Positions 1 through 64,000 of a stretch of DNA of 64,000 nt are shown here, in pieces. Made by a program: the position numbers and the translations under genes. The stretch's first letter is position 1. Each line of letters begins with the position of its first letter. Below the pieces are notes generated by a model. The model did no database searches. It saw nothing but the letters and a program-made list of their open reading frames with translations, and had not been told where the DNA came from. This DNA is from an uncultured Flavobacteriaceae bacterium (lineage in GTDB: Bacteria > Bacteroidota > Bacteroidia > Flavobacteriales > Flavobacteriaceae): NCBI GenBank assembly GCA_947497145.1, contig CANMFQ010000011.1, forward strand, positions 1 to 64,000. The letters run 5' to 3'.

Positions 1-39
1 CATAAGTTATAATTTTGAAAATACAAAACTAAACTCCTA

Positions 40-255
40 TGCCGTTTAAGTCAAGATGGAGTTGCTCGGAGGGATACTTTATTAATGCACAACAATATAG
101 AGACCGTCAACGACGAGCTCAAGAACGTGTGCCAGGTGGAGCATTCAAGACACAGGAGCATCATCAACTTCGTAGCAAACCTTATTTCGGGGATATTGGC
201 ATATTGCTTCCTCCCAAAAAAACCATCGATAAGAGGTATCGAGACTACAGATTAA
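40..255 (+). pseudogene. IS982-type transposase, C-terminal remnant
   Basis: The frame ending with the stop at 253-255 reads as the tail of an IS982-family transposase: an [10 protein letters not shown] segment, then [12 protein letters not shown], a hydrophobic stretch and FLPKKPSI. The ExxND..L and EHSRHRS blocks are characteristic of the last 60 or so residues of this family. No credible start or catalytic region precedes it inside the window, so it is either cut by the window edge or a true remnant. It is a different copy from the element at 393-1376, whose tail differs. A second open frame across the same bases (39-296) is a shadow. Confidence 0.7.
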
Positions 256-270
256 CTATGCCTGTTTTAA

Positions 271-396
271 TCGAACTCAGGTCGTATAGGTTTTAATCTA
301 GAACTTATTGAAAAAGGAGATAACAATTATACCGATGGTATTTCTAATAATATAAACTTTCAATCTTATACTTGGAGTACTTTAAAATTAAGATAA
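271..396 (+). pseudogene. C-terminal gene fragment, possibly outer-membrane protein
   Basis: An open stretch in the same frame as the remnant before it, but after two stops, reads SNSGRIGFNLELIEK and later NINFQSYTWSTLKLR, with a stop at 394-396. The alternating polar/aromatic pattern and the ending resemble the last beta-strands of an outer-membrane protein. The stop codon lies inside the left inverted repeat of the IS982 element, so the insertion probably truncated the gene. The family is not recognised and the identification is weak. Confidence 0.35.
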
Positions 397-411
397 CCCG
401 TTGTGCATTTT
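393..411 (+). repeat. IS982 left terminal inverted repeat
   Basis: ATAACCCGTTGTGCATTTT. It matches the reverse complement of 1358-1376 at 18 of 19 positions; the only difference is G versus C at the seventh base. Confidence 0.85.
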
Positions 412-481
412 GATTTAAAGTAAAAAAGTTGTGCAAACTGCTTTATAGCAGTAAATTGAAGTGTCTAAAAATCAATTTATT

Positions 482-1359
482 ATGCACAACTTCAAAGCAA
501 ATTACGAGAAAATATTGAAAGTACTCAAACAAATATCGCAGGAAAAGCTATTGCCTTATCAAAGGCGAAAGCCTGTATTGGCCGATATCGAGGTTATCGC
601 CATCAACCTTACGGCCGAATATCTGGGTGTCGATAGTGAATGTGACCTTTTCAGAAAACTTCCCAAGGACATTAGCTCTGGTATAGAGAGAAGCGTTTAT
701 AACAGGAGACGCCGCAGGTTGTTCCCTTATTTGGAAAAGATAAGAGCGGATCTATCGGCTTCCCTGAACATAGACCAAGACCACTTCATAGTTGACAGTA
801 TGCCGTTGGAAGTCTGTAAGTTGTCCAGAAGTTCCCGCAGTAAAGTATGCCGCGACTCTAGGTATGGGGCACCAGACAAAGGATATTGTGCTTCGCAGTC
901 CTCACACTATTATGGATATAAATTACATGCTACATGTTCGGTAAGCGGGGTTTTCCAGAGTATCGATATAAGCCCGGCTTCAGTGCATGATATACACTAC
1001 CTCAAGGATATAAAGGAGCAGCTCAAAAACTGCACGCTGATAGGTGATCGCGGCTATCTTTCCGCCGAATACCAACTAAACCTGTTCAAGACAAGAAGTG
1101 TCAAACTTGATACGCCAATGCGTAGGAACCAAAAGAACTACAGGGGCAGCCCTATATCTATCGCAAATCGAGAAAAAGAATAGAAACGTTGTTCTCTCAA
1201 TTGTGCGACCAGTTCATGATAAGGAGAAATTATGCCAAGTCATTCGAAGGCTTCAAAACAAGAATATTATCCAAAATATCGGCTCTGACAATAGTTCAGT
1301 TTATCAACAAGGTTGTTTTCAATCGAAATATTAACAACATCAAAATAAGTATTATTTAA
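482..1359 (+). pseudogene. IS982-family transposase, frameshifted
   Basis: This is the DDE transposase of the surrounding element. The first frame (ATG 482; a GTG at 461 is a possible longer start) encodes the N-terminal helical part and the first two catalytic aspartates, in FIVDSMPLEVC and CTLIGDRGYLS, then stops at 1181-1183. The family's continuation, QPYIYRKSRKRIETLF.., which carries the catalytic glutamate in RIETLF, is found in the -1 frame from 1147 and stops at 1357-1359. The switch lies at the GGGG run 1143-1146, where one extra G would restore a single reading frame of about 292 codons. As read, the enzyme is split between its second D and its E. This is either a real inactivating indel or a homopolymer error. 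The site does not resemble a canonical slippery heptamer. Confidence 0.85.
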
Positions 1360-1376
1360 AATGCACAAGGGGTTAT
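1358..1376 (-). repeat. IS982 right terminal inverted repeat
   Basis: The reverse complement reads ATAACCCCTTGTGCATTTT and pairs with the left repeat at 393-411. The transposase stop codon lies within it. Confidence 0.85.
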
Positions 1377-1438
1377 GAAAAAATCATATGTACAATCTCA
1401 CTTTTAGCAAGCTTTCTATATAATAATTAATTAGTACT

Positions 1439-1466
1439 ATTATCTAGTTAGATAATTTCAGATAAT
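1439..1466 (+). promoter_or_regulatory. Inverted repeat upstream of the liv-like operon
   Basis: ATTATCT (1439-1445), four bases, then AGATAAT (1450-1456) form a perfect 7-bp inverted repeat. A third half-site AGATAAT-like sequence lies at about 1459-1465. It is 24-50 bases before the first ATG of the operon at 1490, where an operator would be expected. There is no TAnnTTTG box between 1377 and 1489, so the promoter is not identified. Confidence 0.35.
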
Positions 1467-1489
1467 TTTTAAAAACCGATATTTACAAA

Positions 1490-2362
1490 ATGTTGGAAAT
1501 AATTCTGCAAATAGTATTTAATAGTATAGTGTCGGGCATCATTTTGAGCCTGATGGTAATTGGGTTTAATTATATTTTTAGTGTAACTAAAGTTTTTCAT
1601 TTGGCTCACGCAGGAATATTTACTCTAGGAGCTTATACATTTTGGCAGCTAACAGACCTAGGACTTCATTGGATTCTAGCATCTACAGTATCTTTATCAA
1701 TAGCTTCAATAATCATTTTATTTATAGAAAAAGCGGTCTACTCACCAATGACTAAAAAGAAGACAGATTCATCGGTTACTCTAATAGCTTCAATGGGAAT
1801 TTATGTCATTATAGTAAATACAATAGCTATGTTTTTCGGAAGTGAAAATAAGATTGTGTCTTTATCTGGAGATACATTTAATATTATAGACGTTATAATT
1901 TCAACAAATCAAATTATTCAATTATTAGTTGGAATTATTATCATAGTTATTTTTTATTTAGGAATAAAACTAACAAAATTAGACCTCTCATTAAAGGCAA
2001 TCGCTAATAATGATATTCTTGGAGAAGTATATGGTATAAATAGCAAAAGGATTAGAAGCTTAGTTATGATAATTGGTTCTGCTTTTGCAGTAATAGCAGG
2101 TATTCTAACCACAATTGAAATTGGTGTTGAACCACATTCAGGAATGAATATCACTTTATCCGCAGCAGCAGTTGCTATTTTAGTAACAAGACTTGACGTA
2201 AAATACTTAACACTCATATCTATTTTATTAGCATTATTTCAGAATACAGTAGAATGGTTTTTAAATGCCCAGTGGAAAGAAGGACTTACTTTTTTAATTT
2301 TATTATTGATAATTCTTTATAAAACAGAAGGCTTAGTAAGCTATAAATTGAGAAAAAACTAG
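1490..2362 (+). CDS. LivH-type branched-chain amino acid ABC transporter permease
   Basis: An integral membrane protein of 290 residues, the usual length for LivH/UrtB permeases, with about eight hydrophobic helices. Family features include the early NSIVSGIILSLMVIGFNYIFSV helix and the FHLAHAGIFTLGAY block, which corresponds to the conserved F..AHG.F...GAY region. A short loop after LKAIANND and IAGILTTIEIG match the cytoplasmic ATPase-coupling region. It is first of five importer genes in the order permease-permease-ATPase-ATPase-binding protein and ends two bases before the next start. Such importers move hydrophobic amino acids, urea or amides; the substrate cannot be told from this sequence. 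It is more A+T-rich than the trp region later in the window. Confidence 0.88.
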   Translation: MLEIILQIVFNSIVSGIILSLMVIGFNYIFSVTKVFHLAHAGIFTLGAYTFWQLTDLGLHWILASTVSLSIASIIILFIEKAVYSPMTKKKTDSSVTLIASMGIYVIIVNTIAMFFGSENKIVSLSGDTFNIIDVIISTNQIIQLLVGIIIIVIFYLGIKLTKLDLSLKAIANNDILGEVYGINSKRIRSLVMIIGSAFAVIAGILTTIEIGVEPHSGMNITLSAAAVAILVTRLDVKYLTLISILLALFQNTVEWFLNAQWKEGLTFLILLLIILYKTEGLVSYKLRKN

Positions 2363-2364
2363 AT

Positions 2365-3231
2365 TTGAATTATATACTACACATATTTGTTCTGTTGGAA
2401 ATTTACATTTTATTAGCACTTAGTGCTAATCAAAAAGTAGGTTTTTCTGGTTTATTGAGTTTGGCTCAAGCGGTAATTTATGGAGTAGGTGCTTATGGAA
2501 TAGCTATTTTTAGTTCTCAACTAGAAATAGGTTATTGGATACCTTTTATATTAGCTATTGGTTCTTGTTTAATTCTTGGGTTAATTTTTAGTTTTATTGC
2601 TGGTAAAGTAATAGAGTTATACTTTAGTCTTGCAACATTAGCAGTTCAAATTATATTCTTTTCAGTAATTTATAATTCTGAGTTTACTAATGGGTCTTAT
2701 GGTATTTCAGGTATTGCATCGCCTAATATTTTTGGTTATGAAATTAATACGCCATTAGATTTTTCTATTTATGCAGGAGTTTGGGTTATGACAGTACTCA
2801 TTTTCCTTAAACGATTTTATTCATTACCACTACATAAACTTATAAAGGCAACTAAAGATGATGAGATAGCAGTTTTAAACCTAGGCAAAAACCCTAAGTA
2901 TTATAAACGAATAAGCATCTTAATTTCTTGTGTCATTTCTGGTATAGCTGGAACTATTTATGCTAGTTATGCATCTTATATAGACCCTTCATCTTTTACA
3001 TTAGATGAATCTATTTTAATACTTAGTATAGTTTTAATTGGTGGTTCTGGTAGACTGATTGGACCAATTGTAGGTGCGTTGATATATATATTGCTTCCAG
3101 AATTTCTTAGGTTTTTAAATATTCCTGAAATGATTGCAGCAAATATGAGAATGATACTCTTTGGTCTTATTTTGGTTTTAATTGTTCGATTTAGACCAAA
3201 TGGAATCTTAGGTAAAAAAGCTTTTAGATGA
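2365..3231 (+). CDS. LivM-type branched-chain amino acid ABC transporter permease
   Basis: The second permease of the importer, 288 residues and about eight to nine TM helices. It has the LivM hallmarks: SLAQAVIYGVGAYGIAI (the family's S.gqa.f.giGAY block), the loop ALKATKDDEIA-like IKATKDDEIAVLNLG, IAGTIYASYASYIDPSSFT and the terminal GGSGRLIGPIVGALI plus VRFRPNGILG. A TTG at 2365 is used as the start because it is the first in-frame start after the previous stop and keeps the first helix. The 3' end overlaps the ATPase gene by four bases, which implies translational coupling. Confidence 0.88.
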   Translation: MNYILHIFVLLEIYILLALSANQKVGFSGLLSLAQAVIYGVGAYGIAIFSSQLEIGYWIPFILAIGSCLILGLIFSFIAGKVIELYFSLATLAVQIIFFSVIYNSEFTNGSYGISGIASPNIFGYEINTPLDFSIYAGVWVMTVLIFLKRFYSLPLHKLIKATKDDEIAVLNLGKNPKYYKRISILISCVISGIAGTIYASYASYIDPSSFTLDESILILSIVLIGGSGRLIGPIVGALIYILLPEFLRFLNIPEMIAANMRMILFGLILVLIVRFRPNGILGKKAFR

Positions 3232-3944
3232 TGGAATTACTAGCTATAAAAAATATAAGTAAATCCTTTGATGGAATCTCTGTTTTAAAAGATTTGTCAT
3301 TGAATATTAATGAAAAAGATATAATTCTTCTTGAGGGCGAAAATGGTGCTGGTAAGAGTACACTATTTAATTTAATAACTCAAACGGATAGTATAGATCA
3401 AGGGGAGATTATACTTAAAGGAAAGTCAACAAGAGGGCTATCGCCACTTTCAGTTGCTCGTAAGGGTGTTGTAAGACTACATCAAGACCCAAGAGTTTTT
3501 AAAAATTTAAGTGTGATAGAAAATTTGTTTTGTGCTAAAGATTATGAAAAAGATATCAGTATTTTTAATCAACTATTTAATCCAAAAAAAACAAAACAGT
3601 TAGAAATAGAAATAAATGAAAAAGCGAATAACATTTTAAAAAGTTTTAAACTAAATCATCTCGAAGAACATTTGGTTGGAAGCCTATCGTATGGACAGCA
3701 GAAACTAATAGCCTTCACTATAATAGCCATGACTAAAGCTGAGTTAATTTTACTTGATGAGCCTTTTGCAGGTTTAAACCCTAAAATGATTGATAAGTTA
3801 ATAGAGATTATAAAGTACTTAAATCAACAAGGAAAAACATTTGTTATAATAGAGCACAATATTATTAAAGCAAAAGAAATCTGTAATAAGCATATCATTT
3901 TGGAAAATGGAGTTGCTAATAGTAAAAACCTAGAGATAGCATGA
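3228..3944 (+). CDS. LivG-type ABC transporter ATPase
   Basis: A 238-residue cytoplasmic ATPase powering the importer. Walker A is GENGAGKST (residues 37-45). The Q-loop region is in VRLHQDPRVFKNLSV, the signature is LSYGQQK in place of the more usual LSGGQ, Walker B is LILLDEPFAGL, and the H-loop His is in VIIEHNI. The insertion between the Q-loop and the signature is typical of LivG rather than LivF. Overlaps of four bases on both sides link it to its neighbours. Confidence 0.9.
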   Translation: MMELLAIKNISKSFDGISVLKDLSLNINEKDIILLEGENGAGKSTLFNLITQTDSIDQGEIILKGKSTRGLSPLSVARKGVVRLHQDPRVFKNLSVIENLFCAKDYEKDISIFNQLFNPKKTKQLEIEINEKANNILKSFKLNHLEEHLVGSLSYGQQKLIAFTIIAMTKAELILLDEPFAGLNPKMIDKLIEIIKYLNQQGKTFVIIEHNIIKAKEICNKHIILENGVANSKNLEIA

Positions 3945-4585
3945 TAGAAACAGTTCTTGAATTAAATAATATATCTACGGGATATCAAGAAAAGATTATT
4001 CTAGACAAGATTTCTTTAACCGTTAAAAGAAATGAAACCCTCGCTATCATAGGACAAAATGGAAGTGGAAAAAGCACATTACTAAAAACAATAGCCAGGA
4101 TAATTTCAGATAATTCTGGATACATTAATTTTAAAACAGAAAAAATAGATAAACTAGCAACTCATAAGTTAAGAGAAAAAGGTTTGTCCTATTTTGTTCA
4201 AGGAGGGTTAGTTTTTACTTCATTGACTGTTAAGGAACATTTTAATTTAGCCTTTAAAGGAAAAAGTAAAGTGAAAAAGAAAGCGCTTTTAGAAGAATGT
4301 TATAAGCAATTTCCTGATTTAGAAAAATTAGAAAATTCTCTAGGAGGTAATCTATCTGGAGGACAAAGACAAATGTTATCTTTTGCAATGTTAATAGCTC
4401 AAGAAACAGATGTATGGCTTTTAGATGAACCAACAGCTGGATTAGCACCTAAAATGGTAGAACAAGTGATAGATTTTTTAAAAAGAATGGAAAGTAAAAA
4501 AACGATTGTAATAGTAGAACATAATGATAAGGTGGTAGGTGAAATAGCTACTAGAGTAATTGATTTAGATAAATTTAAAAATTAA
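3941..4585 (+). CDS. LivF-type ABC transporter ATPase
   Basis: The second importer ATPase, 214 residues, slightly shorter than typical LivF (about 235). It has Walker A IGQNGSGKST, Q-loop FVQGGLVFTSLTV, an intact signature LSGGQRQ, Walker B VWLLDEPTAGLAP and switch His in VIVEHND. Together with the preceding gene it would form the heterodimeric ATPase pair of LivFG transporters. It ends five bases before the binding-protein gene. Confidence 0.9.
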   Translation: MIETVLELNNISTGYQEKIILDKISLTVKRNETLAIIGQNGSGKSTLLKTIARIISDNSGYINFKTEKIDKLATHKLREKGLSYFVQGGLVFTSLTVKEHFNLAFKGKSKVKKKALLEECYKQFPDLEKLENSLGGNLSGGQRQMLSFAMLIAQETDVWLLDEPTAGLAPKMVEQVIDFLKRMESKKTIVIVEHNDKVVGEIATRVIDLDKFKN

Positions 4586-4590
4586 ATGAT

Positions 4591-5706
4591 ATGAAATTAA
4601 AGATTTTATTAGTTTTAGCACTATCAATTTTATTTTCTTGCAAAAATAAAAATAAGAAAACGTTAAACGAAGATGGAAACGTCCTGAAAATAGGTTTAAT
4701 ATTGCCATTAACAGGGAAATATGCAGTTATTGGAGAGGGAGAACAAAAAGGGTTTGAACTAGCCTTAAATGATTTAAATAAAAAACACCCTGAAACTTCA
4801 ATAAAGCTTTATTATGAAGATTTTGCTTCTGAAACAAAAAATGCAGTAACGGCTGCTAATAAGCTTATATCTGTTAATCATGTTGATGCAATAATCACTT
4901 CAACTACAGCAGCTTCAGAAGCGGTATCGCCGATTATTGAAAAAAATAAAATAATTCATTTTGTTATTTCACCAGACACAGATATTTTATCTAAATCCAA
5001 ACATAATTTTAGAATCTACTATAATTTTAATACTGAAGCAGAAGTTGTATCTAGTTTTTTGAAAAACGAAAAACCGGAATCCATAAACTTTTTTTCTTCA
5101 AAATATTCTTCCTTAGAGAAGTTAATAAATAATAACTTGGTTAAAACCTCTAGAAATTTGAATATTGAGATTAAGGAAAATGAGTTTGTTGAAGTGACGG
5201 ATAAGGATTTTAAGAATATTGCCGTGAAGTTTAAAAATAATGATGCAAAAATGTATTTTTTAGCACCTATGACTAATCAGGTTGACCTTTATACAAATCA
5301 ACTTTCAGATTTTGGACTTAAACCTAGTAGTAAAAGAATTATGATGGGTTCTTTTACTTTTAATTGGAAGCCTAAAATTTTTATCTCTTCACTAGAAGGT
5401 TACTTAATACTATCACCTGTATTTCAAACGACAAACTCAAATAACGCTTTTACAGAACGTTTTATGAAAGAGTATAATACGCAACCATCTTTTGATATAG
5501 CATATGCATATGATAATCTTACGATTATGACCGATTTATTAATCAGTAAAACTTCTGATTTTGAAAATTTTTCAAATGGTTTTAATTCTTTAGGTAGTTA
5601 TAAAGGAGTATCAGGAACAATAAACTTCATTGGTCATAATGAAACTAATGCTGAGATAATAATTTCTGAGATTAAAGATGGAAAACAAATACCTTATAAA
5701 AGATAA
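4591..5706 (+). CDS. LivK-like periplasmic-binding lipoprotein
   Basis: A 371-residue type-I periplasmic binding protein of the Leu/Ile/Val-binding family. A lipoprotein signal ends in SILFSC with Cys17 as lipidation site, so it is probably anchored to an envelope membrane. The N-lobe opens with LKIGLILPLTGKYAVIGEGEQKG, the family's start with the ligand-contact region G.yA..G......G. An STTAASEAVSPIIEKN segment fits the usual ligand-binding loop. In this family the same fold acts as an importer component and as a receptor (AmiC-like). The signalling-type genes directly downstream make a sensory role plausible here. Its stop overlaps the methyltransferase start by one base. Confidence 0.85.
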   Translation: MKLKILLVLALSILFSCKNKNKKTLNEDGNVLKIGLILPLTGKYAVIGEGEQKGFELALNDLNKKHPETSIKLYYEDFASETKNAVTAANKLISVNHVDAIITSTTAASEAVSPIIEKNKIIHFVISPDTDILSKSKHNFRIYYNFNTEAEVVSSFLKNEKPESINFFSSKYSSLEKLINNNLVKTSRNLNIEIKENEFVEVTDKDFKNIAVKFKNNDAKMYFLAPMTNQVDLYTNQLSDFGLKPSSKRIMMGSFTFNWKPKIFISSLEGYLILSPVFQTTNSNNAFTERFMKEYNTQPSFDIAYAYDNLTIMTDLLISKTSDFENFSNGFNSLGSYKGVSGTINFIGHNETNAEIIISEIKDGKQIPYKR

Positions 5707-6518
5707 TGGCTACAAGTTTTGATAAAAGAATAGTTAGATATGAAGAAATTCATAGTATTAAAGAGGAACAATGGGATCAATTTTGTTCATTAATACCTTC
5801 TGTAAATGGCTTAAATTTATTAGATATTGGAGCGGGATATGGTTCCTGCACTAGAGAAGTTGTTAAACGCAATTTAGACGTGTCTTTCAAAATAACTTTG
5901 TCAGAAAATAGCGAAGTGCAATTAGCTAGAGGTAAATCTGAATTACCAAAGCTTATTGAAGGATCAAAGTCAACTGTTGATTTTGTCTATGATGATATAA
6001 CATCTAGCAATTTTAAAAGTAATTCTTTTGATATTGTAATGTGTAAAATGGTAATTCATGAAATAAACCCTAAAAAACAATTATCTGCTTTTAAAGAAAT
6101 ATACAGAATATTGAAGCCAAATGGCTTTGTCGTTTATTGGGATCTTTTTTTAAACGATATAACCAAACCTATATTTTCAAAAGTCATTTTAGAAAAAGAT
6201 CGACTTTGTGGATTTAAGACATTGGTTAAAAATCGAAATTTTTTAAAATCTCAAACTACTTTTAATTATTTTGCAGAAGCTGGATTTAAAAATCTAACTA
6301 AAAAGTTTGATATTATGTCGCCGGTAATCTCTAGTAATCGATTGAAAGATGAATTTAAAGGAGATGAAAAATTGCTTGATAAATGGCATAGCTATATAAG
6401 AAATTTAGCTAATCATACTGATCCATTTTTGCTATTTAATCTATCTTATATTGATGATGGTAAATGTTTAACATTTACGCCCCAAAAAGTAATAATTAAA
6501 GCATATAAAATTGAATGA
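5706..6518 (+). CDS. Class I SAM-dependent methyltransferase
   Basis: A 270-residue protein with a Rossmann methyltransferase core. Motif I is LLDIGAGYGS (residues 38-47), the acidic post-I strand is in ITLSENSE, motif II-like is FDIVMCKMVIHEI, and YRILKPNGFVVYWD matches the L.PGG motif region. The layout resembles UbiE/Methyltransf_11 small-molecule methyltransferases. The substrate is unknown. Translational overlap with the binding protein on one side and with the next gene on the other makes it an integral part of this operon. It may modify the imported ligand or a signalling protein (CheR-style), but no CheR-specific domain is seen. Confidence 0.8.
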   Translation: MATSFDKRIVRYEEIHSIKEEQWDQFCSLIPSVNGLNLLDIGAGYGSCTREVVKRNLDVSFKITLSENSEVQLARGKSELPKLIEGSKSTVDFVYDDITSSNFKSNSFDIVMCKMVIHEINPKKQLSAFKEIYRILKPNGFVVYWDLFLNDITKPIFSKVILEKDRLCGFKTLVKNRNFLKSQTTFNYFAEAGFKNLTKKFDIMSPVISSNRLKDEFKGDEKLLDKWHSYIRNLANHTDPFLLFNLSYIDDGKCLTFTPQKVIIKAYKIE

Positions 6519-6519
6519 T

Positions 6520-8361
6520 ATGAATCAAATAGATTTACACTATTTACATAATGTATTATTAAGGAAATTGCCATTTACAATTAGTGGGAATATATCTGCT
6601 GAATCTCTAATATTTGATTTTTTAAAGTCAGTTGCAGAATCACATCTTTTAGGAGACAATAATGATATTAAATTTATTATGGGAGGTTACTCTAAAATTA
6701 AATTTAATAATCTAAATGAGATTTTTGAACCTCAAAAATGGAAAACAGATAGATTAAATAGTTTTTTCTATTATGATTACGAGAATGATGGTGTTGAAAA
6801 AACCATTACTATTTATCAGTATTTTTTAAAAAAATTATTCACAAATCAAAACAAGCCTTACAGAAACATTACTAATATAATTTGTGACAATAATCACAGT
6901 GGAAATAATTTTAGAGTTAAAATTGTAAAAACTAAAAGCAAAAAAATTAGACTTTTATACAATATAAGAGAGAGAGTTATAGAAGCAATAATTCCTATGA
7001 ATTTCTTTAACCCACATTTTTTGATTGATGAGATCGACGATTTAGATAGCGACTTAATAGTTAGAGGAACGAAAAACAATTATCAATATTTCAGAAAACA
7101 AAAACTCGTTAATGATGAAGCTAATGAAGAAAATAAAAAAGAGGAGTTATTAAAAAGAATATTTAGTGATGCTACTTATAAAAACTTAACAGACCCTATT
7201 AACTGCTTTACCAAAATAGATGTTGATAAGCTTTCAAATCATTTGAATCTTAATTTTGTAGATGAAAAAAATGCTGATAGTATTAATGAAATTCTATATT
7301 TATTCTTAACGGCGGGTTTATTATCTTTCCTTTTAGGAATGTGTAGTATAGAATATTTTGTGTCAGTCGCAAATAATGTTAAATCTAAAAAGCTATCAGT
7401 AGGTAGTATTGCCGTTGGGTATCATTCTGACCATTTAGATAAGAATTATAGAGCGTTATTTAATATTCTTACAAACCATATAGCTGCTAACCTAGCTTCT
7501 CAACTATTATTAGACTATAATATGGCTCAAGAGTTTACGGATATTCGTATGAATCAACTTGACTTTTTAAAAAGATTTAAAGAATATTATGGGCTTAGGC
7601 AAAGTAATGGAGAAGATATACATGATGAAGAAAGATCTAAAGCAATCTCTCAAAACTCAGACAAAAACATTTGTGAATTTCTTGATGATAATGATTATTC
7701 TACGAAACTAATAAATAATTGGTTTGGAACTGGGTTTAATGATTATTTAAGTAAAATTTTAAGTGCTGAAAGAATAGATTATGGAATGTACCAATCTGTT
7801 CATACTAATCAATCTAGCCATATAGATACTTGTAAAAAAATAAATTTATTTTATCAAAAGTTAAATTTAGATGAGTATTCTAAAACTACAAAAGGTTTAA
7901 CTATCAAAAAAAAACATTATAATTTAAATTCTACAGCAGATTCTGATAATAATGCTTTGGTAAATATTTATTTACCACATATGTTGATTGAACATATAAA
8001 GAACGAACATAAAGAAAATTGTACCATTAAATGCAAATGCGTCGATAATAAAATTTTAATTGATGTTCATTATAATAGTGATATTCCCGTGCCATCTTTA
8101 ATAGTTAAATTAAGTGAATATCACAAAACAGAAAATAATAAAGGTAATTTTTCAAGTTTTTTGATTTCCAATTATAACGCGATTAGAGCAGTTGGGGATC
8201 TAAAGATATATGATGGTAATGAGCGTTTTAGTTTGAGTTTGAAAAATGATTTTAAAGTGAAGCTTGAAAGCAATAACGGAATTTTCGAATATATTGGAAG
8301 TAGTGCTGATTTAGTACCAACGAGTCACCTTATTTATGAATTAACCTATCAACTTTATTAA
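6520..8361 (+). CDS. Unknown 613-aa protein with possible degenerate histidine-kinase ATPase fold
   Basis: No family is recognised with certainty. A TTG at 6511 would add three residues; ATG 6520 is preferred. There is no signal peptide. One hydrophobic stretch (EILYLFLTAGLLSFLLG, about residue 260) may be a buried helix. The last 130 residues follow the order of a GHKL ATPase: an N-box-like helix LPHMLIEHIKNEHKENC, strands around KILIDVHYNSDIPVP, then GNFSSFLISNYNAIRAVGDL, which resembles the G-box helix and following strand of histidine kinases (GLGL.i....v...gG.l). Key glycines are reduced to G542 and G557-like positions, so it would be a degenerate kinase or pseudokinase. The receiver proteins encoded downstream support this reading, but it is inference. 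Confidence 0.5.
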   Translation: MNQIDLHYLHNVLLRKLPFTISGNISAESLIFDFLKSVAESHLLGDNNDIKFIMGGYSKIKFNNLNEIFEPQKWKTDRLNSFFYYDYENDGVEKTITIYQYFLKKLFTNQNKPYRNITNIICDNNHSGNNFRVKIVKTKSKKIRLLYNIRERVIEAIIPMNFFNPHFLIDEIDDLDSDLIVRGTKNNYQYFRKQKLVNDEANEENKKEELLKRIFSDATYKNLTDPINCFTKIDVDKLSNHLNLNFVDEKNADSINEILYLFLTAGLLSFLLGMCSIEYFVSVANNVKSKKLSVGSIAVGYHSDHLDKNYRALFNILTNHIAANLASQLLLDYNMAQEFTDIRMNQLDFLKRFKEYYGLRQSNGEDIHDEERSKAISQNSDKNICEFLDDNDYSTKLINNWFGTGFNDYLSKILSAERIDYGMYQSVHTNQSSHIDTCKKINLFYQKLNLDEYSKTTKGLTIKKKHYNLNSTADSDNNALVNIYLPHMLIEHIKNEHKENCTIKCKCVDNKILIDVHYNSDIPVPSLIVKLSEYHKTENNKGNFSSFLISNYNAIRAVGDLKIYDGNERFSLSLKNDFKVKLESNNGIFEYIGSSADLVPTSHLIYELTYQLY

Positions 8362-8363
8362 AT

Positions 8364-8855
8364 ATGATACATTTTTGGGATAATAAAAATTATAGAGGCA
8401 GAGAAGGTTTCTATAATAAAATATATGAAAAATATGGAATTAATGTTTCAACTAATGAATTAGATTTAACAAATGACATTAAAGTGATATTTCGTCATGA
8501 TCATTTAGAAAGAGAATTTTATAAAGATCGAGTGATTATTAGTTACGGTGGCGATTCTCAAAAAAAAGAAAATACTTTCGATAATTTAAGAGGTACAGTT
8601 TCATACTTATATTTTAAAATAATTGAAGAGAATATTGAATCTTTTTATAATAAAATTTCAGAATTAAACATTATTGATGCTGAACACGTCCATAGCTGCC
8701 TGTTTAATAATGATAAAAAGTTAGAATCTCTATTACTACCTTTCATTTACATTTCACCGTTTGCAGGTATTGAAGATGTTTATAATCTAGATGGAACAGA
8801 AAATAAGGTTGAAAAAGCGTATAAGGCAATAAACAATTATTTAAATAAAAAATAA
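8364..8855 (+). CDS. Unknown 163-aa protein of the liv/receiver operon
   Basis: Not recognised. It is a soluble-looking alpha/beta protein without signal peptide or TM helix, rich in Asn, Lys, Asp and aromatic residues. The segment RVIISYGGDSQ followed by long helices could be a small regulatory domain, but no motif is decisive. It starts two bases after the previous stop and ends one base before the next start, so it is certainly part of the operon. A role as an adaptor between the kinase-like and receiver proteins is speculation from position only. Confidence 0.7.
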   Translation: MIHFWDNKNYRGREGFYNKIYEKYGINVSTNELDLTNDIKVIFRHDHLEREFYKDRVIISYGGDSQKKENTFDNLRGTVSYLYFKIIEENIESFYNKISELNIIDAEHVHSCLFNNDKKLESLLLPFIYISPFAGIEDVYNLDGTENKVEKAYKAINNYLNKK

Positions 8856-8856
8856 A

Positions 8857-10608
8857 ATGCCTGAAAAACTACTTTTTATTACAAATCTTGAAGATAATTT
8901 ACCTACTTCAATTGATAATGGAAAATATACCGTTAATTCGTATAATAATCACCCAAAAAACAAAACTTTCACAAGTCATAAAGACACGTCCGGAAACACT
9001 ATTTATGTAATTGATATTCATTATAAATTAAAAGACCAAAGCCAATTACAATCTCAAAATGGTATTGATTTTTACAGATATTTACTTAATTTTTTTAGTA
9101 AATGTCAAAAGAATTTAAAAGTGATTTTTTACTCACCGTTACCACTTGATTTCCTTTTAAAAGAGAAACCTGAAAATCATATTCTGAGTGTATTACCATT
9201 TATACAAATAAAAGGAGACGGTGACTTTGAAAAAGAATTATTAGCCACAATTAACAAAAATACGAATGAATGGCCTATTTTAAATAGTGCTTCAGAAAAC
9301 CTATTAAGTGGTTGGGCTTTATATAAACAACAAAACCCAACAACTCATAAAATTAATTCTGAACTAAGTATACTTATTTTAGACGACCAAATTGATGAAT
9401 GGAAAATATGCTATAATACTATTTTCGAAGACAATATCAATATTAAGGAATTAAAATATGATAAAAAGAAAGAGCAAAACGGTCATTTTTCAACTTTAAA
9501 ATTTGGGGATTCTTTCAAAAACGATGTTCAAAAAAGTGAGTTAATTTTAGCTGATTTCTATTTAGAAGAACAACATAAACCATTTCATTGGATGAGTCAT
9601 GACGAACTTAAATTAAAAAGTGGTTATAAATTGTTCGATAAAATTAAAGGTCAAGACGGAATTAATCCTTCCGCAGCATATATTATACATTCTTCTAGTA
9701 ATAAAATTCAATATTTCAAAAACATTTACAACGATGGTTTAGATAATTGGTTAGTTAAAGACACAAGAGGTGGTGTGTCCACAAATCAGAAAAAATATAA
9801 TTATGAAATTTTTAAAAAGGAAATTGAATTATATACAACTGGAGAAAATGCTACTTTATTTAAAAGGTTAACTGTTATTAGAGAAAAAATACAAAATTTT
9901 GAATCTATTCAAACCCCTTTTTTTTGGTGGGATAACAATACAGATAAACAGTTAGTAATTAACACCCTAAATTATTGTTGGAAAAATTTAAGGAATGTTA
10001 TAACAAAAGAAAGCCATACCCTACAAAATAATAACACTTCTGGATTTTTGTATAATTCTATTGTAAATGAATTAGGTAAAATTTTAGAGATTAAAAAAGT
10101 TAATTCTTTAGTAAGTTCCCCCAATCTCATTTTTAATTTTTTAAAGCAATTTAGAAATGAAGGTAGTCACTACAACGCAACAAGAGTTATTAATATTAAA
10201 GAATGCATACTCTACTTTGAAATATGGTTGAAAATTCTGTCTAAACAAAAAATCTCAGTGTTCAAAAATAGTGATGGGCAAAATGGGTATTTGTATCAAG
10301 ATTTTGGTAACGGACAACCTTCCTTTACAAATAGAAAACTGCTTTGTCTTTTACAGCTTCTAAATAGTAATTGCTACGGGAAATTAGAAATACAAAACAC
10401 TGATCTTGAAAAGAGAATTCAACAACAATGTAAAGATTTGTTGGAATTTGCATTAAAAGATATCAATACTTTAAAAAAGGAGTTATTTGAAACTAGTCAT
10501 CAAATTCAATTAGCTACTATCCTTGGCACAAGTATTACGAAGGATGCTAGTAGTTATTATTTAGATACAAATGAACAAACTGGATATTTTGAACTTTTTG
10601 AGACTTAA
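8857..10608 (+). CDS. Receiver-domain protein with HEPN-like C-terminal domain
   Basis: A 583-residue cytoplasmic protein with three recognisable regions. Residues 1-130 form an alpha/beta domain with IYVIDIHYKL and VIFYSPL (89-95), shared with the protein encoded next. Residues 170-305 fit a receiver: acidic pair D176-D177 in LILDDQ, phospho-acceptor candidate D233 in LILADFYL, Ser279-281 at the Thr/Ser position and Lys301 in WLVKD. Residues 375-480 are helical and contain FRNEGSH, R433-N434 with H438, which matches the R-x4-6-H motif of HEPN RNase-type domains, preceded by a long helix. If right, this is a phosphorylation-controlled HEPN effector. The receiver call is moderately firm; the HEPN call rests on a short motif and helical context. 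Confidence 0.6.
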   Translation: MPEKLLFITNLEDNLPTSIDNGKYTVNSYNNHPKNKTFTSHKDTSGNTIYVIDIHYKLKDQSQLQSQNGIDFYRYLLNFFSKCQKNLKVIFYSPLPLDFLLKEKPENHILSVLPFIQIKGDGDFEKELLATINKNTNEWPILNSASENLLSGWALYKQQNPTTHKINSELSILILDDQIDEWKICYNTIFEDNINIKELKYDKKKEQNGHFSTLKFGDSFKNDVQKSELILADFYLEEQHKPFHWMSHDELKLKSGYKLFDKIKGQDGINPSAAYIIHSSSNKIQYFKNIYNDGLDNWLVKDTRGGVSTNQKKYNYEIFKKEIELYTTGENATLFKRLTVIREKIQNFESIQTPFFWWDNNTDKQLVINTLNYCWKNLRNVITKESHTLQNNNTSGFLYNSIVNELGKILEIKKVNSLVSSPNLIFNFLKQFRNEGSHYNATRVINIKECILYFEIWLKILSKQKISVFKNSDGQNGYLYQDFGNGQPSFTNRKLLCLLQLLNSNCYGKLEIQNTDLEKRIQQQCKDLLEFALKDINTLKKELFETSHQIQLATILGTSITKDASSYYLDTNEQTGYFELFET

Positions 10609-10619
10609 AACGACTAACA

Positions 10620-12263
10620 ATGAGTTTACCCATACATATCTGTAATAAATCACAAGAAATGGAATCAAACTTTGATACTATTGATTCTTTTAAAAATTTT
10701 GATGATTGCAGCTTTAGTAATGTACCTTATATATTATTAAATATTCACTTGTCATGGGAAAATACACTAATGAGCTTAAATTTAGGTTTTCAAATTGCTC
10801 AAGAAGTTAGAGTGAAAAAGAAATATAAAAAACCAATAATTTTTTATAGCCCATTAACACAAACTTTTTTTGAAGAAAAAGCAAAAACGAATATAAAATA
10901 TAAATTGCTTTTTGGAAGAGGCTCTAGTTTTGTTCAAATACCTACAGATATTAAAAATGTAGAAAGTATATCAGAAAAAATTAATCCGCTATCAAATGCA
11001 GCTTTAATTGATATTACAACTATGTTATGTGATATAAAGGGTATGATATTAGATAAACTTAATCATAACCTGAAAATTACAAATAAGCCTATTGAAGTAA
11101 TAAATGAAGTGATTCCGTATTTATCAAAAGAACAATTGCTAAACATAAGAGCGGATGAATATGGTAATAAATTATCTAATCTAATTAAATATGATAATAT
11201 AAGTGATTTTTTTAAAATCAAAAAAGAGTTTATAGATTTATGTAGTCTATGGTTAGGCGTAAAAGAAGCCACAAAAAAAATAATTACAAAGAACAAACCT
11301 GATATTTTATTGGTTGATGATGAAACTGAGGTTCTTGATAAAATTGAACAGAACTTAGAATCAGAGTTTAATATCTACCGAACAACTTCTGGTGCAGAAG
11401 CTTTATCAATACTACAAAAAGACACCTCTAATTCAATTATGGCTATTATTGCCGATTGGCGTTTATATAAAGATTCCTCAAATACAAAATGGCAGCCTTA
11501 TCAAGGCTATGAAGTTCTTGAAATAGCAGCAAAAACAGGTTTTAGAACCTTAATTGCGCTTACTTCGCAACCAGAATATATTGTCAATCAGATCAGAAAT
11601 TCACTCGGTATCCGTTTCGTTTTATTTAAAAAAGACGAAGTTATTTATAATGGTAATTGGTCAATACTCTCTACCATTCTTAAAGAATCTATTGAGGAAC
11701 AAATTTCTATTGTTTCTGCTATTCCTAGCGCAGCTACAAGATGGTGGGGAAATATGGATAATAAAAAAAATAAAGTGATTGTTCAAGGTTCTCTATTTTA
11801 TCAATATTTAAAAGCTATGCACTCTGTTAATAAAACCCTTTTCTTTAAAGAGATTGACCAAAAATGTGATGAAATTTGGAGTTACCTTATGGATAATTAT
11901 TTAATCAATGGTAACTTTGATGAAGTTGAAGATATTCGTGAAAGATATAGCTTAAAAAAAACAGATAAAAATCCTATGTTGTTTGATGTTCTTGTTTTAA
12001 GAAGAATTTGGTTAGCGTTATGGTATAAAGAACATGACGATGCCTTTAAAATATCACAGGAAGAGATCTTAGAAAATAAAATAAATATCTTCAAAATTAT
12101 TTCAGAAAAAAAACAAGAGAGAAACAATGAAGAATCTAGTGCGAAGGCAGAAATTACTAAACTATGTATTGTAATACATCAAATTCGTAACTATCAAATC
12201 TTACCAGAAGAAAAAAGTTGGCTTCTTTCTAAACCTGAAATAGGTTTGGATAATTTGAAATAA
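10620..12263 (+). CDS. Response regulator with duplicated N-terminal domain and canonical receiver
   Basis: A 547-residue cytoplasmic protein. Residues 35-130 resemble the N-terminal domain of the preceding protein, with PYILLNIHLSW and IIFYSPL (73-79). Residues 227-350 are a clear receiver domain with DILLVDDETEV giving acidic pair D233-D234, phospho-acceptor D279 in IIADWRL, T315 in LIALTSQ and K337 in VLFKKD. The 190-residue C-terminal part is helical and ends without a recognisable DNA-binding motif, so the output is probably protein-protein contact. It is the last gene of the operon, 11 bases after the previous stop, and is followed by a 458-base noncoding spacer. Confidence 0.75.
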   Translation: MSLPIHICNKSQEMESNFDTIDSFKNFDDCSFSNVPYILLNIHLSWENTLMSLNLGFQIAQEVRVKKKYKKPIIFYSPLTQTFFEEKAKTNIKYKLLFGRGSSFVQIPTDIKNVESISEKINPLSNAALIDITTMLCDIKGMILDKLNHNLKITNKPIEVINEVIPYLSKEQLLNIRADEYGNKLSNLIKYDNISDFFKIKKEFIDLCSLWLGVKEATKKIITKNKPDILLVDDETEVLDKIEQNLESEFNIYRTTSGAEALSILQKDTSNSIMAIIADWRLYKDSSNTKWQPYQGYEVLEIAAKTGFRTLIALTSQPEYIVNQIRNSLGIRFVLFKKDEVIYNGNWSILSTILKESIEEQISIVSAIPSAATRWWGNMDNKKNKVIVQGSLFYQYLKAMHSVNKTLFFKEIDQKCDEIWSYLMDNYLINGNFDEVEDIRERYSLKKTDKNPMLFDVLVLRRIWLALWYKEHDDAFKISQEEILENKINIFKIISEKKQERNNEESSAKAEITKLCIVIHQIRNYQILPEEKSWLLSKPEIGLDNLK

Positions 12264-12721
12264 TTTTAAAACAAAAAAATATTCATACATTTGTATTGAG
12301 TTTGATTCTAAGAAGAGGAAAAAGGAATCAAATTCAAACGGTTACAAAATAGTTCATTGAAATACGAAGTGTATATCGAGGATGACCAGCAAGCAAGTGC
12401 GCTTGATTAGGGGTTCATTATTAATCATCCAAAAAGATTACGCTATGAAGTATTTTTACGAAACTTTTTTGGGTAATAAAACCCAAATACTACTATTTAT
12501 TACATCAAATTGCGTTCAACTGTATTTTCTTACAGCTACGTATTACATTACATTCTATCAAATAGATTTGTTGTCTCACTATACATTCTTTATGAGACGC
12601 AAGACTATTACAGCAAAATTATGTTGTAATAGAGTACATCCCATTCACAGCTTATTGAAAACATTAGCAAAATCTCATTCTGCTAAAGCACCTCTATTGT
12701 TTAATCCTTAAACCACATAAA
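12264..12721 (+). other. Noncoding hairpin-rich spacer, possible structured RNA or long leader
   Basis: There is no convincing protein here. A TACATTTG box (12286-12293) matches the Bacteroidota -7 element, though no well-spaced -33 TTG is visible. Downstream are several hairpins: TTTGATTC/GAATCAAA (12301-12308 with 12325-12332), TTTGGGT/ACCCAAA (12468-12474 with 12481-12487), CTATTACA/TGTAATAG near 12606-12633, GTCTCA/TGAGAC near 12572-12597, and TTAGCA/TGCTAA near 12664-12686. Such a density is more than expected for plain intergenic DNA and suggests a long structured 5' leader for the cassette starting at 12722, or a separate small RNA. The 109-codon open frame across it (12382-12711) has non-protein-like composition. 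Confidence 0.4.
12286..12293 (+). promoter_or_regulatory. Possible -7 promoter element (TACATTTG)
   Basis: It matches TAnnTTTG of the Bacteroidota housekeeping sigma factor and sits 23 bases after the last gene of the signalling operon. No TTG at the usual 19-21 base distance is present, so the call is tentative. A transcript from here would start at about 12300 and open with the perfect 8-bp hairpin at 12301-12332. Confidence 0.35.
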
Positions 12722-12898
12722 ATGACTCTTCCAAAAACACATACCGAACAAATCAAGTCACAGTACGAAGCGCTTTTAGCTGAAGACAATGAGGTTGCTA
12801 TTAATTCAGATAATAATTCAACTGACAAACGCAGCCTAAGTCAGATATTAAGAAATGTTAAATCACTAACTAAAGCCATTATAAGTCATGAAGCATAA
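12722..12898 (+). CDS. Small 58-aa protein, first gene of the envelope cassette
   Basis: ATG 12722 opens a 58-codon frame beginning MTLPKTHTEQIKSQYEALLA, then an Asn/Asp-rich hinge and a basic helix ending ISHEA. It is soluble, charged and mostly helical, and no family is recognised. Its stop codon overlaps the start of the next gene by 11 bases, a strong sign that it is translated and coupled to it. It may be a cytoplasmic partner of the coiled-coil membrane protein encoded next; that is inferred from position alone. Confidence 0.6.
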   Translation: MTLPKTHTEQIKSQYEALLAEDNEVAINSDNNSTDKRSLSQILRNVKSLTKAIISHEA

Positions 12899-14066
12899 TG
12901 AAATAAGACAAATAGCAAAGCGAGACGTACGTTTACGCTCAATTCCTGAAAGGAAAGGTGAAATGTATATATGGACACCAGGGATGAGAAACATACTAAA
13001 CAGTTACTTAGAAGCAGTATCTCAATTTAAAAAAACCTTAGATAAACCTAATAATAAAATATTAGCGACTACAAAAAATGCAGCTGTTAATCTTTTAAAT
13101 GATTTGAAAGACCTTTCAAATTCAGTAGCTAATAGGTTAGAAAAGTTAAGAACTAAACTTGAAAGTAAAACTGAAGAACTTAGAGAAGCTAAAGAAGAGT
13201 TAGAGGAGTTAACGACAGAGCTAGCAGAATCTGGAAAAATAATAACCACTAATACTAGTCATGCACCACAAAAAGTAAAAGTTAAGCGTTTAGTAATCAT
13301 CATTATTACTATAGCTATTGTAGCTGCTGAAGTATTAATGGCACTTGGTTTCTTTTCGGGTTATGGGTATGTCTCTACACCTATGGAGAATACCATGCGA
13401 ACAGGAAGTTACGTGTTAATAGTTATCATTTATTTAATTGTAATAAATGTTACGGACCCAAGGGGTACCAAAAGCTTTAGTCGCTTTTCAGAAATCATCA
13501 TCATCATACAGGTATTATTTACAATATCTACTGGAATTGCTGGAAGATTACCAGGAGTTGCCGAAGAATGGTGGTACGCTGCATTAGTAACAAACGTACC
13601 TTTTCTACTATTGGCTGCTTATATTATCTCTCTTTTTTATTTTCTTAGGATTTATAAAATGAAAAGAAATGAAGGTTTTACAGAAACCAAAGAAGTAACT
13701 CAAACTGTTATTAAGGAAATTGATCCAGATATAGCAGAAGCTAATGGATTAGAATTAAAAATAAAGGCTTTAAATAATGAAGTCAATGAAATTGAAAATG
13801 ATATTTCTAGGCTAGAAGGTAATGTGCCTTCAGAAGCATATCAGTTGGAAAAAGAACAGATGGAAAGATTAAGTAAAGTAGAGGATTTGGTTAGCTCGAT
13901 TAACGATGCACAAATATCTAGAGATAATATTTTAAATCAAATAGATCACGATTTAAAACTATATCAATCCTATTATATGTCTCAATTTAAAAAGACACAA
14001 GATAGTTTATTCGCTGGGCCAAAGTGGCCAAACCGCGAAGATGTAAAATTATTTTTTAACCTATAA
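12888..14066 (+). CDS. Coiled-coil / four-TM membrane protein, unknown function
   Basis: A 392-residue protein with a helical N-terminal domain, a strong heptad-type coiled coil at about residues 80-120 (ANRLEKLRTKLESKTEELRE and following), then four TM segments between about residues 137 and 255. The first is VIIIITIAIVAAEVLMALGFF, the last FLLLAAYIISLFYFL. A second coiled coil at about 290-355 follows, and the protein ends VKLFFNL. Both coiled coils should be on the same side, probably cytoplasmic given the basic flanks. The design resembles a membrane scaffold. Its start overlaps the 58-residue gene by 11 bases and its end is 10 bases before the lipoprotein gene. Confidence 0.75.
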   Translation: MKHNEIRQIAKRDVRLRSIPERKGEMYIWTPGMRNILNSYLEAVSQFKKTLDKPNNKILATTKNAAVNLLNDLKDLSNSVANRLEKLRTKLESKTEELREAKEELEELTTELAESGKIITTNTSHAPQKVKVKRLVIIIITIAIVAAEVLMALGFFSGYGYVSTPMENTMRTGSYVLIVIIYLIVINVTDPRGTKSFSRFSEIIIIIQVLFTISTGIAGRLPGVAEEWWYAALVTNVPFLLLAAYIISLFYFLRIYKMKRNEGFTETKEVTQTVIKEIDPDIAEANGLELKIKALNNEVNEIENDISRLEGNVPSEAYQLEKEQMERLSKVEDLVSSINDAQISRDNILNQIDHDLKLYQSYYMSQFKKTQDSLFAGPKWPNREDVKLFFNL

Positions 14067-14076
14067 ACAAAAAATT

Positions 14077-14838
14077 ATGAGAACATTTTTTTATGCCATT
14101 TTAGTAAGTATTCTATTCACAGCATGTAATGTTGGAGAATGTGAAACTACAACTTATATCGAATCTACACTATTGGTAGATCTAACTGACGAAAAACTTA
14201 TTAACGATGTTAATAATGAATTAACAGCTTTTGAAGATTTTGCGAAAAAGAAGCGCTTGATAAATATACAAGATTGTGGGAAGTCTACAGTTAGTCTTGC
14301 TTCTATATCATCTAGCTACAGCTTAAAGGTAACTAAAGCAGAGCTAGAATTAATGACCAAAAACCTTACTGGAAGAGAAATCCAACAACGGAAAAATACA
14401 GATACGATTTTCACTCAACTTAATGCCAATTATGAGGATTTAAAATCGAAAGTTTTAGAAAGCCCTGAATTAATGGAATCTACAGATATTGCTACTGTTG
14501 TGGCTAAAGCAATAGTACGCTTAAAAAATAATGATATAGCTAACCTATTCGTGTTTTCAGATTTTATTACATATACCGAAAACTATAATTTTTATAGAAA
14601 TGCACCAGATAAAGAAAATGCTTTAAAAGTATTTAAAGAGATGGTTGGTGTTTCGTTGTTCCAAGAAATGGAATCTGTGATTCAGTCAGGCACATTTGAG
14701 AGGCTTTATTTAATAACTCTTAATCCGCCAAAGAAGATGTCTAAAAAGCAGGTAAATAAGGTTCACACATTTTGGCAAACGGTGTTTTTAGAGATGGGAA
14801 TAGAACTAATAATCACAGATTCATTATCTAATCTGTAA
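14077..14838 (+). CDS. Lipoprotein with possible degenerate vWA fold
   Basis: A 253-residue lipoprotein. The signal ends in ILFTAC with Cys17 as the lipidation site. The mature part starts with a strand TLLVDLTDEK (D35), where vWA domains carry DxSxS. The later NLFVFSDF (156-163) corresponds to the usual hydrophobic strand ending in S/TD, and LYLITLNPP is a further core strand. The metal-site residues are not all conserved, so this is at best a degenerate vWA domain. Cysteines 21 and 72 may form a disulfide. It lies between the coiled-coil membrane protein and the membrane PBP, suggesting a periplasmic partner for one of them. Confidence 0.6.
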   Translation: MRTFFYAILVSILFTACNVGECETTTYIESTLLVDLTDEKLINDVNNELTAFEDFAKKKRLINIQDCGKSTVSLASISSSYSLKVTKAELELMTKNLTGREIQQRKNTDTIFTQLNANYEDLKSKVLESPELMESTDIATVVAKAIVRLKNNDIANLFVFSDFITYTENYNFYRNAPDKENALKVFKEMVGVSLFQEMESVIQSGTFERLYLITLNPPKKMSKKQVNKVHTFWQTVFLEMGIELIITDSLSNL

Positions 14839-14871
14839 AGTGTTTAACTAATAGTTAAAAACAAAATAGTT

Positions 14872-17820
14872 ATGAATAGATATGCAGAATTAATAGTTAC
14901 GCTTTCAGTCGTTATTACTGCAATAGTGTTTTATGTTTATGCATCGGGTTTTAAAGCTTATTTAAAGCTACATATTTCAAAACTAAAACTAAAAAAACCT
15001 ATTATTTTTCAGATGACAGTTTGGACTATAATGGCTGCTGCAATATTAGTAAACTGGTTTAGCCAATATTACAGTATTGAAATTTTTTCATATTTCTTAA
15101 ACCTGAATAATGGTTTAGAATCATTTTTTCATACAATCCGTGGTGTCATTGACCTAAATTCCGGTTTTCAAAGCATTTTTGATATTCCTAAAGCGATTAT
15201 GAACTTTTTAGTTAGGCCAATCATAGCTTTTTCAGGAACTTATTTGATGTACCTAACATTAAATTATTTACTATGCGAAGTGTATCAAAAATTTCAGTCC
15301 GTAAAAGCAGATAGAAGTATTCTAACATACTTCTACTTTACAGGGATTTTTATTCATCTTGTTATAAATACATTTTTGTATGCTCAATCAGATATTGTTT
15401 TTCAAAATGCTTTGGTTTTATCTTTAGAGTCTCTAGCTTATATTACTATTGGTATTATGGTTTTAATGTACATTAGGAGAGATGAAATTCAGGATTATTT
15501 TCAGATTCATGGAGGTCAATTGAATAAGTTAGAGAGCCAAGTTCTAAATAAACCAATAGCATTAATATTAATAGGTCTTTTCGTTTATAACATTCTATTA
15601 TTACCCAAAAATTTTGGATTCATTTTTTTTAAGCCAAAAGAAGCTTCTTTGATTCTATTGATTTTGTCAGCGTTTGGGATAGCCTACGCTATGAGAAAAT
15701 GGTTGTTTCGAAATTTGTTAGGGGCATTAGTGGACATTGTTGCTTCTTCAGATAAAAATAAACCTTTCCATAAAGTTCATTTTAACAGAAAGGTTTTAAA
15801 ATACACAGGCTTAATAATAGCTCTTGGTGTTCTGGCTGCAATATTAACCTCAATCTCAAAATTGGCTGTCATTTTTTGGCTAACTATTTTAGCCTTTTTA
15901 GCTGTTAATTTAGTTATTCTATTATTAGCTCTAGTAGCATTAATTGAAGGCGCATTTTTGGCATCAACAAAAGAAGAAAATTTGAGAAGCTTACCTTTCA
16001 AATTTTGGAAATTTAACTATAAATTTATTAGTTTATGTATTTTAAAGGCTAGCATACCTTTAATTGGAGTTCTTTTAATTGCATTTTCTCTCTATACTAT
16101 TAGTCCTCTAAACTCTTCAAATTATTCAACGATGGTAAGTGATTCTTTGTTGGATGAATCTGGCGAGTTAATTTTAGTGAATTTTAAAGGTCAAAGTCAT
16201 CCAGCTGTCGAGATAGAAGGTACAGAATGGATGAATAGAATGATCATTGCTCAAGAAGACAGAATGTTTTCAAATAGAGATAGTTGGTTATTTAGTTACA
16301 ATAACATGCACGGATTAAATTTAACAAATTTTAAAGGATCAAATTTGCTAAATCAAATAGTTAAAAATTTAAGCTTTACAGATTCAAGCGATCCATTTAG
16401 TGCATTAAGAAAACTTGCTGAGCTATCACCAAGCTATATGCTCAGTAATAAGTATTCTACACCTGAATTGTTGAAAATGTATAATACAATTGCTGGCTTT
16501 GGAGACGGAAATGGATACAGAGGGTCTTATTTAGCATCTTACAGACTATTTGATAGACCCTTAAGAGATTTAAATGAACTGGAACAATTACTACTTGTGG
16601 AAACATTGAAATACTCTAAAGGACTATCTATTGAAGAGAAGTTAGTCTTTACAAATAATTTTGAAGAACGAACAATTGATATTAAGAAAAGGCTTGTAAA
16701 CAAATTGATGAGATTTGAAAAAAAAGGTCTTGTAACAGAATTAGAATTAAGAAGGATTAGAAGGCAGCCTTTAAGGTTTAATGTTCAGGATTTTAAAGAT
16801 ATTTCAAAAAACGGAAAAATTGCTACAAATACAATGAGTACAGGAACTAGGTTGTTTATTGGTAAAACATTAAAAGAAAAAACCTCTTTTACTTCCATAA
16901 CAGTAAAGAATTTAGTGTCTGCTAAAAATGCAGATTCGTTATTCAGGATTAAAATGCGTAGGCATTTAATAAAAGATGATTATAGCCTAATGAATATTGC
17001 TATTGCAATTGATATTAAGTCTGGTAAAATAATTAGTCATTGGGGTAATAATAATGTTAACTCTGATTATACTACTGGAAATAATAATTTCGGTTTTCAA
17101 TTTGAAGCTGGTTCAACGATGAAACCTTTATTTTCTGCTTTAGCATTAAACCGAGGATTAGATAGAAATGATCTTCTTTTTGATGGACCATTGAGAGGAA
17201 GGTTCTCGCCTAAAAACTATACTTCGTATTCTTTTAAATATCATTCTGTCGAATGGTGTTTGGCAAAAAGTCTTAATGTACCTTGCGCAAATATGCTTAA
17301 TGTAGACTATCCAAATACCATAAAGGATTTAGATCAGATTTTAAAAGAGGTTGATGCTGAAAGTGGACCACATGATATAAATGTGATACTCGGCTACAAT
17401 AAAATTTCTATCAATAATTTAGGTAGCTTATATCAAGCGCTTTTTAATAAAGGTAAAATGAAAAAACTGACTTTATTGAATGAGGACGATAATGAAGAAA
17501 AACAAATCTTCGATTTTAACCATGCAAATCAAGTAAAACAATGGTTAGCTGCAACAGTTGATTATGGTTCCGCATCTCATCTTAAACAGTTACTACCAAG
17601 TAATGAAACATTTTATTCTAAAACTGGCACCTCAAATTCTGCAACGAGAGGTTGGTCTATCTTAGCAAATCAGGACATATTAATCGTAAGTATGGTTACT
17701 TATATGAATACTAAAGATGATAATAACCAATTTAAAGATACACCAGCGATTCCAGGGAGAAGCGGTGGTCATAGTGCAGGTTGGTTTGCAGGTTATTTAA
17801 TGCAAGAACTTTTAAAATAA
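14872..17820 (+). CDS. Polytopic membrane penicillin-binding protein (GT51-like plus transpeptidase)
   Basis: A 982-residue protein of unusual design. The first 415 or so residues hold about ten TM helices, whereas ordinary class A PBPs have one. A domain resembling glycosyltransferase family 51 follows: IIAQEDRMF (E462 in the place of the catalytic Glu) and GSNLLNQIVKNL matching the G.S.i.QQ..KNl motif. A penicillin-binding transpeptidase domain has all three active-site motifs: STMK (S748-K751), SLN (800-802) and KTGTS (K917-G919). It probably polymerises or crosslinks glycan on the outer face of the inner membrane. Several GT51 positions are divergent (NQ instead of QQ; no second clear Glu motif), so polymerase activity is uncertain. 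Last gene of the cassette; its stop marks the edge of coherent accessory DNA. Confidence 0.8.
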   Translation: MNRYAELIVTLSVVITAIVFYVYASGFKAYLKLHISKLKLKKPIIFQMTVWTIMAAAILVNWFSQYYSIEIFSYFLNLNNGLESFFHTIRGVIDLNSGFQSIFDIPKAIMNFLVRPIIAFSGTYLMYLTLNYLLCEVYQKFQSVKADRSILTYFYFTGIFIHLVINTFLYAQSDIVFQNALVLSLESLAYITIGIMVLMYIRRDEIQDYFQIHGGQLNKLESQVLNKPIALILIGLFVYNILLLPKNFGFIFFKPKEASLILLILSAFGIAYAMRKWLFRNLLGALVDIVASSDKNKPFHKVHFNRKVLKYTGLIIALGVLAAILTSISKLAVIFWLTILAFLAVNLVILLLALVALIEGAFLASTKEENLRSLPFKFWKFNYKFISLCILKASIPLIGVLLIAFSLYTISPLNSSNYSTMVSDSLLDESGELILVNFKGQSHPAVEIEGTEWMNRMIIAQEDRMFSNRDSWLFSYNNMHGLNLTNFKGSNLLNQIVKNLSFTDSSDPFSALRKLAELSPSYMLSNKYSTPELLKMYNTIAGFGDGNGYRGSYLASYRLFDRPLRDLNELEQLLLVETLKYSKGLSIEEKLVFTNNFEERTIDIKKRLVNKLMRFEKKGLVTELELRRIRRQPLRFNVQDFKDISKNGKIATNTMSTGTRLFIGKTLKEKTSFTSITVKNLVSAKNADSLFRIKMRRHLIKDDYSLMNIAIAIDIKSGKIISHWGNNNVNSDYTTGNNNFGFQFEAGSTMKPLFSALALNRGLDRNDLLFDGPLRGRFSPKNYTSYSFKYHSVEWCLAKSLNVPCANMLNVDYPNTIKDLDQILKEVDAESGPHDINVILGYNKISINNLGSLYQALFNKGKMKKLTLLNEDDNEEKQIFDFNHANQVKQWLAATVDYGSASHLKQLLPSNETFYSKTGTSNSATRGWSILANQDILIVSMVTYMNTKDDNNQFKDTPAIPGRSGGHSAGWFAGYLMQELLK

Positions 17821-17897
17821 AAGAATTTTGGGAAGCTTATTTCAATGAGAACTCATACACACTTGCAGATTATACAAGAGGTAAGATATCTATGTAA
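17821..17897 (+). pseudogene. C-terminal scrap of an unidentified gene
   Basis: The frame with stop at 17895-17897 reads EFWEAYFNENSYTLADYTRG and KISM and looks like a genuine protein C-terminus, but it has no start and begins at the stop codon of the PBP gene. It is most simply a host-gene tail left where the accessory DNA joined. The family is not recognised. Confidence 0.4.
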
Positions 17898-17908
17898 TTG
17901 GATATAAC

Positions 17909-18058
17909 CTATGCAGGCAGGTTTTTTGAATACAATGAAAGTAGTTTCCTTTGAGAAACGAACTGCAGAATGGCATAGCCTCTAATCTTTGAAGCTTTAG
18001 TAATACTATCAGTTAAATCAATTCCGTTTCTAAGCATTAAGCCAATTGCTATTAATCC
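17909..18058 (-). pseudogene. Phosphatase-like C-terminal fragment
   Basis: On the minus strand, 49 codons read GLIAIGLMLRNGIDLTDSIT, then KIRGYAILQFVSQRKLLSLY and a stop at 17911-17909. The pattern (a helix after a GRSG-type loop, then R.....Q..L...Y) resembles the end of small dual-specificity/tyrosine phosphatase-like proteins. The catalytic Cys loop would lie just upstream and is absent, as the frame is cut at about 18058. It converges on the scrap at 17821-17897. Confidence 0.45.
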
Positions 18059-18421
18059 AGATCTGCCCTACAAGACCTCGAAGGCAACTTCACCATCATA
18101 GGCAAAAACCAAGACGAAGCTGCAACTACATACCAAGGCACGCTACGGCTAACCGTGGCTGAAAACAATAGTGTATTAGCACAATGGCATATAGGGGGCG
18201 TTCAAGAGCAGGTGGGTACGGGCTTTTTTAAAGACAATATTTTGGTTATTAATTTTAGCTATCAGGGGGAGAATGCCTCTGTTTATAAAGGGGTGGTGGT
18301 TTACAAATGCCTTACCAAAGATTTTTTAGCGGGTTTTTGGTCTGAAGAACAGGGTAATCCATTATTTATGGGTGAAGAGCGGTGTTATAGAATAGGTACG
18401 CAGAAAGAGGTAGTGCATTAA
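18056..18421 (+). pseudogene. 5'-truncated conserved hypothetical gene
   Basis: An open frame bounded upstream by a stop at 18053-18055 contains protein-like sequence well before the first plausible start (GTG 18155): ALQDLEGNFTIIGKNQDEAA and TTYQGTLRLTVAENN lead into it. The 120 or so residues form a beta-rich pattern (GNF.I.G, YQGTLRL, VYKGVVVYKC, GFWSEEQG), reminiscent of small beta-barrel proteins of unknown function. Because coding sequence runs straight into the junction, the 5' end was probably lost by recombination. Its base composition is closer to the chromosome than to the cassette on the left. Confidence 0.55.
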
Positions 18422-18794
18422 ACCCTATTTATTTTATATTCAATGCGTTTTTTTCACCATACTGTATAACCGCTAACTAGCATCTAGGCAAAAAAGAAAA
18501 GAGCCGAGAAATAAGAAACAGGTCAAAGAAAAAAATCTTTGCTCTTGCTTCTTACAGCTTGGCTATCATAATACACCTAACATATTATACCCAGCGTTTT
18601 TATGCCATACTGTTAAGTTTCTACATGACTATGAATTAAATACTATACTAACGCTTCACTATAAGCCTTAGAAGCATCATAAAATATCCTTGTCATCAAA
18701 ATACAGCATCCCCAAGCTATTGGAGTTGCTGGAGGTAACAGAACGTTTTATTTTGATGTACTTCTAAGGTCTAAATGCAAGTGGGTATGAGGTG
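18422..18794. other. Noncoding stretch between convergent genes
   Basis: No coding frame is supported. It contains a long imperfect hairpin at 18502-18564 and a near-inverted pair around 18690-18770 (CTTAGAAGCATCATAAAAT versus a distant partner ATTTTGATGTACTTCTAAG, partly matching). Both could be transcription end structures for the converging gene fragment and sulfatase. Confidence 0.4.
18502..18564 (-). terminator. Imperfect long hairpin, possible terminator
   Basis: AGCCGAG, TAAGAA and CAAAGA on the left arm pair with TCTTTG, TTCTTA and CTTGGCT on the right, with small internal loops and an A-rich apical loop. It lies between convergent genes. No long T-run follows, so termination activity is only suggested. 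Confidence 0.35.
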
Positions 18795-20246
18795 TTACAT
18801 ACGTATCAAATTATTGAGTACGCCATTGAGCTCGGTAACTTTTTCGGGTAATTGCGCGGCCAAATTAGTTCGCTCATACGGATCTTTTTCTAAATCATAC
18901 AATTCATATGACCAAGAGCCGTCTTTTGAAGATCTATTGGGAATAAACTTCCAATTCTCGTGACGTAGTGCATATTTTCCTGAGTAGGTATGGTGTACCA
19001 TTTGCGTTCTACGTGATTTTTCGTTTTTATTTTTTAAAATCGGTAAAAAACTAGTGCTATCGCCCTGCGGATCAGCACTGTTTAAAACCTCAGAAAAGGT
19101 GGCGTACAAATCCATTATAGAAACAAGCTCATTGTTTGTAGTATTGGGGTTTACCATTGCAGGCCAACGCACTATAAAGGGAACACGATGCCCCCCTTCA
19201 TAAAGCGAACCTTTATGCCCTCTAAGATCACCACAACTTTTATGACCATAATCTTTACCATCATCACTTTTTGACACACCACCATTATCGCTTGAAACAA
19301 CCACTAGGGTATTTTCACGTATGCCCAAGGCGTCTAATTTTTTCATCAGCTGCCCCACAGTCCAGTCAAACTCAGCAACCATATCCCCTCTTTCACCTGC
19401 TTGGCTTTTTCCTTTAATAAAATCAGGCGGCGTACAAGGACGGTGTGGTGCCACTGTAGGCAGGTAAAGAAAGAAAGGCTTTTTTGCTTTCGCATTCTTT
19501 TCAATAAAATCTAACGATTTTTCAGTGAGTGTAGGGCCAATTTTGGTATCGTCCCAACCTTCAACCATCCAACCTTCATGTACTTCTAAAGCAGAAATAC
19601 CGGGGCGAGTAGGCTGATCTTTCTCACGCCAAATATTGGGTATTCCTTTGGTATAGCGATTTTCAATAAAGGCATGTGGTTCCGTATTATGTCCTCCGCC
19701 CGAACCAAAAAAATAGTCGAACCCTAAATCATTGGGGCCGCCAAAACTCGGACTCATAAAATTAACATCGCGGCTGCCTTTGAGGCCGCTTTCATGCCAA
19801 TCTTTACCTTCAACAGGCCTGAAACCCTTATTTTTATAAAAATTAATACCCAAATGCCATTTTCCAATGGCAGCAGTAGCATATCCTTTTTCCTTAAACA
19901 TATCGGCAATGGTAACCTCAGCCTTATCAATTAAAGGCGCATTAAAGGTTGACCATAGTACTTCTCTTTTTAAATTAGATCGCCATGCATACCTACCCGT
20001 AATAAAACTATACCTTGAAGGGGTACAAACCGATGATGCCGAATGTGCATTGGTAAAAAGCATCCCCTCTTTGGCTAGTTGATCCATATGTGGGGTGGGT
20101 ATTTTTGAATCTTTATTGTAGCAGCCTACATCACCAAAACCCATATCATCAGCCATAATAAAAATTACATTGGGCTTGTTGGTTTCAGTTTGCCCCTTAG
20201 TTTGAAAGGCTATCAGTAAAAAAAATAAAAAGTAAACATTTTTCAT
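18795..20246 (-). CDS. Secreted arylsulfatase-family sulfatase
   Basis: A formylglycine-dependent sulfatase of 483 residues. The start is taken at ATG 20246, which gives the signal peptide KNVYFLFFLLIAFQTKG; an upstream in-frame GTG adds 34 residues without signal character. Metal-site motif is IMADDMGFGD near the N-terminus. The sulfatase signature is C74-T-P-S-R, where Cys is converted to formylglycine, followed by ITGRYAWR. Later GKWHLG, and SSDNGG with downstream His/Lys, are the conserved substrate and metal residues. It probably removes sulfate from exported or algal polysaccharide in the periplasm. There is no SusCD pair nearby; it stands alone between an intergenic region and the DUF4132 cluster. 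Confidence 0.88.
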   Translation of the reverse strand: MKNVYFLFFLLIAFQTKGQTETNKPNVIFIMADDMGFGDVGCYNKDSKIPTPHMDQLAKEGMLFTNAHSASSVCTPSRYSFITGRYAWRSNLKREVLWSTFNAPLIDKAEVTIADMFKEKGYATAAIGKWHLGINFYKNKGFRPVEGKDWHESGLKGSRDVNFMSPSFGGPNDLGFDYFFGSGGGHNTEPHAFIENRYTKGIPNIWREKDQPTRPGISALEVHEGWMVEGWDDTKIGPTLTEKSLDFIEKNAKAKKPFFLYLPTVAPHRPCTPPDFIKGKSQAGERGDMVAEFDWTVGQLMKKLDALGIRENTLVVVSSDNGGVSKSDDGKDYGHKSCGDLRGHKGSLYEGGHRVPFIVRWPAMVNPNTTNNELVSIMDLYATFSEVLNSADPQGDSTSFLPILKNKNEKSRRTQMVHHTYSGKYALRHENWKFIPNRSSKDGSWSYELYDLEKDPYERTNLAAQLPEKVTELNGVLNNLIRM

Positions 20247-20541
20247 GGACGAGGGTTTGGTTCTATTATAATTTGAGATTGTAAGATAAACGTAATTTTT
20301 AGTATTCCAAATTCTCAAAAACAAAATTCTTACCCTTAGTACTGGCAAGTGTTATAAATTCATAGATTACAAAAAGTGCTTTTTACCTCCTATACTGTAA
20401 TACAATTTTGTACCACATCCGCTGCCTATATGATACGATCAAAACCACATATCAATTGAAAAGCTACACTTATCAAGTGGATACCTTTATTTTTATCATC
20501 AATTACTATATTAGTACACAGATATTTATAAAAACACAGCA

Positions 20542-20952
20542 ATGCTTCGCATACAATTAAAACGATTAGGTAAAAAGAAAGTAAAGCACCTTGATTATAC
20601 TGTAGAAAAAACACCTAAAACACTGCGAGAGTTAATTGAATTTTGTGTGCAATCAGAGGTGAAGCGCTACAATGAAAAGCGAGAAAATGTAGACTTACTA
20701 TCTTTTCTAACCCCAAAAGACATACAAGAGCAAGGTGAAAAAGGCAAAATAAGTATTGGCGACATTGAAAATAAAACGCTCGCTATAGCATCTGAAGCGA
20801 TTACCAATGCAGTACAAGGGTTTCAAGACGGACTATTTGTGGTTTTTATTGATGATGATGAAATCAAAGAAATAGATGAACCCCTTTCTATCACACCTAA
20901 TAGTACCATCGCATTTATACGTTTAACTTTTTTATCAGGCACCTATTGGTAA
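20542..20952 (+). CDS. Unknown 136-aa protein upstream of DUF4132 protein
   Basis: A soluble, mixed alpha/beta protein of 136 residues with no signal peptide. The first half is basic (LKRLGKKKVKHLDYTVEK) and helical (TLRELIEFCVQSEV). The second half ends in a hydrophobic strand pair around LFVVFIDDDEIKEIDEPLSI and STIAFIRLTFLSGTYW. I do not recognise a family. It is 57 bases upstream of the giant DUF4132 gene on the same strand and probably co-transcribed with it. Confidence 0.65.
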   Translation: MLRIQLKRLGKKKVKHLDYTVEKTPKTLRELIEFCVQSEVKRYNEKRENVDLLSFLTPKDIQEQGEKGKISIGDIENKTLAIASEAITNAVQGFQDGLFVVFIDDDEIKEIDEPLSITPNSTIAFIRLTFLSGTYW

Positions 20953-21009
20953 AAAAACATAAATCAAAACTTTCATAGTACAGCAACTATTAATTTATAA
21001 AAACACCGC

Positions 21010-24000
21010 ATGATCCCTAAAGAAACAGCTGATAAATTTATAGCATCAAAAGAGAAGATTAATCTTACCAAGGCTAGTTTTTCAAAATTCTCTGCCAAGT
21101 ACAAAACCCTTGGTATAATTATAAGCCGATTAGTGAATACGGCAAATGTGTATCACTACAATTACACAAAACTATATAAAGAGACTTTTGGAAACGATGT
21201 TTCCTTCAATCCATGGGTAACCAAAGAAGGGCTACAATTGGCAAAAACCCTTTTTGGACCTATACGAGCACCTTATATCGCCGAAGTTTGGGAGTTACTA
21301 AATACCCTACCCTATCAAAACGGTTATGACCGACGTCCGTTTCGAAAAGAACCAGACATTGATTTTGTTTATCGTAAAATAGCTGTACTTCAAAATTTGT
21401 ATTCATCAGGTGTAAACTTTGGTTTTGGAGACATGACTTTTAAAGAGCAACTACAATATGATGTTTATTATCAAAATGGTGATCACGCCTATCTCTTTGC
21501 CGTAGTCATTGAGAAAGGAGAAGAAAATTTAACTGAGCTAATTACTGATATTATCAACGCCGAAGATGAAATAGGCGGTGTAACAAGGCAACTTATCAAT
21601 GCTTTACTATTAACCACAAAACCAGCATACTGGCAGCTAGTTGGCAAATTATTATTAGCTGCACAACGACAAGAAGGCTTGCGGCAAACCATTTTAGAAA
21701 GTCTAGACCAAACGCAAATTGGTGCATTACAGTATATCATAAAAATTGTTTTAGAAAACGATCTTATGCGTTTTAGTAGCGTGGTTAGAGCGGTAGACAC
21801 TTGGTTTGGCTTTGGATGGGAAGCTCCTAAAAAAAGTACCATAAAACGTATTCTTGAACTCACGCATCATTTATTGGAAAACAAAACAGCCATTGACAAA
21901 TACCTTAAAAGCAACGATTTTATAGAAATCTATGTGAGTTTGTGGGTGATTGGCATTACCGATGTACATATGGCTATTGAAAAAGCTTTTGAAATACTCT
22001 ACAACAATCCTAACAAAAACTATAAACTTTTAGCCCTATTCTTTGTCAATGAAACGGAAAGAACCAATACCAGCATTATTTCTTATTTTGAGAAAGAAGT
22101 TGGTAAGGATGTAGAAATTGACTACTGGATGCTGCACGTTTTACCTGAACATAAATTTGATGATACTGTTTTTGAAAAACTAATCAGTACTACCAAAGCG
22201 CTGCCAAGTAAAGGAAAAGAATTTAAAAGTGCCGTTTTTTCATGGAAAAACTACCGCATTGAGCCCGATTATTTTTACTATCAATTGATTGAAAAAGCAA
22301 ATGACAATCAATTGCAGGCCATGGCTAGTGATATAAGTGCCATTGCTAGCACTAGCCGCGAGGGGTATATAAAAAAATTATTCCCTGACCACTACACCTA
22401 CTATTGGAATGCACGAAGCAACGAAAAAATAAAACGCATAGCTACAAGTACTTTAGGATGGAAACGTAATGTAATTCATCAAGCTATTTTAGATCGAAAC
22501 CAAACGGTAATGGCCACAGGTGTCACCCTTTTTAATGCCATAGAACTACAAGCTGAAGAAATCAATATTCTTGAAACTATTTTTGAGCGAAAAAACAAAC
22601 AATTACGTCAAGCTAGTATTCAATTGCTGGTGAAGCAACCTGAAGAAGTTGTAAAAACGAGTACCCAAAAATTAATACACTCAAAAAAAATTGACCAGCG
22701 ACTAGCAGCATTAGAAATACTATCTATTTTAGACGAGCAAAATATATATCCTACTTTTGTAAATGAACAGATAGAAACCTACAAGCAACGCTCTTCATTT
22801 CACAAAAATGAAGCTGTATTTTTAGAGAAATTTAATACCAATAGTACGCAGCATAATTTCGCCAATGGCTTTGGCGTTATCGATTATGACAATCTAACAC
22901 CTTTATACATTCCGCAGAAAAAATTTAAACCTAAAAAGGGTCTTTTAGATGGTTTATTAGGAAAAAATGAGCGTATCATTACCCGCTTTATAGACGAGAA
23001 AAAAACAATAAAAGTCGTAAACCAACTGATTGATTTATTTAAGAAAAATGAAAATCACGAATACCAATACAAAAGACGCAACGGCGAAGTACGCACTAGA
23101 CTAATCTCAGAAGAAATCACCACCACTGCGAAAAATGAGGATGCTACCGACCAAGAAAAACTTGAGGGTTTACCATTAGCCAAACTATGGATTGACTGGT
23201 ATCACAAAAGTAAACTCAATGATTATGAGCTCGAAGCTGCCATACATTTTTCTTCATCTTTCAGCAACCCCTATGGGTACTACAACCCTATCACGCCATA
23301 CCTTAAAAACTATATTCCAAATCTAGAAGAACTCCATTTACACAAGGGTTATCACTATAATACAATCAATGCTAATATCGCCACTATTTTAAAACATCTA
23401 TTACAGGTATTTGGCGATTTAGAAACCCTAAATCAATTTAAAACCGATCTTTTAGAAGATGCTATTGCAAATTTTCCAAAGGAATTAAAAATGAAAAGGC
23501 TAGACACCAATAGTTGGCGCAATGAAAATACTTTTTGGTGTGATGCTCTTGCCAATATTCCCTATTTAAATAGTGCTAAAAACACAAAAAGAACCTGGCA
23601 GTTAACACGGTTTCTAATGGCACAAAGCCTAGGGCATCCAAAAGTAATAACCAATTTAAAAGCGGTGCTACAATCGCCACCAAAAAAGAATAGATTTCCG
23701 AGAACTTCCGAGGCTACCTCCTTTTCACTCTACCGTAAAAACGAGATTACAAAAGATGATGTATTACTAGAAAGCATCCTCTCAGAAAGTCATATCATTA
23801 CCTTAGATGCAGCACATAGAAAAGACCAAAAATGGATTCAAGAACTACATCCGCCCTATGAAATTTATCCGCCTTTAAAAAAGAGTTTGCTTCAAATAGA
23901 ATTGGAGCGTGGCGAGCTAGAAACCGAAGCATCAAAATATATTACTAAAATGGGACCTATTGAAGGGGTACATTACTTTTTTAGCGTTTTAGAACGACTA

Positions 24001-25968
24001 GAAAAAAGTAATTTTGAACGTGGTTACTCCTACAATCATCTGAGTAAAACAAGTACATTTAGCACTATTTTACAATATGCTATTCCTTCAGAAACAGATA
24101 CCTATGAAGCCTTTGCAACACAATTAAAAGCTTCAAAAATCACTAAAAAACGCCTTATAGAAACGGCTTGTTACGCTACACAATGGGCAAATTGGATAGG
24201 ACGCTACCTAAACCTTAACGACCTAGAGAGTGCTGTTTGGTGGTTTCATGCACATAGTTCAGACTACGCATCAGCAGCGAAAGAAACGGTTATTTCGCGC
24301 TATTCAAATGTACCAATGACACATTTTGCTGTTGGTGCTATTGATATTGATTGGTTTTATAAAATATATAACAATGTAGGGAAAGCCAATTGGAAACTCT
24401 TGCACGAAGCTTCGAAATACATTTCTAGCGGAATGGCGCATCGTCAGGTAAAACTGTATTCTGGTGTGCTATTGGGTGAGATTAAAATTACCGAAACCTT
24501 AAAACGTATTACTGAAAAAAGAGATAAAGACTATGTTCGCGCATTGGGTTTAATACCGCTCAGTAAAAGCAATCCTGAAAACGATTTGCTAAAGCGATAT
24601 AATTTGTTGCAAACATTTTTAAAAGAAAGTAAACAGTTTGGTGCCCAACGCCAAGAGAGTGAAAAAAATGCTGTTGAAATAGCCTTAGAAAACCTCTCTA
24701 GAAATGCTGGTTACAGCGATAGTGTTCGTTTTTCATGGGCTATGGAAGCCAAATCTGCACAAAAAATCATGGAAAATGCCACCGTTACTATTGATGATAT
24801 TGTGGTACAATTAGTAGTAAATAAAGAAGGAAAAGCAGATTTAAAGATTGAAAAAAATGGGAAAGCACAAAAAACAATCCCGAAAAAACATCAAAAAAAC
24901 AAAGCTATTATTCGTTTAAAAGAAGCCAAGAGTTTTTTGAGTAAACAATATGCAAGAACCCGTTTATCATTAGAAAAAGCGATGACTAGCGAGGCTGATT
25001 TTACGAAAGCCGAAATAAAAAAAATTATGCTTCACCCCGTTGTTGAACCTATGCTGAGTAAATTAGTATTGTTTGAGAAAGAAAAGCAAATTGCAGGTTT
25101 CTGGCATGATGGTAAACTTATTGATACCGATGGTACTATGCATCCTTTAGATGAAAACGACCACTTAATCATTGCCCACCCTTCGCATTTATACGCAGCA
25201 GTACAATGGGATCTTTTTCAACAATACCTCTTTGACAAACAAATAAAACAACCCTTCAAACAAGTATTTAGAGAGCTTTATATCATCACAAAAAATGAAA
25301 AAGAAGTAGCAACCCGTTCTGAACGGTATCAAGGACATCAAATACAGCCAAAAAAAACCATAGCACTTTTACGCAGTAGAGGTTGGACGGTGAACTATGA
25401 AGAAGGCTTGCAAAAAGTATATCACAAACACGGTTTTATGGTCTCTATGTATGCTATGGCCGATTGGTATTCACCTGCCGATATTGAAGCACCTACTATA
25501 GAATATGTGGCTTTTACTGCTTTAAAAGATTACAAACAAATACCTTTAAATACTATTAGCCCGCTAATTTTTAGCGAGGTAATGCGTGATGTTGACTTGG
25601 TGGTAAGTGTAGCACATGTTGGCGGTGTTGACCCCGAAGCGAGTCATAGTACCATGGAAATGCGTGCTGTTTTAGCTCGTGAATCTGCACGTTTATTTAA
25701 ACTCGATAATATTGAGGTGAAAGAACGTCATATAATTATTACCGGAAAATTAGGTACTTACAGCATTCACCTTGGTAGTGGAAAAGTGAGTAAAAGCGGC
25801 TTGCAATTATCTATAATTCCAGTGCACAGCCAGCATCGTGGGCGGTTATTTTTACCCTTTGTTGATGATGATCCTAAAAGTGCCGAAATTATTTCGAAAA
25901 TGAAACTGCTTGCCGAAGACCATAAAATTCAAGATCCAACGGTTTTAGCCCAACTAAATAAAAATTAA
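21010..25968 (+). CDS. DUF4132-containing giant protein (MolR/YehI-like)
   Basis: A 1652-residue cytoplasmic protein. The C-terminal 250 residues match DUF4132: PFKQVFRELYIITKNE, the ...RGWTV...GLQKVYHKHGF block and SEVMRDVDLVVSVAHVGG, ending with GRLFLPFVDDDPKSAEIISK. The long N-terminal part is all-helical, HEAT/ARM-like repeat sequence (for example LIHSKKIDQRLAALEILSIL at about 555-575), suggesting a scaffold. The E. coli relatives MolR/YehI join WGR and DUF4132 in one chain; here the WGR domain lies in the ligase gene 400 bases downstream. No enzymatic activity is established for DUF4132. Highly expressed or transfer signs are not evident; codon usage looks like the chromosome. Confidence 0.8.
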   Translation: MIPKETADKFIASKEKINLTKASFSKFSAKYKTLGIIISRLVNTANVYHYNYTKLYKETFGNDVSFNPWVTKEGLQLAKTLFGPIRAPYIAEVWELLNTLPYQNGYDRRPFRKEPDIDFVYRKIAVLQNLYSSGVNFGFGDMTFKEQLQYDVYYQNGDHAYLFAVVIEKGEENLTELITDIINAEDEIGGVTRQLINALLLTTKPAYWQLVGKLLLAAQRQEGLRQTILESLDQTQIGALQYIIKIVLENDLMRFSSVVRAVDTWFGFGWEAPKKSTIKRILELTHHLLENKTAIDKYLKSNDFIEIYVSLWVIGITDVHMAIEKAFEILYNNPNKNYKLLALFFVNETERTNTSIISYFEKEVGKDVEIDYWMLHVLPEHKFDDTVFEKLISTTKALPSKGKEFKSAVFSWKNYRIEPDYFYYQLIEKANDNQLQAMASDISAIASTSREGYIKKLFPDHYTYYWNARSNEKIKRIATSTLGWKRNVIHQAILDRNQTVMATGVTLFNAIELQAEEINILETIFERKNKQLRQASIQLLVKQPEEVVKTSTQKLIHSKKIDQRLAALEILSILDEQNIYPTFVNEQIETYKQRSSFHKNEAVFLEKFNTNSTQHNFANGFGVIDYDNLTPLYIPQKKFKPKKGLLDGLLGKNERIITRFIDEKKTIKVVNQLIDLFKKNENHEYQYKRRNGEVRTRLISEEITTTAKNEDATDQEKLEGLPLAKLWIDWYHKSKLNDYELEAAIHFSSSFSNPYGYYNPITPYLKNYIPNLEELHLHKGYHYNTINANIATILKHLLQVFGDLETLNQFKTDLLEDAIANFPKELKMKRLDTNSWRNENTFWCDALANIPYLNSAKNTKRTWQLTRFLMAQSLGHPKVITNLKAVLQSPPKKNRFPRTSEATSFSLYRKNEITKDDVLLESILSESHIITLDAAHRKDQKWIQELHPPYEIYPPLKKSLLQIELERGELETEASKYITKMGPIEGVHYFFSVLERLEKSNFERGYSYNHLSKTSTFSTILQYAIPSETDTYEAFATQLKASKITKKRLIETACYATQWANWIGRYLNLNDLESAVWWFHAHSSDYASAAKETVISRYSNVPMTHFAVGAIDIDWFYKIYNNVGKANWKLLHEASKYISSGMAHRQVKLYSGVLLGEIKITETLKRITEKRDKDYVRALGLIPLSKSNPENDLLKRYNLLQTFLKESKQFGAQRQESEKNAVEIALENLSRNAGYSDSVRFSWAMEAKSAQKIMENATVTIDDIVVQLVVNKEGKADLKIEKNGKAQKTIPKKHQKNKAIIRLKEAKSFLSKQYARTRLSLEKAMTSEADFTKAEIKKIMLHPVVEPMLSKLVLFEKEKQIAGFWHDGKLIDTDGTMHPLDENDHLIIAHPSHLYAAVQWDLFQQYLFDKQIKQPFKQVFRELYIITKNEKEVATRSERYQGHQIQPKKTIALLRSRGWTVNYEEGLQKVYHKHGFMVSMYAMADWYSPADIEAPTIEYVAFTALKDYKQIPLNTISPLIFSEVMRDVDLVVSVAHVGGVDPEASHSTMEMRAVLARESARLFKLDNIEVKERHIIITGKLGTYSIHLGSGKVSKSGLQLSIIPVHSQHRGRLFLPFVDDDPKSAEIISKMKLLAEDHKIQDPTVLAQLNKN

Positions 25969-26052
25969 GACCATACCTTTTTTACTATCAGTGAATAATG
26001 TAGTGTCTGAATATATAATTTAAGTAACACACAGCTGTTTAAAACAAAAAAA

Positions 26053-26370
26053 ATGGCACTGAAAACAAAACGACTATTCAGTAGTAAAAATCCTTTTTCA
26101 AAAGGGGGCTTTTACTTTATCGTTACCGGTATTCTTTGCTACACAAGTAACAAAACGGTGTTTTTCACTGACGGTTATCGTACTGAATATGATCGTTTTT
26201 GGAAAGATACTGGTTATGGTATTTTGTGCTTTGTAAACACTTTTATAGTAGGTTTTTTAATTTATAGCCTGCTAAAAAATAAACCGATACCACACAAGAC
26301 TATGGTTTCTCTTTTTTTGGAAAGGAATCGCTATAATACAATTTATAACACGCGCTACATTAGAAAATGA
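26053..26370 (+). CDS. Small two-TM membrane protein, unknown
   Basis: A 105-residue protein with two hydrophobic segments (GGFYFIVTGILCYTS and GILCFVNTFIVGFLIYSLL) separated by a polar loop DGYRTEYDRFWKDTGY, and with basic ends. No family is recognised. The stop overlaps the DNA-ligase start by four bases, so it is translationally linked to it. Confidence 0.6.
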   Translation: MALKTKRLFSSKNPFSKGGFYFIVTGILCYTSNKTVFFTDGYRTEYDRFWKDTGYGILCFVNTFIVGFLIYSLLKNKPIPHKTMVSLFLERNRYNTIYNTRYIRK

Positions 26371-27458
26371 ACAAGGCGGATAAACATACTCGAACTACTA
26401 AAACTTCACCTATGAAACCCGAACAAATAACCCTATTTTATAAGCAAGAAAAGAGTGACAAGGTGTATAAAGCATCACTTGAAGCACAAGAAGAAGGGCT
26501 TTTTACAGTAAATTTTGCCTATGGCAGAAGAGGCAGCACCTTAAAAACTGGTACAAAAACCCAAACGCCAATTTCGTATGAAAAGGCTAAAAAAATATAT
26601 GACAAGCTCGTTTATTCGAAAGCATCAAAAGGATATGTACCAAATGAAGACAGCTCAGACTACGTATATGAAAGTGATCAGGTAAAAACAGGTATTCATT
26701 GCCAATTGCTTAACCCAATTGAAGAAGAAGCCCTACACGCATATCTTGAAGATGATGCCTGGTGGGCGCAAGAAAAAATGGATGGCAAACGATTACTCAT
26801 AAAAAAAACAGACGACCTAATTGCCATCAATAGAAAAGGGTTTTCTGTAGGCGCTCCACAGGCAATTATAGATAGTGCTTCAAAATCTGACAACTCTTTT
26901 ATTATCGATGGTGAAGCTGTGGGCGATACCTTATTTGTTTTTGATCTTTTATTTTTAAACGGTGAGGACCTAAAAACGAAACCCTACCAAAGTCGCTATC
27001 AACTACTTTGCCAACTAAAACTATCTGGAGCCATAAAAGTAGTACCTACGGCAACCTCATGCACTGAAAAATTAGCTCTTGTTGAAAAATTAAAGTCGAC
27101 CAATTCTGAGGGAATTGTTTTAAAAAATCATACAGCTCCCTATCATGCTGGGCGTCCAAATAGCGGCGGTAATCAGCTCAAGTTTAAGTTTTATGAAACC
27201 GCTTCAGTAATTGTCACAAAAATCAATGACAAGCGTAGTGTGGGCATGTCTTTGCTAGAAAACGGGAAAGAAATTTTTGTAGGCAATGTAACCATTGCTG
27301 TAAATAAAGAAATTCCTAAAGAAGGGGCCGTAATTGAAGTCCGGTATTTGTACGCTTACAAAGGTGGCAGCCTCTATCAACCAACATTTTTAAACGTTAG
27401 AACTGATATTGAAGCACAAGAATGTGTGCTGAGCCAATTAAAATATAAGCAAGTATAA
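26367..27458 (+). CDS. WGR-domain ATP-dependent DNA ligase
   Basis: A 363-residue protein. Residues 16-100 form a WGR-like domain (ITLFYKQEKSDKVYKASLEA, then VNFAYGRRGSTLKTGTK; the usual WG R appears as YGRRG), a module that binds DNA ends in PARPs. The nucleotidyltransferase core follows: motif I EKMDGKR with K137 as AMP-accepting lysine, motif III near LFVFDLLFLNG, motif IV EGIVLKN and motif V QLKFKF. A short OB-fold with VGNVTIAVNK and VEVRYLY-like strands ends the protein. It lacks a zinc finger and large N-terminal DNA-binding domain, resembling minimal accessory ligases for nick repair. A second start at ATG 26412 would keep the whole WGR. Last of the four-gene cluster. Confidence 0.8.
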   Translation: MNKADKHTRTTKTSPMKPEQITLFYKQEKSDKVYKASLEAQEEGLFTVNFAYGRRGSTLKTGTKTQTPISYEKAKKIYDKLVYSKASKGYVPNEDSSDYVYESDQVKTGIHCQLLNPIEEEALHAYLEDDAWWAQEKMDGKRLLIKKTDDLIAINRKGFSVGAPQAIIDSASKSDNSFIIDGEAVGDTLFVFDLLFLNGEDLKTKPYQSRYQLLCQLKLSGAIKVVPTATSCTEKLALVEKLKSTNSEGIVLKNHTAPYHAGRPNSGGNQLKFKFYETASVIVTKINDKRSVGMSLLENGKEIFVGNVTIAVNKEIPKEGAVIEVRYLYAYKGGSLYQPTFLNVRTDIEAQECVLSQLKYKQV

Positions 27459-27794
27459 AGAGGGGGAAAATGATCTCCATAAAATCAAAATTTGAATTAT
27501 GAGCCCCTGTTATAACTAGCATATTCAACAGTTCAGGTTTAGTCTATTTGGCATCGTGACACACATCACAAAATACCTTTTGAAAAAGAAGAAAAAATAC
27601 GTACTATTATAAAGACGTTAAACGCCTGACTAAAAAGATTGTAAGACATCAAAACGAAACTTAACACAAGTTGTTTTATTACGTTTTGCATGGTGCATCT
27701 GTAGTGAGATTAAAAATCGTAAAGCGTTTTATTTTTAAAGATGAAGTATAGTTTCAACCCTTAAAACGATTGGTAATACGCCAAAACCAACATC
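27459..27794. other. Noncoding spacer
   Basis: No supported gene. A short open stretch reading YYKDVKRLTKKIVRHQNET ends near 27663 but has no start or family match and may be chance or a decayed gene. No strong promoter or terminator is recognised. Confidence 0.3.
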
Positions 27795-30029
27795 ATGAAC
27801 CATAACACCAAAATCATAATGAGAATTTTAGTTGTTTTTATGCTTTGTTTAACCATAGTTTCTTGTGAAGAAACTGTTTACAAAGGAAAAATATACGAAA
27901 AGCCCGAAATTGTCAAGGATCCTCCTTCCGATTTTTTATCCCCCGAAAAAAGTATGGAAACCTTTTACCTACCAGAAGGTTACAAGGTAGAATTGGTGGC
28001 TAGCGAACCCATGATTAACGAGCCTGTTGCCATTACCTGGGACGGTAACGGCATTATGTATGTTGCGCAAATGGAAACCTACGTACAAAATATTGACGGG
28101 GATGGAACAGACCAGCGACTAAGTAGCATTATGCGCCTAGAAGATACCAATGGCGATGGAAAAATGGATAAGAGTACTGTCTTTATAGACAAGTTATTGC
28201 TTCCTAGAATGATAATGACATTAGACGATCGTCTTGTGGTAAACGAGACCTACTCCTACGATTTATGGAGCTATAGAGATACGGACAATGATGGCGTAGC
28301 AGATGAAAAAAAACGAATTTATGACAATCCAAAACCTCGTGGTGGCAACCTAGAACATCAACAAAGTGGTTTGGTATGGAATCTTGATAATTATGTATAC
28401 ACCACCTACAACCCTGCCAGATTCCGGTTTTCAAAGGGCACAATTGAAGTAGATACGTTGGAAAATATGCCTAGTGGACAATGGGGACTTACCCAAGATG
28501 ATTTGGGTCATATGTATTATTCTTCGGCAGGTGGTGAAAACCCTGCCTATGGTTTTCAGCAGGCAGTAAATTACGGAGAATACAATCCTGAAGGACGCTT
28601 ATCGGAAGGTTTTGTAGAACCTTGGCCTATAGTAGGCACACCCGATGTGCAAGGTGGCGCAGAAAGAAGACTTAAAGAAAACGGCACCTTAAATCACTTT
28701 ACTGGAGTAGCTGGTCAAGAAATTTACCGAGGGCATAAACTACCACCAGATATGTATGGCGACCTCTTTATTCCTGAGCCTGTAGGTAGACTTATAAGAA
28801 GAGCAAAGGTGGTGAATGAAAATGGAAAAAAAGTGCTTTATAACGCCTATGATGAGACTGAATTTATGGCTGCTACTGACTTAAACTTTAGACCCGTACA
28901 AGCTAAAACAGGACCAGACGGTAGCTTATATATTGTAGATATGTACCGTGGTATTATACAAGAAAGTGCATGGACGGGAGAGGGCAGTTTAATACGCCCA
29001 GTAATACAGCGTAAGGGCTTAGACAAAAATATTGGCAGAGGTAGAATTTACCGTATTGTACACGAACAAATTGAACCTGATGGTAAGCCCAATTTACTAA
29101 ACAAGTCGGCATTGGAACTTGTTGATTATTTGGGGCATAAAAATGGATGGTACCGAAACACAGCGCAAAAATTAATTGTTTTAAAAAACGACACCACCGT
29201 TATTCCTGAATTGAAAGAAATAGCCCGAAATAATGAATCTTTTTGGACAGGAATTTTTGGAGATAAAGCATATGCTTTACAACGTGTTCACGCCCTTTGG
29301 ACCCTAGAAGGTTTAGGCGTTATAGACGAGGAATTGTTAATAGAAAAATTGAAAGATAAAGACGCAGGAGTGCGTATTTCGGCTATTCGCTTGTGTGATG
29401 AATTACTTAAAAAAGGTAATACAGCAGTATTAACTCATTTAGAACAATTGCAAAATGATGCTGATATTAATGTAGTAAATCAGTTAGCATTAAGTCTGCG
29501 AAACAGTCCTGATGCCAAGGCAACTGCGCTCTTAAATGCGATCTATGATCGCTATCAAGAAAACGAAATTATCGCAAAGTCTGTTACAGAAAGTTTAAAG
29601 AAAGATGATTCTGAACTAAAGAAACTAAACATCAAAATAGCCAAAATGCCGTACAAGAAAAGTATTCTTAACGGATACAACACCTATAAGCAACTTTGTA
29701 TCACCTGCCATGCAAAAAACTTAATGGGCGTTGAGAATGGTACCGGTTCCTTAACTGCTCCTCCCCTGCTTGGGTCTGCTAGAGTAAAAGGCGATAAAGA
29801 AACACTGGCTAAAATTCTACTAAATGGCTTAACCGGGCCTATTGATGGGGAAGACTACGGGATAATGATGGCTTTAGGGAATAATAACGACCAATGGATT
29901 GCTGATATTGCCAGTTATATTCGCATAATGAATGATGAAAGTGTCGTTTCAAGAAGCGATGTTACCAACGCAAGAAACGAAACCAAAGACAAAGAAGGTT
30001 ATTGGACTTTAAAAGAATTAGAAAAGTAA
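27795..30029 (+). CDS. PVC-type haem-binding dehydrogenase-like lipoprotein
   Basis: 744 residues. A lipoprotein signal ends LTIVSC. Residues 55-400 form a beta-propeller of the membrane-bound dehydrogenase/glucose-sorbosone type: PVAITWDGNGIMYVAQM, DTNGDGKMDKSTVF, DTDNDGVADEKKR, PDGSLYIVDMYRGII. Helical HEAT-type repeats occupy about 430-600. A cytochrome c domain at the C-terminus has C635-I-T-C-H639 and a later Met-rich distal region (GIMMALGNN). Such proteins are thought to oxidise sugars or alcohols in the periplasm. A second in-frame ATG at 27819 would give a more typical signal length. The neighbours (SDR protein, sugar isomerase-like protein) fit a carbohydrate role. Confidence 0.82.
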   Translation: MNHNTKIIMRILVVFMLCLTIVSCEETVYKGKIYEKPEIVKDPPSDFLSPEKSMETFYLPEGYKVELVASEPMINEPVAITWDGNGIMYVAQMETYVQNIDGDGTDQRLSSIMRLEDTNGDGKMDKSTVFIDKLLLPRMIMTLDDRLVVNETYSYDLWSYRDTDNDGVADEKKRIYDNPKPRGGNLEHQQSGLVWNLDNYVYTTYNPARFRFSKGTIEVDTLENMPSGQWGLTQDDLGHMYYSSAGGENPAYGFQQAVNYGEYNPEGRLSEGFVEPWPIVGTPDVQGGAERRLKENGTLNHFTGVAGQEIYRGHKLPPDMYGDLFIPEPVGRLIRRAKVVNENGKKVLYNAYDETEFMAATDLNFRPVQAKTGPDGSLYIVDMYRGIIQESAWTGEGSLIRPVIQRKGLDKNIGRGRIYRIVHEQIEPDGKPNLLNKSALELVDYLGHKNGWYRNTAQKLIVLKNDTTVIPELKEIARNNESFWTGIFGDKAYALQRVHALWTLEGLGVIDEELLIEKLKDKDAGVRISAIRLCDELLKKGNTAVLTHLEQLQNDADINVVNQLALSLRNSPDAKATALLNAIYDRYQENEIIAKSVTESLKKDDSELKKLNIKIAKMPYKKSILNGYNTYKQLCITCHAKNLMGVENGTGSLTAPPLLGSARVKGDKETLAKILLNGLTGPIDGEDYGIMMALGNNNDQWIADIASYIRIMNDESVVSRSDVTNARNETKDKEGYWTLKELEK

Positions 30030-30176
30030 ATACCTAATAAAAAAAACTGGTTTCAAAGCACTGCATTATAACACGTAATCCATCAGGAATTATTTCCCCA
30101 TGAAGCTGTGCCCTGTACAAATCAGTCATAAATTTACTAGCTAGTACAACAATTTAATGAACACCTTATATGTTTT

Positions 30177-31175
30177 CTATTCTTTGAAATTTAACAAGGC
30201 ATTATACGCTTGCAAAATACGTTCTATTTGTGCATTCTTTTCCGCATTGATAATCTTGCGGCTTGGTTTTTCATCCAACCATTGTAATGTTCTTTTGATA
30301 CCTTCAGAGAAAGGGATAGTAGCTTTAAATTCGGGTACAAAGGTTTTAATTTTTGTATTATCAAAAATGACACTTTCGGCCTTATCAGCTAGCAAGGTAC
30401 CTGTAAAGGAGGGTTCTATTTTACAAATAAAATCAGAAGCAATATGCACTACTTTTGCCTCGCAACCTAAACTGTCTGCTAGAATTTTATAAATCATATT
30501 CCAACTCAAAATCTCATCAGAAGTAATATGAAAAGCATGCCCAATAGCCGTTGTTAACCCCAAAAGACCTACAAAACCTTTGGCAAAATCATCGGCATGG
30601 GTGACCGTCCATAGCGAAGTGCCATCGCCATGAATAATAATTTCTTTGCCGTTCAAAATTCTATCGGCAGTAGTATATTCTTTAAAACCACCAATGGCAA
30701 TGGGTATTACCGTATCATAGGTTAAAGAAGGACGCACAATAGTTACAGGAAAACCTTCTTCACGGTAGGCTTTCATCAAGCGATCTTCACACTTAATCTT
30801 TCCATCAGAATAATCCCATAAATTATTACAAAGCGGTGTAGACTCTGTAATTATAGGACAAGTTAAAGGAGTTTGATAACATGAGGCCGAACTTATAAAA
30901 ATATACTGCTTTGTTTTCCCCTTAAACAAGGCTATATCGCGCTCAATATCCTCTGGAGTAAAAGCTATAAAATTTACAACAACATCCCAACGGTGTTTTT
31001 TTAATGCAGTAAGAGCTTCTGGTTTTGTAATATCGCCAAGAATGGTCGTTACACCCGAAATTTCATTTTTGGTTTGCCCCCTATTTAAGTGATATAAAGA
31101 AATACCTTTAGCCAAGGCCAAGCGGCTTGAAGCTGTACTAATATTACCTGTACCTCCTATAAAAAGAACTTTCAT
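30177..31175 (-). CDS. NAD-dependent epimerase/dehydratase (extended SDR)
   Basis: 332 residues with an N-terminal Rossmann motif FIGGTGNIS (the GxxGxxG variant), ILGDI for the cofactor pocket and FISSASCYQ near the catalytic Ser region. A KIKCEDRL segment replaces the canonical YxxxK, as in several atypical extended SDRs close to chloroplast CSP41-like and nucleotide-sugar proteins. The later IVRPSLTYD and IHGDGTSLWTVTHADDFAKG are typical of sugar-nucleotide epimerase-like proteins. The substrate is unknown. It is monocistronic, convergent with the PVC-type protein. Confidence 0.78.
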   Translation of the reverse strand: MKVLFIGGTGNISTASSRLALAKGISLYHLNRGQTKNEISGVTTILGDITKPEALTALKKHRWDVVVNFIAFTPEDIERDIALFKGKTKQYIFISSASCYQTPLTCPIITESTPLCNNLWDYSDGKIKCEDRLMKAYREEGFPVTIVRPSLTYDTVIPIAIGGFKEYTTADRILNGKEIIIHGDGTSLWTVTHADDFAKGFVGLLGLTTAIGHAFHITSDEILSWNMIYKILADSLGCEAKVVHIASDFICKIEPSFTGTLLADKAESVIFDNTKIKTFVPEFKATIPFSEGIKRTLQWLDEKPSRKIINAEKNAQIERILQAYNALLNFKE

Positions 31176-31422
31176 GTATCTCGTTTTAATGTTGTTGAAT
31201 AGCTTTAGACACTAAATATAATTTTTTATTCAGTTTTAAATCCCGAATATAAAGATAATGTACGGCCTATTTCATTTTTTTTGTACTCAGTACGATGGTA
31301 AACAAACTAGCATAGTTCAAAGAAACAAAAAAGAGAATACCTTCAAAAACTATCATTTATTATAGGACTGTTTTTTGCATTCCTTATTAAAATAATCTAA
31401 TTTGTCATCTTAAAACCAATCT

Positions 31423-32367
31423 ATGACAACTAGAAGATCTTTCATTCAAAAAACGACCTTAGGAACAGCCGCTTTAGCACTTCCTGGTTCATTTTATGCA
31501 TGCACCTCTTTACCAAACAATACTATGCCAAAAATATCATTAGCGCAATGGTCGTTACACCGTGCCTTTTTTGAAAACAAACATGATCCCATAAATTTTG
31601 CTGCTATCACCAAAGACAATTTCAATATTTCGGCGGTTGAATATGTGAATCAATTTTATGAAAAACAGGCTACTGATGAAAAATTTTGGGCCACTATGGC
31701 AAAAAGAGCCAAAGATGTTGGGGTCAGCAGTTTAATTATGATGGTAGACGAAAAAGAAAAGTTGGGTGACTCCAATCCTCAAACACGAAAAACCGCTGTT
31801 GAAGATCACTATAAATGGGTGAACGCTGCCAAAATACTTGGATGCCACTCTATACGAGTGAATGCTTTTGGCGATGGAAGCTTGAATGAATTAAAAGCTT
31901 CTTTAACCGATGGCTTGGGACGATTAACCGAATATGCTGCCAAAGAAAAAATTAACGTAATTATTGAAAATCACGGGCTTCATACCTCAAATGCTAGTTT
32001 TATGACGGGTATTATCAAAGCTATAAATAACCCTTATCTAGGTACGCTACCTGATTTTGGCAACTGGTGTTTAACTGCCGAATGGGGCAGTACGCAAACA
32101 GAAAAAAACTGTACTAAAAGCTACAGTCCTGAAAAAGGTTTAACTGAGTTTTTACCCTATGCGAAGGGGGTTAGTGCCAAATCATATGCATTTAATGCTG
32201 AAGGATATGATACGGTAATTGACTACCCCAAGCTATTACAAATTGTAAAAGATGGCAAATTTAATGGGCATATCGGTATAGAGTATGAAGGCGAAAGTTT
32301 GGGTGAATTTGAAGGTATAAAAGCTACAAAAGCGCTTATAGAAAAAGTTTGGGAAGAATTAGAATAA
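31423..32367 (+). CDS. Tat-exported sugar phosphate isomerase/epimerase-family protein
   Basis: 314 residues with a twin-arginine signal (TTRRSFIQKTTLGTAALAL) and a following Cys (SFYACTS) that could be lipidated. The rest is an AP-endonuclease-2/xylose-isomerase-type TIM barrel: ISLAQWSLHR, CHSIRVNAFGDG, INVIIENHGLHTS (Glu metal ligand), LPDFGNW and HIGIEYEGE (metal ligands). These periplasmic relatives act on sugars or inositols; the exact reaction is unknown. It is divergent from the SDR gene and followed by a probable terminator at 32458-32514. Confidence 0.82.
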   Translation: MTTRRSFIQKTTLGTAALALPGSFYACTSLPNNTMPKISLAQWSLHRAFFENKHDPINFAAITKDNFNISAVEYVNQFYEKQATDEKFWATMAKRAKDVGVSSLIMMVDEKEKLGDSNPQTRKTAVEDHYKWVNAAKILGCHSIRVNAFGDGSLNELKASLTDGLGRLTEYAAKEKINVIIENHGLHTSNASFMTGIIKAINNPYLGTLPDFGNWCLTAEWGSTQTEKNCTKSYSPEKGLTEFLPYAKGVSAKSYAFNAEGYDTVIDYPKLLQIVKDGKFNGHIGIEYEGESLGEFEGIKATKALIEKVWEELE

Positions 32368-32457
32368 AGCCTACGCTTTTTTAATGGTTTAAATTACTTT
32401 CAGTGGCTTACACTTTTATTAAAGTGGCCAACCAACATCAGGCACTTAAAGCACTTC

Positions 32458-32514
32458 AAGAATCAAGAACATGGACTTTTTCACTTAGCCCTATTTCTTG
32501 GTTCTTATTTTTTA
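32458..32514 (+). terminator. Rho-independent terminator after isomerase-like gene
   Basis: AAGAATCAAGAA (32458-32469) pairs with TTCTTGGTTCTT (32495-32506), 12 bp with one G-T, and is followed by a T-rich tract. Confidence 0.6.
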
Positions 32515-32702
32515 TCCCCCTTCTGTAAGTATTCTGCTCCTCAGGCTAGTTTTTTTAATGGTTGTACGTTGCTGTAAAAAGAGGGTTTAAAGCAAGTTTA
32601 ACGATATAATGAGAAAAAGGAATGTGTAAAACTGCGCAAGTTAAAGTAGCCGAAACAAAATTGTATGGGTAACGCCCATATCATGCTTTTATACACACAA
32701 AA

Positions 32703-32730
32703 CCCACCCTTAAAAAAAGCCAAGGATGGG
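32703..32730 (-). terminator. Terminator of grpE-dnaJ
   Basis: On the minus strand CCCATCCTT pairs with AAGGGTGGG (9 bp, one G-T) around a T-rich loop and is followed by TTTT. It lies 92 bases after the dnaJ stop. Confidence 0.5.
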
Positions 32731-32821
32731 AAAAAAAATTGCTATGAAAAAGAAAATTAGTACTGATTTCTCAATACTAATTCCAAATATACGTTTTTTA
32801 TTTTAATGAAAAACAAATAAA

Positions 32822-33943
32822 CTAAGAGAACATATCCTTCACTTTTTCGAAGAAGGATTTGTCTGATTTTTCGGGTTTTGGCACGAAATTCTCGTTGTTT
32901 TGCATTTTTTTAAAAAACTCTTTTTGTTCTCTATTTAGCTCTTTTGGTGTCCATACATTAATGTGAACTAACAGATCTCCGCTACCATAACTATTTAGAC
33001 CAGAAATACCTTTACCACGTAAACGTAGAATCTTACCAGACTGTATACCAGGTTCAAGCTTGATACGCACCTTACCACCAATAGCATCAATTTCTTTAGA
33101 GGTACCCAGTACGGCTTCAGAAAAGCTAATATACAGGTCATAGTGTAAATTATCACCTTCGCGTTTAAGCGTTTCATGATCTATGGTTTCTATAGCTACC
33201 AGTAAATCACCAGGCACACCATTACCCGGAGCTTCATTTCCTTTGTTCGGCACTTTTAGTTGCATGCCTTCTTCTACTCCTGCAGGTATATTAATCGATA
33301 CGGTTTCTTCAGCTACTTTTAACCCTTGACCATCAGCATTACTTGGGCGTTTATCAATCATTTGACCGCTACCGCCACATACATTACAGGTAGCTGCTGT
33401 TTGCATTCTACCCAAAATAGTATTGGTAATTTTTGTTACCTGACCACGGCCACCACAAGTAGCACATGTTTTGTAGGTAACCCCGTCTGCCTGTACTTTT
33501 CTGCGAACTTTTACCTTTTTCTCAACGCCATTTGCAACCTCTTCTAAGGTAAGTTTTACACGAATTCTAAGGTTACTACCCTTTACGCGCCGTTGACCTC
33601 CGCCGCCGCCGCCAAAACCACCAAAGCCGCCACCGCCGCCAAAAGCACTACCAAAGATGTCACCAAACTGGCTGAAAATATCATCCATATTCATGCCACC
33701 TCCGCCAAAGCCGCCATTGCCTTCAAAAGCAGCATGACCAAATTGGTCGTAGCGTGCTTTTTTATCAGGGTCGCTTAACACCTCATACGCTTCAGCAGCC
33801 TTTTTAAAATTCGCCTCTGCCTCTGCATCACCCGGATTTTTATCAGGGTGGTATTGAACCGCTTTTTTTCGATATGCCTTTTTTATTTCAGCAGCGCTTG
33901 CATTCTTCGTAATCCCTAAAATTTCGTAATAATCTTGCTTCAT
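32822..33943 (-). CDS. dnaJ: Chaperone DnaJ (Hsp40)
   Basis: A co-chaperone of DnaK, 373 residues. The J domain opens YYEILGITKNASAAEIKKAY with HPD in YHPDKNPGD, stimulating the DnaK ATPase. A long Gly/Phe linker follows at residues 75-115. The cysteine region has only two CxxCxGxG repeats (TCATCGGRG and TCNVCGGSG) where the classical protein has four, so one zinc site instead of two; the same shortening is usual in flavobacterial DnaJ as I know it. The C-terminal client-binding domain includes INIPAGVEEGMQLKV and DLYISFSEAVLG. It lies 10 bases downstream of grpE in one operon. Confidence 0.95.
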   Translation of the reverse strand: MKQDYYEILGITKNASAAEIKKAYRKKAVQYHPDKNPGDAEAEANFKKAAEAYEVLSDPDKKARYDQFGHAAFEGNGGFGGGGMNMDDIFSQFGDIFGSAFGGGGGFGGFGGGGGGQRRVKGSNLRIRVKLTLEEVANGVEKKVKVRRKVQADGVTYKTCATCGGRGQVTKITNTILGRMQTAATCNVCGGSGQMIDKRPSNADGQGLKVAEETVSINIPAGVEEGMQLKVPNKGNEAPGNGVPGDLLVAIETIDHETLKREGDNLHYDLYISFSEAVLGTSKEIDAIGGKVRIKLEPGIQSGKILRLRGKGISGLNSYGSGDLLVHINVWTPKELNREQKEFFKKMQNNENFVPKPEKSDKSFFEKVKDMFS

Positions 33944-33953
33944 GCTATTTTAC

Positions 33954-34529
33954 TTAGTTACCGACTACTACTTTCGGATGACGAATAATTTTATCTCCCA
34001 ACGTAAAACCCTTCTCTACAACATCAATAATCTTTCCTTTAAGCTTTTTATTGGGGGCTGGTATTTGTGTAATTGCATCATGAACCTCAGCATCAAAAGC
34101 ATCTCCTTGCTTAACACTTACTTCTTGAAGTCCCTTATTTTTAAGGGTTTCTCTAAACTTATTACTGATTAACTCAATACCCTTAAACATTTCCTTATCT
34201 TCTGATTTTGCCAACTCTTTTAAGGCTCTATCAAAATCGTCCATTACGGGCAAAAGCGAAACAATAACTTCTTGTCCTGCAGTTTTAAAAAGCTCCATGC
34301 GCTCTTTAGATGTGCGTTTTTTATAGTTTTCAAACTCAGCAAACAAACGTAAAAATTTGTCTTTTTCTTTTCCAAGGTCTTCTTGAAGCTTTTCTTCTAC
34401 TGTCAATTCTTCTTTCATCTCGTCAACAACTTCCTCGGCTGCTTCTTGTTCTTTAGTATTAGTTTCTGTCTTATCCTCTACATCTGAAAGGATATCTTCT
34501 ATTTCCTCAGTTTTATCTTTTTCACTCAT
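33954..34529 (-). CDS. grpE: Nucleotide exchange factor GrpE
   Basis: 191 residues with an acidic, disordered Glu/Asp-rich N-terminus (residues 1-50), a long coiled helix containing LFAEFENYKKRTSKER, then the four-helix part and C-terminal beta domain with VHDAITQIPAPNKKLKGKI and DKIIRHPKVVVG. It releases ADP from DnaK. First gene of grpE-dnaJ; a good promoter lies just upstream at 34564-34595. Confidence 0.95.
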   Translation of the reverse strand: MSEKDKTEEIEDILSDVEDKTETNTKEQEAAEEVVDEMKEELTVEEKLQEDLGKEKDKFLRLFAEFENYKKRTSKERMELFKTAGQEVIVSLLPVMDDFDRALKELAKSEDKEMFKGIELISNKFRETLKNKGLQEVSVKQGDAFDAEVHDAITQIPAPNKKLKGKIIDVVEKGFTLGDKIIRHPKVVVGN

Positions 34530-34563
34530 TTGACACTATTGTTTTAATATCATTTTCATGAGG

Positions 34564-34595
34564 CAAAAGTACTGCCAATTCTTTAAAAATGTCAA
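34564..34595 (-). promoter_or_regulatory. grpE-dnaJ promoter
   Basis: On the minus strand, TTG (34595-34593), a 21-base spacer and TACTTTTG (34571-34564) fit the Bacteroidota pattern. The start codon is 35 bases further on. GACATTTTGACATTTTT direct repeats cover the -33 region; no CIRCE repeat is visible. Confidence 0.6.
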
Positions 34596-34823
34596 AATGT
34601 CACAAAAAAACAACAGCCTATGTCGTTCTCATTTAAAAACAACAATTCTGACGTGCTTACCCTGCGCGATTTGTTTGCTTAGTGTGAAGGTTTTATTCTG
34701 CCCCTGTATACGACAAAAACCTTGTGTAGCAGTACAAGGTGATTTTTTCTACTCCGGTAAAAAGCAAAGAAAATTGTAAAACTCAGGTTTTAAAAAGAAA
34801 GCGTATAAATGGCTTATTTGAAG

Positions 34824-35789
34824 TTAAACATACTCTTTTGTTCTACTACTCATTGAATTGATGGAGCGCTCTGCATTGTCTTTTCTATAAATAGCATCTA
34901 AAGCCCTACAGACATTTTGATAGTTAAAAATAAACCCTTCTTCTTCTATTTTTTTACTACTCACCCGTTGGCTTGCAAACAAAAGATATGACATTTCGCC
35001 CAATATAGTTTTTAAAGCAAAGCGAGGTATGTTTGGTAAAAAAACAGGCTTTTGCAGCACTTTAGCAATCTCTTTTATCAGTTTGGCGTTATTCACTGGG
35101 TTGGGTCCTACCCCATTATAAATACCATCGAGTTCATGCTGAATAACAAACAAAAACATTCTTGCTAAATCATTGATATGAATCCATGACTGCCATTGCT
35201 TTCCGCTTCCGTAAGCCGCTCCAGCATAATATTGTATCGGTTTTGCCATTTCTGGTAACGCTCCGCCTTTTGAAGACATGACCAATCCTATTCTAATTTT
35301 TGCTACCTTAAAGCTATAATTGTTAAAAGAATCAATTTCATTTTCCCAAGCCGCAACAACTTCACCAAGAAAACTGTTATCAATTTGCTTTTCATCTTCC
35401 TCGTAAAAACTAGCAAACGAATGCGGATAAATTCCAATTGCTGATGCAGAAACAAAAGAAGTAATTGCAGAATGGTCAATACCGTTTAACCCTTGCTGTA
35501 ACGTTTGTAAAGCTTTAATTCTACTAGAAAGCACCGTTTTTTTATACGCCTTAGTCCAGCGTTTAGAAATACTTGCACCCGCCAAATTAATAATGGCAGT
35601 AACCCCTTTGAAACAATTAGTATCAATTTCATTAGCATCAGGGTTCCAATAAAAACCTTGATAGTTCTCTTCAGAAACAATCTTCTGTCGGTTTGTGGTT
35701 AAATAGTTGACCGCAATATGTTTTGCCTTGCACAACCGTACAATTTCACTACCTACTAATCCTGTTGCTCCTGTAATCAAAATTTTCAT
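34824..35789 (-). CDS. TIGR01777-type SDR epimerase (SDR39U1/YfcH-like)
   Basis: 321 residues starting directly with the Rossmann motif ITGATGLVGSEIV. Family blocks are YWNPDANEID, VTAIINLAGASISKRWT, SFVSASAIGIYP, RIGLVMSSKGGALPEM and QWQSWIHINDLARMFLF; the C-terminal part has YNGVGPNPVNNAKL and LPNIPRFALKTILGEMS. The family is widespread, NADP-binding and biochemically uncharacterised. Convergence with no near neighbour suggests a single-gene unit. Confidence 0.88.
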   Translation of the reverse strand: MKILITGATGLVGSEIVRLCKAKHIAVNYLTTNRQKIVSEENYQGFYWNPDANEIDTNCFKGVTAIINLAGASISKRWTKAYKKTVLSSRIKALQTLQQGLNGIDHSAITSFVSASAIGIYPHSFASFYEEDEKQIDNSFLGEVVAAWENEIDSFNNYSFKVAKIRIGLVMSSKGGALPEMAKPIQYYAGAAYGSGKQWQSWIHINDLARMFLFVIQHELDGIYNGVGPNPVNNAKLIKEIAKVLQKPVFLPNIPRFALKTILGEMSYLLFASQRVSSKKIEEEGFIFNYQNVCRALDAIYRKDNAERSINSMSSRTKEYV

Positions 35790-36289
35790 AGCATAAAGGT
35801 ATTAGATTTCAACGAGCCTATACTGCAATTTAATTTCGATTTAACAGTATCATGGAAATTTCGTACAAATTCAGCGGTGATGTTGTGGAAAATAAGGCGA
35901 TTTACACATTAATATCAAGTCAAAATTATAATAGGAAACATGAGCAAATAGTCTTTTATAACTCATATCAACAATAAGGTGACAATGTATTGATTTGTAT
36001 CGACGGCTTTTTTCAAAACATCAAAGTTTTGCTAAATGCATATAGACACTTAATATTTTCAAATTGAACTCGTCTTGACTTTTTGTTACATCACCTTAGC
36101 TACAGCACTCAAAAATGACATAATTAGGGTGCAAAATGCATACAAAAAATGACTAAAACGTGGTAAATTGCTATTTATGAGTCATGTAAACGTCATGTTC
36201 TCTATATTTGATCATACCAATTCCCCTGATAAAGAAATACGATTATTTATTTGTATTAGGCAGTTAATTTCAAACCCAACCTAAAAAAA
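35790..36289. other. Noncoding upstream region of TonB receptor gene
   Basis: 500 bases without a gene, between divergent starts. TATATTTG at 36203-36210 is a likely -7 element for the receptor gene, leaving an 80-base leader. No TTG is correctly spaced, so an activator may be needed. Nothing else recognisable. Confidence 0.4.
36203..36210 (+). promoter_or_regulatory. Possible -7 element of TonB receptor gene
   Basis: TATATTTG matches TAnnTTTG; the usual TTG 19-21 bases upstream is missing. Confidence 0.4.
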
Positions 36290-38767
36290 TTGAGACAATA
36301 CGCTAAGTATTTTTTAACGATGCTATTCAGCATACTAAACTTTGTTTCCTGTTTTTCACAACTCACAGGAAAAATTGTTGATGAAACAAATACACCATTA
36401 GAATATGCAACCGCAGCAATTTACAATCAAAATAATAGCGAATTAATAACAGGAGTAATTACCGATGTCGATGGTGTATTTAGCATTAAAAATTTAAAAA
36501 AGGGCACCTACTACCTTGAAGTTTCCTTTATTGGATACGATCCAAAAACGGTGAACGATATAAGTATTACCAACACCCAAAAAGTCATTGACTTAGGTGC
36601 TTTACAATTAACTTTGGGAAACATATTAAATGAAGTGGTTGTAAAAGGCGAAAAAGCAACACTTATAAATAAAATTGACCGTCAAGTTTTTAATACCGAT
36701 AAATTTAAAAATGCACAAGGCGGCTCTGGTATTGATGTTATAAGAAACTTACCTTCGGTAAGTATGGATGGGCAAGGTGAAATCAGCGTACGGGGTAGCA
36801 CTGGTTTTGTGGTATTACTCAACGGAAAACCAGTACAAGGCAATACTAGTGCTTTGATGGCGCAATTACCTGCCAATTCCATCGTGCGTGTTGAAGTTAT
36901 TACCGCTCCTTCCGCCAAATATGACCCTGAAGGAAAGGCAGGTATTTTAAATATCATTACCAAAAAAGGAGCTATTGATGGTGCTTTTGGACAAATAAAC
37001 GTAAAGGGTGGTTTCCCATCCATAGAAACATATGGTAATGACCAAAGACATCAACGCCATGGTATTGATGCTACCTACAACATACGTAATGACAAATGGA
37101 ACATTTCCTTAGGTGCCAATTACCAACGTAATGATTTGGGCGGAAGACGCGAAGGTGATGTGTATACCATAATCAATGATGTAAAAACACAGTTCCCCTC
37201 AACAGGAGAACGCAGTTTTGACGAACAAAACTACAGCGGTCGTTTTACAGTCGATTTTACCCCAGATACTACCAATGTATTTTCTCTAGGCTTCTTTGCT
37301 GGCAAACGTAGTAAAGATAGGCTGGCTGATATAAACTACTTTGACAATCACGCTATTTCACCTGCCAATAGTTCGAACAGGATACGAAGCTTTCAGTATT
37401 TTAACCACAACCTTAGAAAACGAAAAAGTGATTTTGCCTTGGGTAGTTTGGACTATACACACACCTTTGAAAACAACTCAAAACTATCGGCATCGTTGTT
37501 GTATGAATACACCCTTCTTGGTGGCCCCACGGTCAATCAAAATTTGGGTTTTCTGAATCATAGTATTCTTTATCAAGATGAATACAACACCAACTATAAT
37601 CCCTTGAACGGTATTCGCTTTCAACTGGACTACAGCTTTAAACCTTTCAAAAAAGGCATCCTTGAAACTGGCTATCAATATAGAAATCTCGACCACGTAG
37701 GTGATTTTGTTTACCAAAGACGGACCAGTTTTAATGACGATTTTACTTTAGTTCCCGAATTTTCAAGTGAGGTTAATCTCATCCGTAGTATCCATTCGCT
37801 TTATGCGCAATTTTCAAAACAACAAGAAAAATGGAATTATACAATGGGTACTCGCGTAGAAATTATGAATAGAACCCTAGAACTAAAAGACAAGGCAAAT
37901 ACTATTGATGAAACTTTTGATTATGATTTCACAAAACTGTACCCATCAGCCTCCATACAATATAGGGTAAATGAAAAAACCAATATTAAAGCAGCCTATA
38001 GTAAACGAGTATCGCGCACTACCACCTTTAAAATGAATCCTTTTCCCGAAAGAGAACATTCTGAAACCTTAGAACAAGGTGACGCGGAATTAAAACCCGA
38101 ATTTATAGATTTGTTTGAACTGGGGATTACCAAAAAAATTAAAGGTGGCAATTCTATTTTTGCGACGACCTATTACAGAAATGTAAAAAACTTGGTAAAT
38201 AGGGTGAATACCGTTTATAATGATACTATTTTGAACAGAATCTACTCCAACGTAGGCAACGGCAAGGCTATTGGTCTTGAAGTTGGTACACAACTAAAAC
38301 CAACTAAAAATTGGCATAATTTTATCGGTGCTAATATGTACAACTATACAATTGATGGCACCTTTAATAATAAACCTATAAATTCTAAAGCAACAATTTA
38401 CACTATCAATTTAAACTCCACCTACTCTTTTTGGCAAAATGCTACATTGCAGTTTACCTTCAATTATTTGTCTGAAAAAATAACGGCACAAGGTGAAGAT
38501 TCTCGGTTTTATGCGGCAAACCTAAGCTTGCAAAAATCATTTTTCAATAATAGTCTTACGGCAACCTTACAATGGCAAAATATCGACATGGGGATCTTAA
38601 ACACTAACGAACAACGTATTACCACCTTTAACCCCAATGCATTTTATACTACTACCAATTATATTTACGAAGTTGATATGGTTTTATTAAACCTTTCGTA
38701 TACCTTTAAGAACGGAAAAAACAACGCCAAGTTTATTGATAGCGAATTTGGCAAAAGAGAGTTTTAG
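36290..38767 (+). CDS. TonB-dependent outer-membrane receptor
   Basis: 825 residues. A TTG start gives a proper signal peptide (YFLTMLFSILNFVSCFSQ). Residues 20-110 are a carboxypeptidase-regulatory-like beta domain (LTGKIVDETNTPLEYATAAI). A plug domain follows at about 120-225 (GSGIDVIRNLPSVSMDGQG, VEVITAPSAKYDPEGKAGIL). The rest is a 22-strand type barrel close to the OMP_b-brl_3 group. Such proteins take up siderophores, vitamins or glycans. There is no SusD partner or TonB gene nearby, so the ligand is open. It ends KFIDSEFGKREF, not the canonical aromatic end. Confidence 0.85.
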   Translation: MRQYAKYFLTMLFSILNFVSCFSQLTGKIVDETNTPLEYATAAIYNQNNSELITGVITDVDGVFSIKNLKKGTYYLEVSFIGYDPKTVNDISITNTQKVIDLGALQLTLGNILNEVVVKGEKATLINKIDRQVFNTDKFKNAQGGSGIDVIRNLPSVSMDGQGEISVRGSTGFVVLLNGKPVQGNTSALMAQLPANSIVRVEVITAPSAKYDPEGKAGILNIITKKGAIDGAFGQINVKGGFPSIETYGNDQRHQRHGIDATYNIRNDKWNISLGANYQRNDLGGRREGDVYTIINDVKTQFPSTGERSFDEQNYSGRFTVDFTPDTTNVFSLGFFAGKRSKDRLADINYFDNHAISPANSSNRIRSFQYFNHNLRKRKSDFALGSLDYTHTFENNSKLSASLLYEYTLLGGPTVNQNLGFLNHSILYQDEYNTNYNPLNGIRFQLDYSFKPFKKGILETGYQYRNLDHVGDFVYQRRTSFNDDFTLVPEFSSEVNLIRSIHSLYAQFSKQQEKWNYTMGTRVEIMNRTLELKDKANTIDETFDYDFTKLYPSASIQYRVNEKTNIKAAYSKRVSRTTTFKMNPFPEREHSETLEQGDAELKPEFIDLFELGITKKIKGGNSIFATTYYRNVKNLVNRVNTVYNDTILNRIYSNVGNGKAIGLEVGTQLKPTKNWHNFIGANMYNYTIDGTFNNKPINSKATIYTINLNSTYSFWQNATLQFTFNYLSEKITAQGEDSRFYAANLSLQKSFFNNSLTATLQWQNIDMGILNTNEQRITTFNPNAFYTTTNYIYEVDMVLLNLSYTFKNGKNNAKFIDSEFGKREF

Positions 38768-38873
38768 TCGCTGATTAAAATGTTTTTTTGCTGTAATACG
38801 TAAAAAAATTATGATAAAATTATTAAGCCTAAAGCTGGTTGTATAAAAAACCACGCAAACACAAATAAAGAAA

Positions 38874-39332
38874 ATGAGTAAACAATATCAAATTGCCGAA
38901 ATTAATGTGGCTCGTATGAAAGGTGTGCATATCAACGACCCAATTATGAAAGAATTTGTTGATAATTTAGACCACGTAAATGGTATTGCCGAAAAGAGCG
39001 AAGGTTTCATCTGGCGATTAAAAGACGAAAACAATGATGCCACCAGCTTCAACCCCTATAATGATGAGCAAATAATCATTAATGTTTCTGTATGGGAAAC
39101 AATAGAAGCATTAGAAACGTTTGTGTACAAGACTTTTCATACCGATTTTTTAAAGCGAAGAAAAGAATGGTTTAATTCCTATGGAAAAGTAGCTACCGCA
39201 CTATGGTGGATTCCGCAAGGAGAATTCCCTACTGTTGAAGAAGCAGTAGCAAAATTAGATTATCTTCAAAAAAATGGGGCTACTCCAGTTGTATTTAATT
39301 TTAGAAACAAATTTCCTAACCCAAGCATTTAA
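38874..39332 (+). CDS. DUF3291 family protein
   Basis: 152 residues of the DUF3291 family: EINVARMKGVHINDPIMKEF, GFIWRLKDE, NVSVWETIEALETFVYKT and RRKEWF are the family's conserved blocks; it is an antibiotic-biosynthesis-monooxygenase-like ferredoxin fold. No reaction is established. Soluble and cytoplasmic. It precedes the MarR cluster, but with a 319-base gap and a separate promoter between. Confidence 0.82.
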   Translation: MSKQYQIAEINVARMKGVHINDPIMKEFVDNLDHVNGIAEKSEGFIWRLKDENNDATSFNPYNDEQIIINVSVWETIEALETFVYKTFHTDFLKRRKEWFNSYGKVATALWWIPQGEFPTVEEAVAKLDYLQKNGATPVVFNFRNKFPNPSI

Positions 39333-39598
39333 AGAGGTAAAAGGAAAAACAGCTGTACAAAACATCACTCGCCTTGACGATAAAAAATGCGCCTAATCAT
39401 AATTCTCTCCTAATTGCTGGGTAGCCATCGTCGTTAAAATTATTGGACCGCATCTAGTAAAAAAATCAATAACAGAAACAGCTAAACCACTGTTTATAAA
39501 ATTATTACAAAGCACCAACACCAGCCTCCCACCCACTTCTAAATTGAAGTAGTACCTCAAAACTACTTTTTTTAACAAAAGATTACAACAGCAATATT

Positions 39599-39629
39599 TT
39601 GGTGTAACCAATAATTAGACATACATTTG
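39599..39629 (+). promoter_or_regulatory. Promoter of the marR-nitroreductase unit
   Basis: TTG at 39599-39601, a 20-base spacer and TACATTTG at 39622-39629 match the Bacteroidota consensus closely. The -7 box runs straight into palindromes at 39628-39647. Confidence 0.7.
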
Positions 39630-39647
39630 TATATACAATTGTTGTAT
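39628..39647 (+). promoter_or_regulatory. Palindromic operator candidate for MarR regulator
   Basis: TGTATATACA (39628-39637) is a perfect palindrome abutting the -7 box, and ATACAATTGTTGTAT (39633-39647) is a second, overlapping inverted repeat ending four bases before the ATG. MarR proteins bind such AT-rich repeats, so autorepression is likely. Confidence 0.55.
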
Positions 39648-39651
39648 TGAC

Positions 39652-40098
39652 ATGAATGTAGAAGAAATAATAAAGACAGAAAAACCCATTCCGCTAGAAA
39701 GCAGAACACTTATTCATTTAATGTTAGTTCATAACAAAATAAATGAAGCTATTACTGCTACATTAAAACCATTTGATGTTTCGCTGCAACAGTTTAATGT
39801 ATTGCGAATTTTAAGAGGGCAGCAAGGTAAACCCGCCAATCTTTCTACTTTAAATGAACGAATGGTAACCAAAATGAGTAATACAACACGCTTGGTTGAC
39901 AAATTAATTTTAAAAGGGTTGGTACATAGAATCACCTGCCCGTCAAACAGACGTAAGGTTGAAATAAATATCACGTCTGAAGGAAAACAAATGCTTGAAA
40001 AAATGGACACTGCCATGCGTGAGGCTGAAAAAAAAATTTTAAAAAACTTAGCTAAACCAGAATTAGAACAACTAAATCTTTTATTAAATTTATTTTAA
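39652..40098 (+). CDS. MarR-family transcriptional regulator
   Basis: 148 residues with a winged helix-turn-helix: the dimerisation helices hold RTLIHLMLVHNKINEAI, the core LQQFNVLRILRGQQGKPANLSTLNERM, the recognition helix MSNTTRLVDKLILKGLV and the wing RITCPSNRRKVEINITSEG with the conserved R.......R....T..G. It resembles the MarR proteins that control stress or aromatic-response genes. It is eight bases upstream of the nitroreductase and probably represses the operon through the palindromes at 39628-39647. Confidence 0.9.
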   Translation: MNVEEIIKTEKPIPLESRTLIHLMLVHNKINEAITATLKPFDVSLQQFNVLRILRGQQGKPANLSTLNERMVTKMSNTTRLVDKLILKGLVHRITCPSNRRKVEINITSEGKQMLEKMDTAMREAEKKILKNLAKPELEQLNLLLNLF

Positions 40099-40105
40099 GA
40101 CACTC

Positions 40106-40738
40106 ATGAGTACCTACCTTGACAACCTAAAATGGCGTTATGCCACAAAAAAATTTGATGCTTCAAAAAAGATATCCGACAAAGATTTAAAAACCCTTTT
40201 AGAAGCCATTCAATTAAGCCCCTCGTCTTATGGTTTGCAGCCATATCATGTTTTTGTGATTACTGACCCCAAAATAAGACAACAATTACAGCCCGTTTCA
40301 TGGAATCAAACGCAGATAGTTGATGCCTCGCACCTGATTGTATTTGCCAGTAAAACAACGATAGATGAAGATTTTATTGACGAATATATAACCAATGTGA
40401 GCAGAACTAGAAACATACAATTTACCAGTTTAAGTGGCTATAGCTATTTTATAAAATCGAAAGTGCTACCAGCTACACCGGCCGAACAAGCTATTTGGGC
40501 TGAAAAGCAAAATTATTTAGCACTGGGTAATTTTTTATCAGCTACGGCATCACTTAGAATTGATAGTTGCCCTATGGAAGGTTTTGATACAGAGGCCTAC
40601 AATGAAATTTTAGGGTTAAAAGAAAAGGGATTACAGGCAACTGTAATAGCGGCCATTGGTTATCGCGCTGACGATGACGAAACCCAACATTACACCAAAG
40701 TGCGACAAGACGAAGAAAAATTATTTACACATCTATAA
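40106..40738 (+). CDS. NAD(P)H-dependent nitroreductase (NfsB-like)
   Basis: 210 residues, an FMN flavoprotein of the nitroreductase family: WRYATKKFDASKKIS at the start with the phosphate-binding RYATK, LSPSSYGLQPY for the FMN loop, NYLALGNFLSATASLRIDSCPMEGF (the ALG region with substrate contacts) and AAIGYRADDD at the end. It reduces nitro compounds or quinones, or serves as dihydropteridine reductase. Directly downstream of marR, which suits detoxification induced by its substrate. Confidence 0.9.
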   Translation: MSTYLDNLKWRYATKKFDASKKISDKDLKTLLEAIQLSPSSYGLQPYHVFVITDPKIRQQLQPVSWNQTQIVDASHLIVFASKTTIDEDFIDEYITNVSRTRNIQFTSLSGYSYFIKSKVLPATPAEQAIWAEKQNYLALGNFLSATASLRIDSCPMEGFDTEAYNEILGLKEKGLQATVIAAIGYRADDDETQHYTKVRQDEEKLFTHL

Positions 40739-40802
40739 ATTTTTAATTAAAATCACTAACAAGTCTTCGATAGTACGGAGCAAATTTTAAAATCAATACA
40801 TT

Positions 40803-41381
40803 ATGAAAAAAAGTATTTTTAGTATGGTATTTGCATTAGTTTTTGGTCTAACCGCTACTGCAACTGAGCCTACAAAAACAGACAAAAAAGAAGTAAAAAC
40901 AGAAAGCAGTAAAGTAACCTGGAAAGCCTACAAAGTTACAGGTTCACATACAGGAACCATTGATTTAAAATCAGGAGCATTACATTTTGACGGTGATAAA
41001 TTAACAGGCGGTGAGTTTGTTGTTGATATGCCTACAATAACAGTTACTGATTTAGAAGGGGAATACAAGGGTAAGCTAGAAGGTCATTTAAAATCTGATG
41101 ATTTCTTTGGCGTAGCCAATCACGCTACTTCAAAACTAGTTTTTACAAAGGTAGAAGCTACGGGCAAAAACGCATACGAGGTAACTGGTGACTTAACCAT
41201 AAAAGGCATTACAAAAGCAGTGACTTTTGACCTATCGGTGTACGGTAGCAAAGCAACGGCTAGTTTAAAAGTAGACCGTACCAATTATGATGTAAAATAC
41301 GGTTCTGGTAGTTTTTTCGACAACTTAGGCGACAAAACCATCTATGATGAATTTGACCTAGTGGTAGATTTAGAGTTTTAA
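40803..41381 (+). CDS. YceI-like secreted lipid-binding protein
   Basis: 192 residues with a signal peptide (SIFSMVFALVFGLTATATE) and the YceI beta-barrel: KVTWKAYKVTGSHTGTIDLK, GGEFVVDMPTITVTD, LKSDDFFGVANHATSKLVFT and LTIKGITKAVTFDLSV. It binds isoprenoids such as octaprenyl compounds in relatives and may take part in envelope stress handling. Downstream of the MarR-nitroreductase pair with a 64-base gap; it ends at a clear terminator. Confidence 0.9.
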   Translation: MKKSIFSMVFALVFGLTATATEPTKTDKKEVKTESSKVTWKAYKVTGSHTGTIDLKSGALHFDGDKLTGGEFVVDMPTITVTDLEGEYKGKLEGHLKSDDFFGVANHATSKLVFTKVEATGKNAYEVTGDLTIKGITKAVTFDLSVYGSKATASLKVDRTNYDVKYGSGSFFDNLGDKTIYDEFDLVVDLEF

Positions 41382-41403
41382 TATCCTGAAACAAACATGA
41401 TAT

Positions 41404-41438
41404 AACCTGTACTTTTAAAAAGTGCAGGTTTTTTTTTG
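41404..41438 (+). terminator. Rho-independent terminator after YceI gene
   Basis: AACCTGTACTT pairs with AAGTGCAGGTT around a short A-rich loop, followed by eight or more T. Confidence 0.85.
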
Positions 41439-41511
41439 CAGACCACTATCGTTTTTTAACCCCTATTAGAGTTTACATACAAACCTCTTCTATAGGTATA
41501 CTATATTTAGT

Positions 41512-42789
41512 TTACCGATTCATAGGGAATTCATTTATCCAGTGAAAACCTCTATTAATAAGAAAAAAATCTTCTCGTTCTCTTTTTGTCGCACTGATAA
41601 GTAGTACATCCTTTCCTTTATTCTCGGTAAGAAACAAAAGACTATTTCGTATGGTATAGTTAAACGTATATTCCCTTTCTTCATCCACAAATGGCGTAAG
41701 TGTAATTGTATTATTTAAGCTATCTATTTGATGCTGCATACCCACACGCTTACCATTCATTTTTAGTAGCAAACTACTTCTTTTATCAACTATCAGTTGC
41801 TTCCATTGGTCTGTATCTGTAGTTAGTGGTGGTAGGGTATCACCGTTTATTATGTAATGCTGTACATCATATATACCATATAATACATGCTTTGGCACAT
41901 ACTTCCCATATTTCTTTTGATTTTTTAGTTTACGGCTAAGGTTGGCAAATAAAATTAAAAAAATGAGCGCACCTTTTAATAGATGCCCCAACCATTTTTT
42001 TTTGGTGTTTATAAAATAAGGTTTGATACTTACAGGTTCTGTTGGCTTGTTTCGAAAAAAGAAATTTACAATGTTCTTGGCATCCGTTAAGCTAATTAGC
42101 AAAGCAAAAACTAATAAATGGAATGAAAATAACTTTGCAGGGACATCAAAACTCATATTCAGAAGAAAAACATTTAGCATAATACCAAAAGTGATAAGTG
42201 CGCCCAAGGTTTTAGTACGTCGAAACAAAAGGAAAACACCTCCAAAAACTTCCATCATCCCTGTAAAAATAGAATACGCCTCAGAGTGCCCCATAAACTT
42301 CCATAAAAGTCCCATCGGAGAAGAATCCCCATAACTACCAGTTAAATTCATTAGACTCAACTCTGGAAACTGTAGGTAAAAGACTTTTACAAAACCATAC
42401 GTAAACATAAAAAAGGCCAAGTAATAACGAAATAAGACAATAACTGCATGCCAAATTTTAGTATCACTCTTTCTAAATTTATCGTATAAAGACCATACAA
42501 ACAATAAAACTAAAGCACAGCAAAAGCGTGTTGGCACCACCAAAAAATCATATAGTGTGTCTCCACTTCCCCTACCGTTAAAAGATAATTCTCCTTTATA
42601 ACCCATAAGATTTTCTGCAAGCAAGGGCGTAAGCCATTGCCAAAAAGAAGCGACAACTTTAGAAAAGAACGCCCCTAGACCACTAGGCAAAACATTTAGG
42701 GGAAACGGAATGCAATAAAGTATTAAATAAAGAAGAAAAACTCTTGAAATAGCCTTTTTAAAAATCGTAACAAAACCCGTACTATTCAT
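41512..42789 (-). CDS. DoxX-like polytopic membrane protein
   Basis: 425 residues from ATG 42789 (a possible upstream start adds 10 residues). About seven TM segments occupy the first 260 residues. The middle, RYYLAFFMFTYGFVKVFYLQ then MGLLWKFMGHSEAYSIFTGMMEVFGGVFLLFRRT, resembles the DoxX/DoxD core (the Y...K...G.f..sp and G..E...G..L...R motifs). A 120-residue soluble C-terminal tail is beta-rich. The function is unknown; DoxX relatives are linked to redox or terminal oxidase partners. It is divergent from the trp operon, with a 115-base gap to the trp promoter box. Confidence 0.7.
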   Translation of the reverse strand: MNSTGFVTIFKKAISRVFLLYLILYCIPFPLNVLPSGLGAFFSKVVASFWQWLTPLLAENLMGYKGELSFNGRGSGDTLYDFLVVPTRFCCALVLLFVWSLYDKFRKSDTKIWHAVIVLFRYYLAFFMFTYGFVKVFYLQFPELSLMNLTGSYGDSSPMGLLWKFMGHSEAYSIFTGMMEVFGGVFLLFRRTKTLGALITFGIMLNVFLLNMSFDVPAKLFSFHLLVFALLISLTDAKNIVNFFFRNKPTEPVSIKPYFINTKKKWLGHLLKGALIFLILFANLSRKLKNQKKYGKYVPKHVLYGIYDVQHYIINGDTLPPLTTDTDQWKQLIVDKRSSLLLKMNGKRVGMQHQIDSLNNTITLTPFVDEEREYTFNYTIRNSLLFLTENKGKDVLLISATKREREDFFLINRGFHWINEFPMNR

Positions 42790-42868
42790 CCTATACTGTT
42801 TTACGCAATTAAAATACAACTAAATTATTAGTTGATAACACCACATGCAAAATTTTATCCCTACCCTA

Positions 42869-42899
42869 TTGGTGATATTAAAAATGATTTATATATTTG
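42869..42899 (+). promoter_or_regulatory. trp operon promoter
   Basis: TTG at 42869-42871, 20 bases, then TATATTTG (42892-42899): a consensus Bacteroidota promoter. Transcription should begin at about 42903-42906, at or next to the ATG of the leader peptide. Confidence 0.7.
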
Positions 42900-42904
42900 A
42901 CCCA

Positions 42905-42961
42905 ATGCAAATAAGAAATACAAATACTTGGTGGTGGAACAACTCTCGACAATTATCGTGA
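42905..42961 (+). CDS. trpL: trp operon leader peptide
   Basis: An 18-residue peptide, MQIRNTNTWWWNNSRQLS, with three consecutive TGG codons at 42929-42937. This is the expected form of a ribosome-mediated attenuator: tryptophan shortage stalls ribosomes on the Trp codons and prevents the terminator at 42990-43018. The ATG lies five bases after the -7 promoter element, so the message probably has almost no 5' leader. Position before trpE, Trp run and following terminator make the assignment strong. Confidence 0.88.
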   Translation: MQIRNTNTWWWNNSRQLS

Positions 42962-42989
42962 GCATAGCATCATTGTAGTAAAACTATAT

Positions 42990-43018
42990 AAGGCTTGTCA
43001 TCACGACAAGCCTTTTTT
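42990..43018 (+). terminator. trp attenuator terminator
   Basis: AAGGCTTGTC (42990-42999) and GACAAGCCTT (43005-43014) form a perfect 10-bp stem with a five-base loop, followed by six T. CGACAA near 42948 in the leader repeats the descending-arm sequence and could pair with TTGTC, acting as the antiterminator. Confidence 0.85.
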
Positions 43019-43121
43019 ATTCGCTCATTTTAGGTTTACAACCTCAAAAGGAGCTTCGCATTAAAAAAGAAACTGTAAAAAAAGAAATGAGTACATATCA
43101 ACCTATAATAAGCTAAAACGT

Positions 43122-44519
43122 ATGAGATATTCGCTTAAAACACACTCAAAAAAAATATTGGCCGACACCATTACGCCAGTGAGTGTTTACTTAAAAATTA
43201 GAGACCGATTTCCGAACAGTATTCTACTTGAAAGTAGTGACTATCACGCTAATGATAATAGTTTTTCCTATATCTGCTGCAAGCCTATTGCCTCAATAAA
43301 AGTAGCAAATGAAACCATAATTCAAGAGTTTCCTGACGGTCTTACTAAAACTACCGAAATCACCGAAACCACCGATGTGGTCAGTATCATACATGATTTT
43401 AGCCAACAATTTGATGGCGGAGAAACCAACTACAAATTTATTAGCAATGGTCTCTTTGGTTATATGGCTTACGATGCTGTTCGCTATTATGAAGATATCA
43501 AAATCAGCAAAAAAGAAAATTCAGTAGCCATACCTGATATCTACTATGCGGTATATCAAAATATCATCGCCATCAATCATTTTAAAAATGAGGCCTATAT
43601 TTTTGCCAACTGTTTTGACGCTGAAAATAACATTGCAGAAATTGAACAACTACTCAACGTGAAGAATTTTGCTTCGTATAATTTTTCATTAAATGGCAGT
43701 GCACACTCAAATTTAAAAGATGAAGAATACAAAGAGCATGTAGCGCTCGCCAAAAAGCATTGTCAACGCGGTGATGTCTTTCAATTGGTATTATCACGCA
43801 GATTTTCACAAGGTTTTAAAGGGGATGAGTTTAATGTGTATCGTGCTTTACGCTCAGTAAACCCATCACCATATCTCTTTTATTTTGATTATGGTGATTT
43901 TAAAATTTTTGGAAGCTCACCAGAAGCACAACTTATCGTTCAAGACGGGAAAGCCGAAATTCACCCCATTGCCGGTACTTTCAAACGCACAGGGAATGAT
44001 GAAAAAGATGCTATACTAGCCAAAGAATTAACCGAAGATGACAAAGAAAACAGCGAGCATGTGATGTTGGTTGATTTGGCAAGGAACGACCTTAGCCGTA
44101 ACGGAAATACTGTAGAAGTAGCCAATTACCGTGAAGTACAGTTCTTTTCGCATGTTATTCATTTGGTATCTAAGGTAACCGGACAAAAGAAAAAAGATAT
44201 TGCTACAATGAAAGTCGTTGCCGATACTTTTCCTGCTGGCACCTTGAGTGGTGCGCCAAAACACAGAGCGATGCAACTCATTGAAAAATATGAAAAAACC
44301 AGTAGAGGGTACTATGGTGGTGCCATTGGGTTTATGGATTTTAAAGGAAATTTCAATCATGCTATTATGATTCGCACCTTTCTTAGTAAAAATCACGAAT
44401 TACACTACCAAGCTGGTGCTGGATTAGTAGCTGCCTCAAATGCCGAAGACGAACTACAAGAAACCTATAACAAATTGGGGGCGCTAACAAAGGCTCTTGA
44501 AATTGCTGAAACGATATAA
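43122..44519 (+). CDS. trpE: Anthranilate synthase component I
   Basis: 465 residues. With TrpG it converts chorismate and glutamine to anthranilate. The N-terminal feedback site motif is in SILLESSDYH (LLES binds tryptophan). The chorismate-binding core includes GDVFQLVLSRRFSQ, GSSPEAQLIV, HPIAGTFKRTG, HVMLVDLARNDLSRNG, DTFPAGTLSGAPKHRAMQLI and YYGGAIGFMDFKGN, with the catalytic Glu and His in their usual places. First structural gene after the attenuator; trpG begins two bases after its stop. Confidence 0.96.
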   Translation: MRYSLKTHSKKILADTITPVSVYLKIRDRFPNSILLESSDYHANDNSFSYICCKPIASIKVANETIIQEFPDGLTKTTEITETTDVVSIIHDFSQQFDGGETNYKFISNGLFGYMAYDAVRYYEDIKISKKENSVAIPDIYYAVYQNIIAINHFKNEAYIFANCFDAENNIAEIEQLLNVKNFASYNFSLNGSAHSNLKDEEYKEHVALAKKHCQRGDVFQLVLSRRFSQGFKGDEFNVYRALRSVNPSPYLFYFDYGDFKIFGSSPEAQLIVQDGKAEIHPIAGTFKRTGNDEKDAILAKELTEDDKENSEHVMLVDLARNDLSRNGNTVEVANYREVQFFSHVIHLVSKVTGQKKKDIATMKVVADTFPAGTLSGAPKHRAMQLIEKYEKTSRGYYGGAIGFMDFKGNFNHAIMIRTFLSKNHELHYQAGAGLVAASNAEDELQETYNKLGALTKALEIAETI

Positions 44520-44520
44520 G

Positions 44521-45081
44521 ATGAAGAAGATTTTAGTCATAGATAATTACGATAGCTTTACCTACAATTTAGTACACTATTTAGAAGATTTAAATTGTGA
44601 AGTCATTGTAAAAAGAAACGACCAATTGCATTTGGAAGAAGTAGCTGCATATGAAAAAATTGTACTTTCTCCAGGACCGGGAATTCCTGATGAAGCCGGT
44701 CTTTTAAAAGAGATAATAGCCAAATATGCCCCTACAAAAAGTATTTTTGGGGTTTGTTTGGGACAACAAGCCATAGCCGAAGTTTTTGGAGGCACTCTGG
44801 TAAACTTAGACCAAGTTTATCACGGTATTGCTACAACCATAAAAATAACCCAAGAAGACATCTTATTTAAGGGCATACCAAAAGAAATTGAAGTAGGTAG
44901 GTACCATTCATGGGTGGTAAACCCTGAACTTCCTGAGGTACTAGAAGCGACTTCTTTTGATGAAAACGGACAAATAATGTCGTTACGGCATAAGGTATAT
45001 GATGTTCGTGCTGTACAATTTCATCCAGAATCTGTTTTAACACCAGAAGGAAAGAAAATACTTGAAAATTGGGTACAATAA
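44521..45081 (+). CDS. trpG: Anthranilate synthase component II (glutamine amidotransferase)
   Basis: 186 residues from ATG 44521; an upstream TTG within trpE is less likely. A class I glutamine amidotransferase supplying ammonia to TrpE: IDNYDSFTYNLVHYLEDL at the start, LSPGPGIPDEAG oxyanion region, nucleophile C79 in FGVCLGQQA and the catalytic His in VQFHPES with Glu. Start two bases after trpE. Confidence 0.95.
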   Translation: MKKILVIDNYDSFTYNLVHYLEDLNCEVIVKRNDQLHLEEVAAYEKIVLSPGPGIPDEAGLLKEIIAKYAPTKSIFGVCLGQQAIAEVFGGTLVNLDQVYHGIATTIKITQEDILFKGIPKEIEVGRYHSWVVNPELPEVLEATSFDENGQIMSLRHKVYDVRAVQFHPESVLTPEGKKILENWVQ

Positions 45082-45172
45082 AAACGATAGGTGTATCAAT
45101 ATTTGGTCTTTAAACGCCATAGAACAATACGCCCAATCAGTCATTATACAAACAGCTGAAATACAATAGAAC

Positions 45173-46165
45173 ATGAAAGACACTTTAAATAAACTAATCA
45201 ATCACGATATTCTGGCTAAAGAAGACGCAAAGCAAATTCTGGTCAATATTGCAAAAGGGGATTATAACACCAGCCAGATTGCTGCTTTTTTAACGGTATA
45301 TATGATGCGTAGTATCACTATTGAAGAACTAGAAGGTTTTCGTGATGCGCTGTTAGAACTATGCTTGGCAGTAGATTTATCTGCATACAACCCTATTGAT
45401 TTATGCGGTACTGGCGGCGATGGTAAAGATACTTTTAATATTTCTACACTAGCCTCATTTGTAACTGCTGGCGCAGGTGTAAAAGTTACAAAACACGGTA
45501 ACTACGGTGTTTCATCAAAATGCGGAAGTAGTAATGTTATGGAGTTTTTAGGTATTAAATTTAGTAACGAGGCCGATTTTTTAGAACGCTGTATTGAAGA
45601 AGCTGGTATTTGTGTTTTACATGCCCCGCTCTTCCACCCCGCTATGAAAAATGTGGCGCCCATCCGAAGAGAATTAGGCGTAAAAACCTTTTTTAATATG
45701 CTTGGGCCTATGGTAAATCCTGCTTTTCCAAAAAATCAAATGGTCGGTGTATTTAATTTAGAACTAGCCCGTATGTATGGGTATTTGTATCAAAATACAG
45801 ACAAAAATTTTACGGTGCTACATGCTTTAGATGGCTATGATGAAATTTCATTGACAGGAGATACCAAAACCATTTCTAATACCTCAGAAGGAATTATAAA
45901 ACCCACTGATTTTGGACTCACAGCCATTAAACAAGCTGAAATTGTAGGCGGTGACAGTATTGATGCGTCTGCTCAAATATTTATGAATGTTTTACAAGGT
46001 AAAGGTACCGAAGCGCAAAATAATGTGGTTTGCGCCAATGCCGGAGTTGCCATTGCAACAGTAGAAAATAGCAGTATTAAAGATGGGTTTGAAAAAGCTA
46101 AAGCATCACTTTTAAGCGGTAATGGTTTAGCTGCATTAAAAAAATTACAAACATTGAGTAAATGA
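45173..46165 (+). CDS. trpD: Anthranilate phosphoribosyltransferase
   Basis: 330 residues. It joins anthranilate to PRPP. Motifs are DLCGTGGDGKDTFNISTL for PRPP, KHGNYGVSSKCGSSNVMEFLG, and HPAMKNVAPIRRELGVKTFFN for anthranilate. Length is normal. It overlaps trpC by four bases. Confidence 0.96.
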   Translation: MKDTLNKLINHDILAKEDAKQILVNIAKGDYNTSQIAAFLTVYMMRSITIEELEGFRDALLELCLAVDLSAYNPIDLCGTGGDGKDTFNISTLASFVTAGAGVKVTKHGNYGVSSKCGSSNVMEFLGIKFSNEADFLERCIEEAGICVLHAPLFHPAMKNVAPIRRELGVKTFFNMLGPMVNPAFPKNQMVGVFNLELARMYGYLYQNTDKNFTVLHALDGYDEISLTGDTKTISNTSEGIIKPTDFGLTAIKQAEIVGGDSIDASAQIFMNVLQGKGTEAQNNVVCANAGVAIATVENSSIKDGFEKAKASLLSGNGLAALKKLQTLSK

Positions 46166-46944
46166 ACATTCTTGACAAAATAGTAAAAGATAAACGCAAA
46201 GAGGTAGCCTTAAAAAAAACGATAATTCCCACTTCGCAATTAGAGGCGTCAGTGTTATTTGATAGGGCAACATTTTCTTTGGCTGCTGCATTACGAGCAA
46301 GTACCACAGGTATTATTGCAGAACACAAGAGGCGCTCTCCGTCAAAAGCAACCATCAATCAAAATACAAATGTGGGGCAGGTAGCAATGGGCTACAAAAA
46401 TGCTGGTGTTTGTGGTATGAGCGTACTTACTGATATTAAATATTTTGGAGGCTCGCTAGAAGACCTACTCTTAGCAAGGGCTTGTGTAGCTATGCCGTTG
46501 TTACGCAAAGAGTTTATTATTGACCCCTACCAAATTATTGAAGCCAAAGCACATGGCGCTGATGTAATTCTCTTGATTGCTGCCATTTTATCAAAAGAAG
46601 AAATAAAAACTTTTTCAGAACTTGCCAAAAGTTTACAGTTAGACGTGCTTTTAGAAGTGCATAATGAAGCCGAATTACACAAATCATTAATGCCAAGTAT
46701 TGATATGTTAGGGGTAAACAACAGAAACCTAAAAACTTTTGAGGTTAGCCTAGCTACCAGTAAAGCTTTATCACGATTAATACCTGATGATTTTGTAAAA
46801 GTATCAGAAAGTGGTATTAGTTCTGTTGCTGCCATACAAGATTTAAAAACCTATGGCTATCAAGGTTTTTTAATAGGTGAAAACTTTATGAAAACCCCCA
46901 ACCCAGGAAAAAGCGCTGAAGCATTTATCACAAAACTTAAGTAA
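46162..46944 (+). CDS. trpC: Indole-3-glycerol phosphate synthase
   Basis: 260 residues, a TIM barrel with IIAEHKRRSPSKATI (the catalytic Lys in the first strand), VLTDIKYFGGS, LLRKEFIIDPYQI, GADVILLIAA, LLEVHNEAEL, GVNNRNLKTF and KVSESGISS; all catalytic positions are present. Monofunctional, with trpF separate. ATGA overlap with trpD. Confidence 0.96.
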   Translation: MNILDKIVKDKRKEVALKKTIIPTSQLEASVLFDRATFSLAAALRASTTGIIAEHKRRSPSKATINQNTNVGQVAMGYKNAGVCGMSVLTDIKYFGGSLEDLLLARACVAMPLLRKEFIIDPYQIIEAKAHGADVILLIAAILSKEEIKTFSELAKSLQLDVLLEVHNEAELHKSLMPSIDMLGVNNRNLKTFEVSLATSKALSRLIPDDFVKVSESGISSVAAIQDLKTYGYQGFLIGENFMKTPNPGKSAEAFITKLK

Positions 46945-46945
46945 G

Positions 46946-47647
46946 GTGAATTACTATTATTCAAACAAAGACGAAACGCCCAACACAAAAACCGCAGCTT
47001 CTTTGAAGTTGAAAGTATGTGGCATGAATAAAAACACCATTGCAGTAGCCTCGTTAAAGCCCGACTATTTGGGTTTTATTTTCTGGGAACCCTCAAAACG
47101 TTATTTTGATGAACCCATGCCTGTTATACCACATAGCATTAAAAAGGTAGGCGTTTTTGTTGATGCCTCTATTGCTACAATTGCCAAATACACAAAAAAA
47201 TACGGACTCTTGCTAGCCCAATTACACGGTAGTGAAAGTCCCGCATTTTGCGATGAGCTAAAGAAATCTATTCCGCAATTAAAAATCATCAAAGTGTTTT
47301 CAATAAAAGATAATTTTGACTTTGCCGAATTAAAATACTTTGAAGATGTTTGCGATTATTATCTTTTTGATACTAAAGGAAAGCTTCCTGGGGGCAACGG
47401 ATATGCTTTTGATTGGGAAGTTCTAAAAAAATACCCTTCTGAAAAACCCTACTTTCTAAGTGGTGGTATTGGCATAGAAGAACTGGCATCAATACAATCA
47501 TTTATGAAACGACCTGAAGCCAAATACTGTCATGCCATAGATGTAAATAGTAAATTTGAAACGGCTCCTGGTTTAAAAAATACAACACAATTAAAAGCAT
47601 TTGAAAGCGCATTGCGAACAGCAAAAGAAGATGACATAAAAAACTAA
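46946..47647 (+). CDS. trpF: Phosphoribosylanthranilate isomerase
   Basis: 233 residues from GTG 46946, one base after the trpC stop. The first 25 residues are an unusual polar extension before the family start LKLKVCGM, whose Cys is the general base; YLGFIFWEPSKRYF, KVGVFVDASIATI, LLAQLHGSESP, YLFDTKG and PYFLSGGIG follow, with the catalytic Asp in LFDTKG and the phosphate loop GGIG; it ends IDVNSKFETAPGLKN. Confidence 0.94.
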   Translation: MNYYYSNKDETPNTKTAASLKLKVCGMNKNTIAVASLKPDYLGFIFWEPSKRYFDEPMPVIPHSIKKVGVFVDASIATIAKYTKKYGLLLAQLHGSESPAFCDELKKSIPQLKIIKVFSIKDNFDFAELKYFEDVCDYYLFDTKGKLPGGNGYAFDWEVLKKYPSEKPYFLSGGIGIEELASIQSFMKRPEAKYCHAIDVNSKFETAPGLKNTTQLKAFESALRTAKEDDIKN

Positions 47648-47700
47648 ACTGTTGGGTATGCTATTGTCGCTTTCAAAAACAACTTAAAAAAACAACAATT

Positions 47701-48888
47701 ATGAATACATATCATGCTGACGAAAAAGGATATTATGGTGAGTTTGGGGGAGCTTTTATTCCCGAAATGCTGTATCCAAATGTAGAAGAGTTACGCCAGA
47801 AATATTTAGAAATTATGTATGAAGATTCTTTTCAACAAGAGTTTCATCAACTTCTTAAAGATTATGTGGGAAGGCCTTCACCGCTTTATTTTGCCAAACG
47901 TCTTTCAGAAGAGCATGGCTGCAAAGTATATTTAAAACGTGAAGACTTGAACCATACTGGCGCCCATAAAGTAAACAATACTATTGGTCAAATTCTCATG
48001 GCAAAACGTTTGGGTAAAACCCGTATTATTGCAGAAACTGGCGCCGGCCAGCACGGGGTAGCAACCGCAACTGTTTGTGCCCTAATGGGCATACAATGCG
48101 TAGTGTATATGGGTGAAATTGATGTTGCTCGCCAAGCCCCCAATGTTGCCCGAATGAAAATGCTAGGTGCTGAAGTACGTCCAGCGTTATCAGGAAGTAG
48201 AACATTGAAAGATGCCACAAACGAAGCCATTAGAGATTGGATTAACAACCCTGTAGATACGCATTACATCATTGGCTCAGCAATTGGCCCACACCCCTAC
48301 CCGGATATGGTTACCAGGTTTCAATCAGTAATATCTGAAGAAATAAAATGGCAACTAAAAGAAAAGGAAGGCCGCGAAAACCCTGATTACGTAGTGGCTT
48401 GCATTGGAGGAGGAAGCAACGCTGCGGGTACCTATTATCACTTTTTACACGAACCAGCTGTAGGTATTATTGCCGTAGAAGCTGCTGGAAAAGGGGTTAA
48501 TTCTGGTGAGAGCGCAGCCACCTCTGCCCTAGGCAACGTAGGTATCATTCACGGATGTAAAACCATGCTTATGCAAACCAATGACGGACAAATAACCGAG
48601 CCTTACTCCATTTCTGCTGGTTTAGATTATCCCGGCGTTGGCCCCATGCATTCGCATTTACACCAAACAAAAAGAGCCGAATTTTATTCTGCCACTGATG
48701 ATGAGGCAATGAAAGCTGGTTTGGCACTTTCAAAACTAGAAGGTATTATCCCTGCTATTGAAACAGGCCATGCATTGGCCATTTTTGAGCATAAAAAATT
48801 TAAAGCCGATGATGTTGTTGTAATCAGTTTATCGGGTAGAGGTGACAAAGACCTTGATACCTATATTGATTATTTCAAACTAGCTTAA
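47701..48888 (+). CDS. trpB: Tryptophan synthase beta chain
   Basis: 395 residues, a type-1 TrpB: GYYGEFGGAFIPEMLYPN, RPSPLYFAKRLSEEHG, the PLP lysine in LNHTGAHKVNNT, ETGAGQHGVATATVCA, the phosphate loop CIGGGSNAAGTYYHF and LSGRGDKD near the end. It condenses indole with serine. Confidence 0.97.
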   Translation: MNTYHADEKGYYGEFGGAFIPEMLYPNVEELRQKYLEIMYEDSFQQEFHQLLKDYVGRPSPLYFAKRLSEEHGCKVYLKREDLNHTGAHKVNNTIGQILMAKRLGKTRIIAETGAGQHGVATATVCALMGIQCVVYMGEIDVARQAPNVARMKMLGAEVRPALSGSRTLKDATNEAIRDWINNPVDTHYIIGSAIGPHPYPDMVTRFQSVISEEIKWQLKEKEGRENPDYVVACIGGGSNAAGTYYHFLHEPAVGIIAVEAAGKGVNSGESAATSALGNVGIIHGCKTMLMQTNDGQITEPYSISAGLDYPGVGPMHSHLHQTKRAEFYSATDDEAMKAGLALSKLEGIIPAIETGHALAIFEHKKFKADDVVVISLSGRGDKDLDTYIDYFKLA

Positions 48889-48962
48889 CAGCAGCAGTAA
48901 TGCCAAAAGTTTGCGCAACTAATTTCTAAATTCTCCTTAAGAGCGAAACAAATTTTACACTT

Positions 48963-49724
48963 ATGAACAGGATAAATAAAAAACTTCAAGAGGATAAAAA
49001 ACTCCTCTCTATATATTTTACAGCGGGCTACCCTGCTTTAAATGACACCGTGCAAATTATTCAAGATTTAGAAAAGAACGGTGTTGATATGATTGAAATT
49101 GGGCTACCTTTTAGCGACCCCCTTGCTGATGGGCCAACCATACAAGACAGTTCTACAGCAGCATTAAAAAACGGCATGCACACCGCCTTACTTTTTGAGC
49201 AGTTAAAAGATATAAGAAAAACCGTTTCTATTCCGTTGATTATCATGGGTTATTTTAACCCGATGCTGCAATACGGTGTAGAAGCTTTTTGTAAAAAATG
49301 TCATGAAATTGGTATCGATGGCCTTATTATGCCCGATTTACCTTTAGATGTATACCAAGCAGATTATGAGGCTATCTTTAAAAAATATGGTCTCGTTAAT
49401 GTATTTCTTATTACGCCGCAAACCAGTGATGCACGTATTCATCAAATAGATGCAGCTTCAAATGGGTTTATTTATATGGTAAGCTCAGCCAGTGTTACAG
49501 GCTCTAAATCAGGTTTTGGAGACACTCAAACCGACTATTTTAAGCGTATTGCAGCAATGCAACTCAACACCCCACAGGTTGTAGGCTTTGGTATTAAAGA
49601 TGAAGAAACCTTTAAGGCAGCAACTAAAAATACGAATGGCGCCATCATTGGCTCTGCCTTTATAAAGCATTTGACTGAAAATGGGGTATCATCCATAGCC
49701 GATTTTGTAAAAAAAATACGCTAA
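48963..49724 (+). CDS. trpA: Tryptophan synthase alpha chain
   Basis: 253 residues, TIM barrel: FTAGYPALNDT, MIEIGLPFSDPLADGPTIQDSS (catalytic Glu and the DPxADGP loop), IMGYFNPML, DGLIMPDLPLD (catalytic Asp), FIYMVSSASVTGSKSG and VGFGIKDEE. Last gene of the trp operon. Confidence 0.96.
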   Translation: MNRINKKLQEDKKLLSIYFTAGYPALNDTVQIIQDLEKNGVDMIEIGLPFSDPLADGPTIQDSSTAALKNGMHTALLFEQLKDIRKTVSIPLIIMGYFNPMLQYGVEAFCKKCHEIGIDGLIMPDLPLDVYQADYEAIFKKYGLVNVFLITPQTSDARIHQIDAASNGFIYMVSSASVTGSKSGFGDTQTDYFKRIAAMQLNTPQVVGFGIKDEETFKAATKNTNGAIIGSAFIKHLTENGVSSIADFVKKIR

Positions 49725-49827
49725 TATAAATCGCTTAATAATCATTACTTTTAACCCTAGCTATGTATTGACCATTTTCAATACACAATACAGGTTTAAC
49801 CTTCAACTATTCAATCACATCCTTAGC

Positions 49828-51321
49828 ATGAGAAAATTACTTTTAGCACTCCTTTGTTTTAGTACACTACTAGGTCAATCACAAGAAGAAATACAGCTCA
49901 AAAGACAAGTTAGGCAAGCCATAAATGATATTCGCAGTTTTGTAAAAATTCCGAATGACGCCTTAGAACATGCCGACATCAATCGTAACCTTACATGGCT
50001 CGAAAAAAACTTCAATGCCCGTGGTTTCAATTCAAGCATACTACCTACTGAAGGAGAATCGTTATTTTTTGCTTCGCTTCCTATGGACGATAACAAGCCT
50101 ACCATTTTGTTCTATATGCATTTTGATGGGCAATCTATTGATGCGTCAAAATGGGACCAACCCAACCCTTATGAAGTTGTTTTAAAATCACCCGATGGTG
50201 ACGGATGGAAAAATGAATCTTTTGAAGATTTAAACGAAGATATCAATTATGACTGGCGATTATTTGGTCGTTCTACCTCTGATGATAAGGGACCTATTGT
50301 CATGTTTTTAAATGCCTTTGATTTATTAAAAGAAGCTAACAAAGAAATTCCGTTTAATATCAAAGTGATTTTAGATAGCGAAGAAGAAAAAAGTAGCAAA
50401 CCCTTACCCAAGGCTGTTAAAACATACCGTGAACTTCTAGAGGCCGATTTCTTAATCATTAATGACGGGCCTGTTCATGTTTCAGGGCAACCAACGATAG
50501 TATACGGCTGTAGAGGTATTACCACGCTTTCATTGACCACATATGGGCCTATAAAACCACAGCATAGCGGTCATTATGGCAACTACGCCCCTAACCCTGG
50601 TTTTCAGTTGGCTAAGGTATTATCTTCCATGAAAGATGCAGAGGGCAAAGTACTTATTGATGGATATTATGATGGTATTACCTTAGATGAAAAAGCGATG
50701 AGCGTTTTAAATAGTGTACCTGATGACGTGGCTACCATACATGCAAATTTAGCAATAAAAACCCCAGAGAAAGTAGGTTCATTTTATCAAGAAGCCCTAC
50801 AATACCCTTCTTTAAATATTAGAGGACTAGCCTCTGGATGGGTAGGTAAAAAAGCAAGAACCATTGTGCCAGCAACCGCTACTGCTGAGTTAGACTTGCG
50901 CTTAGTACCTGAAACTGATGGTAACCGATTGAAAGCTTTGGTAAAAAAGCATATCAAAAATCAAGGGTTTTTCATCACCGATAAAATGCCTACAAAAGAA
51001 GAACGTATGGCACATGACAACATAATGACCATAACCGAAGGCTCGGTCACCGACGCTTTTAGAACCGACTTAGCAAACCCCTATGGTCAGTTTTTGGTAA
51101 ATACGTTAAAAACTACCCTAAACCAAAACGTGGTACAAATTCGAATTATGGGTGGTACCGTACCCATTTCGCCATTCATTAATGAATTAAAAATACCTGC
51201 TTTTATCGTTCCTATGGTAAACCCTGATAACAACCAACATAGTCCCAATGAAAATTTAAAAATAGCGCAAATTGCCTATGGTATTCAAACGTTTTATGGT
51301 ATACTAAGTACGCCCCTTTAA
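49828..51321 (+). CDS. Secreted M20-family metallopeptidase
   Basis: 497 residues from ATG 49828, which gives the signal peptide RKLLLALLCFSTLLGQSQ; a longer frame upstream lacks signal character. The M20 dinuclear-zinc motifs are FYMHFDGQSID, GRSTSDDKGPIVM (metal Asp), LDSEEEKSS (catalytic Glu) and the final zinc His near QHSPNEN. The lid domain is around residues 230-360. It probably hydrolyses peptides in the periplasm. Separate from trp in function; the 100-base gap has no strong terminator. Confidence 0.85.
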   Translation: MRKLLLALLCFSTLLGQSQEEIQLKRQVRQAINDIRSFVKIPNDALEHADINRNLTWLEKNFNARGFNSSILPTEGESLFFASLPMDDNKPTILFYMHFDGQSIDASKWDQPNPYEVVLKSPDGDGWKNESFEDLNEDINYDWRLFGRSTSDDKGPIVMFLNAFDLLKEANKEIPFNIKVILDSEEEKSSKPLPKAVKTYRELLEADFLIINDGPVHVSGQPTIVYGCRGITTLSLTTYGPIKPQHSGHYGNYAPNPGFQLAKVLSSMKDAEGKVLIDGYYDGITLDEKAMSVLNSVPDDVATIHANLAIKTPEKVGSFYQEALQYPSLNIRGLASGWVGKKARTIVPATATAELDLRLVPETDGNRLKALVKKHIKNQGFFITDKMPTKEERMAHDNIMTITEGSVTDAFRTDLANPYGQFLVNTLKTTLNQNVVQIRIMGGTVPISPFINELKIPAFIVPMVNPDNNQHSPNENLKIAQIAYGIQTFYGILSTPL

Positions 51322-51489
51322 TTTTTTAAAGCCGTAGGTAAAAAAAAAGCAATTAGAAGCATATGCGTACCAAAAACAGATGAATAACTAACTGTATGAT
51401 TATGAGCGAATGTCGTTTTATATTTTGTAATCTACACAGGATTTAAAAAGCAAGAAAAAAATATTTTTCATTATTGAGCCGTAAAATAC

Positions 51490-51519
51490 TTGCACAAACC
51501 AAACTTTGTTTTAAATTTG
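51490..51519 (+). promoter_or_regulatory. tRNA-Gln promoter
   Basis: TTG (51490-51492), 19-base spacer and TAAATTTG (51512-51519) match the Bacteroidota consensus exactly; the tRNA starts 41 bases later. Confidence 0.8.
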
Positions 51520-51560
51520 CACGCTCTTACTGAAATCAACTCAACAAGAGTTCTAGTAAT

Positions 51561-51632
51561 TGGCCCATGGTGTAATTGGCAACACTCCGGTTTTTGGTAC
51601 CGTCATTCAAGGTTCGAGTCCTTGTGGGCCAA
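51561..51632 (+). tRNA. tRNA-Gln (TTG)
   Basis: A 72-base cloverleaf without encoded CCA. The acceptor stem TGGCCCA pairs perfectly with TGGGCCA, the D stem GTGT with ACAC, and the anticodon loop TTTTGGT carries TTG (reads CAA), and the T arm is CAAGG-TTCGAGT-CCTTG. The top pair of the anticodon stem (27-43) is a mismatch. It has its own promoter and terminator. Confidence 0.95.
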
Positions 51633-51648
51633 CTGAAATTCAGTTCAA

Positions 51649-51680
51649 AATCCAGTATCGAAAGATGCTGGATTTTTTTT
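51649..51680 (+). terminator. tRNA-Gln terminator
   Basis: AATCCAGTATC and GATGCTGGATT form an 11-bp stem (one G-T) capped by a GAAA tetraloop, then eight T. Confidence 0.9.
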
Positions 51681-51820
51681 GCTCTTTATTTCTATAACAG
51701 CACCTACAGGGGCAATCTCAATAGTTGTGGTTAAGCATAAACCTAGCCTAATATCGATTATTATGTATATTCAAAAGTATTTTTCGGCTAATCTCCAACA
51801 ATTTACCCTATTTTAGAGTT

Positions 51821-52546
51821 ATGTATTTTTACTTTATCATCGCCTTACAAGGCTATTGTATATACCATTGTTATACTCATAAAAGGGAGTACTATTGGAT
51901 TTTAGCGGTTATTTTCTTACCGCTGGTAGGTTCATTGATTTACCTTTTTATGAATGTTATTCAAAAACAAGATATTGATAAGGTACAACATGGAGTAACG
52001 ACCTTGTTAAATCCTACCAAAAAAATTTCAGATTTAGAAAAACGCCTAAAATTTGCCGATACTTTTCAAAACAGGGTAGCCCTAGCAGATGCTTATTTAG
52101 AAGCAGAACATTATGAAAAAGCGATTGAACACTACAAAACTGCCCTATCCGATGTTTTTAAGCATGATTTTTATGTCATCTCAAAATTGCAAGAAGCCTA
52201 TTATTTTTCGAGTGATTTTGACACTTCGCTTGTTTATGCTGAGCAACTAAAAGAGCAGCCAAAATTTGCTAAATCAAAAGCTGCCTTTTTATACGCTTTA
52301 GCCAAAGAGAAAAAAGGTGATATTGAAACAGCAACAAAGTATTTAAAAACTTTTAATGCTCCTTATAGTAGGTATCAAGAACGTTTAGAACTCGCCAAAT
52401 TTTACATTCGCAATTCAAAATTGGCCGATGCACGAGAAATTCTTGAAGAAATAGTCACCGAGGCAGAAGGTATGTCTAAGCAAAGTTATCAGCAAAACAA
52501 GCTGTTGATTGCTAAAGCTAAAGAACTATTAAAAACAGGCCTATAA
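51821..52546 (+). CDS. PLD N-terminal-like / TPR membrane protein
   Basis: 241 residues. Two TM helices at the N-terminus (YFIIALQGYCIYHCY and YYWILAVIFLPLVGSLIYLF) resemble the membrane region of cardiolipin-synthase-type (PLDc_N) proteins. It is followed by TPR repeats from about residue 70 to 240 (RVALADAYLEAEHYEKAIEHY, KAAFLYALAKEKKGDIETA, ELAKFYIRNSKLADAREIL). A membrane-tethered scaffold. The last base overlaps the first of the next gene, so the two are coupled. Confidence 0.75.
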   Translation: MYFYFIIALQGYCIYHCYTHKREYYWILAVIFLPLVGSLIYLFMNVIQKQDIDKVQHGVTTLLNPTKKISDLEKRLKFADTFQNRVALADAYLEAEHYEKAIEHYKTALSDVFKHDFYVISKLQEAYYFSSDFDTSLVYAEQLKEQPKFAKSKAAFLYALAKEKKGDIETATKYLKTFNAPYSRYQERLELAKFYIRNSKLADAREILEEIVTEAEGMSKQSYQQNKLLIAKAKELLKTGL

Positions 52547-53217
52547 TGTTTTTACATACCCACCCCTACCCGCCATTTTTATTTGATACTGCTACCAAAC
52601 TTATTGTAGGCACCTTACCTCCGCCCCGATTTACCACGGGTGAATTAAAAGAAGGGGATGTAGATTTTTGCTACGGAAGTAAAACCGGGCAGTTATGGCC
52701 TATTTTAGATGCTATTTTCAATCTCAATTTACGCTATGAAACTACGGCGTTTGCAATACAGCAGCGCAAAGATTTTCTACGTAAACGCAAGATTGGAGTT
52801 TGTGATATTGTTGCAAGCGCAAAAAGAACAAAAATTGATGCCTCAGATTTAGGGATGAACGCCATACAATTACGTGATGTAATAGGCTATATTAAGGCAT
52901 ACAAAAATGTGGACACCTTGTTGTTTACCGGTGGAAATAGTAAAAATGGGCCCGAATATTTTTTTAGAAAACACCTAAAAACATACGACATACCCTTAAA
53001 ACTAGTTTCAAATGAAGTACCCCGAATACATGAATTTGAATTACCTCAGCTTCCCCATGAAAAAGCACGTATTATTAAAACGGTTTCTTTAACCGCACCT
53101 TCTGGCGCTGCCAACCGAGCTGTAGGGAGTATGGCCAGTTACAAGAAATTAAAAAGTGAAAATCCAAATTTCACTACAGTAGCTTTTAGAGTACTACAAT
53201 ATCAAGACTATTTTTAA
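52546..53217 (+). CDS. Uracil-DNA glycosylase-like family protein
   Basis: 223 residues with a UDG-superfamily look: LIVGTLPPPRF near residue 25 (the water-activating loop GT.PP), FCYGSKTGQLWPIL, IGVCDIVASAKR, DTLLFTGGNSKNG (core strand) and SLTAPSGAANRA at the leucine-loop position (usual PS.A). It probably acts on damaged or modified DNA; specificity is unknown. Coupled to the TPR gene by an overlap of one base. Confidence 0.65.
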   Translation: MFLHTHPYPPFLFDTATKLIVGTLPPPRFTTGELKEGDVDFCYGSKTGQLWPILDAIFNLNLRYETTAFAIQQRKDFLRKRKIGVCDIVASAKRTKIDASDLGMNAIQLRDVIGYIKAYKNVDTLLFTGGNSKNGPEYFFRKHLKTYDIPLKLVSNEVPRIHEFELPQLPHEKARIIKTVSLTAPSGAANRAVGSMASYKKLKSENPNFTTVAFRVLQYQDYF

Positions 53218-53592
53218 ATGGAGCAAAATTGAGTGAAAATAGGCATAAAAAGGACTAACGCTAATTCCTTTCTTTGCAAGTTTGTTACAAAACAAAGAAA
53301 GAGCCCAGTGATGAAGCCAGGCTCTTTACAAGAACATAATGTGAAATTTTGATTTCTAATTTCATTTTAAACTTACGTATTTATTGCCCAAATCAACAAA
53401 TTTTGTTGTGAACAGTGTTAATTTTGTGGTGTAGCGCATTTTTTTTGTTATTTGCAGCTAATCTTGTCTCCTATTGTCTATTAATACCGATATTTGAAAG
53501 GTGATTTATTCTTAGTAATTTCACACTTTTATTAATAATCAGTAATTGATTATAAAATCAAACAAAATAGTTCTCAATATTTAAACATAAAT
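53218..53592. other. Noncoding stretch upstream of ppc
   Basis: 375 bases without a gene. A hairpin AAAGAGCC/GGCTCTTT (53298-53305 with 53320-53327) may end the upstream transcript. The A+T-rich remainder should contain the ppc promoter, but no complete box is seen. Confidence 0.4.
53298..53327 (+). terminator. Hairpin, possible terminator
   Basis: AAAGAGCC and GGCTCTTT with a 14-base loop; the T-run after it is short, so it is only a candidate. Confidence 0.4.
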
Positions 53593-56142
53593 ATGCAGCA
53601 ACAGTCCGAAAGATTGGTAGAGTTTAAAAAATCTGTCAATAATAAATTTAATGTGTATAATAGTCTGTTTTTGAATTTACCCTATAGACACATTGAAAAT
53701 GTTGGAATGATTATTCCTTTAATTTTAGATCAATGTCAAAAGGGCCTCAAATCAGGCCGTAATCCACAAGAAATATTAGAATCTTTTTTTCAGAATTATG
53801 TAAATATCGAATCTGAAAAAGACCGAATAGATTTTATGTTTCGTATCATTCAATATGTAGAGCGACAAGTGGTTCTCTATGATAGTGTAGAAGACGCAGC
53901 TTTTCCAAGATTGCATGAACACACCAGTTCCCTATCAATAAAAGATTATTTTCAGCTAGTAGATAAAAGTAAAGGCTGGGATAAAATAGCCAATCAGCTA
54001 TCAAATTTCAGTGCCCGAATTGTACTTACCGCACACCCTACCCAGTTTTATACCCCTGCGGTTTTAGATATTATTAGCAATTTGAGAGCGCTCATTTTAG
54101 AAGATAAAATTGATGAAATAGATGTTACCCTACAACAATTGGGTTTAACCTCTTTAATTAATGCAAAAAAGCCAACCCCATTAGATGAGGCTAAAAACAT
54201 CATTTATATTCTTAGAAATGTCTATTATGATGCTGTTGGCGATTTATATTCATACATAAAAGCAAATGTTGGCGCCCCTGAGTTTGAAAACTACAACATT
54301 ATGAAGTTGGGCTTTTGGCCTGGAGGTGATAGAGATGGTAATCCATTTGTAACGGCAGACATTACCCATGATGTAGCTGATGAGCTTCGTATCAATTTAA
54401 TGAAGTGTTATTATAACGACCTGAAAGTAATTCAACAAAAACTAACTTTCAAAAAACTTCAAGAACACCTTACCCAGCTACGAAACAATTTGTACACGGC
54501 GATGTTTAACCCCAAGAAAACCGTGTCGTATGAAGACATCATAAACCCTTTGCTAACCATTAGGGCTATTTTAATTGAAAAATACCATAGCCTATACCTT
54601 AAAGAGTTAGACCATTTTATCGATAAGGTAAAAATCTTTAAAACGCATTTTGCCACACTAGATATTAGGCAAGACCATAGCCAACACCGTTTGACAGTAG
54701 AAACTATTTTAAAGAAAAAAAATATTATTTCTGAAAATTTAGATGAACTATCTGCAAGCGAGCTAGAGCGTCTATTGATACATGATAATTTTGACCTATC
54801 GCCAGATGATTTTGAAGCAGGTATTGTAAAAGATACTATGAATAATATCATTCAACTAAAAGATATTCAGCGAAGAAACGGCGAAGAAGGTTGCAATAGG
54901 TATATCATAAGTAATTCAGAAGACATTTTTTCTATTCTTTTTGTCTTCGGATTATTTAGATGGTTGGGTTGGAAAACCGAAGAGATTACCTTTGATATTG
55001 TGCCGCTTTTTGAAACTATGAACGGTATGGAAAGTGCACAAGATACTATGCAACACCTATTTGCACTACCCGAATACAGAGCGCATTTAGAAAGAAGAAA
55101 CAGCAAACAAACCATTATGTTAGGCTTTTCTGACGGAACAAAAGATGGTGGCTACCTAAAAGCCAATTGGTCTATCTTAAAAACCAAAGAAGTGCTTTCG
55201 GCTGTTTGCATGAAAAATGATATTAAAGCCATATTTTTTGATGGCCGTGGTGGGCCACCAGCACGAGGAGGTGGAAAAACACATCGTTTTTATGCCGCGC
55301 AAACTAAAGATATTGCCAATAATGAAATTCAGCTAACCATTCAAGGGCAAACCATTACAAGTACCTTTGGTACAAAAGAGCAGTTTATGTATAACTGTGA
55401 ACAATTGTTAACCGCAGGACTCTCTAACAACACCTTTGGTAAAGAAAATGTAATTACCGACGCCCAGCGTGCTTTAGTTGAAGAACTCTCTGATTTAAGC
55501 TTTGAAAAATATGACGCTTTAAAGCATCATGATAAATTCATGCCTTATCTAGAAAATAAAAGTACCCTAAAGTACTACACCAAAGCAAATATTGGTAGTA
55601 GACCTGGTAAAAGAGGTAATAAAGCTAAATTAGAATTAAGTGACCTTCGTGCGATATCGTTTGTAGGTTCATGGAGTCAGTTAAAGCAAAATGTACCGGG
55701 GTATTTTGGTATCGGAACCGCCATAAAAACACTAAAAGACCAAGGTCGTATAGAAGAGGTTAAAACATTATTTAACGAAGTTCCTTTCTTTAAAGCGCTG
55801 ATGCTCAACAGCATGATGTCTTTATCAAAATGCTATTTTGAATTGACAAGCTATATGAAGGAAGATAAAGAATATGGTGAATTTTGGAGTATTCTCTACG
55901 ATGAATATCAGCTATCAAAAGAAATGTTATTGCTCATTGCAGACATGGAAGTACTGATGGAAAAGGAAGTGGTATCACGTGAATCGGTGAAAATTCGTGA
56001 AAACATTGTACTACCGCTATTGGTAATTCAGCAATACGCATTGCAAAAGATAGGAGCAAAAACCGACTACAAAGAACAGTACGAAAAAATAGTGACTCGC
56101 TCGCTATACGGTAATATTAATGCCAGTCGTAATTCAGCATAA
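53593..56142 (+). CDS. ppc: Phosphoenolpyruvate carboxylase
   Basis: 849 residues, normal bacterial length. It carboxylates PEP to oxaloacetate, replenishing the TCA cycle. Motifs are VLTAHPTQF with catalytic H148, FWPGGDRDGNPFVT, FATLDIRQDHSQHR, LGFSDGTKDGGYLKANW and the mobile loop IFFDGRGGPPARGGGKTH; the PEP site SRPGKRG is present. The C-terminus is NINASRNSA where the family usually ends in NTG. Confidence 0.95.
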   Translation: MQQQSERLVEFKKSVNNKFNVYNSLFLNLPYRHIENVGMIIPLILDQCQKGLKSGRNPQEILESFFQNYVNIESEKDRIDFMFRIIQYVERQVVLYDSVEDAAFPRLHEHTSSLSIKDYFQLVDKSKGWDKIANQLSNFSARIVLTAHPTQFYTPAVLDIISNLRALILEDKIDEIDVTLQQLGLTSLINAKKPTPLDEAKNIIYILRNVYYDAVGDLYSYIKANVGAPEFENYNIMKLGFWPGGDRDGNPFVTADITHDVADELRINLMKCYYNDLKVIQQKLTFKKLQEHLTQLRNNLYTAMFNPKKTVSYEDIINPLLTIRAILIEKYHSLYLKELDHFIDKVKIFKTHFATLDIRQDHSQHRLTVETILKKKNIISENLDELSASELERLLIHDNFDLSPDDFEAGIVKDTMNNIIQLKDIQRRNGEEGCNRYIISNSEDIFSILFVFGLFRWLGWKTEEITFDIVPLFETMNGMESAQDTMQHLFALPEYRAHLERRNSKQTIMLGFSDGTKDGGYLKANWSILKTKEVLSAVCMKNDIKAIFFDGRGGPPARGGGKTHRFYAAQTKDIANNEIQLTIQGQTITSTFGTKEQFMYNCEQLLTAGLSNNTFGKENVITDAQRALVEELSDLSFEKYDALKHHDKFMPYLENKSTLKYYTKANIGSRPGKRGNKAKLELSDLRAISFVGSWSQLKQNVPGYFGIGTAIKTLKDQGRIEEVKTLFNEVPFFKALMLNSMMSLSKCYFELTSYMKEDKEYGEFWSILYDEYQLSKEMLLLIADMEVLMEKEVVSRESVKIRENIVLPLLVIQQYALQKIGAKTDYKEQYEKIVTRSLYGNINASRNSA

Positions 56143-56150
56143 GGCATACG

Positions 56151-56198
56151 CCTGCCATTTTAAAAGCACAAAATTTTAATAGGTTTTAAAATGGCAGG
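56151..56198. terminator. Bidirectional terminator hairpin
   Basis: A perfect 15-bp inverted repeat (56151-56165 with 56184-56198) whose arms contain TTTTAAAA blocks, placed between the convergent ppc and the next gene (stop at 56203). Confidence 0.75.
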
Positions 56199-56202
56199 TG
56201 TA

Positions 56203-57174
56203 TCATTTATCAATGGTTTCATAAACTTTAAAAGTAGCTCCCATACCATAGTTACGATTTTTGGTTTGAATAAGCTGTGATTTTGGGTTGTATGATTTAT
56301 CAAAAATTTGCCACTTTCTATTATTAAAGAAAATACGGCGTACAAAGGTATTTTGCGTTGGTAACGTATTGGTAAAAGGCAATAATGGACGAAAAGAAGT
56401 TGATATTTTTTTAATCCCTCTTACAGTTTTAATCTCTCGGTATTGCTTTGTTTGTGCTAATTTACCCTGCTCATTAGCGTACCCCAGAACCTGTAGGGAA
56501 ACAAAAATTCCATTTTCAGGAATATAGATGTATTTAGAAAGCAGGTTGAGCTCAAAAATTTTATCCTGCTTTTCATTCATGGCAAAAACAACATGTTCAT
56601 AGCCCAAAGCATCACCCGGAAACCCCTTGTAATTTTCGTAAAACTGAATGCGAAAAATGGTAGCAAATTTCCCCTTGCCCTTTGTTTTGTATTTTGATTC
56701 TGCATTTATAGGAAGTAAAAGTTTAGCTATTTGGGTAGGTTTACCCTCATAGCGTTTAAATAAAACCGCTACCTCACTCTCTACGGTAGGAAGCCACGAA
56801 GCAAATACATCTGTATGCGTAACAGGCTTACGCTTTTTCATTTTATACTTTTCCTTTTTAGGTGCCGAAACAATGACTTCACTCAATAAGGAAACTTTGG
56901 GTTGTAATTTTATTTTTTCGGGTAGCGAAAGGGTTAATACCATCTTTTCAGTATACCCCATGGCCGAAAGAAAAAGCGTATCTACATCACTATACTTTTC
57001 TTTTGAGAAGGTAAATTGGCCTTCCTCATTAGCAAAATTACCCAAACCATTACCAAAAGAAATGGTTACATAAGGTATGGGTTCATGGTTTACACTGTCA
57101 ATAATAGTAATGGTTTGCCCTATTGCAGTAAAAGAAAACAGAAAAATAAAAAGTCGAAAAAAAAAGGTCATCAA
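56203..57174 (-). CDS. Carboxypeptidase-regulatory-like domain protein
   Basis: 323 residues with a signal peptide (FFFRLFIFLFSFTAIG). The first 90 residues form a CarbopepD_reg_2-like beta-sandwich (TITIIDSVNHEPIPYVTISF, NEEGQFTFSKEK). The following 200 residues are beta-rich with no recognised family. It resembles Bacteroidota surface or adaptor proteins that share the N-terminus of TonB receptors but lack a barrel. Single gene converging on ppc. Confidence 0.75.
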   Translation of the reverse strand: MMTFFFRLFIFLFSFTAIGQTITIIDSVNHEPIPYVTISFGNGLGNFANEEGQFTFSKEKYSDVDTLFLSAMGYTEKMVLTLSLPEKIKLQPKVSLLSEVIVSAPKKEKYKMKKRKPVTHTDVFASWLPTVESEVAVLFKRYEGKPTQIAKLLLPINAESKYKTKGKGKFATIFRIQFYENYKGFPGDALGYEHVVFAMNEKQDKIFELNLLSKYIYIPENGIFVSLQVLGYANEQGKLAQTKQYREIKTVRGIKKISTSFRPLLPFTNTLPTQNTFVRRIFFNNRKWQIFDKSYNPKSQLIQTKNRNYGMGATFKVYETIDK

Positions 57175-57335
57175 AATTGGCTTATACTATGCAAACGTAT
57201 TGTAAGTCACTAAAGTGTTTAGGCAAGGTATTTTCTTGGTATTTGGCTATAATGGGCATGATAGTTTTAGGGGCGCGTTAGTGTTTTTTGGTTATGGGCT
57301 GTCTAAAACAACTAGAATTCAAACGCATTGGATAC

Positions 57336-57402
57336 CACGGTTCTAACCGTGCCACCTATTTCGGTGATACAGTGCCAGTGATTTCGGTTCTGACCGTGCC
57401 AC
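57336..57402 (+). repeat. IS21-like terminal repeats
   Basis: GGTTCTAACCGTGCCAC (57339-57355) is repeated as GGTTCTGACCGTGCCAC (57386-57402), with TATTTCGG/GATTTCGG units between. The first copy is part of a perfect inverted repeat CACGGTT/AACCGTG. Repeated GTGCCAC-type units are typical of the transposase-binding ends of Bacteroidota IS21 elements. Confidence 0.6.
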
Positions 57403-57471
57403 TAAAGTGGTATAAATGTCATCATTTTTGAAAGATTAAGTACTACTATATCGCCTATAAAAAAGAACGAT

Positions 57472-57690
57472 ATGGCAAAAACACTTAATCCTATGGACTT
57501 AAAACAAATACTAAGCCTTCATATTGATAGCTTTAGCAATCGTAAAATTGCTACAACCCTATCTATTTCTAGAAACATCATTAATAATTAAATTAGCCTA
57601 TTTACAGCTAGTAATTACAAGCTAAAGAACTCTTGGCCAATAGCGAAGCTGAGTTAAAAGAGTTTTTTACAACAGTAACTACTATTGACA
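57472..57690 (+). pseudogene. IS21-family IstA transposase N-terminal remnant
   Basis: MAKTLNPMDLKQILSLHIDS, then NRKIATTLSISRNIIN is the N-terminal helix-turn-helix of IstA. A stop at about 57589 interrupts it; the sequence continues ISLFTASNY.., shifts frame and continues ELLANSEAELKEFF. The DDE core and istB are absent. With the repeats at 57336-57402 it is the left end of a decayed element. Confidence 0.7.
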
Positions 57691-57704
57691 CTACCGTTCA
57701 AATA

Positions 57705-58235
57705 TTATGTTTTATAAATACCCAAATCTTCACATATTTCACTAAACCCCAACCCGTATTCATCACCAAATTGCAGTAGTTTTTCTACTGTTTCCTTGTA
57801 GTCTTCAATTAGGCCTTTTTCTTTAATTTTTTTACAGGCACTTTCAAAAACTTCTTCCATTGAGATGTAATAATCCTCATCAAAATATCCATAGGTCAAA
57901 ATAAATTCTTTGCAATAGGTAACAAATTGAAATTCGCAATCTATTACCAACTGAGTATCTATATTATTTTTCCGTATGCGCTCTAAAAGTTCATATGCTG
58001 CGACGTCATCTACGTCACTTTCAAGAATATTAGGTAGTAGATAATCATAAAACTGTCTTTTGTAACGCTTAAATAATTGTGTTTTGTTTTGCTTTATCGT
58101 TTTTTTATGATCCGGAAGAAGGCTATCAATAAGAGCATTGGCTTCAGGAACTTCTGCATAAACCCTATAAATGATTTCTCTTAATTCCAGCCCTCTTTTA
58201 CGGTTCAACAGTAATTTCAGCTTTTTGGTATTCAT
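57705..58235 (-). CDS. Unknown 176-aa helical protein (possibly DUF6155)
   Basis: Soluble, all-helical and rich in charged residues: NTKKLKLLLNRKRGLELREI, LFKRYKRQFYDYLLPNIL, then acidic helices and a C-terminal GDEYGLGFSEICEDLGI. The layout resembles DUF6155, a family of small Bacteroidota/Firmicutes proteins of unknown function, but this is from memory of its pattern. It borders the decayed IS21-type element. Confidence 0.6.
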   Translation of the reverse strand: MNTKKLKLLLNRKRGLELREIIYRVYAEVPEANALIDSLLPDHKKTIKQNKTQLFKRYKRQFYDYLLPNILESDVDDVAAYELLERIRKNNIDTQLVIDCEFQFVTYCKEFILTYGYFDEDYYISMEEVFESACKKIKEKGLIEDYKETVEKLLQFGDEYGLGFSEICEDLGIYKT

Positions 58236-58601
58236 TCTTTTTTATGGTTCTATTTTTTTTGATAAAAAATCACTTCCGCTCTTAAACAACTCTCACATAT
58301 AACATTGCGTTGCATTGTTTCATTTACCAAAAGGATACTTTGATAATTGTGGATTCCCACAAATGAAAGACCCGACACCACCAATGATTATTACGTATTT
58401 TCAGCAAAGTAAAACCTAAATTAAAAATAATGCAAAAACGCTTAACAGACAAATACCTATATTTGGGTAGACGAAAATTAAACAGCAGCCAGGGCTTCGT
58501 TTATCTAAAAAATGACAAACACCCTTTAGCCGTATACTGAGAAAATCGTACTTACGGTATCTAGGAAGATTACGCTACTTGGCGCAGCAACTTAAAAAAA
58601 T
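58236..58601. other. Noncoding stretch with a possible gene relic
   Basis: No intact gene. See the separate entry for the interrupted frame at 58429-58600; the rest shows nothing recognisable. Confidence 0.3.
58429..58600 (+). pseudogene. Possible gene relic with in-frame stops
   Basis: One frame reads MQKRLTDKYLYLGRRKLN, SSQGFVYLKNDKHPLAVY, stop, ENRTYGI, stop, EDYATWRSNLKKYE. The composition is protein-like across two stop codons, as in a decayed gene, but no family is recognised and it may be chance. Confidence 0.25.
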
Positions 58602-59210
58602 ATGAGATTATTTTGTACCATAGTTCTTAGTTTAACATTTGTTATAACTTTTGGTCAGTCTACCTATGAGTGGTCTGCCAGTCGCAACTTAAACTTAAGT
58701 GATTACACATCACCTCAAACTAAAGTAAATGCTACAGTAACCACCTACTCTATCACTCCTGGGGCATCTATTGACTTTAGTTTTTCTATGAGTTATTCAG
58801 CATTTATGTTTACCAAAAATTTTAATAAAAAGGTTAAAACGGTTTTTAATAAAAACGCTGCCGCCATTATTGCTCCTGATTCTACAATTGCAAAAAGACT
58901 CCTAAAACTTGGCCAATACCAATTTGATTTAACAGAACTCTATTCTAGAAAGCTTAGAAAGGAGATTTACGAAAAAAAAAGAACCTTTTCTGGTTTGGAG
59001 TTTTTTAAGCCCATATTTGATACTTTAAAGAATGAGCTGAACGCTGAAAACACGAGAGTCTTTAACAGTACAAATTTTGGAGAAGATGAAACATTACTAA
59101 AACAAGAACATGATACGGTTTTACAAGAAATTGAAAATCTATCAGCTTTTTGTTTTCATTGTAAACCTCCAAAAAAGAAAAAGAAAAAAAATAAAGGAAA
59201 GCAGCAATAA
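58602..59210 (+). CDS. Secreted protein of unknown function, Lys-rich tail
   Basis: 202 residues with a signal peptide (RLFCTIVLSLTFVITFGQ). The first half reads YEWSASRNLNLSDYTSPQTK and ISPGA-like SITPGASIDFSFSMSYSAFM, similar to Bacteroidota periplasmic proteins with a DUF922-like core, although the catalytic HExxH is absent. A helical segment follows, and the tail is PPKKKKKKNKGKQQ. A function is not proposed. Confidence 0.6.
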   Translation: MRLFCTIVLSLTFVITFGQSTYEWSASRNLNLSDYTSPQTKVNATVTTYSITPGASIDFSFSMSYSAFMFTKNFNKKVKTVFNKNAAAIIAPDSTIAKRLLKLGQYQFDLTELYSRKLRKEIYEKKRTFSGLEFFKPIFDTLKNELNAENTRVFNSTNFGEDETLLKQEHDTVLQEIENLSAFCFHCKPPKKKKKKNKGKQQ

Positions 59211-59428
59211 CTCCCCCGCCTATGTCCTTGATTTGTTCAGCGTAAAAATATTGATACGCTAGCCAGTTAACACCCATGCTTTTATACTGTAATGCATAGT
59301 TCTTAAATGGTAATCATGTGGTTTATAGTAGAACTTGGCACTATAACTTAACAACAGAGGTTTTTAGTGCTTTATTTTGGCGCTATTACTATCTCATAAA
59401 TTATTTAAAATACATACATTGGGTTTAA

Positions 59429-60451
59429 TCAATGAGCTTTCAGATACGCATCAACCAATAAAATCTTCTCTTCTTTTTCTTTATCAGATAACCAACTAGC
59501 TTTAAAACTATTTTTTGCTAATGCTGCTAGCTGTTCTTTTGACATATTAAGTGCTTTAGCGACACCTAAGTAATTGGCATTCATATAGCCACCAAAATAA
59601 GCGGGATCATCAGAGTTTACCGTTACTAGTAAATTTTTATCCATCATTTTTACCACAGGGTGGTCTTTTAAATGCTGTACTACTTTAAGCTCTAAATTAG
59701 ATAAAGGGCATAAGGTTAATGGTATTTGCATTTCAGCCAAACGGTCTACTAAATCCATATCTTCCATAGCGCGGTTACCATGGTCAATTCTGTTCACATG
59801 TAATACATCTAAAGCCTCCCAAATATAACTTGAAGGTCCTTCTTCTCCAGCATGTGCGACAACACGAAAACCTACTGCACTAGCTTTGGCAAACACTCGT
59901 TCAAATTTTGAGGGTGGATTGCCCAACTCCGAAGAATCTAATCCAACACCGTCTATCCAATCTTTATAAGGCATAGCCTCTTCCAAGGTATTAAAAGCAG
60001 CAGCCTCATCAAGATGTCGTAAGAAAGACATAATAAGTTTGTAACTAATCCCTAGCTTTTCTTTACCATCCTCTAATGCGTTGCGTATTCCCTTTATAAC
60101 AACACCGAAAGGAACACCCCTATCTGTATGCGTTTGCGGATCAAAAAACAACTCTGTATGTGCTAGGTTCTCTTGATGCACTTTAGATAAATACGCCCAA
60201 GTAAGGTCGTAAAAATCTTGTTCGGTAATCAATACATTTGCACCAGCGTAATAGATATCTAAAAACTCCTGAAGATTATTAAACTTATAGGCTTTTTTCA
60301 ATTGATCAACACTCTCATACGGAATTTGTTTGCCATTACGTTTGGCTATTTCAAACATGAGTTCTGGCTCAAAAGTACCTTCAATATGTAAATGAAGTTC
60401 TGCTTTTGGCATTCCGCTTATAAATTCTTCAATAGAAATATTCTTCATCAT
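59429..60451 (-). CDS. Adenosine/adenine deaminase
   Basis: 340 residues of the metal-dependent purine deaminases: KAELHLHIEGTFEPELMFEI (first metal His pair), GLDSSELGNPPSKF, VAHAGEEG (third His, catalytic Glu), VNRIDHGNRA, LCPLSNLELK and VNSDDPAYFG (metal Asp). The HxHIEGTxEPE block and the length match the adenine-deaminase (ADEA/Aah1) subgroup better than classical Add, so adenine may be the substrate. Purine salvage. 69 bases downstream of the permease gene on the same strand, perhaps one unit. Confidence 0.85.
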   Translation of the reverse strand: MMKNISIEEFISGMPKAELHLHIEGTFEPELMFEIAKRNGKQIPYESVDQLKKAYKFNNLQEFLDIYYAGANVLITEQDFYDLTWAYLSKVHQENLAHTELFFDPQTHTDRGVPFGVVIKGIRNALEDGKEKLGISYKLIMSFLRHLDEAAAFNTLEEAMPYKDWIDGVGLDSSELGNPPSKFERVFAKASAVGFRVVAHAGEEGPSSYIWEALDVLHVNRIDHGNRAMEDMDLVDRLAEMQIPLTLCPLSNLELKVVQHLKDHPVVKMMDKNLLVTVNSDDPAYFGGYMNANYLGVAKALNMSKEQLAALAKNSFKASWLSDKEKEEKILLVDAYLKAH

Positions 60452-60520
60452 ATAATTTACGATTATCGCTTGCTAGTGGCAATTAAAATAACATTTTATC
60501 TATTATAAACCTGTACTAGC

Positions 60521-61807
60521 CTATTTTTTCACTTTTTTATTGGATATAAAATAGGTTAAAACACCGGTTAGAATGAAGACCAATCCGATGGCACTCTCTT
60601 TTGGCTGCTCAAAGAGCATAAACCCTAATATCCATACGCTAAAACACACAAAAGCGATTTGCAAAAAGGGCTTAAACGGACTTTTAAAGGCCTCTTTTCT
60701 TGCTTTTAGCCAAAATATAGAAGCTACGGTAAGTGTCCCCATCAATTGTAAAACAAAACTTGCATATAACAACACCTGCTCAAAAGTACCTGTAAGGGTT
60801 AAAATAATGCTTATAATGGCTTGTAGCCAAAGTGCCCTAACGGGTATTCCGTTCTTATTCTTAACCGCAATGCTACTCCAAAGCGAATGATCTTTGGCCA
60901 TTGCGAAAGTAATTCGAGATCCTATCCACAGATAACCACTTACAGTTGCTATTAATTGAATTGCTATAAAATAGCTAACCCAATTACCTCTATTAGCCCC
61001 CAACAAGTTTTTAAATGCAATAAAGGCTACTTCAACTTTACCAGACATTTGATCAACAGATGCATGCTTTAAAAGTACAATTTGCAAAAGAACATACATT
61101 ATAGTGACCAAAGCAGTACCTATCAATAATGCTTTAGGTAGGTTGCGCCTGGGGTCATCTATTTCATCTACAATATATGCTGCGGAGTTCCAACCTGTAT
61201 AGGCATAGGTTACATATAACAATGATACCGCAAAACCGGGAAGCAAGATCTCTCCCTGCCATGAATTGCTTAAATTTATAGCCCCTTCTTGCACAGGTAC
61301 ATAACTAAAACCAAGAATGATTAAAATAAGTACAAATCCAACTTTAATGCCTGTTGAGATGTTGTGAAATTTTTCACTTTGCCCTACACTTACCGAATGA
61401 ACTGCAGTCAGTATTATAATAACAAAAATGCCAAACCACTGATTGAAAATTTCAGGATTCAACGGATTGAGATAGCTTTTCATCGCCATCACCGAAATAG
61501 CTATGGGCGCTGTAAAACCCACAGTTAGCGATATCCAAGCGTATACATAGCCAATTATAGGATGAATTAGTTTTGAAAGAAAAATATAATCGCCCCCTGA
61601 CTCATCAAAATTGGTACCTAACTCTGCATAGGTAAATGCACCTATTAATGCAAATATGCCCCCGAGAACCCAAATAAATATAATACTCCAAGTATTTTGA
61701 ATATCAGTCAATTGATACCCCAAACTTGTAAAAATCCCAGTACCAATCATATTGGAAATAACAACAGCAGCAGCGGTTTTCCAACCAATTTTTTGTTTCA
61801 CTTTCAT
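60521..61807 (-). CDS. APC-superfamily amino acid permease
   Basis: 428 residues, twelve TM helices. Family signature near the N-terminus: GWKTAAAVVISNMIGTGIFTSLG; second block FIWVLGGIFALIGAFTYAELGTNFDESGGDYIFLSKL and YTGWNSAAYIVDEIDDPRRNLPKALLIG are typical of LAT/APC exchangers. The substrate is not determined. Sits upstream of the purine deaminase on the minus strand. Confidence 0.9.
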   Translation of the reverse strand: MKVKQKIGWKTAAAVVISNMIGTGIFTSLGYQLTDIQNTWSIIFIWVLGGIFALIGAFTYAELGTNFDESGGDYIFLSKLIHPIIGYVYAWISLTVGFTAPIAISVMAMKSYLNPLNPEIFNQWFGIFVIIILTAVHSVSVGQSEKFHNISTGIKVGFVLILIILGFSYVPVQEGAINLSNSWQGEILLPGFAVSLLYVTYAYTGWNSAAYIVDEIDDPRRNLPKALLIGTALVTIMYVLLQIVLLKHASVDQMSGKVEVAFIAFKNLLGANRGNWVSYFIAIQLIATVSGYLWIGSRITFAMAKDHSLWSSIAVKNKNGIPVRALWLQAIISIILTLTGTFEQVLLYASFVLQLMGTLTVASIFWLKARKEAFKSPFKPFLQIAFVCFSVWILGFMLFEQPKESAIGLVFILTGVLTYFISNKKVKK

Positions 61808-61903
61808 TGATTCAGGTTTTCAAACAAAAAACAAAACGGCTAAAAAATTGGTTATTTCCATTCATTGTTATTTGTTAGCTATCTCCCAATATAGCCAAAA
61901 TTG

Positions 61904-64000
61904 CTACAATTTATAATTTAATCGAGCAAAATAGAATGCTCCTGTTGTACCCATTTGAACTGGAGCATATTTAAAGACACCAAAATAGCTGTTTTCAAAT
62001 ACTTGCTCATCAGGAAAAACATCAAACATATTATTTACCCCAAGGGTTAATGATAGGTGGTCATTAAAACTGTACGAACCCGTGAGGTCTGTAGTAATTT
62101 TTTCTGAATGTTCTTGAACTATTCCAAAAGGAGCGCCATCTCTTGTAATTTTACCCCAAAACGTATTGCGTAGCATAAAACCAAGCTTTCTACCTGATAA
62201 ATCAATAGTAAAAATACCCTTGTCTCTAGGATTGTTAGTCTCTATTAAACTCCTTTCAGCTGAACCAAAATAGACATCTTCTTGACCAACAAATATATCA
62301 GGCACATTATTGAGCGTATCGTCTACCTTATTTTCATTATGGTTGTATAACATGGCAAAATTTAAACTTCCTTTTGCCAAGGGCACTTTGTAGTTCAATA
62401 CCAAATCAATGCCTTTGGTTGTGGTATTCACCCCATTGGTAAAAAAGCGAGCGGCTGAAACTTTTAAAGGATTAAGAATAGCCTGCAACTCTGGTACAGG
62501 GTCACCAAAAACATCATTACCCAAATTTCCTGTATAAATAATTCTATCTTCAATATCAACCCTATAAGCATCTAGAGTAACCTGAAAATTCTTAGTTACT
62601 TTTGCTGTTAAACCAACGCTTAAACTAGTAGATGTTTCTTCTTTTAACTCAGGAATACCCAAGGTACGGGCCACTTCACTGTCATTTCTAAAAGTGCCGC
62701 CATTGACCAAATCACCATCCAATAAAATTGTGGCAATATTATTAAAATACTGTTGATGTAACGATGGCGCTCTAAAACCTGTGCCAAATGCACCCCGCAA
62801 TGTAAAGTTGTCACTTATGCTATATCTGGCGGCTAATTTTCCGTTAATAGTACTACCAAAATCACTATAATTTTCAAACCTACCTGCTACTGCTACTAAG
62901 AATTTTTCTGTAAAATTAAATTCAAAATCCCCGTACAACCCAACAGAAGTTCTACCTTCACTAACCTCATTTGCTGGAGAAAAGCCCGGAAAAGAATTGG
63001 CTCCATCACCAATATAAGAACCTTCTTCCCCTGCGTTTATACTGTAATTCTCATACCTAAGTTCTGCACCAAATGCCATACCTAAACCACTCATAAAAGA
63101 TTCGTTAAATTTAGAGAAATCAACATTTAAGGTATTTTGCAAAAAAGCATGTCCTCCCGCTTCAAATGAAGTTGGACTGTCAACGCCATATTCATCATTT
63201 ACAGTGTTAGAAACCTTATAATCAAAGGCATTGTTACCAATTGTATTACTCAAATCAAAGTTCCATTCACCAAACATGGTTTTAAAACCGGTAATCATCG
63301 AAAGGTCGGTTACGCTAGATTCTAAGACAGGTTGAAATCCATTAGGAAATAGCTCTAAAACATGGCCTTCTGATGGTAGTCTTCTAAAACCGAAACCATC
63401 ACCTGATCTAAAGTTAGCACCACCGGCCGCATAAAACCGTCCATGCTCACCAGTTGGCACCTCAAGATTTGTAAATAATTGAATATCTCGTATAGCCGCA
63501 TCACCAATTTGAAAATTAAAATCATCTCTGGTTAACCCTGCAGCCGCTATAAGTTCATCATCTCGTTCTCTGGCGCCTTCATTTGCAAATGGGTATGCGA
63601 AAAAGTTACCCAAATCTGATTGATCATAAATAATAAGTTCATGGTTTTGAGTTCTGGTAGTTTTTCCGCGGTCATTAAATTCGGCTGTAAGGTTTACAAA
63701 GCCGCCATTATCGCCAATTTTAGTACCATAATTCAAATTTACATTAACGGTTTGTCCGTCACCTGCCGATGTTACACCATAGGTTGCGCCTGCTGTTAAA
63801 CCCAGCCTTTTCTTAAGAATAATATTGATTACACCAGCGATAGCGTCTGACCCGTATTGTGCCGCTGCGCCATCTCTAAGCACCTCTATTCTATCAATCG
63901 CCGATGAGGGTATTGACGATAAATCGGTGCCTACAGAACCATTACCAACCGTACCTTGATTATTTACAAGGGATGTGGTATGCCTTCTTTTACCGTTGAT
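61904..64000 (-). CDS. TonB-dependent receptor, 5' end outside the window
   Basis: A C-terminal part of at least 698 codons, cut by the window end. The readable frame begins KRRHTTSLVNNQGTVGNGSV, SSIPSSAIDRIEVLRDGAAA, QYGSDAIAGVINIILKK, which is the end of the plug domain. It continues as a barrel with many aromatic-ended strands and ends MGTTGAFYFARLNYKL. The best-matched relatives are vitamin/siderophore or glycan receptors with a single chain. The sequence GTGFRAPSLHQQYF is the conserved barrel motif. The substrate is unknown. Confidence 0.88.
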   Translation of the reverse strand: MNGKRRHTTSLVNNQGTVGNGSVGTDLSSIPSSAIDRIEVLRDGAAAQYGSDAIAGVINIILKKRLGLTAGATYGVTSAGDGQTVNVNLNYGTKIGDNGGFVNLTAEFNDRGKTTRTQNHELIIYDQSDLGNFFAYPFANEGARERDDELIAAAGLTRDDFNFQIGDAAIRDIQLFTNLEVPTGEHGRFYAAGGANFRSGDGFGFRRLPSEGHVLELFPNGFQPVLESSVTDLSMITGFKTMFGEWNFDLSNTIGNNAFDYKVSNTVNDEYGVDSPTSFEAGGHAFLQNTLNVDFSKFNESFMSGLGMAFGAELRYENYSINAGEEGSYIGDGANSFPGFSPANEVSEGRTSVGLYGDFEFNFTEKFLVAVAGRFENYSDFGSTINGKLAARYSISDNFTLRGAFGTGFRAPSLHQQYFNNIATILLDGDLVNGGTFRNDSEVARTLGIPELKEETSTSLSVGLTAKVTKNFQVTLDAYRVDIEDRIIYTGNLGNDVFGDPVPELQAILNPLKVSAARFFTNGVNTTTKGIDLVLNYKVPLAKGSLNFAMLYNHNENKVDDTLNNVPDIFVGQEDVYFGSAERSLIETNNPRDKGIFTIDLSGRKLGFMLRNTFWGKITRDGAPFGIVQEHSEKITTDLTGSYSFNDHLSLTLGVNNMFDVFPDEQVFENSYFGVFKYAPVQMGTTGAFYFARLNYKL

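Follow-up and report, generated by a model that had tools for sequence, protein, structure and literature searches.

The window (the whole stretch of DNA that was analysed: 64,000 nucleotides) begins at base 1 of its contig and carries ten genes on the plus strand at 1490-12263, with intergenic distances of 2, -4, -4, 5, -1, -8, 2, 1, and 11 bases. These distances (-8 to +11 bases) confirmed the tight ten-gene operon proposed by the first-pass annotation, which had missed two further genes of the conserved set, located 624 bases downstream of position 12263 (12888-14838). GC content was 27.5% in the operon, 30.8% in 12264-17820, and 36.1% in the rest of the window (18795-64000), which was used as the baseline, and the lowest-GC stretch of operon length in the window started at 1801 (27.4%); the operon was, as initially claimed, richer in A+T. 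An insertion element was also found beside the operon start: an ORF of an IS982-family transposase (461-1183, plus strand; NCBIfam transpos_IS982, E = 1.3e-51), a border feature and not a working part, which was probably incomplete because the profile was matched only up to position 189 of 243. Horizontal acquisition, as suggested earlier, was supported by the low GC content together with a search of 13 congeners, some of them incomplete genomes, in which no relative of gene 10 extending past the receiver was found (receiver-centred weak matches of 20.1 bits or less, in two of the three matching genomes, were not counted). A marker for insertion-site comparison (21010-25965) had no match in the 13 congeners.

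Genes 1-6 matched Pfam families, in agreement with the full Liv-type importer and methyltransferase described before: a LivH-like permease (gene 1; 1490-2362; PF02653, E = 3.1e-20), a LivM-like permease with a TTG start (gene 2; 2365-3231; PF02653, E = 2.2e-30), LivG-like and LivF-like ABC ATPases (gene 3; 3228-3944; PF00005, E = 7.9e-29, and gene 4; 3941-4585; PF00005, E = 1.5e-30), a type-I periplasmic binding protein (gene 5; 4591-5706; PF13458 (Peripla_BP_6), E = 1.5e-37), and a SAM-dependent methyltransferase in what we refer to as the enzyme slot (gene 6; 5706-6518; PF13649, E = 3.2e-15). Identities with the counterparts in a second genome (G1211) were 52, 69, 44, 55, 55, and 45%, respectively. 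The Liv/HAAT component set (two BPD_transp_2 proteins, two ABC ATPases, and a type-I binding protein) was complete, with all members above the Pfam cut-offs. The same five component families form the branched-chain or urea-type Liv/HAAT importers, whereas the importer in the window was linked to signalling genes and scored below the NCBIfam equivalog cut-offs for Liv/Urt: 82 of 250 bits for UrtB, 155 of 362 for LivG, and 44 of 493 for UrtA. Therefore, no substrate was assigned, and a urea transporter was rejected because of scores far below the Urt cut-offs. Gene 5, which has a lipoprotein-like signal by eye, was the sole Peripla_BP_6 match found in its own genome, and its nearest PDB entry was a homologue of the Leu/Ile/Val-binding protein (E = 6.7e-12).

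The signature of a phosphorelay receiver (two acidic residues, an acceptor Asp, Thr/Ser, and Lys) was found in both gene 9 (8857-10608; 583 residues) and gene 10 (10620-12263; 547 residues), each with an N-terminal receiver-like domain followed by the receiver domain, and the two receiver-bearing proteins of the first reading were thus retained. In gene 10, the receiver was detected below the Pfam cut-off (Response_reg, E = 0.003), and D233, D234, D279, T315, and K338 were kept in all five aligned proteins, T/S exchange being allowed; a conserved C-terminal part follows. The receiver of gene 9 was divergent and seen only in the alignment with relatives, in which D176, D177, D233, S281, and K301 were identical in four of four proteins; the profile found CheY chains (best E = 0.0038). 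What had been overlooked in gene 9 was the C-terminal end, containing R433-N434-xxx-H438, and this RNxxxH was invariant in all four aligned proteins. The HEPN superfamily is characterized by the motif R-x4-6-H, to which RNxxxH conforms. HEPN profiles matched below threshold in the gene 9 relative of G135 only (DUF4145, E = 0.0016; HEPN_RiboL-PSP, E = 0.013), and a single-sequence structure model of gene 9 of the window reached a pLDDT of only 34. Judging from sequence, the C-terminal part is a probable RNA-cutting (HEPN-like) domain. Pfam and NCBIfam scans revealed no DNA-binding family in genes 7-10, and no membrane segment was predicted in genes 8-10, so that these signalling proteins look soluble.

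Genes 7 and 8 had also been called signalling-like; this was a guess, because no Pfam or NCBIfam family was found above the cut-off and PADLOC gave only a weak match of gene 8 to VakA (E = 0.024). Gene 8 (8364-8855; 163 residues) is a small protein whose fold was not recognised. It was assigned to its G1211 counterpart mainly by position (28% identity; BLAST E only 0.007), and no relation was seen outside this pair. Gene 7 (6511-8361; 616 residues, or 613 from an internal ATG), related to its G1211 counterpart with E = 1e-29, occupies the slot of GHKL-type proteins and has one predicted membrane segment, absent from the counterpart. Its description as kinase-like could not be confirmed: there was no recognisable kinase motif and no match to the profile of the GHKL core of the relatives, the phospho-acceptor box and GHKL N-box of a histidine kinase were not found in it, and the one stretch aligned to the GHKL core was not significant and, by eye, lacked the histidines of the box in the relatives. 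In four relatives, on the other hand, this kinase slot held a divergent GHKL-type protein with an invariant ENxIRN (four of four). The core of the G1161 protein was modelled with a mean pLDDT of 65, and histidine kinases ranked first among the fold matches: all 11 matches at E <= 0.001 were histidine kinases (best E = 5.3e-5). No Pfam HATPase was found in the three kinase-slot proteins of relatives scanned whole, and the profile of the GHKL core found nothing at E up to 1 among solved structures (PDB). The branch of the window and G1211 may have lost the kinase chemistry and work allosterically.

The two downstream genes are both on the plus strand. The first (12888-14066) encodes a coiled-coil membrane protein with four predicted membrane segments, matched in place and type in G1211 (21% identity over 315 positions). 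The second (14077-14838) encodes a lipoprotein with a counterpart in the same place in G1211; it was similar to the lipoprotein profile of G135/G1161/G1211 with a probability of 71% (E = 3.6e-5; 32 C-terminal columns). A VWA-like character was seen by eye only, and no Pfam VWA match was found in the lipoproteins of the cassettes scanned.

In G1211, all twelve genes (the ten of the operon, the membrane protein, and the lipoprotein) were found in the order of the window at 21-69% identity, and a plain chance neighbourhood was rejected on these grounds. Looser versions, with divergent proteins on the same plan, were found in G135, G375, G320, and G1161; a further copy in G410 was interrupted by a contig end, and a set on a Nostoc plasmid was alike in gene order and type only. 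The cassette is thus a real recurring unit in distantly related bacteria. Relatives of gene 10 beyond the receiver domain occurred in five genomes (E = 2e-118 in G1211, 8e-20 in G135, 2e-10 in G1161, and 6e-8 in G375), and an ABC importer adjoined in five of five, three to four of which were rows of the search profile; the recurrence of the uncharacterised proteins next to importer genes, which the first-pass annotation had set as its check, was thereby borne out. Receiver-centred weak matches were not counted in the two gene 10 profile searches (30.1 bits or less in six of eight genomes, and 29.3 bits or less in 82 of 84), a few of the uncounted matches beginning up to about 50 positions ahead of the receiver. 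Neither G1161 nor G320 yielded a recognisable relative of gene 9.

The importer itself was exchangeable: both permeases and both ATPases were present in the window, G1211, G135, G375, and G320, whereas G1161 (L107) carried an Opp/Dpp-type importer in place of Liv (SBP_bac_5, E = 5.6e-76). The enzyme slot that accompanies the importer was variable, being filled by a methyltransferase, a PLP enzyme, an SDR-like protein, or a radical SAM enzyme. PLP enzymes (threonine-dehydratase-like, E = 1.7e-82; CysM-like, E = 3.3e-14) stood beside Liv importers, and a radical SAM enzyme stood beside the Opp/Dpp importer of G1161; its best match, far below every cut-off, was a peptide maturase (E = 4.2e-14), nearly tied with heme-biosynthesis enzymes (E = 6.9e-14 and 7.1e-14). 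G320 carried a B12 radical SAM protein with no evident amino-acid substrate, and the matching of enzyme to importer across copies was weak. In phylogenetic trees of sequences covering at least 60% of the query, LivM of the window, G1211, G375, and G320 grouped together (UFboot 99), as did LivF and LivH of the window, G1211, G375, and G135 (UFboot 100); the LivH tree was built without the G320 protein, which was removed by the ORF overlap filter and seen by eye (L093, 1396-2313). LivF of G320 and Nostoc fell outside the reported LivF group, and the binding proteins of the cassettes formed no clade. Three copies lay near restriction, nuclease, or TerY-P-like genes: hsdS/hsdR in G135, a YhcG nuclease in G1211, and, in G1161, hsdM and (L108) a VWA/PP2C/kinase triad adjoining the signalling set, with PP2C below the cut-off.

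Members were collected with the binding protein in 395 genomes of the phylum (84 matched; 40 stretches, picked by eye among the listed places, were examined), with LivM in plasmids (918 records, the best 30 of which were considered), and with the gene 10 profile. In plasmids, the binding protein matched 70 records including Nostoc, and 254 records matched when the Nostoc binding protein was the query in turn. The plan of the cassette was found in one of six plasmid neighbourhoods examined (Nostoc), and the other five looked metabolic, one of them being without annotation and judged from its ORFs. Genes 7 and 9 gave no relative in plasmids or viral contigs, the gene 10 and binding-protein profiles none in viral contigs, and the G135 kinase-slot protein and G1211 gene 10 none in plasmids, where gene 10 of the window gave only two receiver-domain matches, in Afipia. 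Gene 7 among the 395 phylum genomes, and a joined query among 396 genomes of the family, retrieved the window alone. The 975-residue protein of Nostoc matched only itself in plasmids and in the genome collection (one of 55 stretches); among 291 genomes of its order it matched three, two of them with fragments of 18-19 bits.

No description of this cassette was found in a literature search. Two-component signalling coupled to an importer is established, for example in Pst-PhoR/PhoB, where an ABC importer, a protein of the kinase slot, and receivers likewise occur together. The cassette differs in having an enzyme slot, a HEPN-like end, an exchangeable importer, and a conserved membrane protein and lipoprotein, and in having no DNA-binding family match. 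Receiver domains and radical SAM enzymes also occur in the vWA-MoxR/VMAP ternary conflict systems, according to the part of that report covered here (PMC7159879), and are common to both; no MoxR-type AAA+ ATPase stood among the matches listed for the twelve cassette genes of the window, and a VMAP system was rejected on this basis. The HEF_HK/Response_reg_2 elements resemble the cassette as a divergent kinase-receiver pair near restriction-modification genes (PMC8011034); the words "transporter" and "HEPN" do not occur in its main text, and no match to PF19191 or PF19192 was listed for any scanned protein of the window or its relatives. The TerY-P triad (VWA, PP2C, and kinase), described as anti-phage in the portion of the source covered (PMC7699616), adjoined the signalling set only in the G1161 copy and was not part of the set in the window. 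PADLOC-DB 2.0.0, used with seven of the ten operon genes, gave generic ATPase and methyltransferase matches and the VakA match of gene 8, with no system-specific match. The cassette has the look of a sensing system not described before, perhaps with a role in defence or stress.

Our preferred reading, tentative and short of an even chance, is a mobile signalling cassette that imports, modifies, and senses a compound and has a HEPN-like output. It draws on features apparent in the sequences and models: the recurrence and order of the genes, the exchange of importer and enzyme, the intact receiver residues, the invariant RNxxxH, and the kinase-like fold of the core in a relative. The importer and its binding protein would take up a compound, amino-acid-like in the window type and peptide-like in the G1161 type, and the co-encoded enzyme would modify this compound; the large, probably soluble kinase-slot protein would detect the product and set the two receiver proteins, and the one with the HEPN-like end, as the likely output, might cleave RNA and thereby arrest growth or stop an infection. 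Attachment of the complex to the envelope would fall to the coiled-coil membrane protein and the lipoprotein. That such cassettes form a stress or immune class, in which an exchangeable Liv/Opp importer acts as the sensor and the enzyme product acts through a soluble kinase or pseudokinase to make the receivers release a HEPN RNase, seems somewhat unlikely.

A complete importer with intact receivers would suit nutrient regulation similar to Pst-Pho, already an established arrangement: the activity of the importer would drive a two-component relay that adjusts how an amino-acid-like nutrient is taken up and used, and the HEPN-like part would serve for interaction, without catalysis. The absence of a DNA-binding family match in genes 7-10, the exchangeable importer type, the RNxxxH invariant in four of four proteins, and the restriction, nuclease, or TerY-P-like neighbours of three copies make this rather unlikely. 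The first-pass annotation had favoured the binding protein as an extracellular receptor relaying directly across the membrane to the kinase-like protein. Type-I binding proteins can act as receptors, and the conserved coiled-coil membrane protein and lipoprotein would fit such a relay; nevertheless, sensing after import seems the likelier of the two: the signalling proteins look soluble (the membrane segment of gene 7 being absent in G1211), the importer is exchangeable, with both permeases and ATPases kept in the five Liv-type copies, and enzymes accompany it. We therefore regard the direct relay as unlikely. The variation of enzyme slot and importer in otherwise similar sets, and the lack of grouping among the binding proteins in contrast to the permeases, would also be expected if the enzyme product (a modified amino acid or peptide) were exported and re-imported as a measure of kin density or identity, with a HEPN-like response; no exporter gene was recognised in the sets and no signal of this kind is known, making this quite unlikely. 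Finally, G1161 shows that modules can be combined differently, but two independent operons (importer-enzyme and signalling) brought together by chance are very improbable given the twelve-gene order kept in G1211, the importers beside all five gene 10 relatives (mostly profile rows), and the importer trees that group cassette copies.

Importers are generally taken as nutritional. If the import-and-sense reading is correct, the importer and the enzyme would constitute an exchangeable input module ahead of conserved receivers, one of them HEPN-like, and small-molecule uptake would be directly linked to RNA-targeting responses. The cassette offers candidates for the ligand, the enzyme product, and the effector, and prompts a second look at "orphan" importers near restriction genes.

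Ten near-contiguous genes on the forward strand (1490-12263; intergenic distances of 2, -4, -4, 5, -1, -8, 2, 1, and 11 bases) encoded LivH-, LivM-, LivG-, and LivF-like proteins together with a type-I binding protein and a SAM methyltransferase; the remaining four products had 616, 163, 583, and 547 residues (genes 7, 8, 9, and 10, respectively). Coordinates, gaps, and families agreed with the first-pass annotation, which had described an importer, a methyltransferase, and four proteins in one operon. Its remarks on A+T-richness and an insertion element beside the start also held: the GC content was 27.5% in the operon vs 36.1% at 18795-64000, and an IS982-type transposase ORF was located immediately upstream. 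The window begins at base 1 of the contig, and its genome (5.1 Mb) yielded a single Peripla_BP_6 match, the operon binding protein.

A counterpart was found in the relative G1211 (minus strand of stretch L120), in which LivH, LivM, LivG, LivF, the binding protein, the methyltransferase, genes 7-10, a coiled-coil membrane protein, and a lipoprotein were encoded in the same order as in the window. Aligned identities were 52, 69, 44, 55, and 55% for LivH, LivM, LivG, LivF, and the binding protein, 45% for the methyltransferase, 31, 28, 33, and 37% for genes 7-10 (BLAST E values of 1e-29, 0.007, 1.7e-58, and 2e-118), and 21 and 29% for the coiled-coil membrane protein and lipoprotein, respectively. 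With this twelve-gene match, the conserved set runs to 14838 instead of stopping at 12263; of the extent originally proposed, the ten genes stood, but not the downstream border. Directly 3' of the lipoprotein gene lay a gene (14872-17820) for a protein of 982 residues, part of it PBP1C-like (transglycosylase/transpeptidase); it was not seen beside the G1211 lipoprotein gene, where just 953 bases of contig follow. Further downstream (20542-27458), a 1652-residue DUF5724/DUF4132 protein was preceded by a 136-residue protein and followed by a WGR/ATP-dependent ligase-domain protein. The 1652-residue protein was found in none of the 13 congeners searched, and the accessory region therefore seems to extend past the cassette. 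No restriction gene was recognised among the window ORFs listed to 34000, part of which were family-scanned.

The signalling genes were rare. Beyond the receiver domain, gene 10 went unmatched in all 97 of the other genomes searched among relatives (13 congeners), and the three of 98 genomes matched were the window and two at 20.1 and 17.6 bits. Gene 7 (one of 395 phylum genomes) and a query joining genes 7, 8, and 9 to the first part of gene 10 (one of 396 family genomes) matched only the window's own genome. Matches to the binding protein occurred in 84 of the 395 phylum genomes, and among 40 stretches fetched around them (picked by eye), three (L060, L050, and L051 from G135, G375, and G320, respectively) shared the window plan: importer, then binding protein, enzyme, and signalling genes. 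A fourth (L053, G410) carried the importer, binding protein, and methyltransferase up to the contig end. A LivM search of plasmids revealed a Nostoc carneum plasmid encoding the importer and binding protein. Two further proteins there gave sub-threshold matches: one of 975 residues to a methyltransferase (E 0.043), the other to a receiver (E 0.014).

Gene 10 profiles were searched against 86, 139, and 180 genomes (three draws, overlaps included), the first profile including G000 (evidently the window's own genome), G135, and G375 as rows, and the second adding G1161. Counting only matches that reached past the receiver domain, gene 10 was present in five genomes: G375 in the first draw, G135 and G1161 in the second, and G000 and G1211 in the third; G1161 and G1211 were found by this profile. 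An ABC importer with a binding protein adjoined gene 10 in all five (Liv-type in four, Opp/Dpp-type in G1161), and a second, split gene 10-like pair lay at the end of the same G1161 contig. The recurrence of the unknown proteins beside importers, which the first-pass annotation had regarded as the mark of a real cassette, was observed in G135 and G375 (window plan), in G1211 (twelve-gene order), and, with an Opp/Dpp-type importer, in G1161. It is a real and mobile cassette, and a broader one than the first-pass annotation described.

In trees of the fetched importers (26, 27, 29, and 30 tips for LivM, LivF, LivH, and the binding protein), LivM of the window, G1211, G375, and G320 formed a group (UFboot 99), as did LivF and LivH of the window, G1211, G375, and G135 (UFboot 100 each). 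Support was lower for LivM of G135, Nostoc, and L053 (joining at UFboot 61) and for LivH of Nostoc and L053 (UFboot 81). LivF from neither G320 nor Nostoc was placed in the LivF group, and G320 LivH, present in the locus, was left out of the tree and read separately. LivG and LivF were fused in both L053 and Nostoc. Binding proteins showed no such grouping, except for the window, G1211, and L053 (UFboot 100). By these topologies, the permeases and ATPases largely co-travelled with the signalling genes; the binding protein either diverged or was swapped.

Gene 9 carried receiver residues (D176, D177, D233, S281, and K301) and a motif (R433-N434-xxx-H438) that were identical in the window, G1211, G135, and G375; in gene 10, D233, D234, D279, and K338 were identical in all five proteins, and position 315 was T or S. 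The best profile matches to receiver structures had E values of 0.0038 (gene 9) and 0.0005 (gene 10), and G135 gene 9 gave sub-threshold matches to an inactive receiver (iREC, E 3.4e-5) and HEPN-type families (DUF4145, E 0.0016). The kinase slot, the position of gene 7, was occupied by proteins of 975 (G1161), 1181 (G135), and 1365 (G320) residues, those of G1161 and G135 being homologous (28% over 366, E 4e-25) and that of G320 matching G1161 at E 3e-8. The G375 gene (L050 10391-13970) was read as two overlapping ORFs, the first stopping shortly past a phospho-acceptor-like box. An ENxIRN box was invariant in all four; no Pfam HATPase was detected in the three proteins scanned at full length. 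When the G1161 core was modelled (mean pLDDT 65), histidine kinases came first among the fold matches: 11 chains reached E 0.001 or better, led by HK853 at E 5.3e-5. Overall superposition was poor (TM 0.29). Neither gene 7 nor its G1211 counterpart matched this GHKL-type core, and the sole stretch of gene 7 to align (residues 315-333) was not significant and was without the histidines seen in the relatives' box. For gene 7, the earlier term "kinase-like" could therefore not be upheld; it is treated here as a kinase-slot protein and is possibly a pseudokinase.

A hydropathy screen marked the permeases, the coiled-coil membrane protein, and the lipoprotein signal, and no membrane segments in genes 8-10. 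Gene 7 had one segment (near 257-276, maximum 2.03), absent from its G1211 counterpart; the kinase-slot proteins of G135, G375, and G1161 and the Nostoc protein had one or two, and that of G320 none, with no common position seen by eye (unaligned). The signalling proteins are probably soluble. A profile built from the lipoproteins of G135, G1161, and G1211 matched that of the window across 32 C-terminal columns (probability 71%, E 3.6e-5); the three used for the profile appeared VWA-like by eye, with no VWA match in Pfam. The coiled-coil membrane protein was assigned through position, size, and membrane segments, its similarity to those of G135 and G1161 not being significant.

The enzyme slot held a methyltransferase in the window and G1211, a threonine-dehydratase-like PLP enzyme (E 1.7e-82, under the model cut-off) and a methyltransferase in G135, an SDR-like protein (by eye) and a PLP enzyme closest to CysM (E 3.3e-14) in G375, a B12-binding radical SAM protein in G320, and a radical SAM enzyme adjoining the Opp/Dpp-type importer with an SBP_bac_5 protein in G1161. 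The best NCBIfam match of the latter was a peptide maturase (E 4.2e-14), with heme-biosynthesis enzymes nearly level (6.9e-14 and 7.1e-14) and every one of these matches far under cut-off; a peptide-type pairing is suggestive only. We infer the function of the cassette: an imported compound would be modified by the enzyme and sensed, with receiver proteins and an HEPN-like output following. The few amino-acid-chemistry PLP enzymes adjoining Liv importers would fit this mechanism, which we hold tentatively, at somewhat below even chances, slightly lowered by the weak peptide-maturase match.

Neighbouring genes were seen at several copies: hsdS and hsdR upstream in G135; a YhcG-type nuclease upstream in G1211; PP2C upstream and a DNA-methylase-like ORF (by eye) downstream in G375; and hsdM in G1161, where VWA, PP2C (below cut-off), and protein kinase genes also lie consecutively (L108 6138-8702) between the lipoprotein gene and the second gene 10-like pair. 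This triad resembles TerY-P, described in a commentary as acting against T7-like phages (PMC7699616). Upstream of the G410 importer, a 2097-residue protein (L053 642-6932) was STAND-like by eye. The G320 copy was adjoined (L051 383-2686 and L094 9389-12334) by a VWA protein (Pfam VWA_2, E 2.5e-16) and by what may be a tubulin-like protein (by eye).

No account of such a set was found in the open literature searched, and an earlier mention elsewhere is possible. Importer-coupled signalling is already known; this set varies it with an exchangeable importer, an enzyme slot, an HEPN-like output, and envelope partners.
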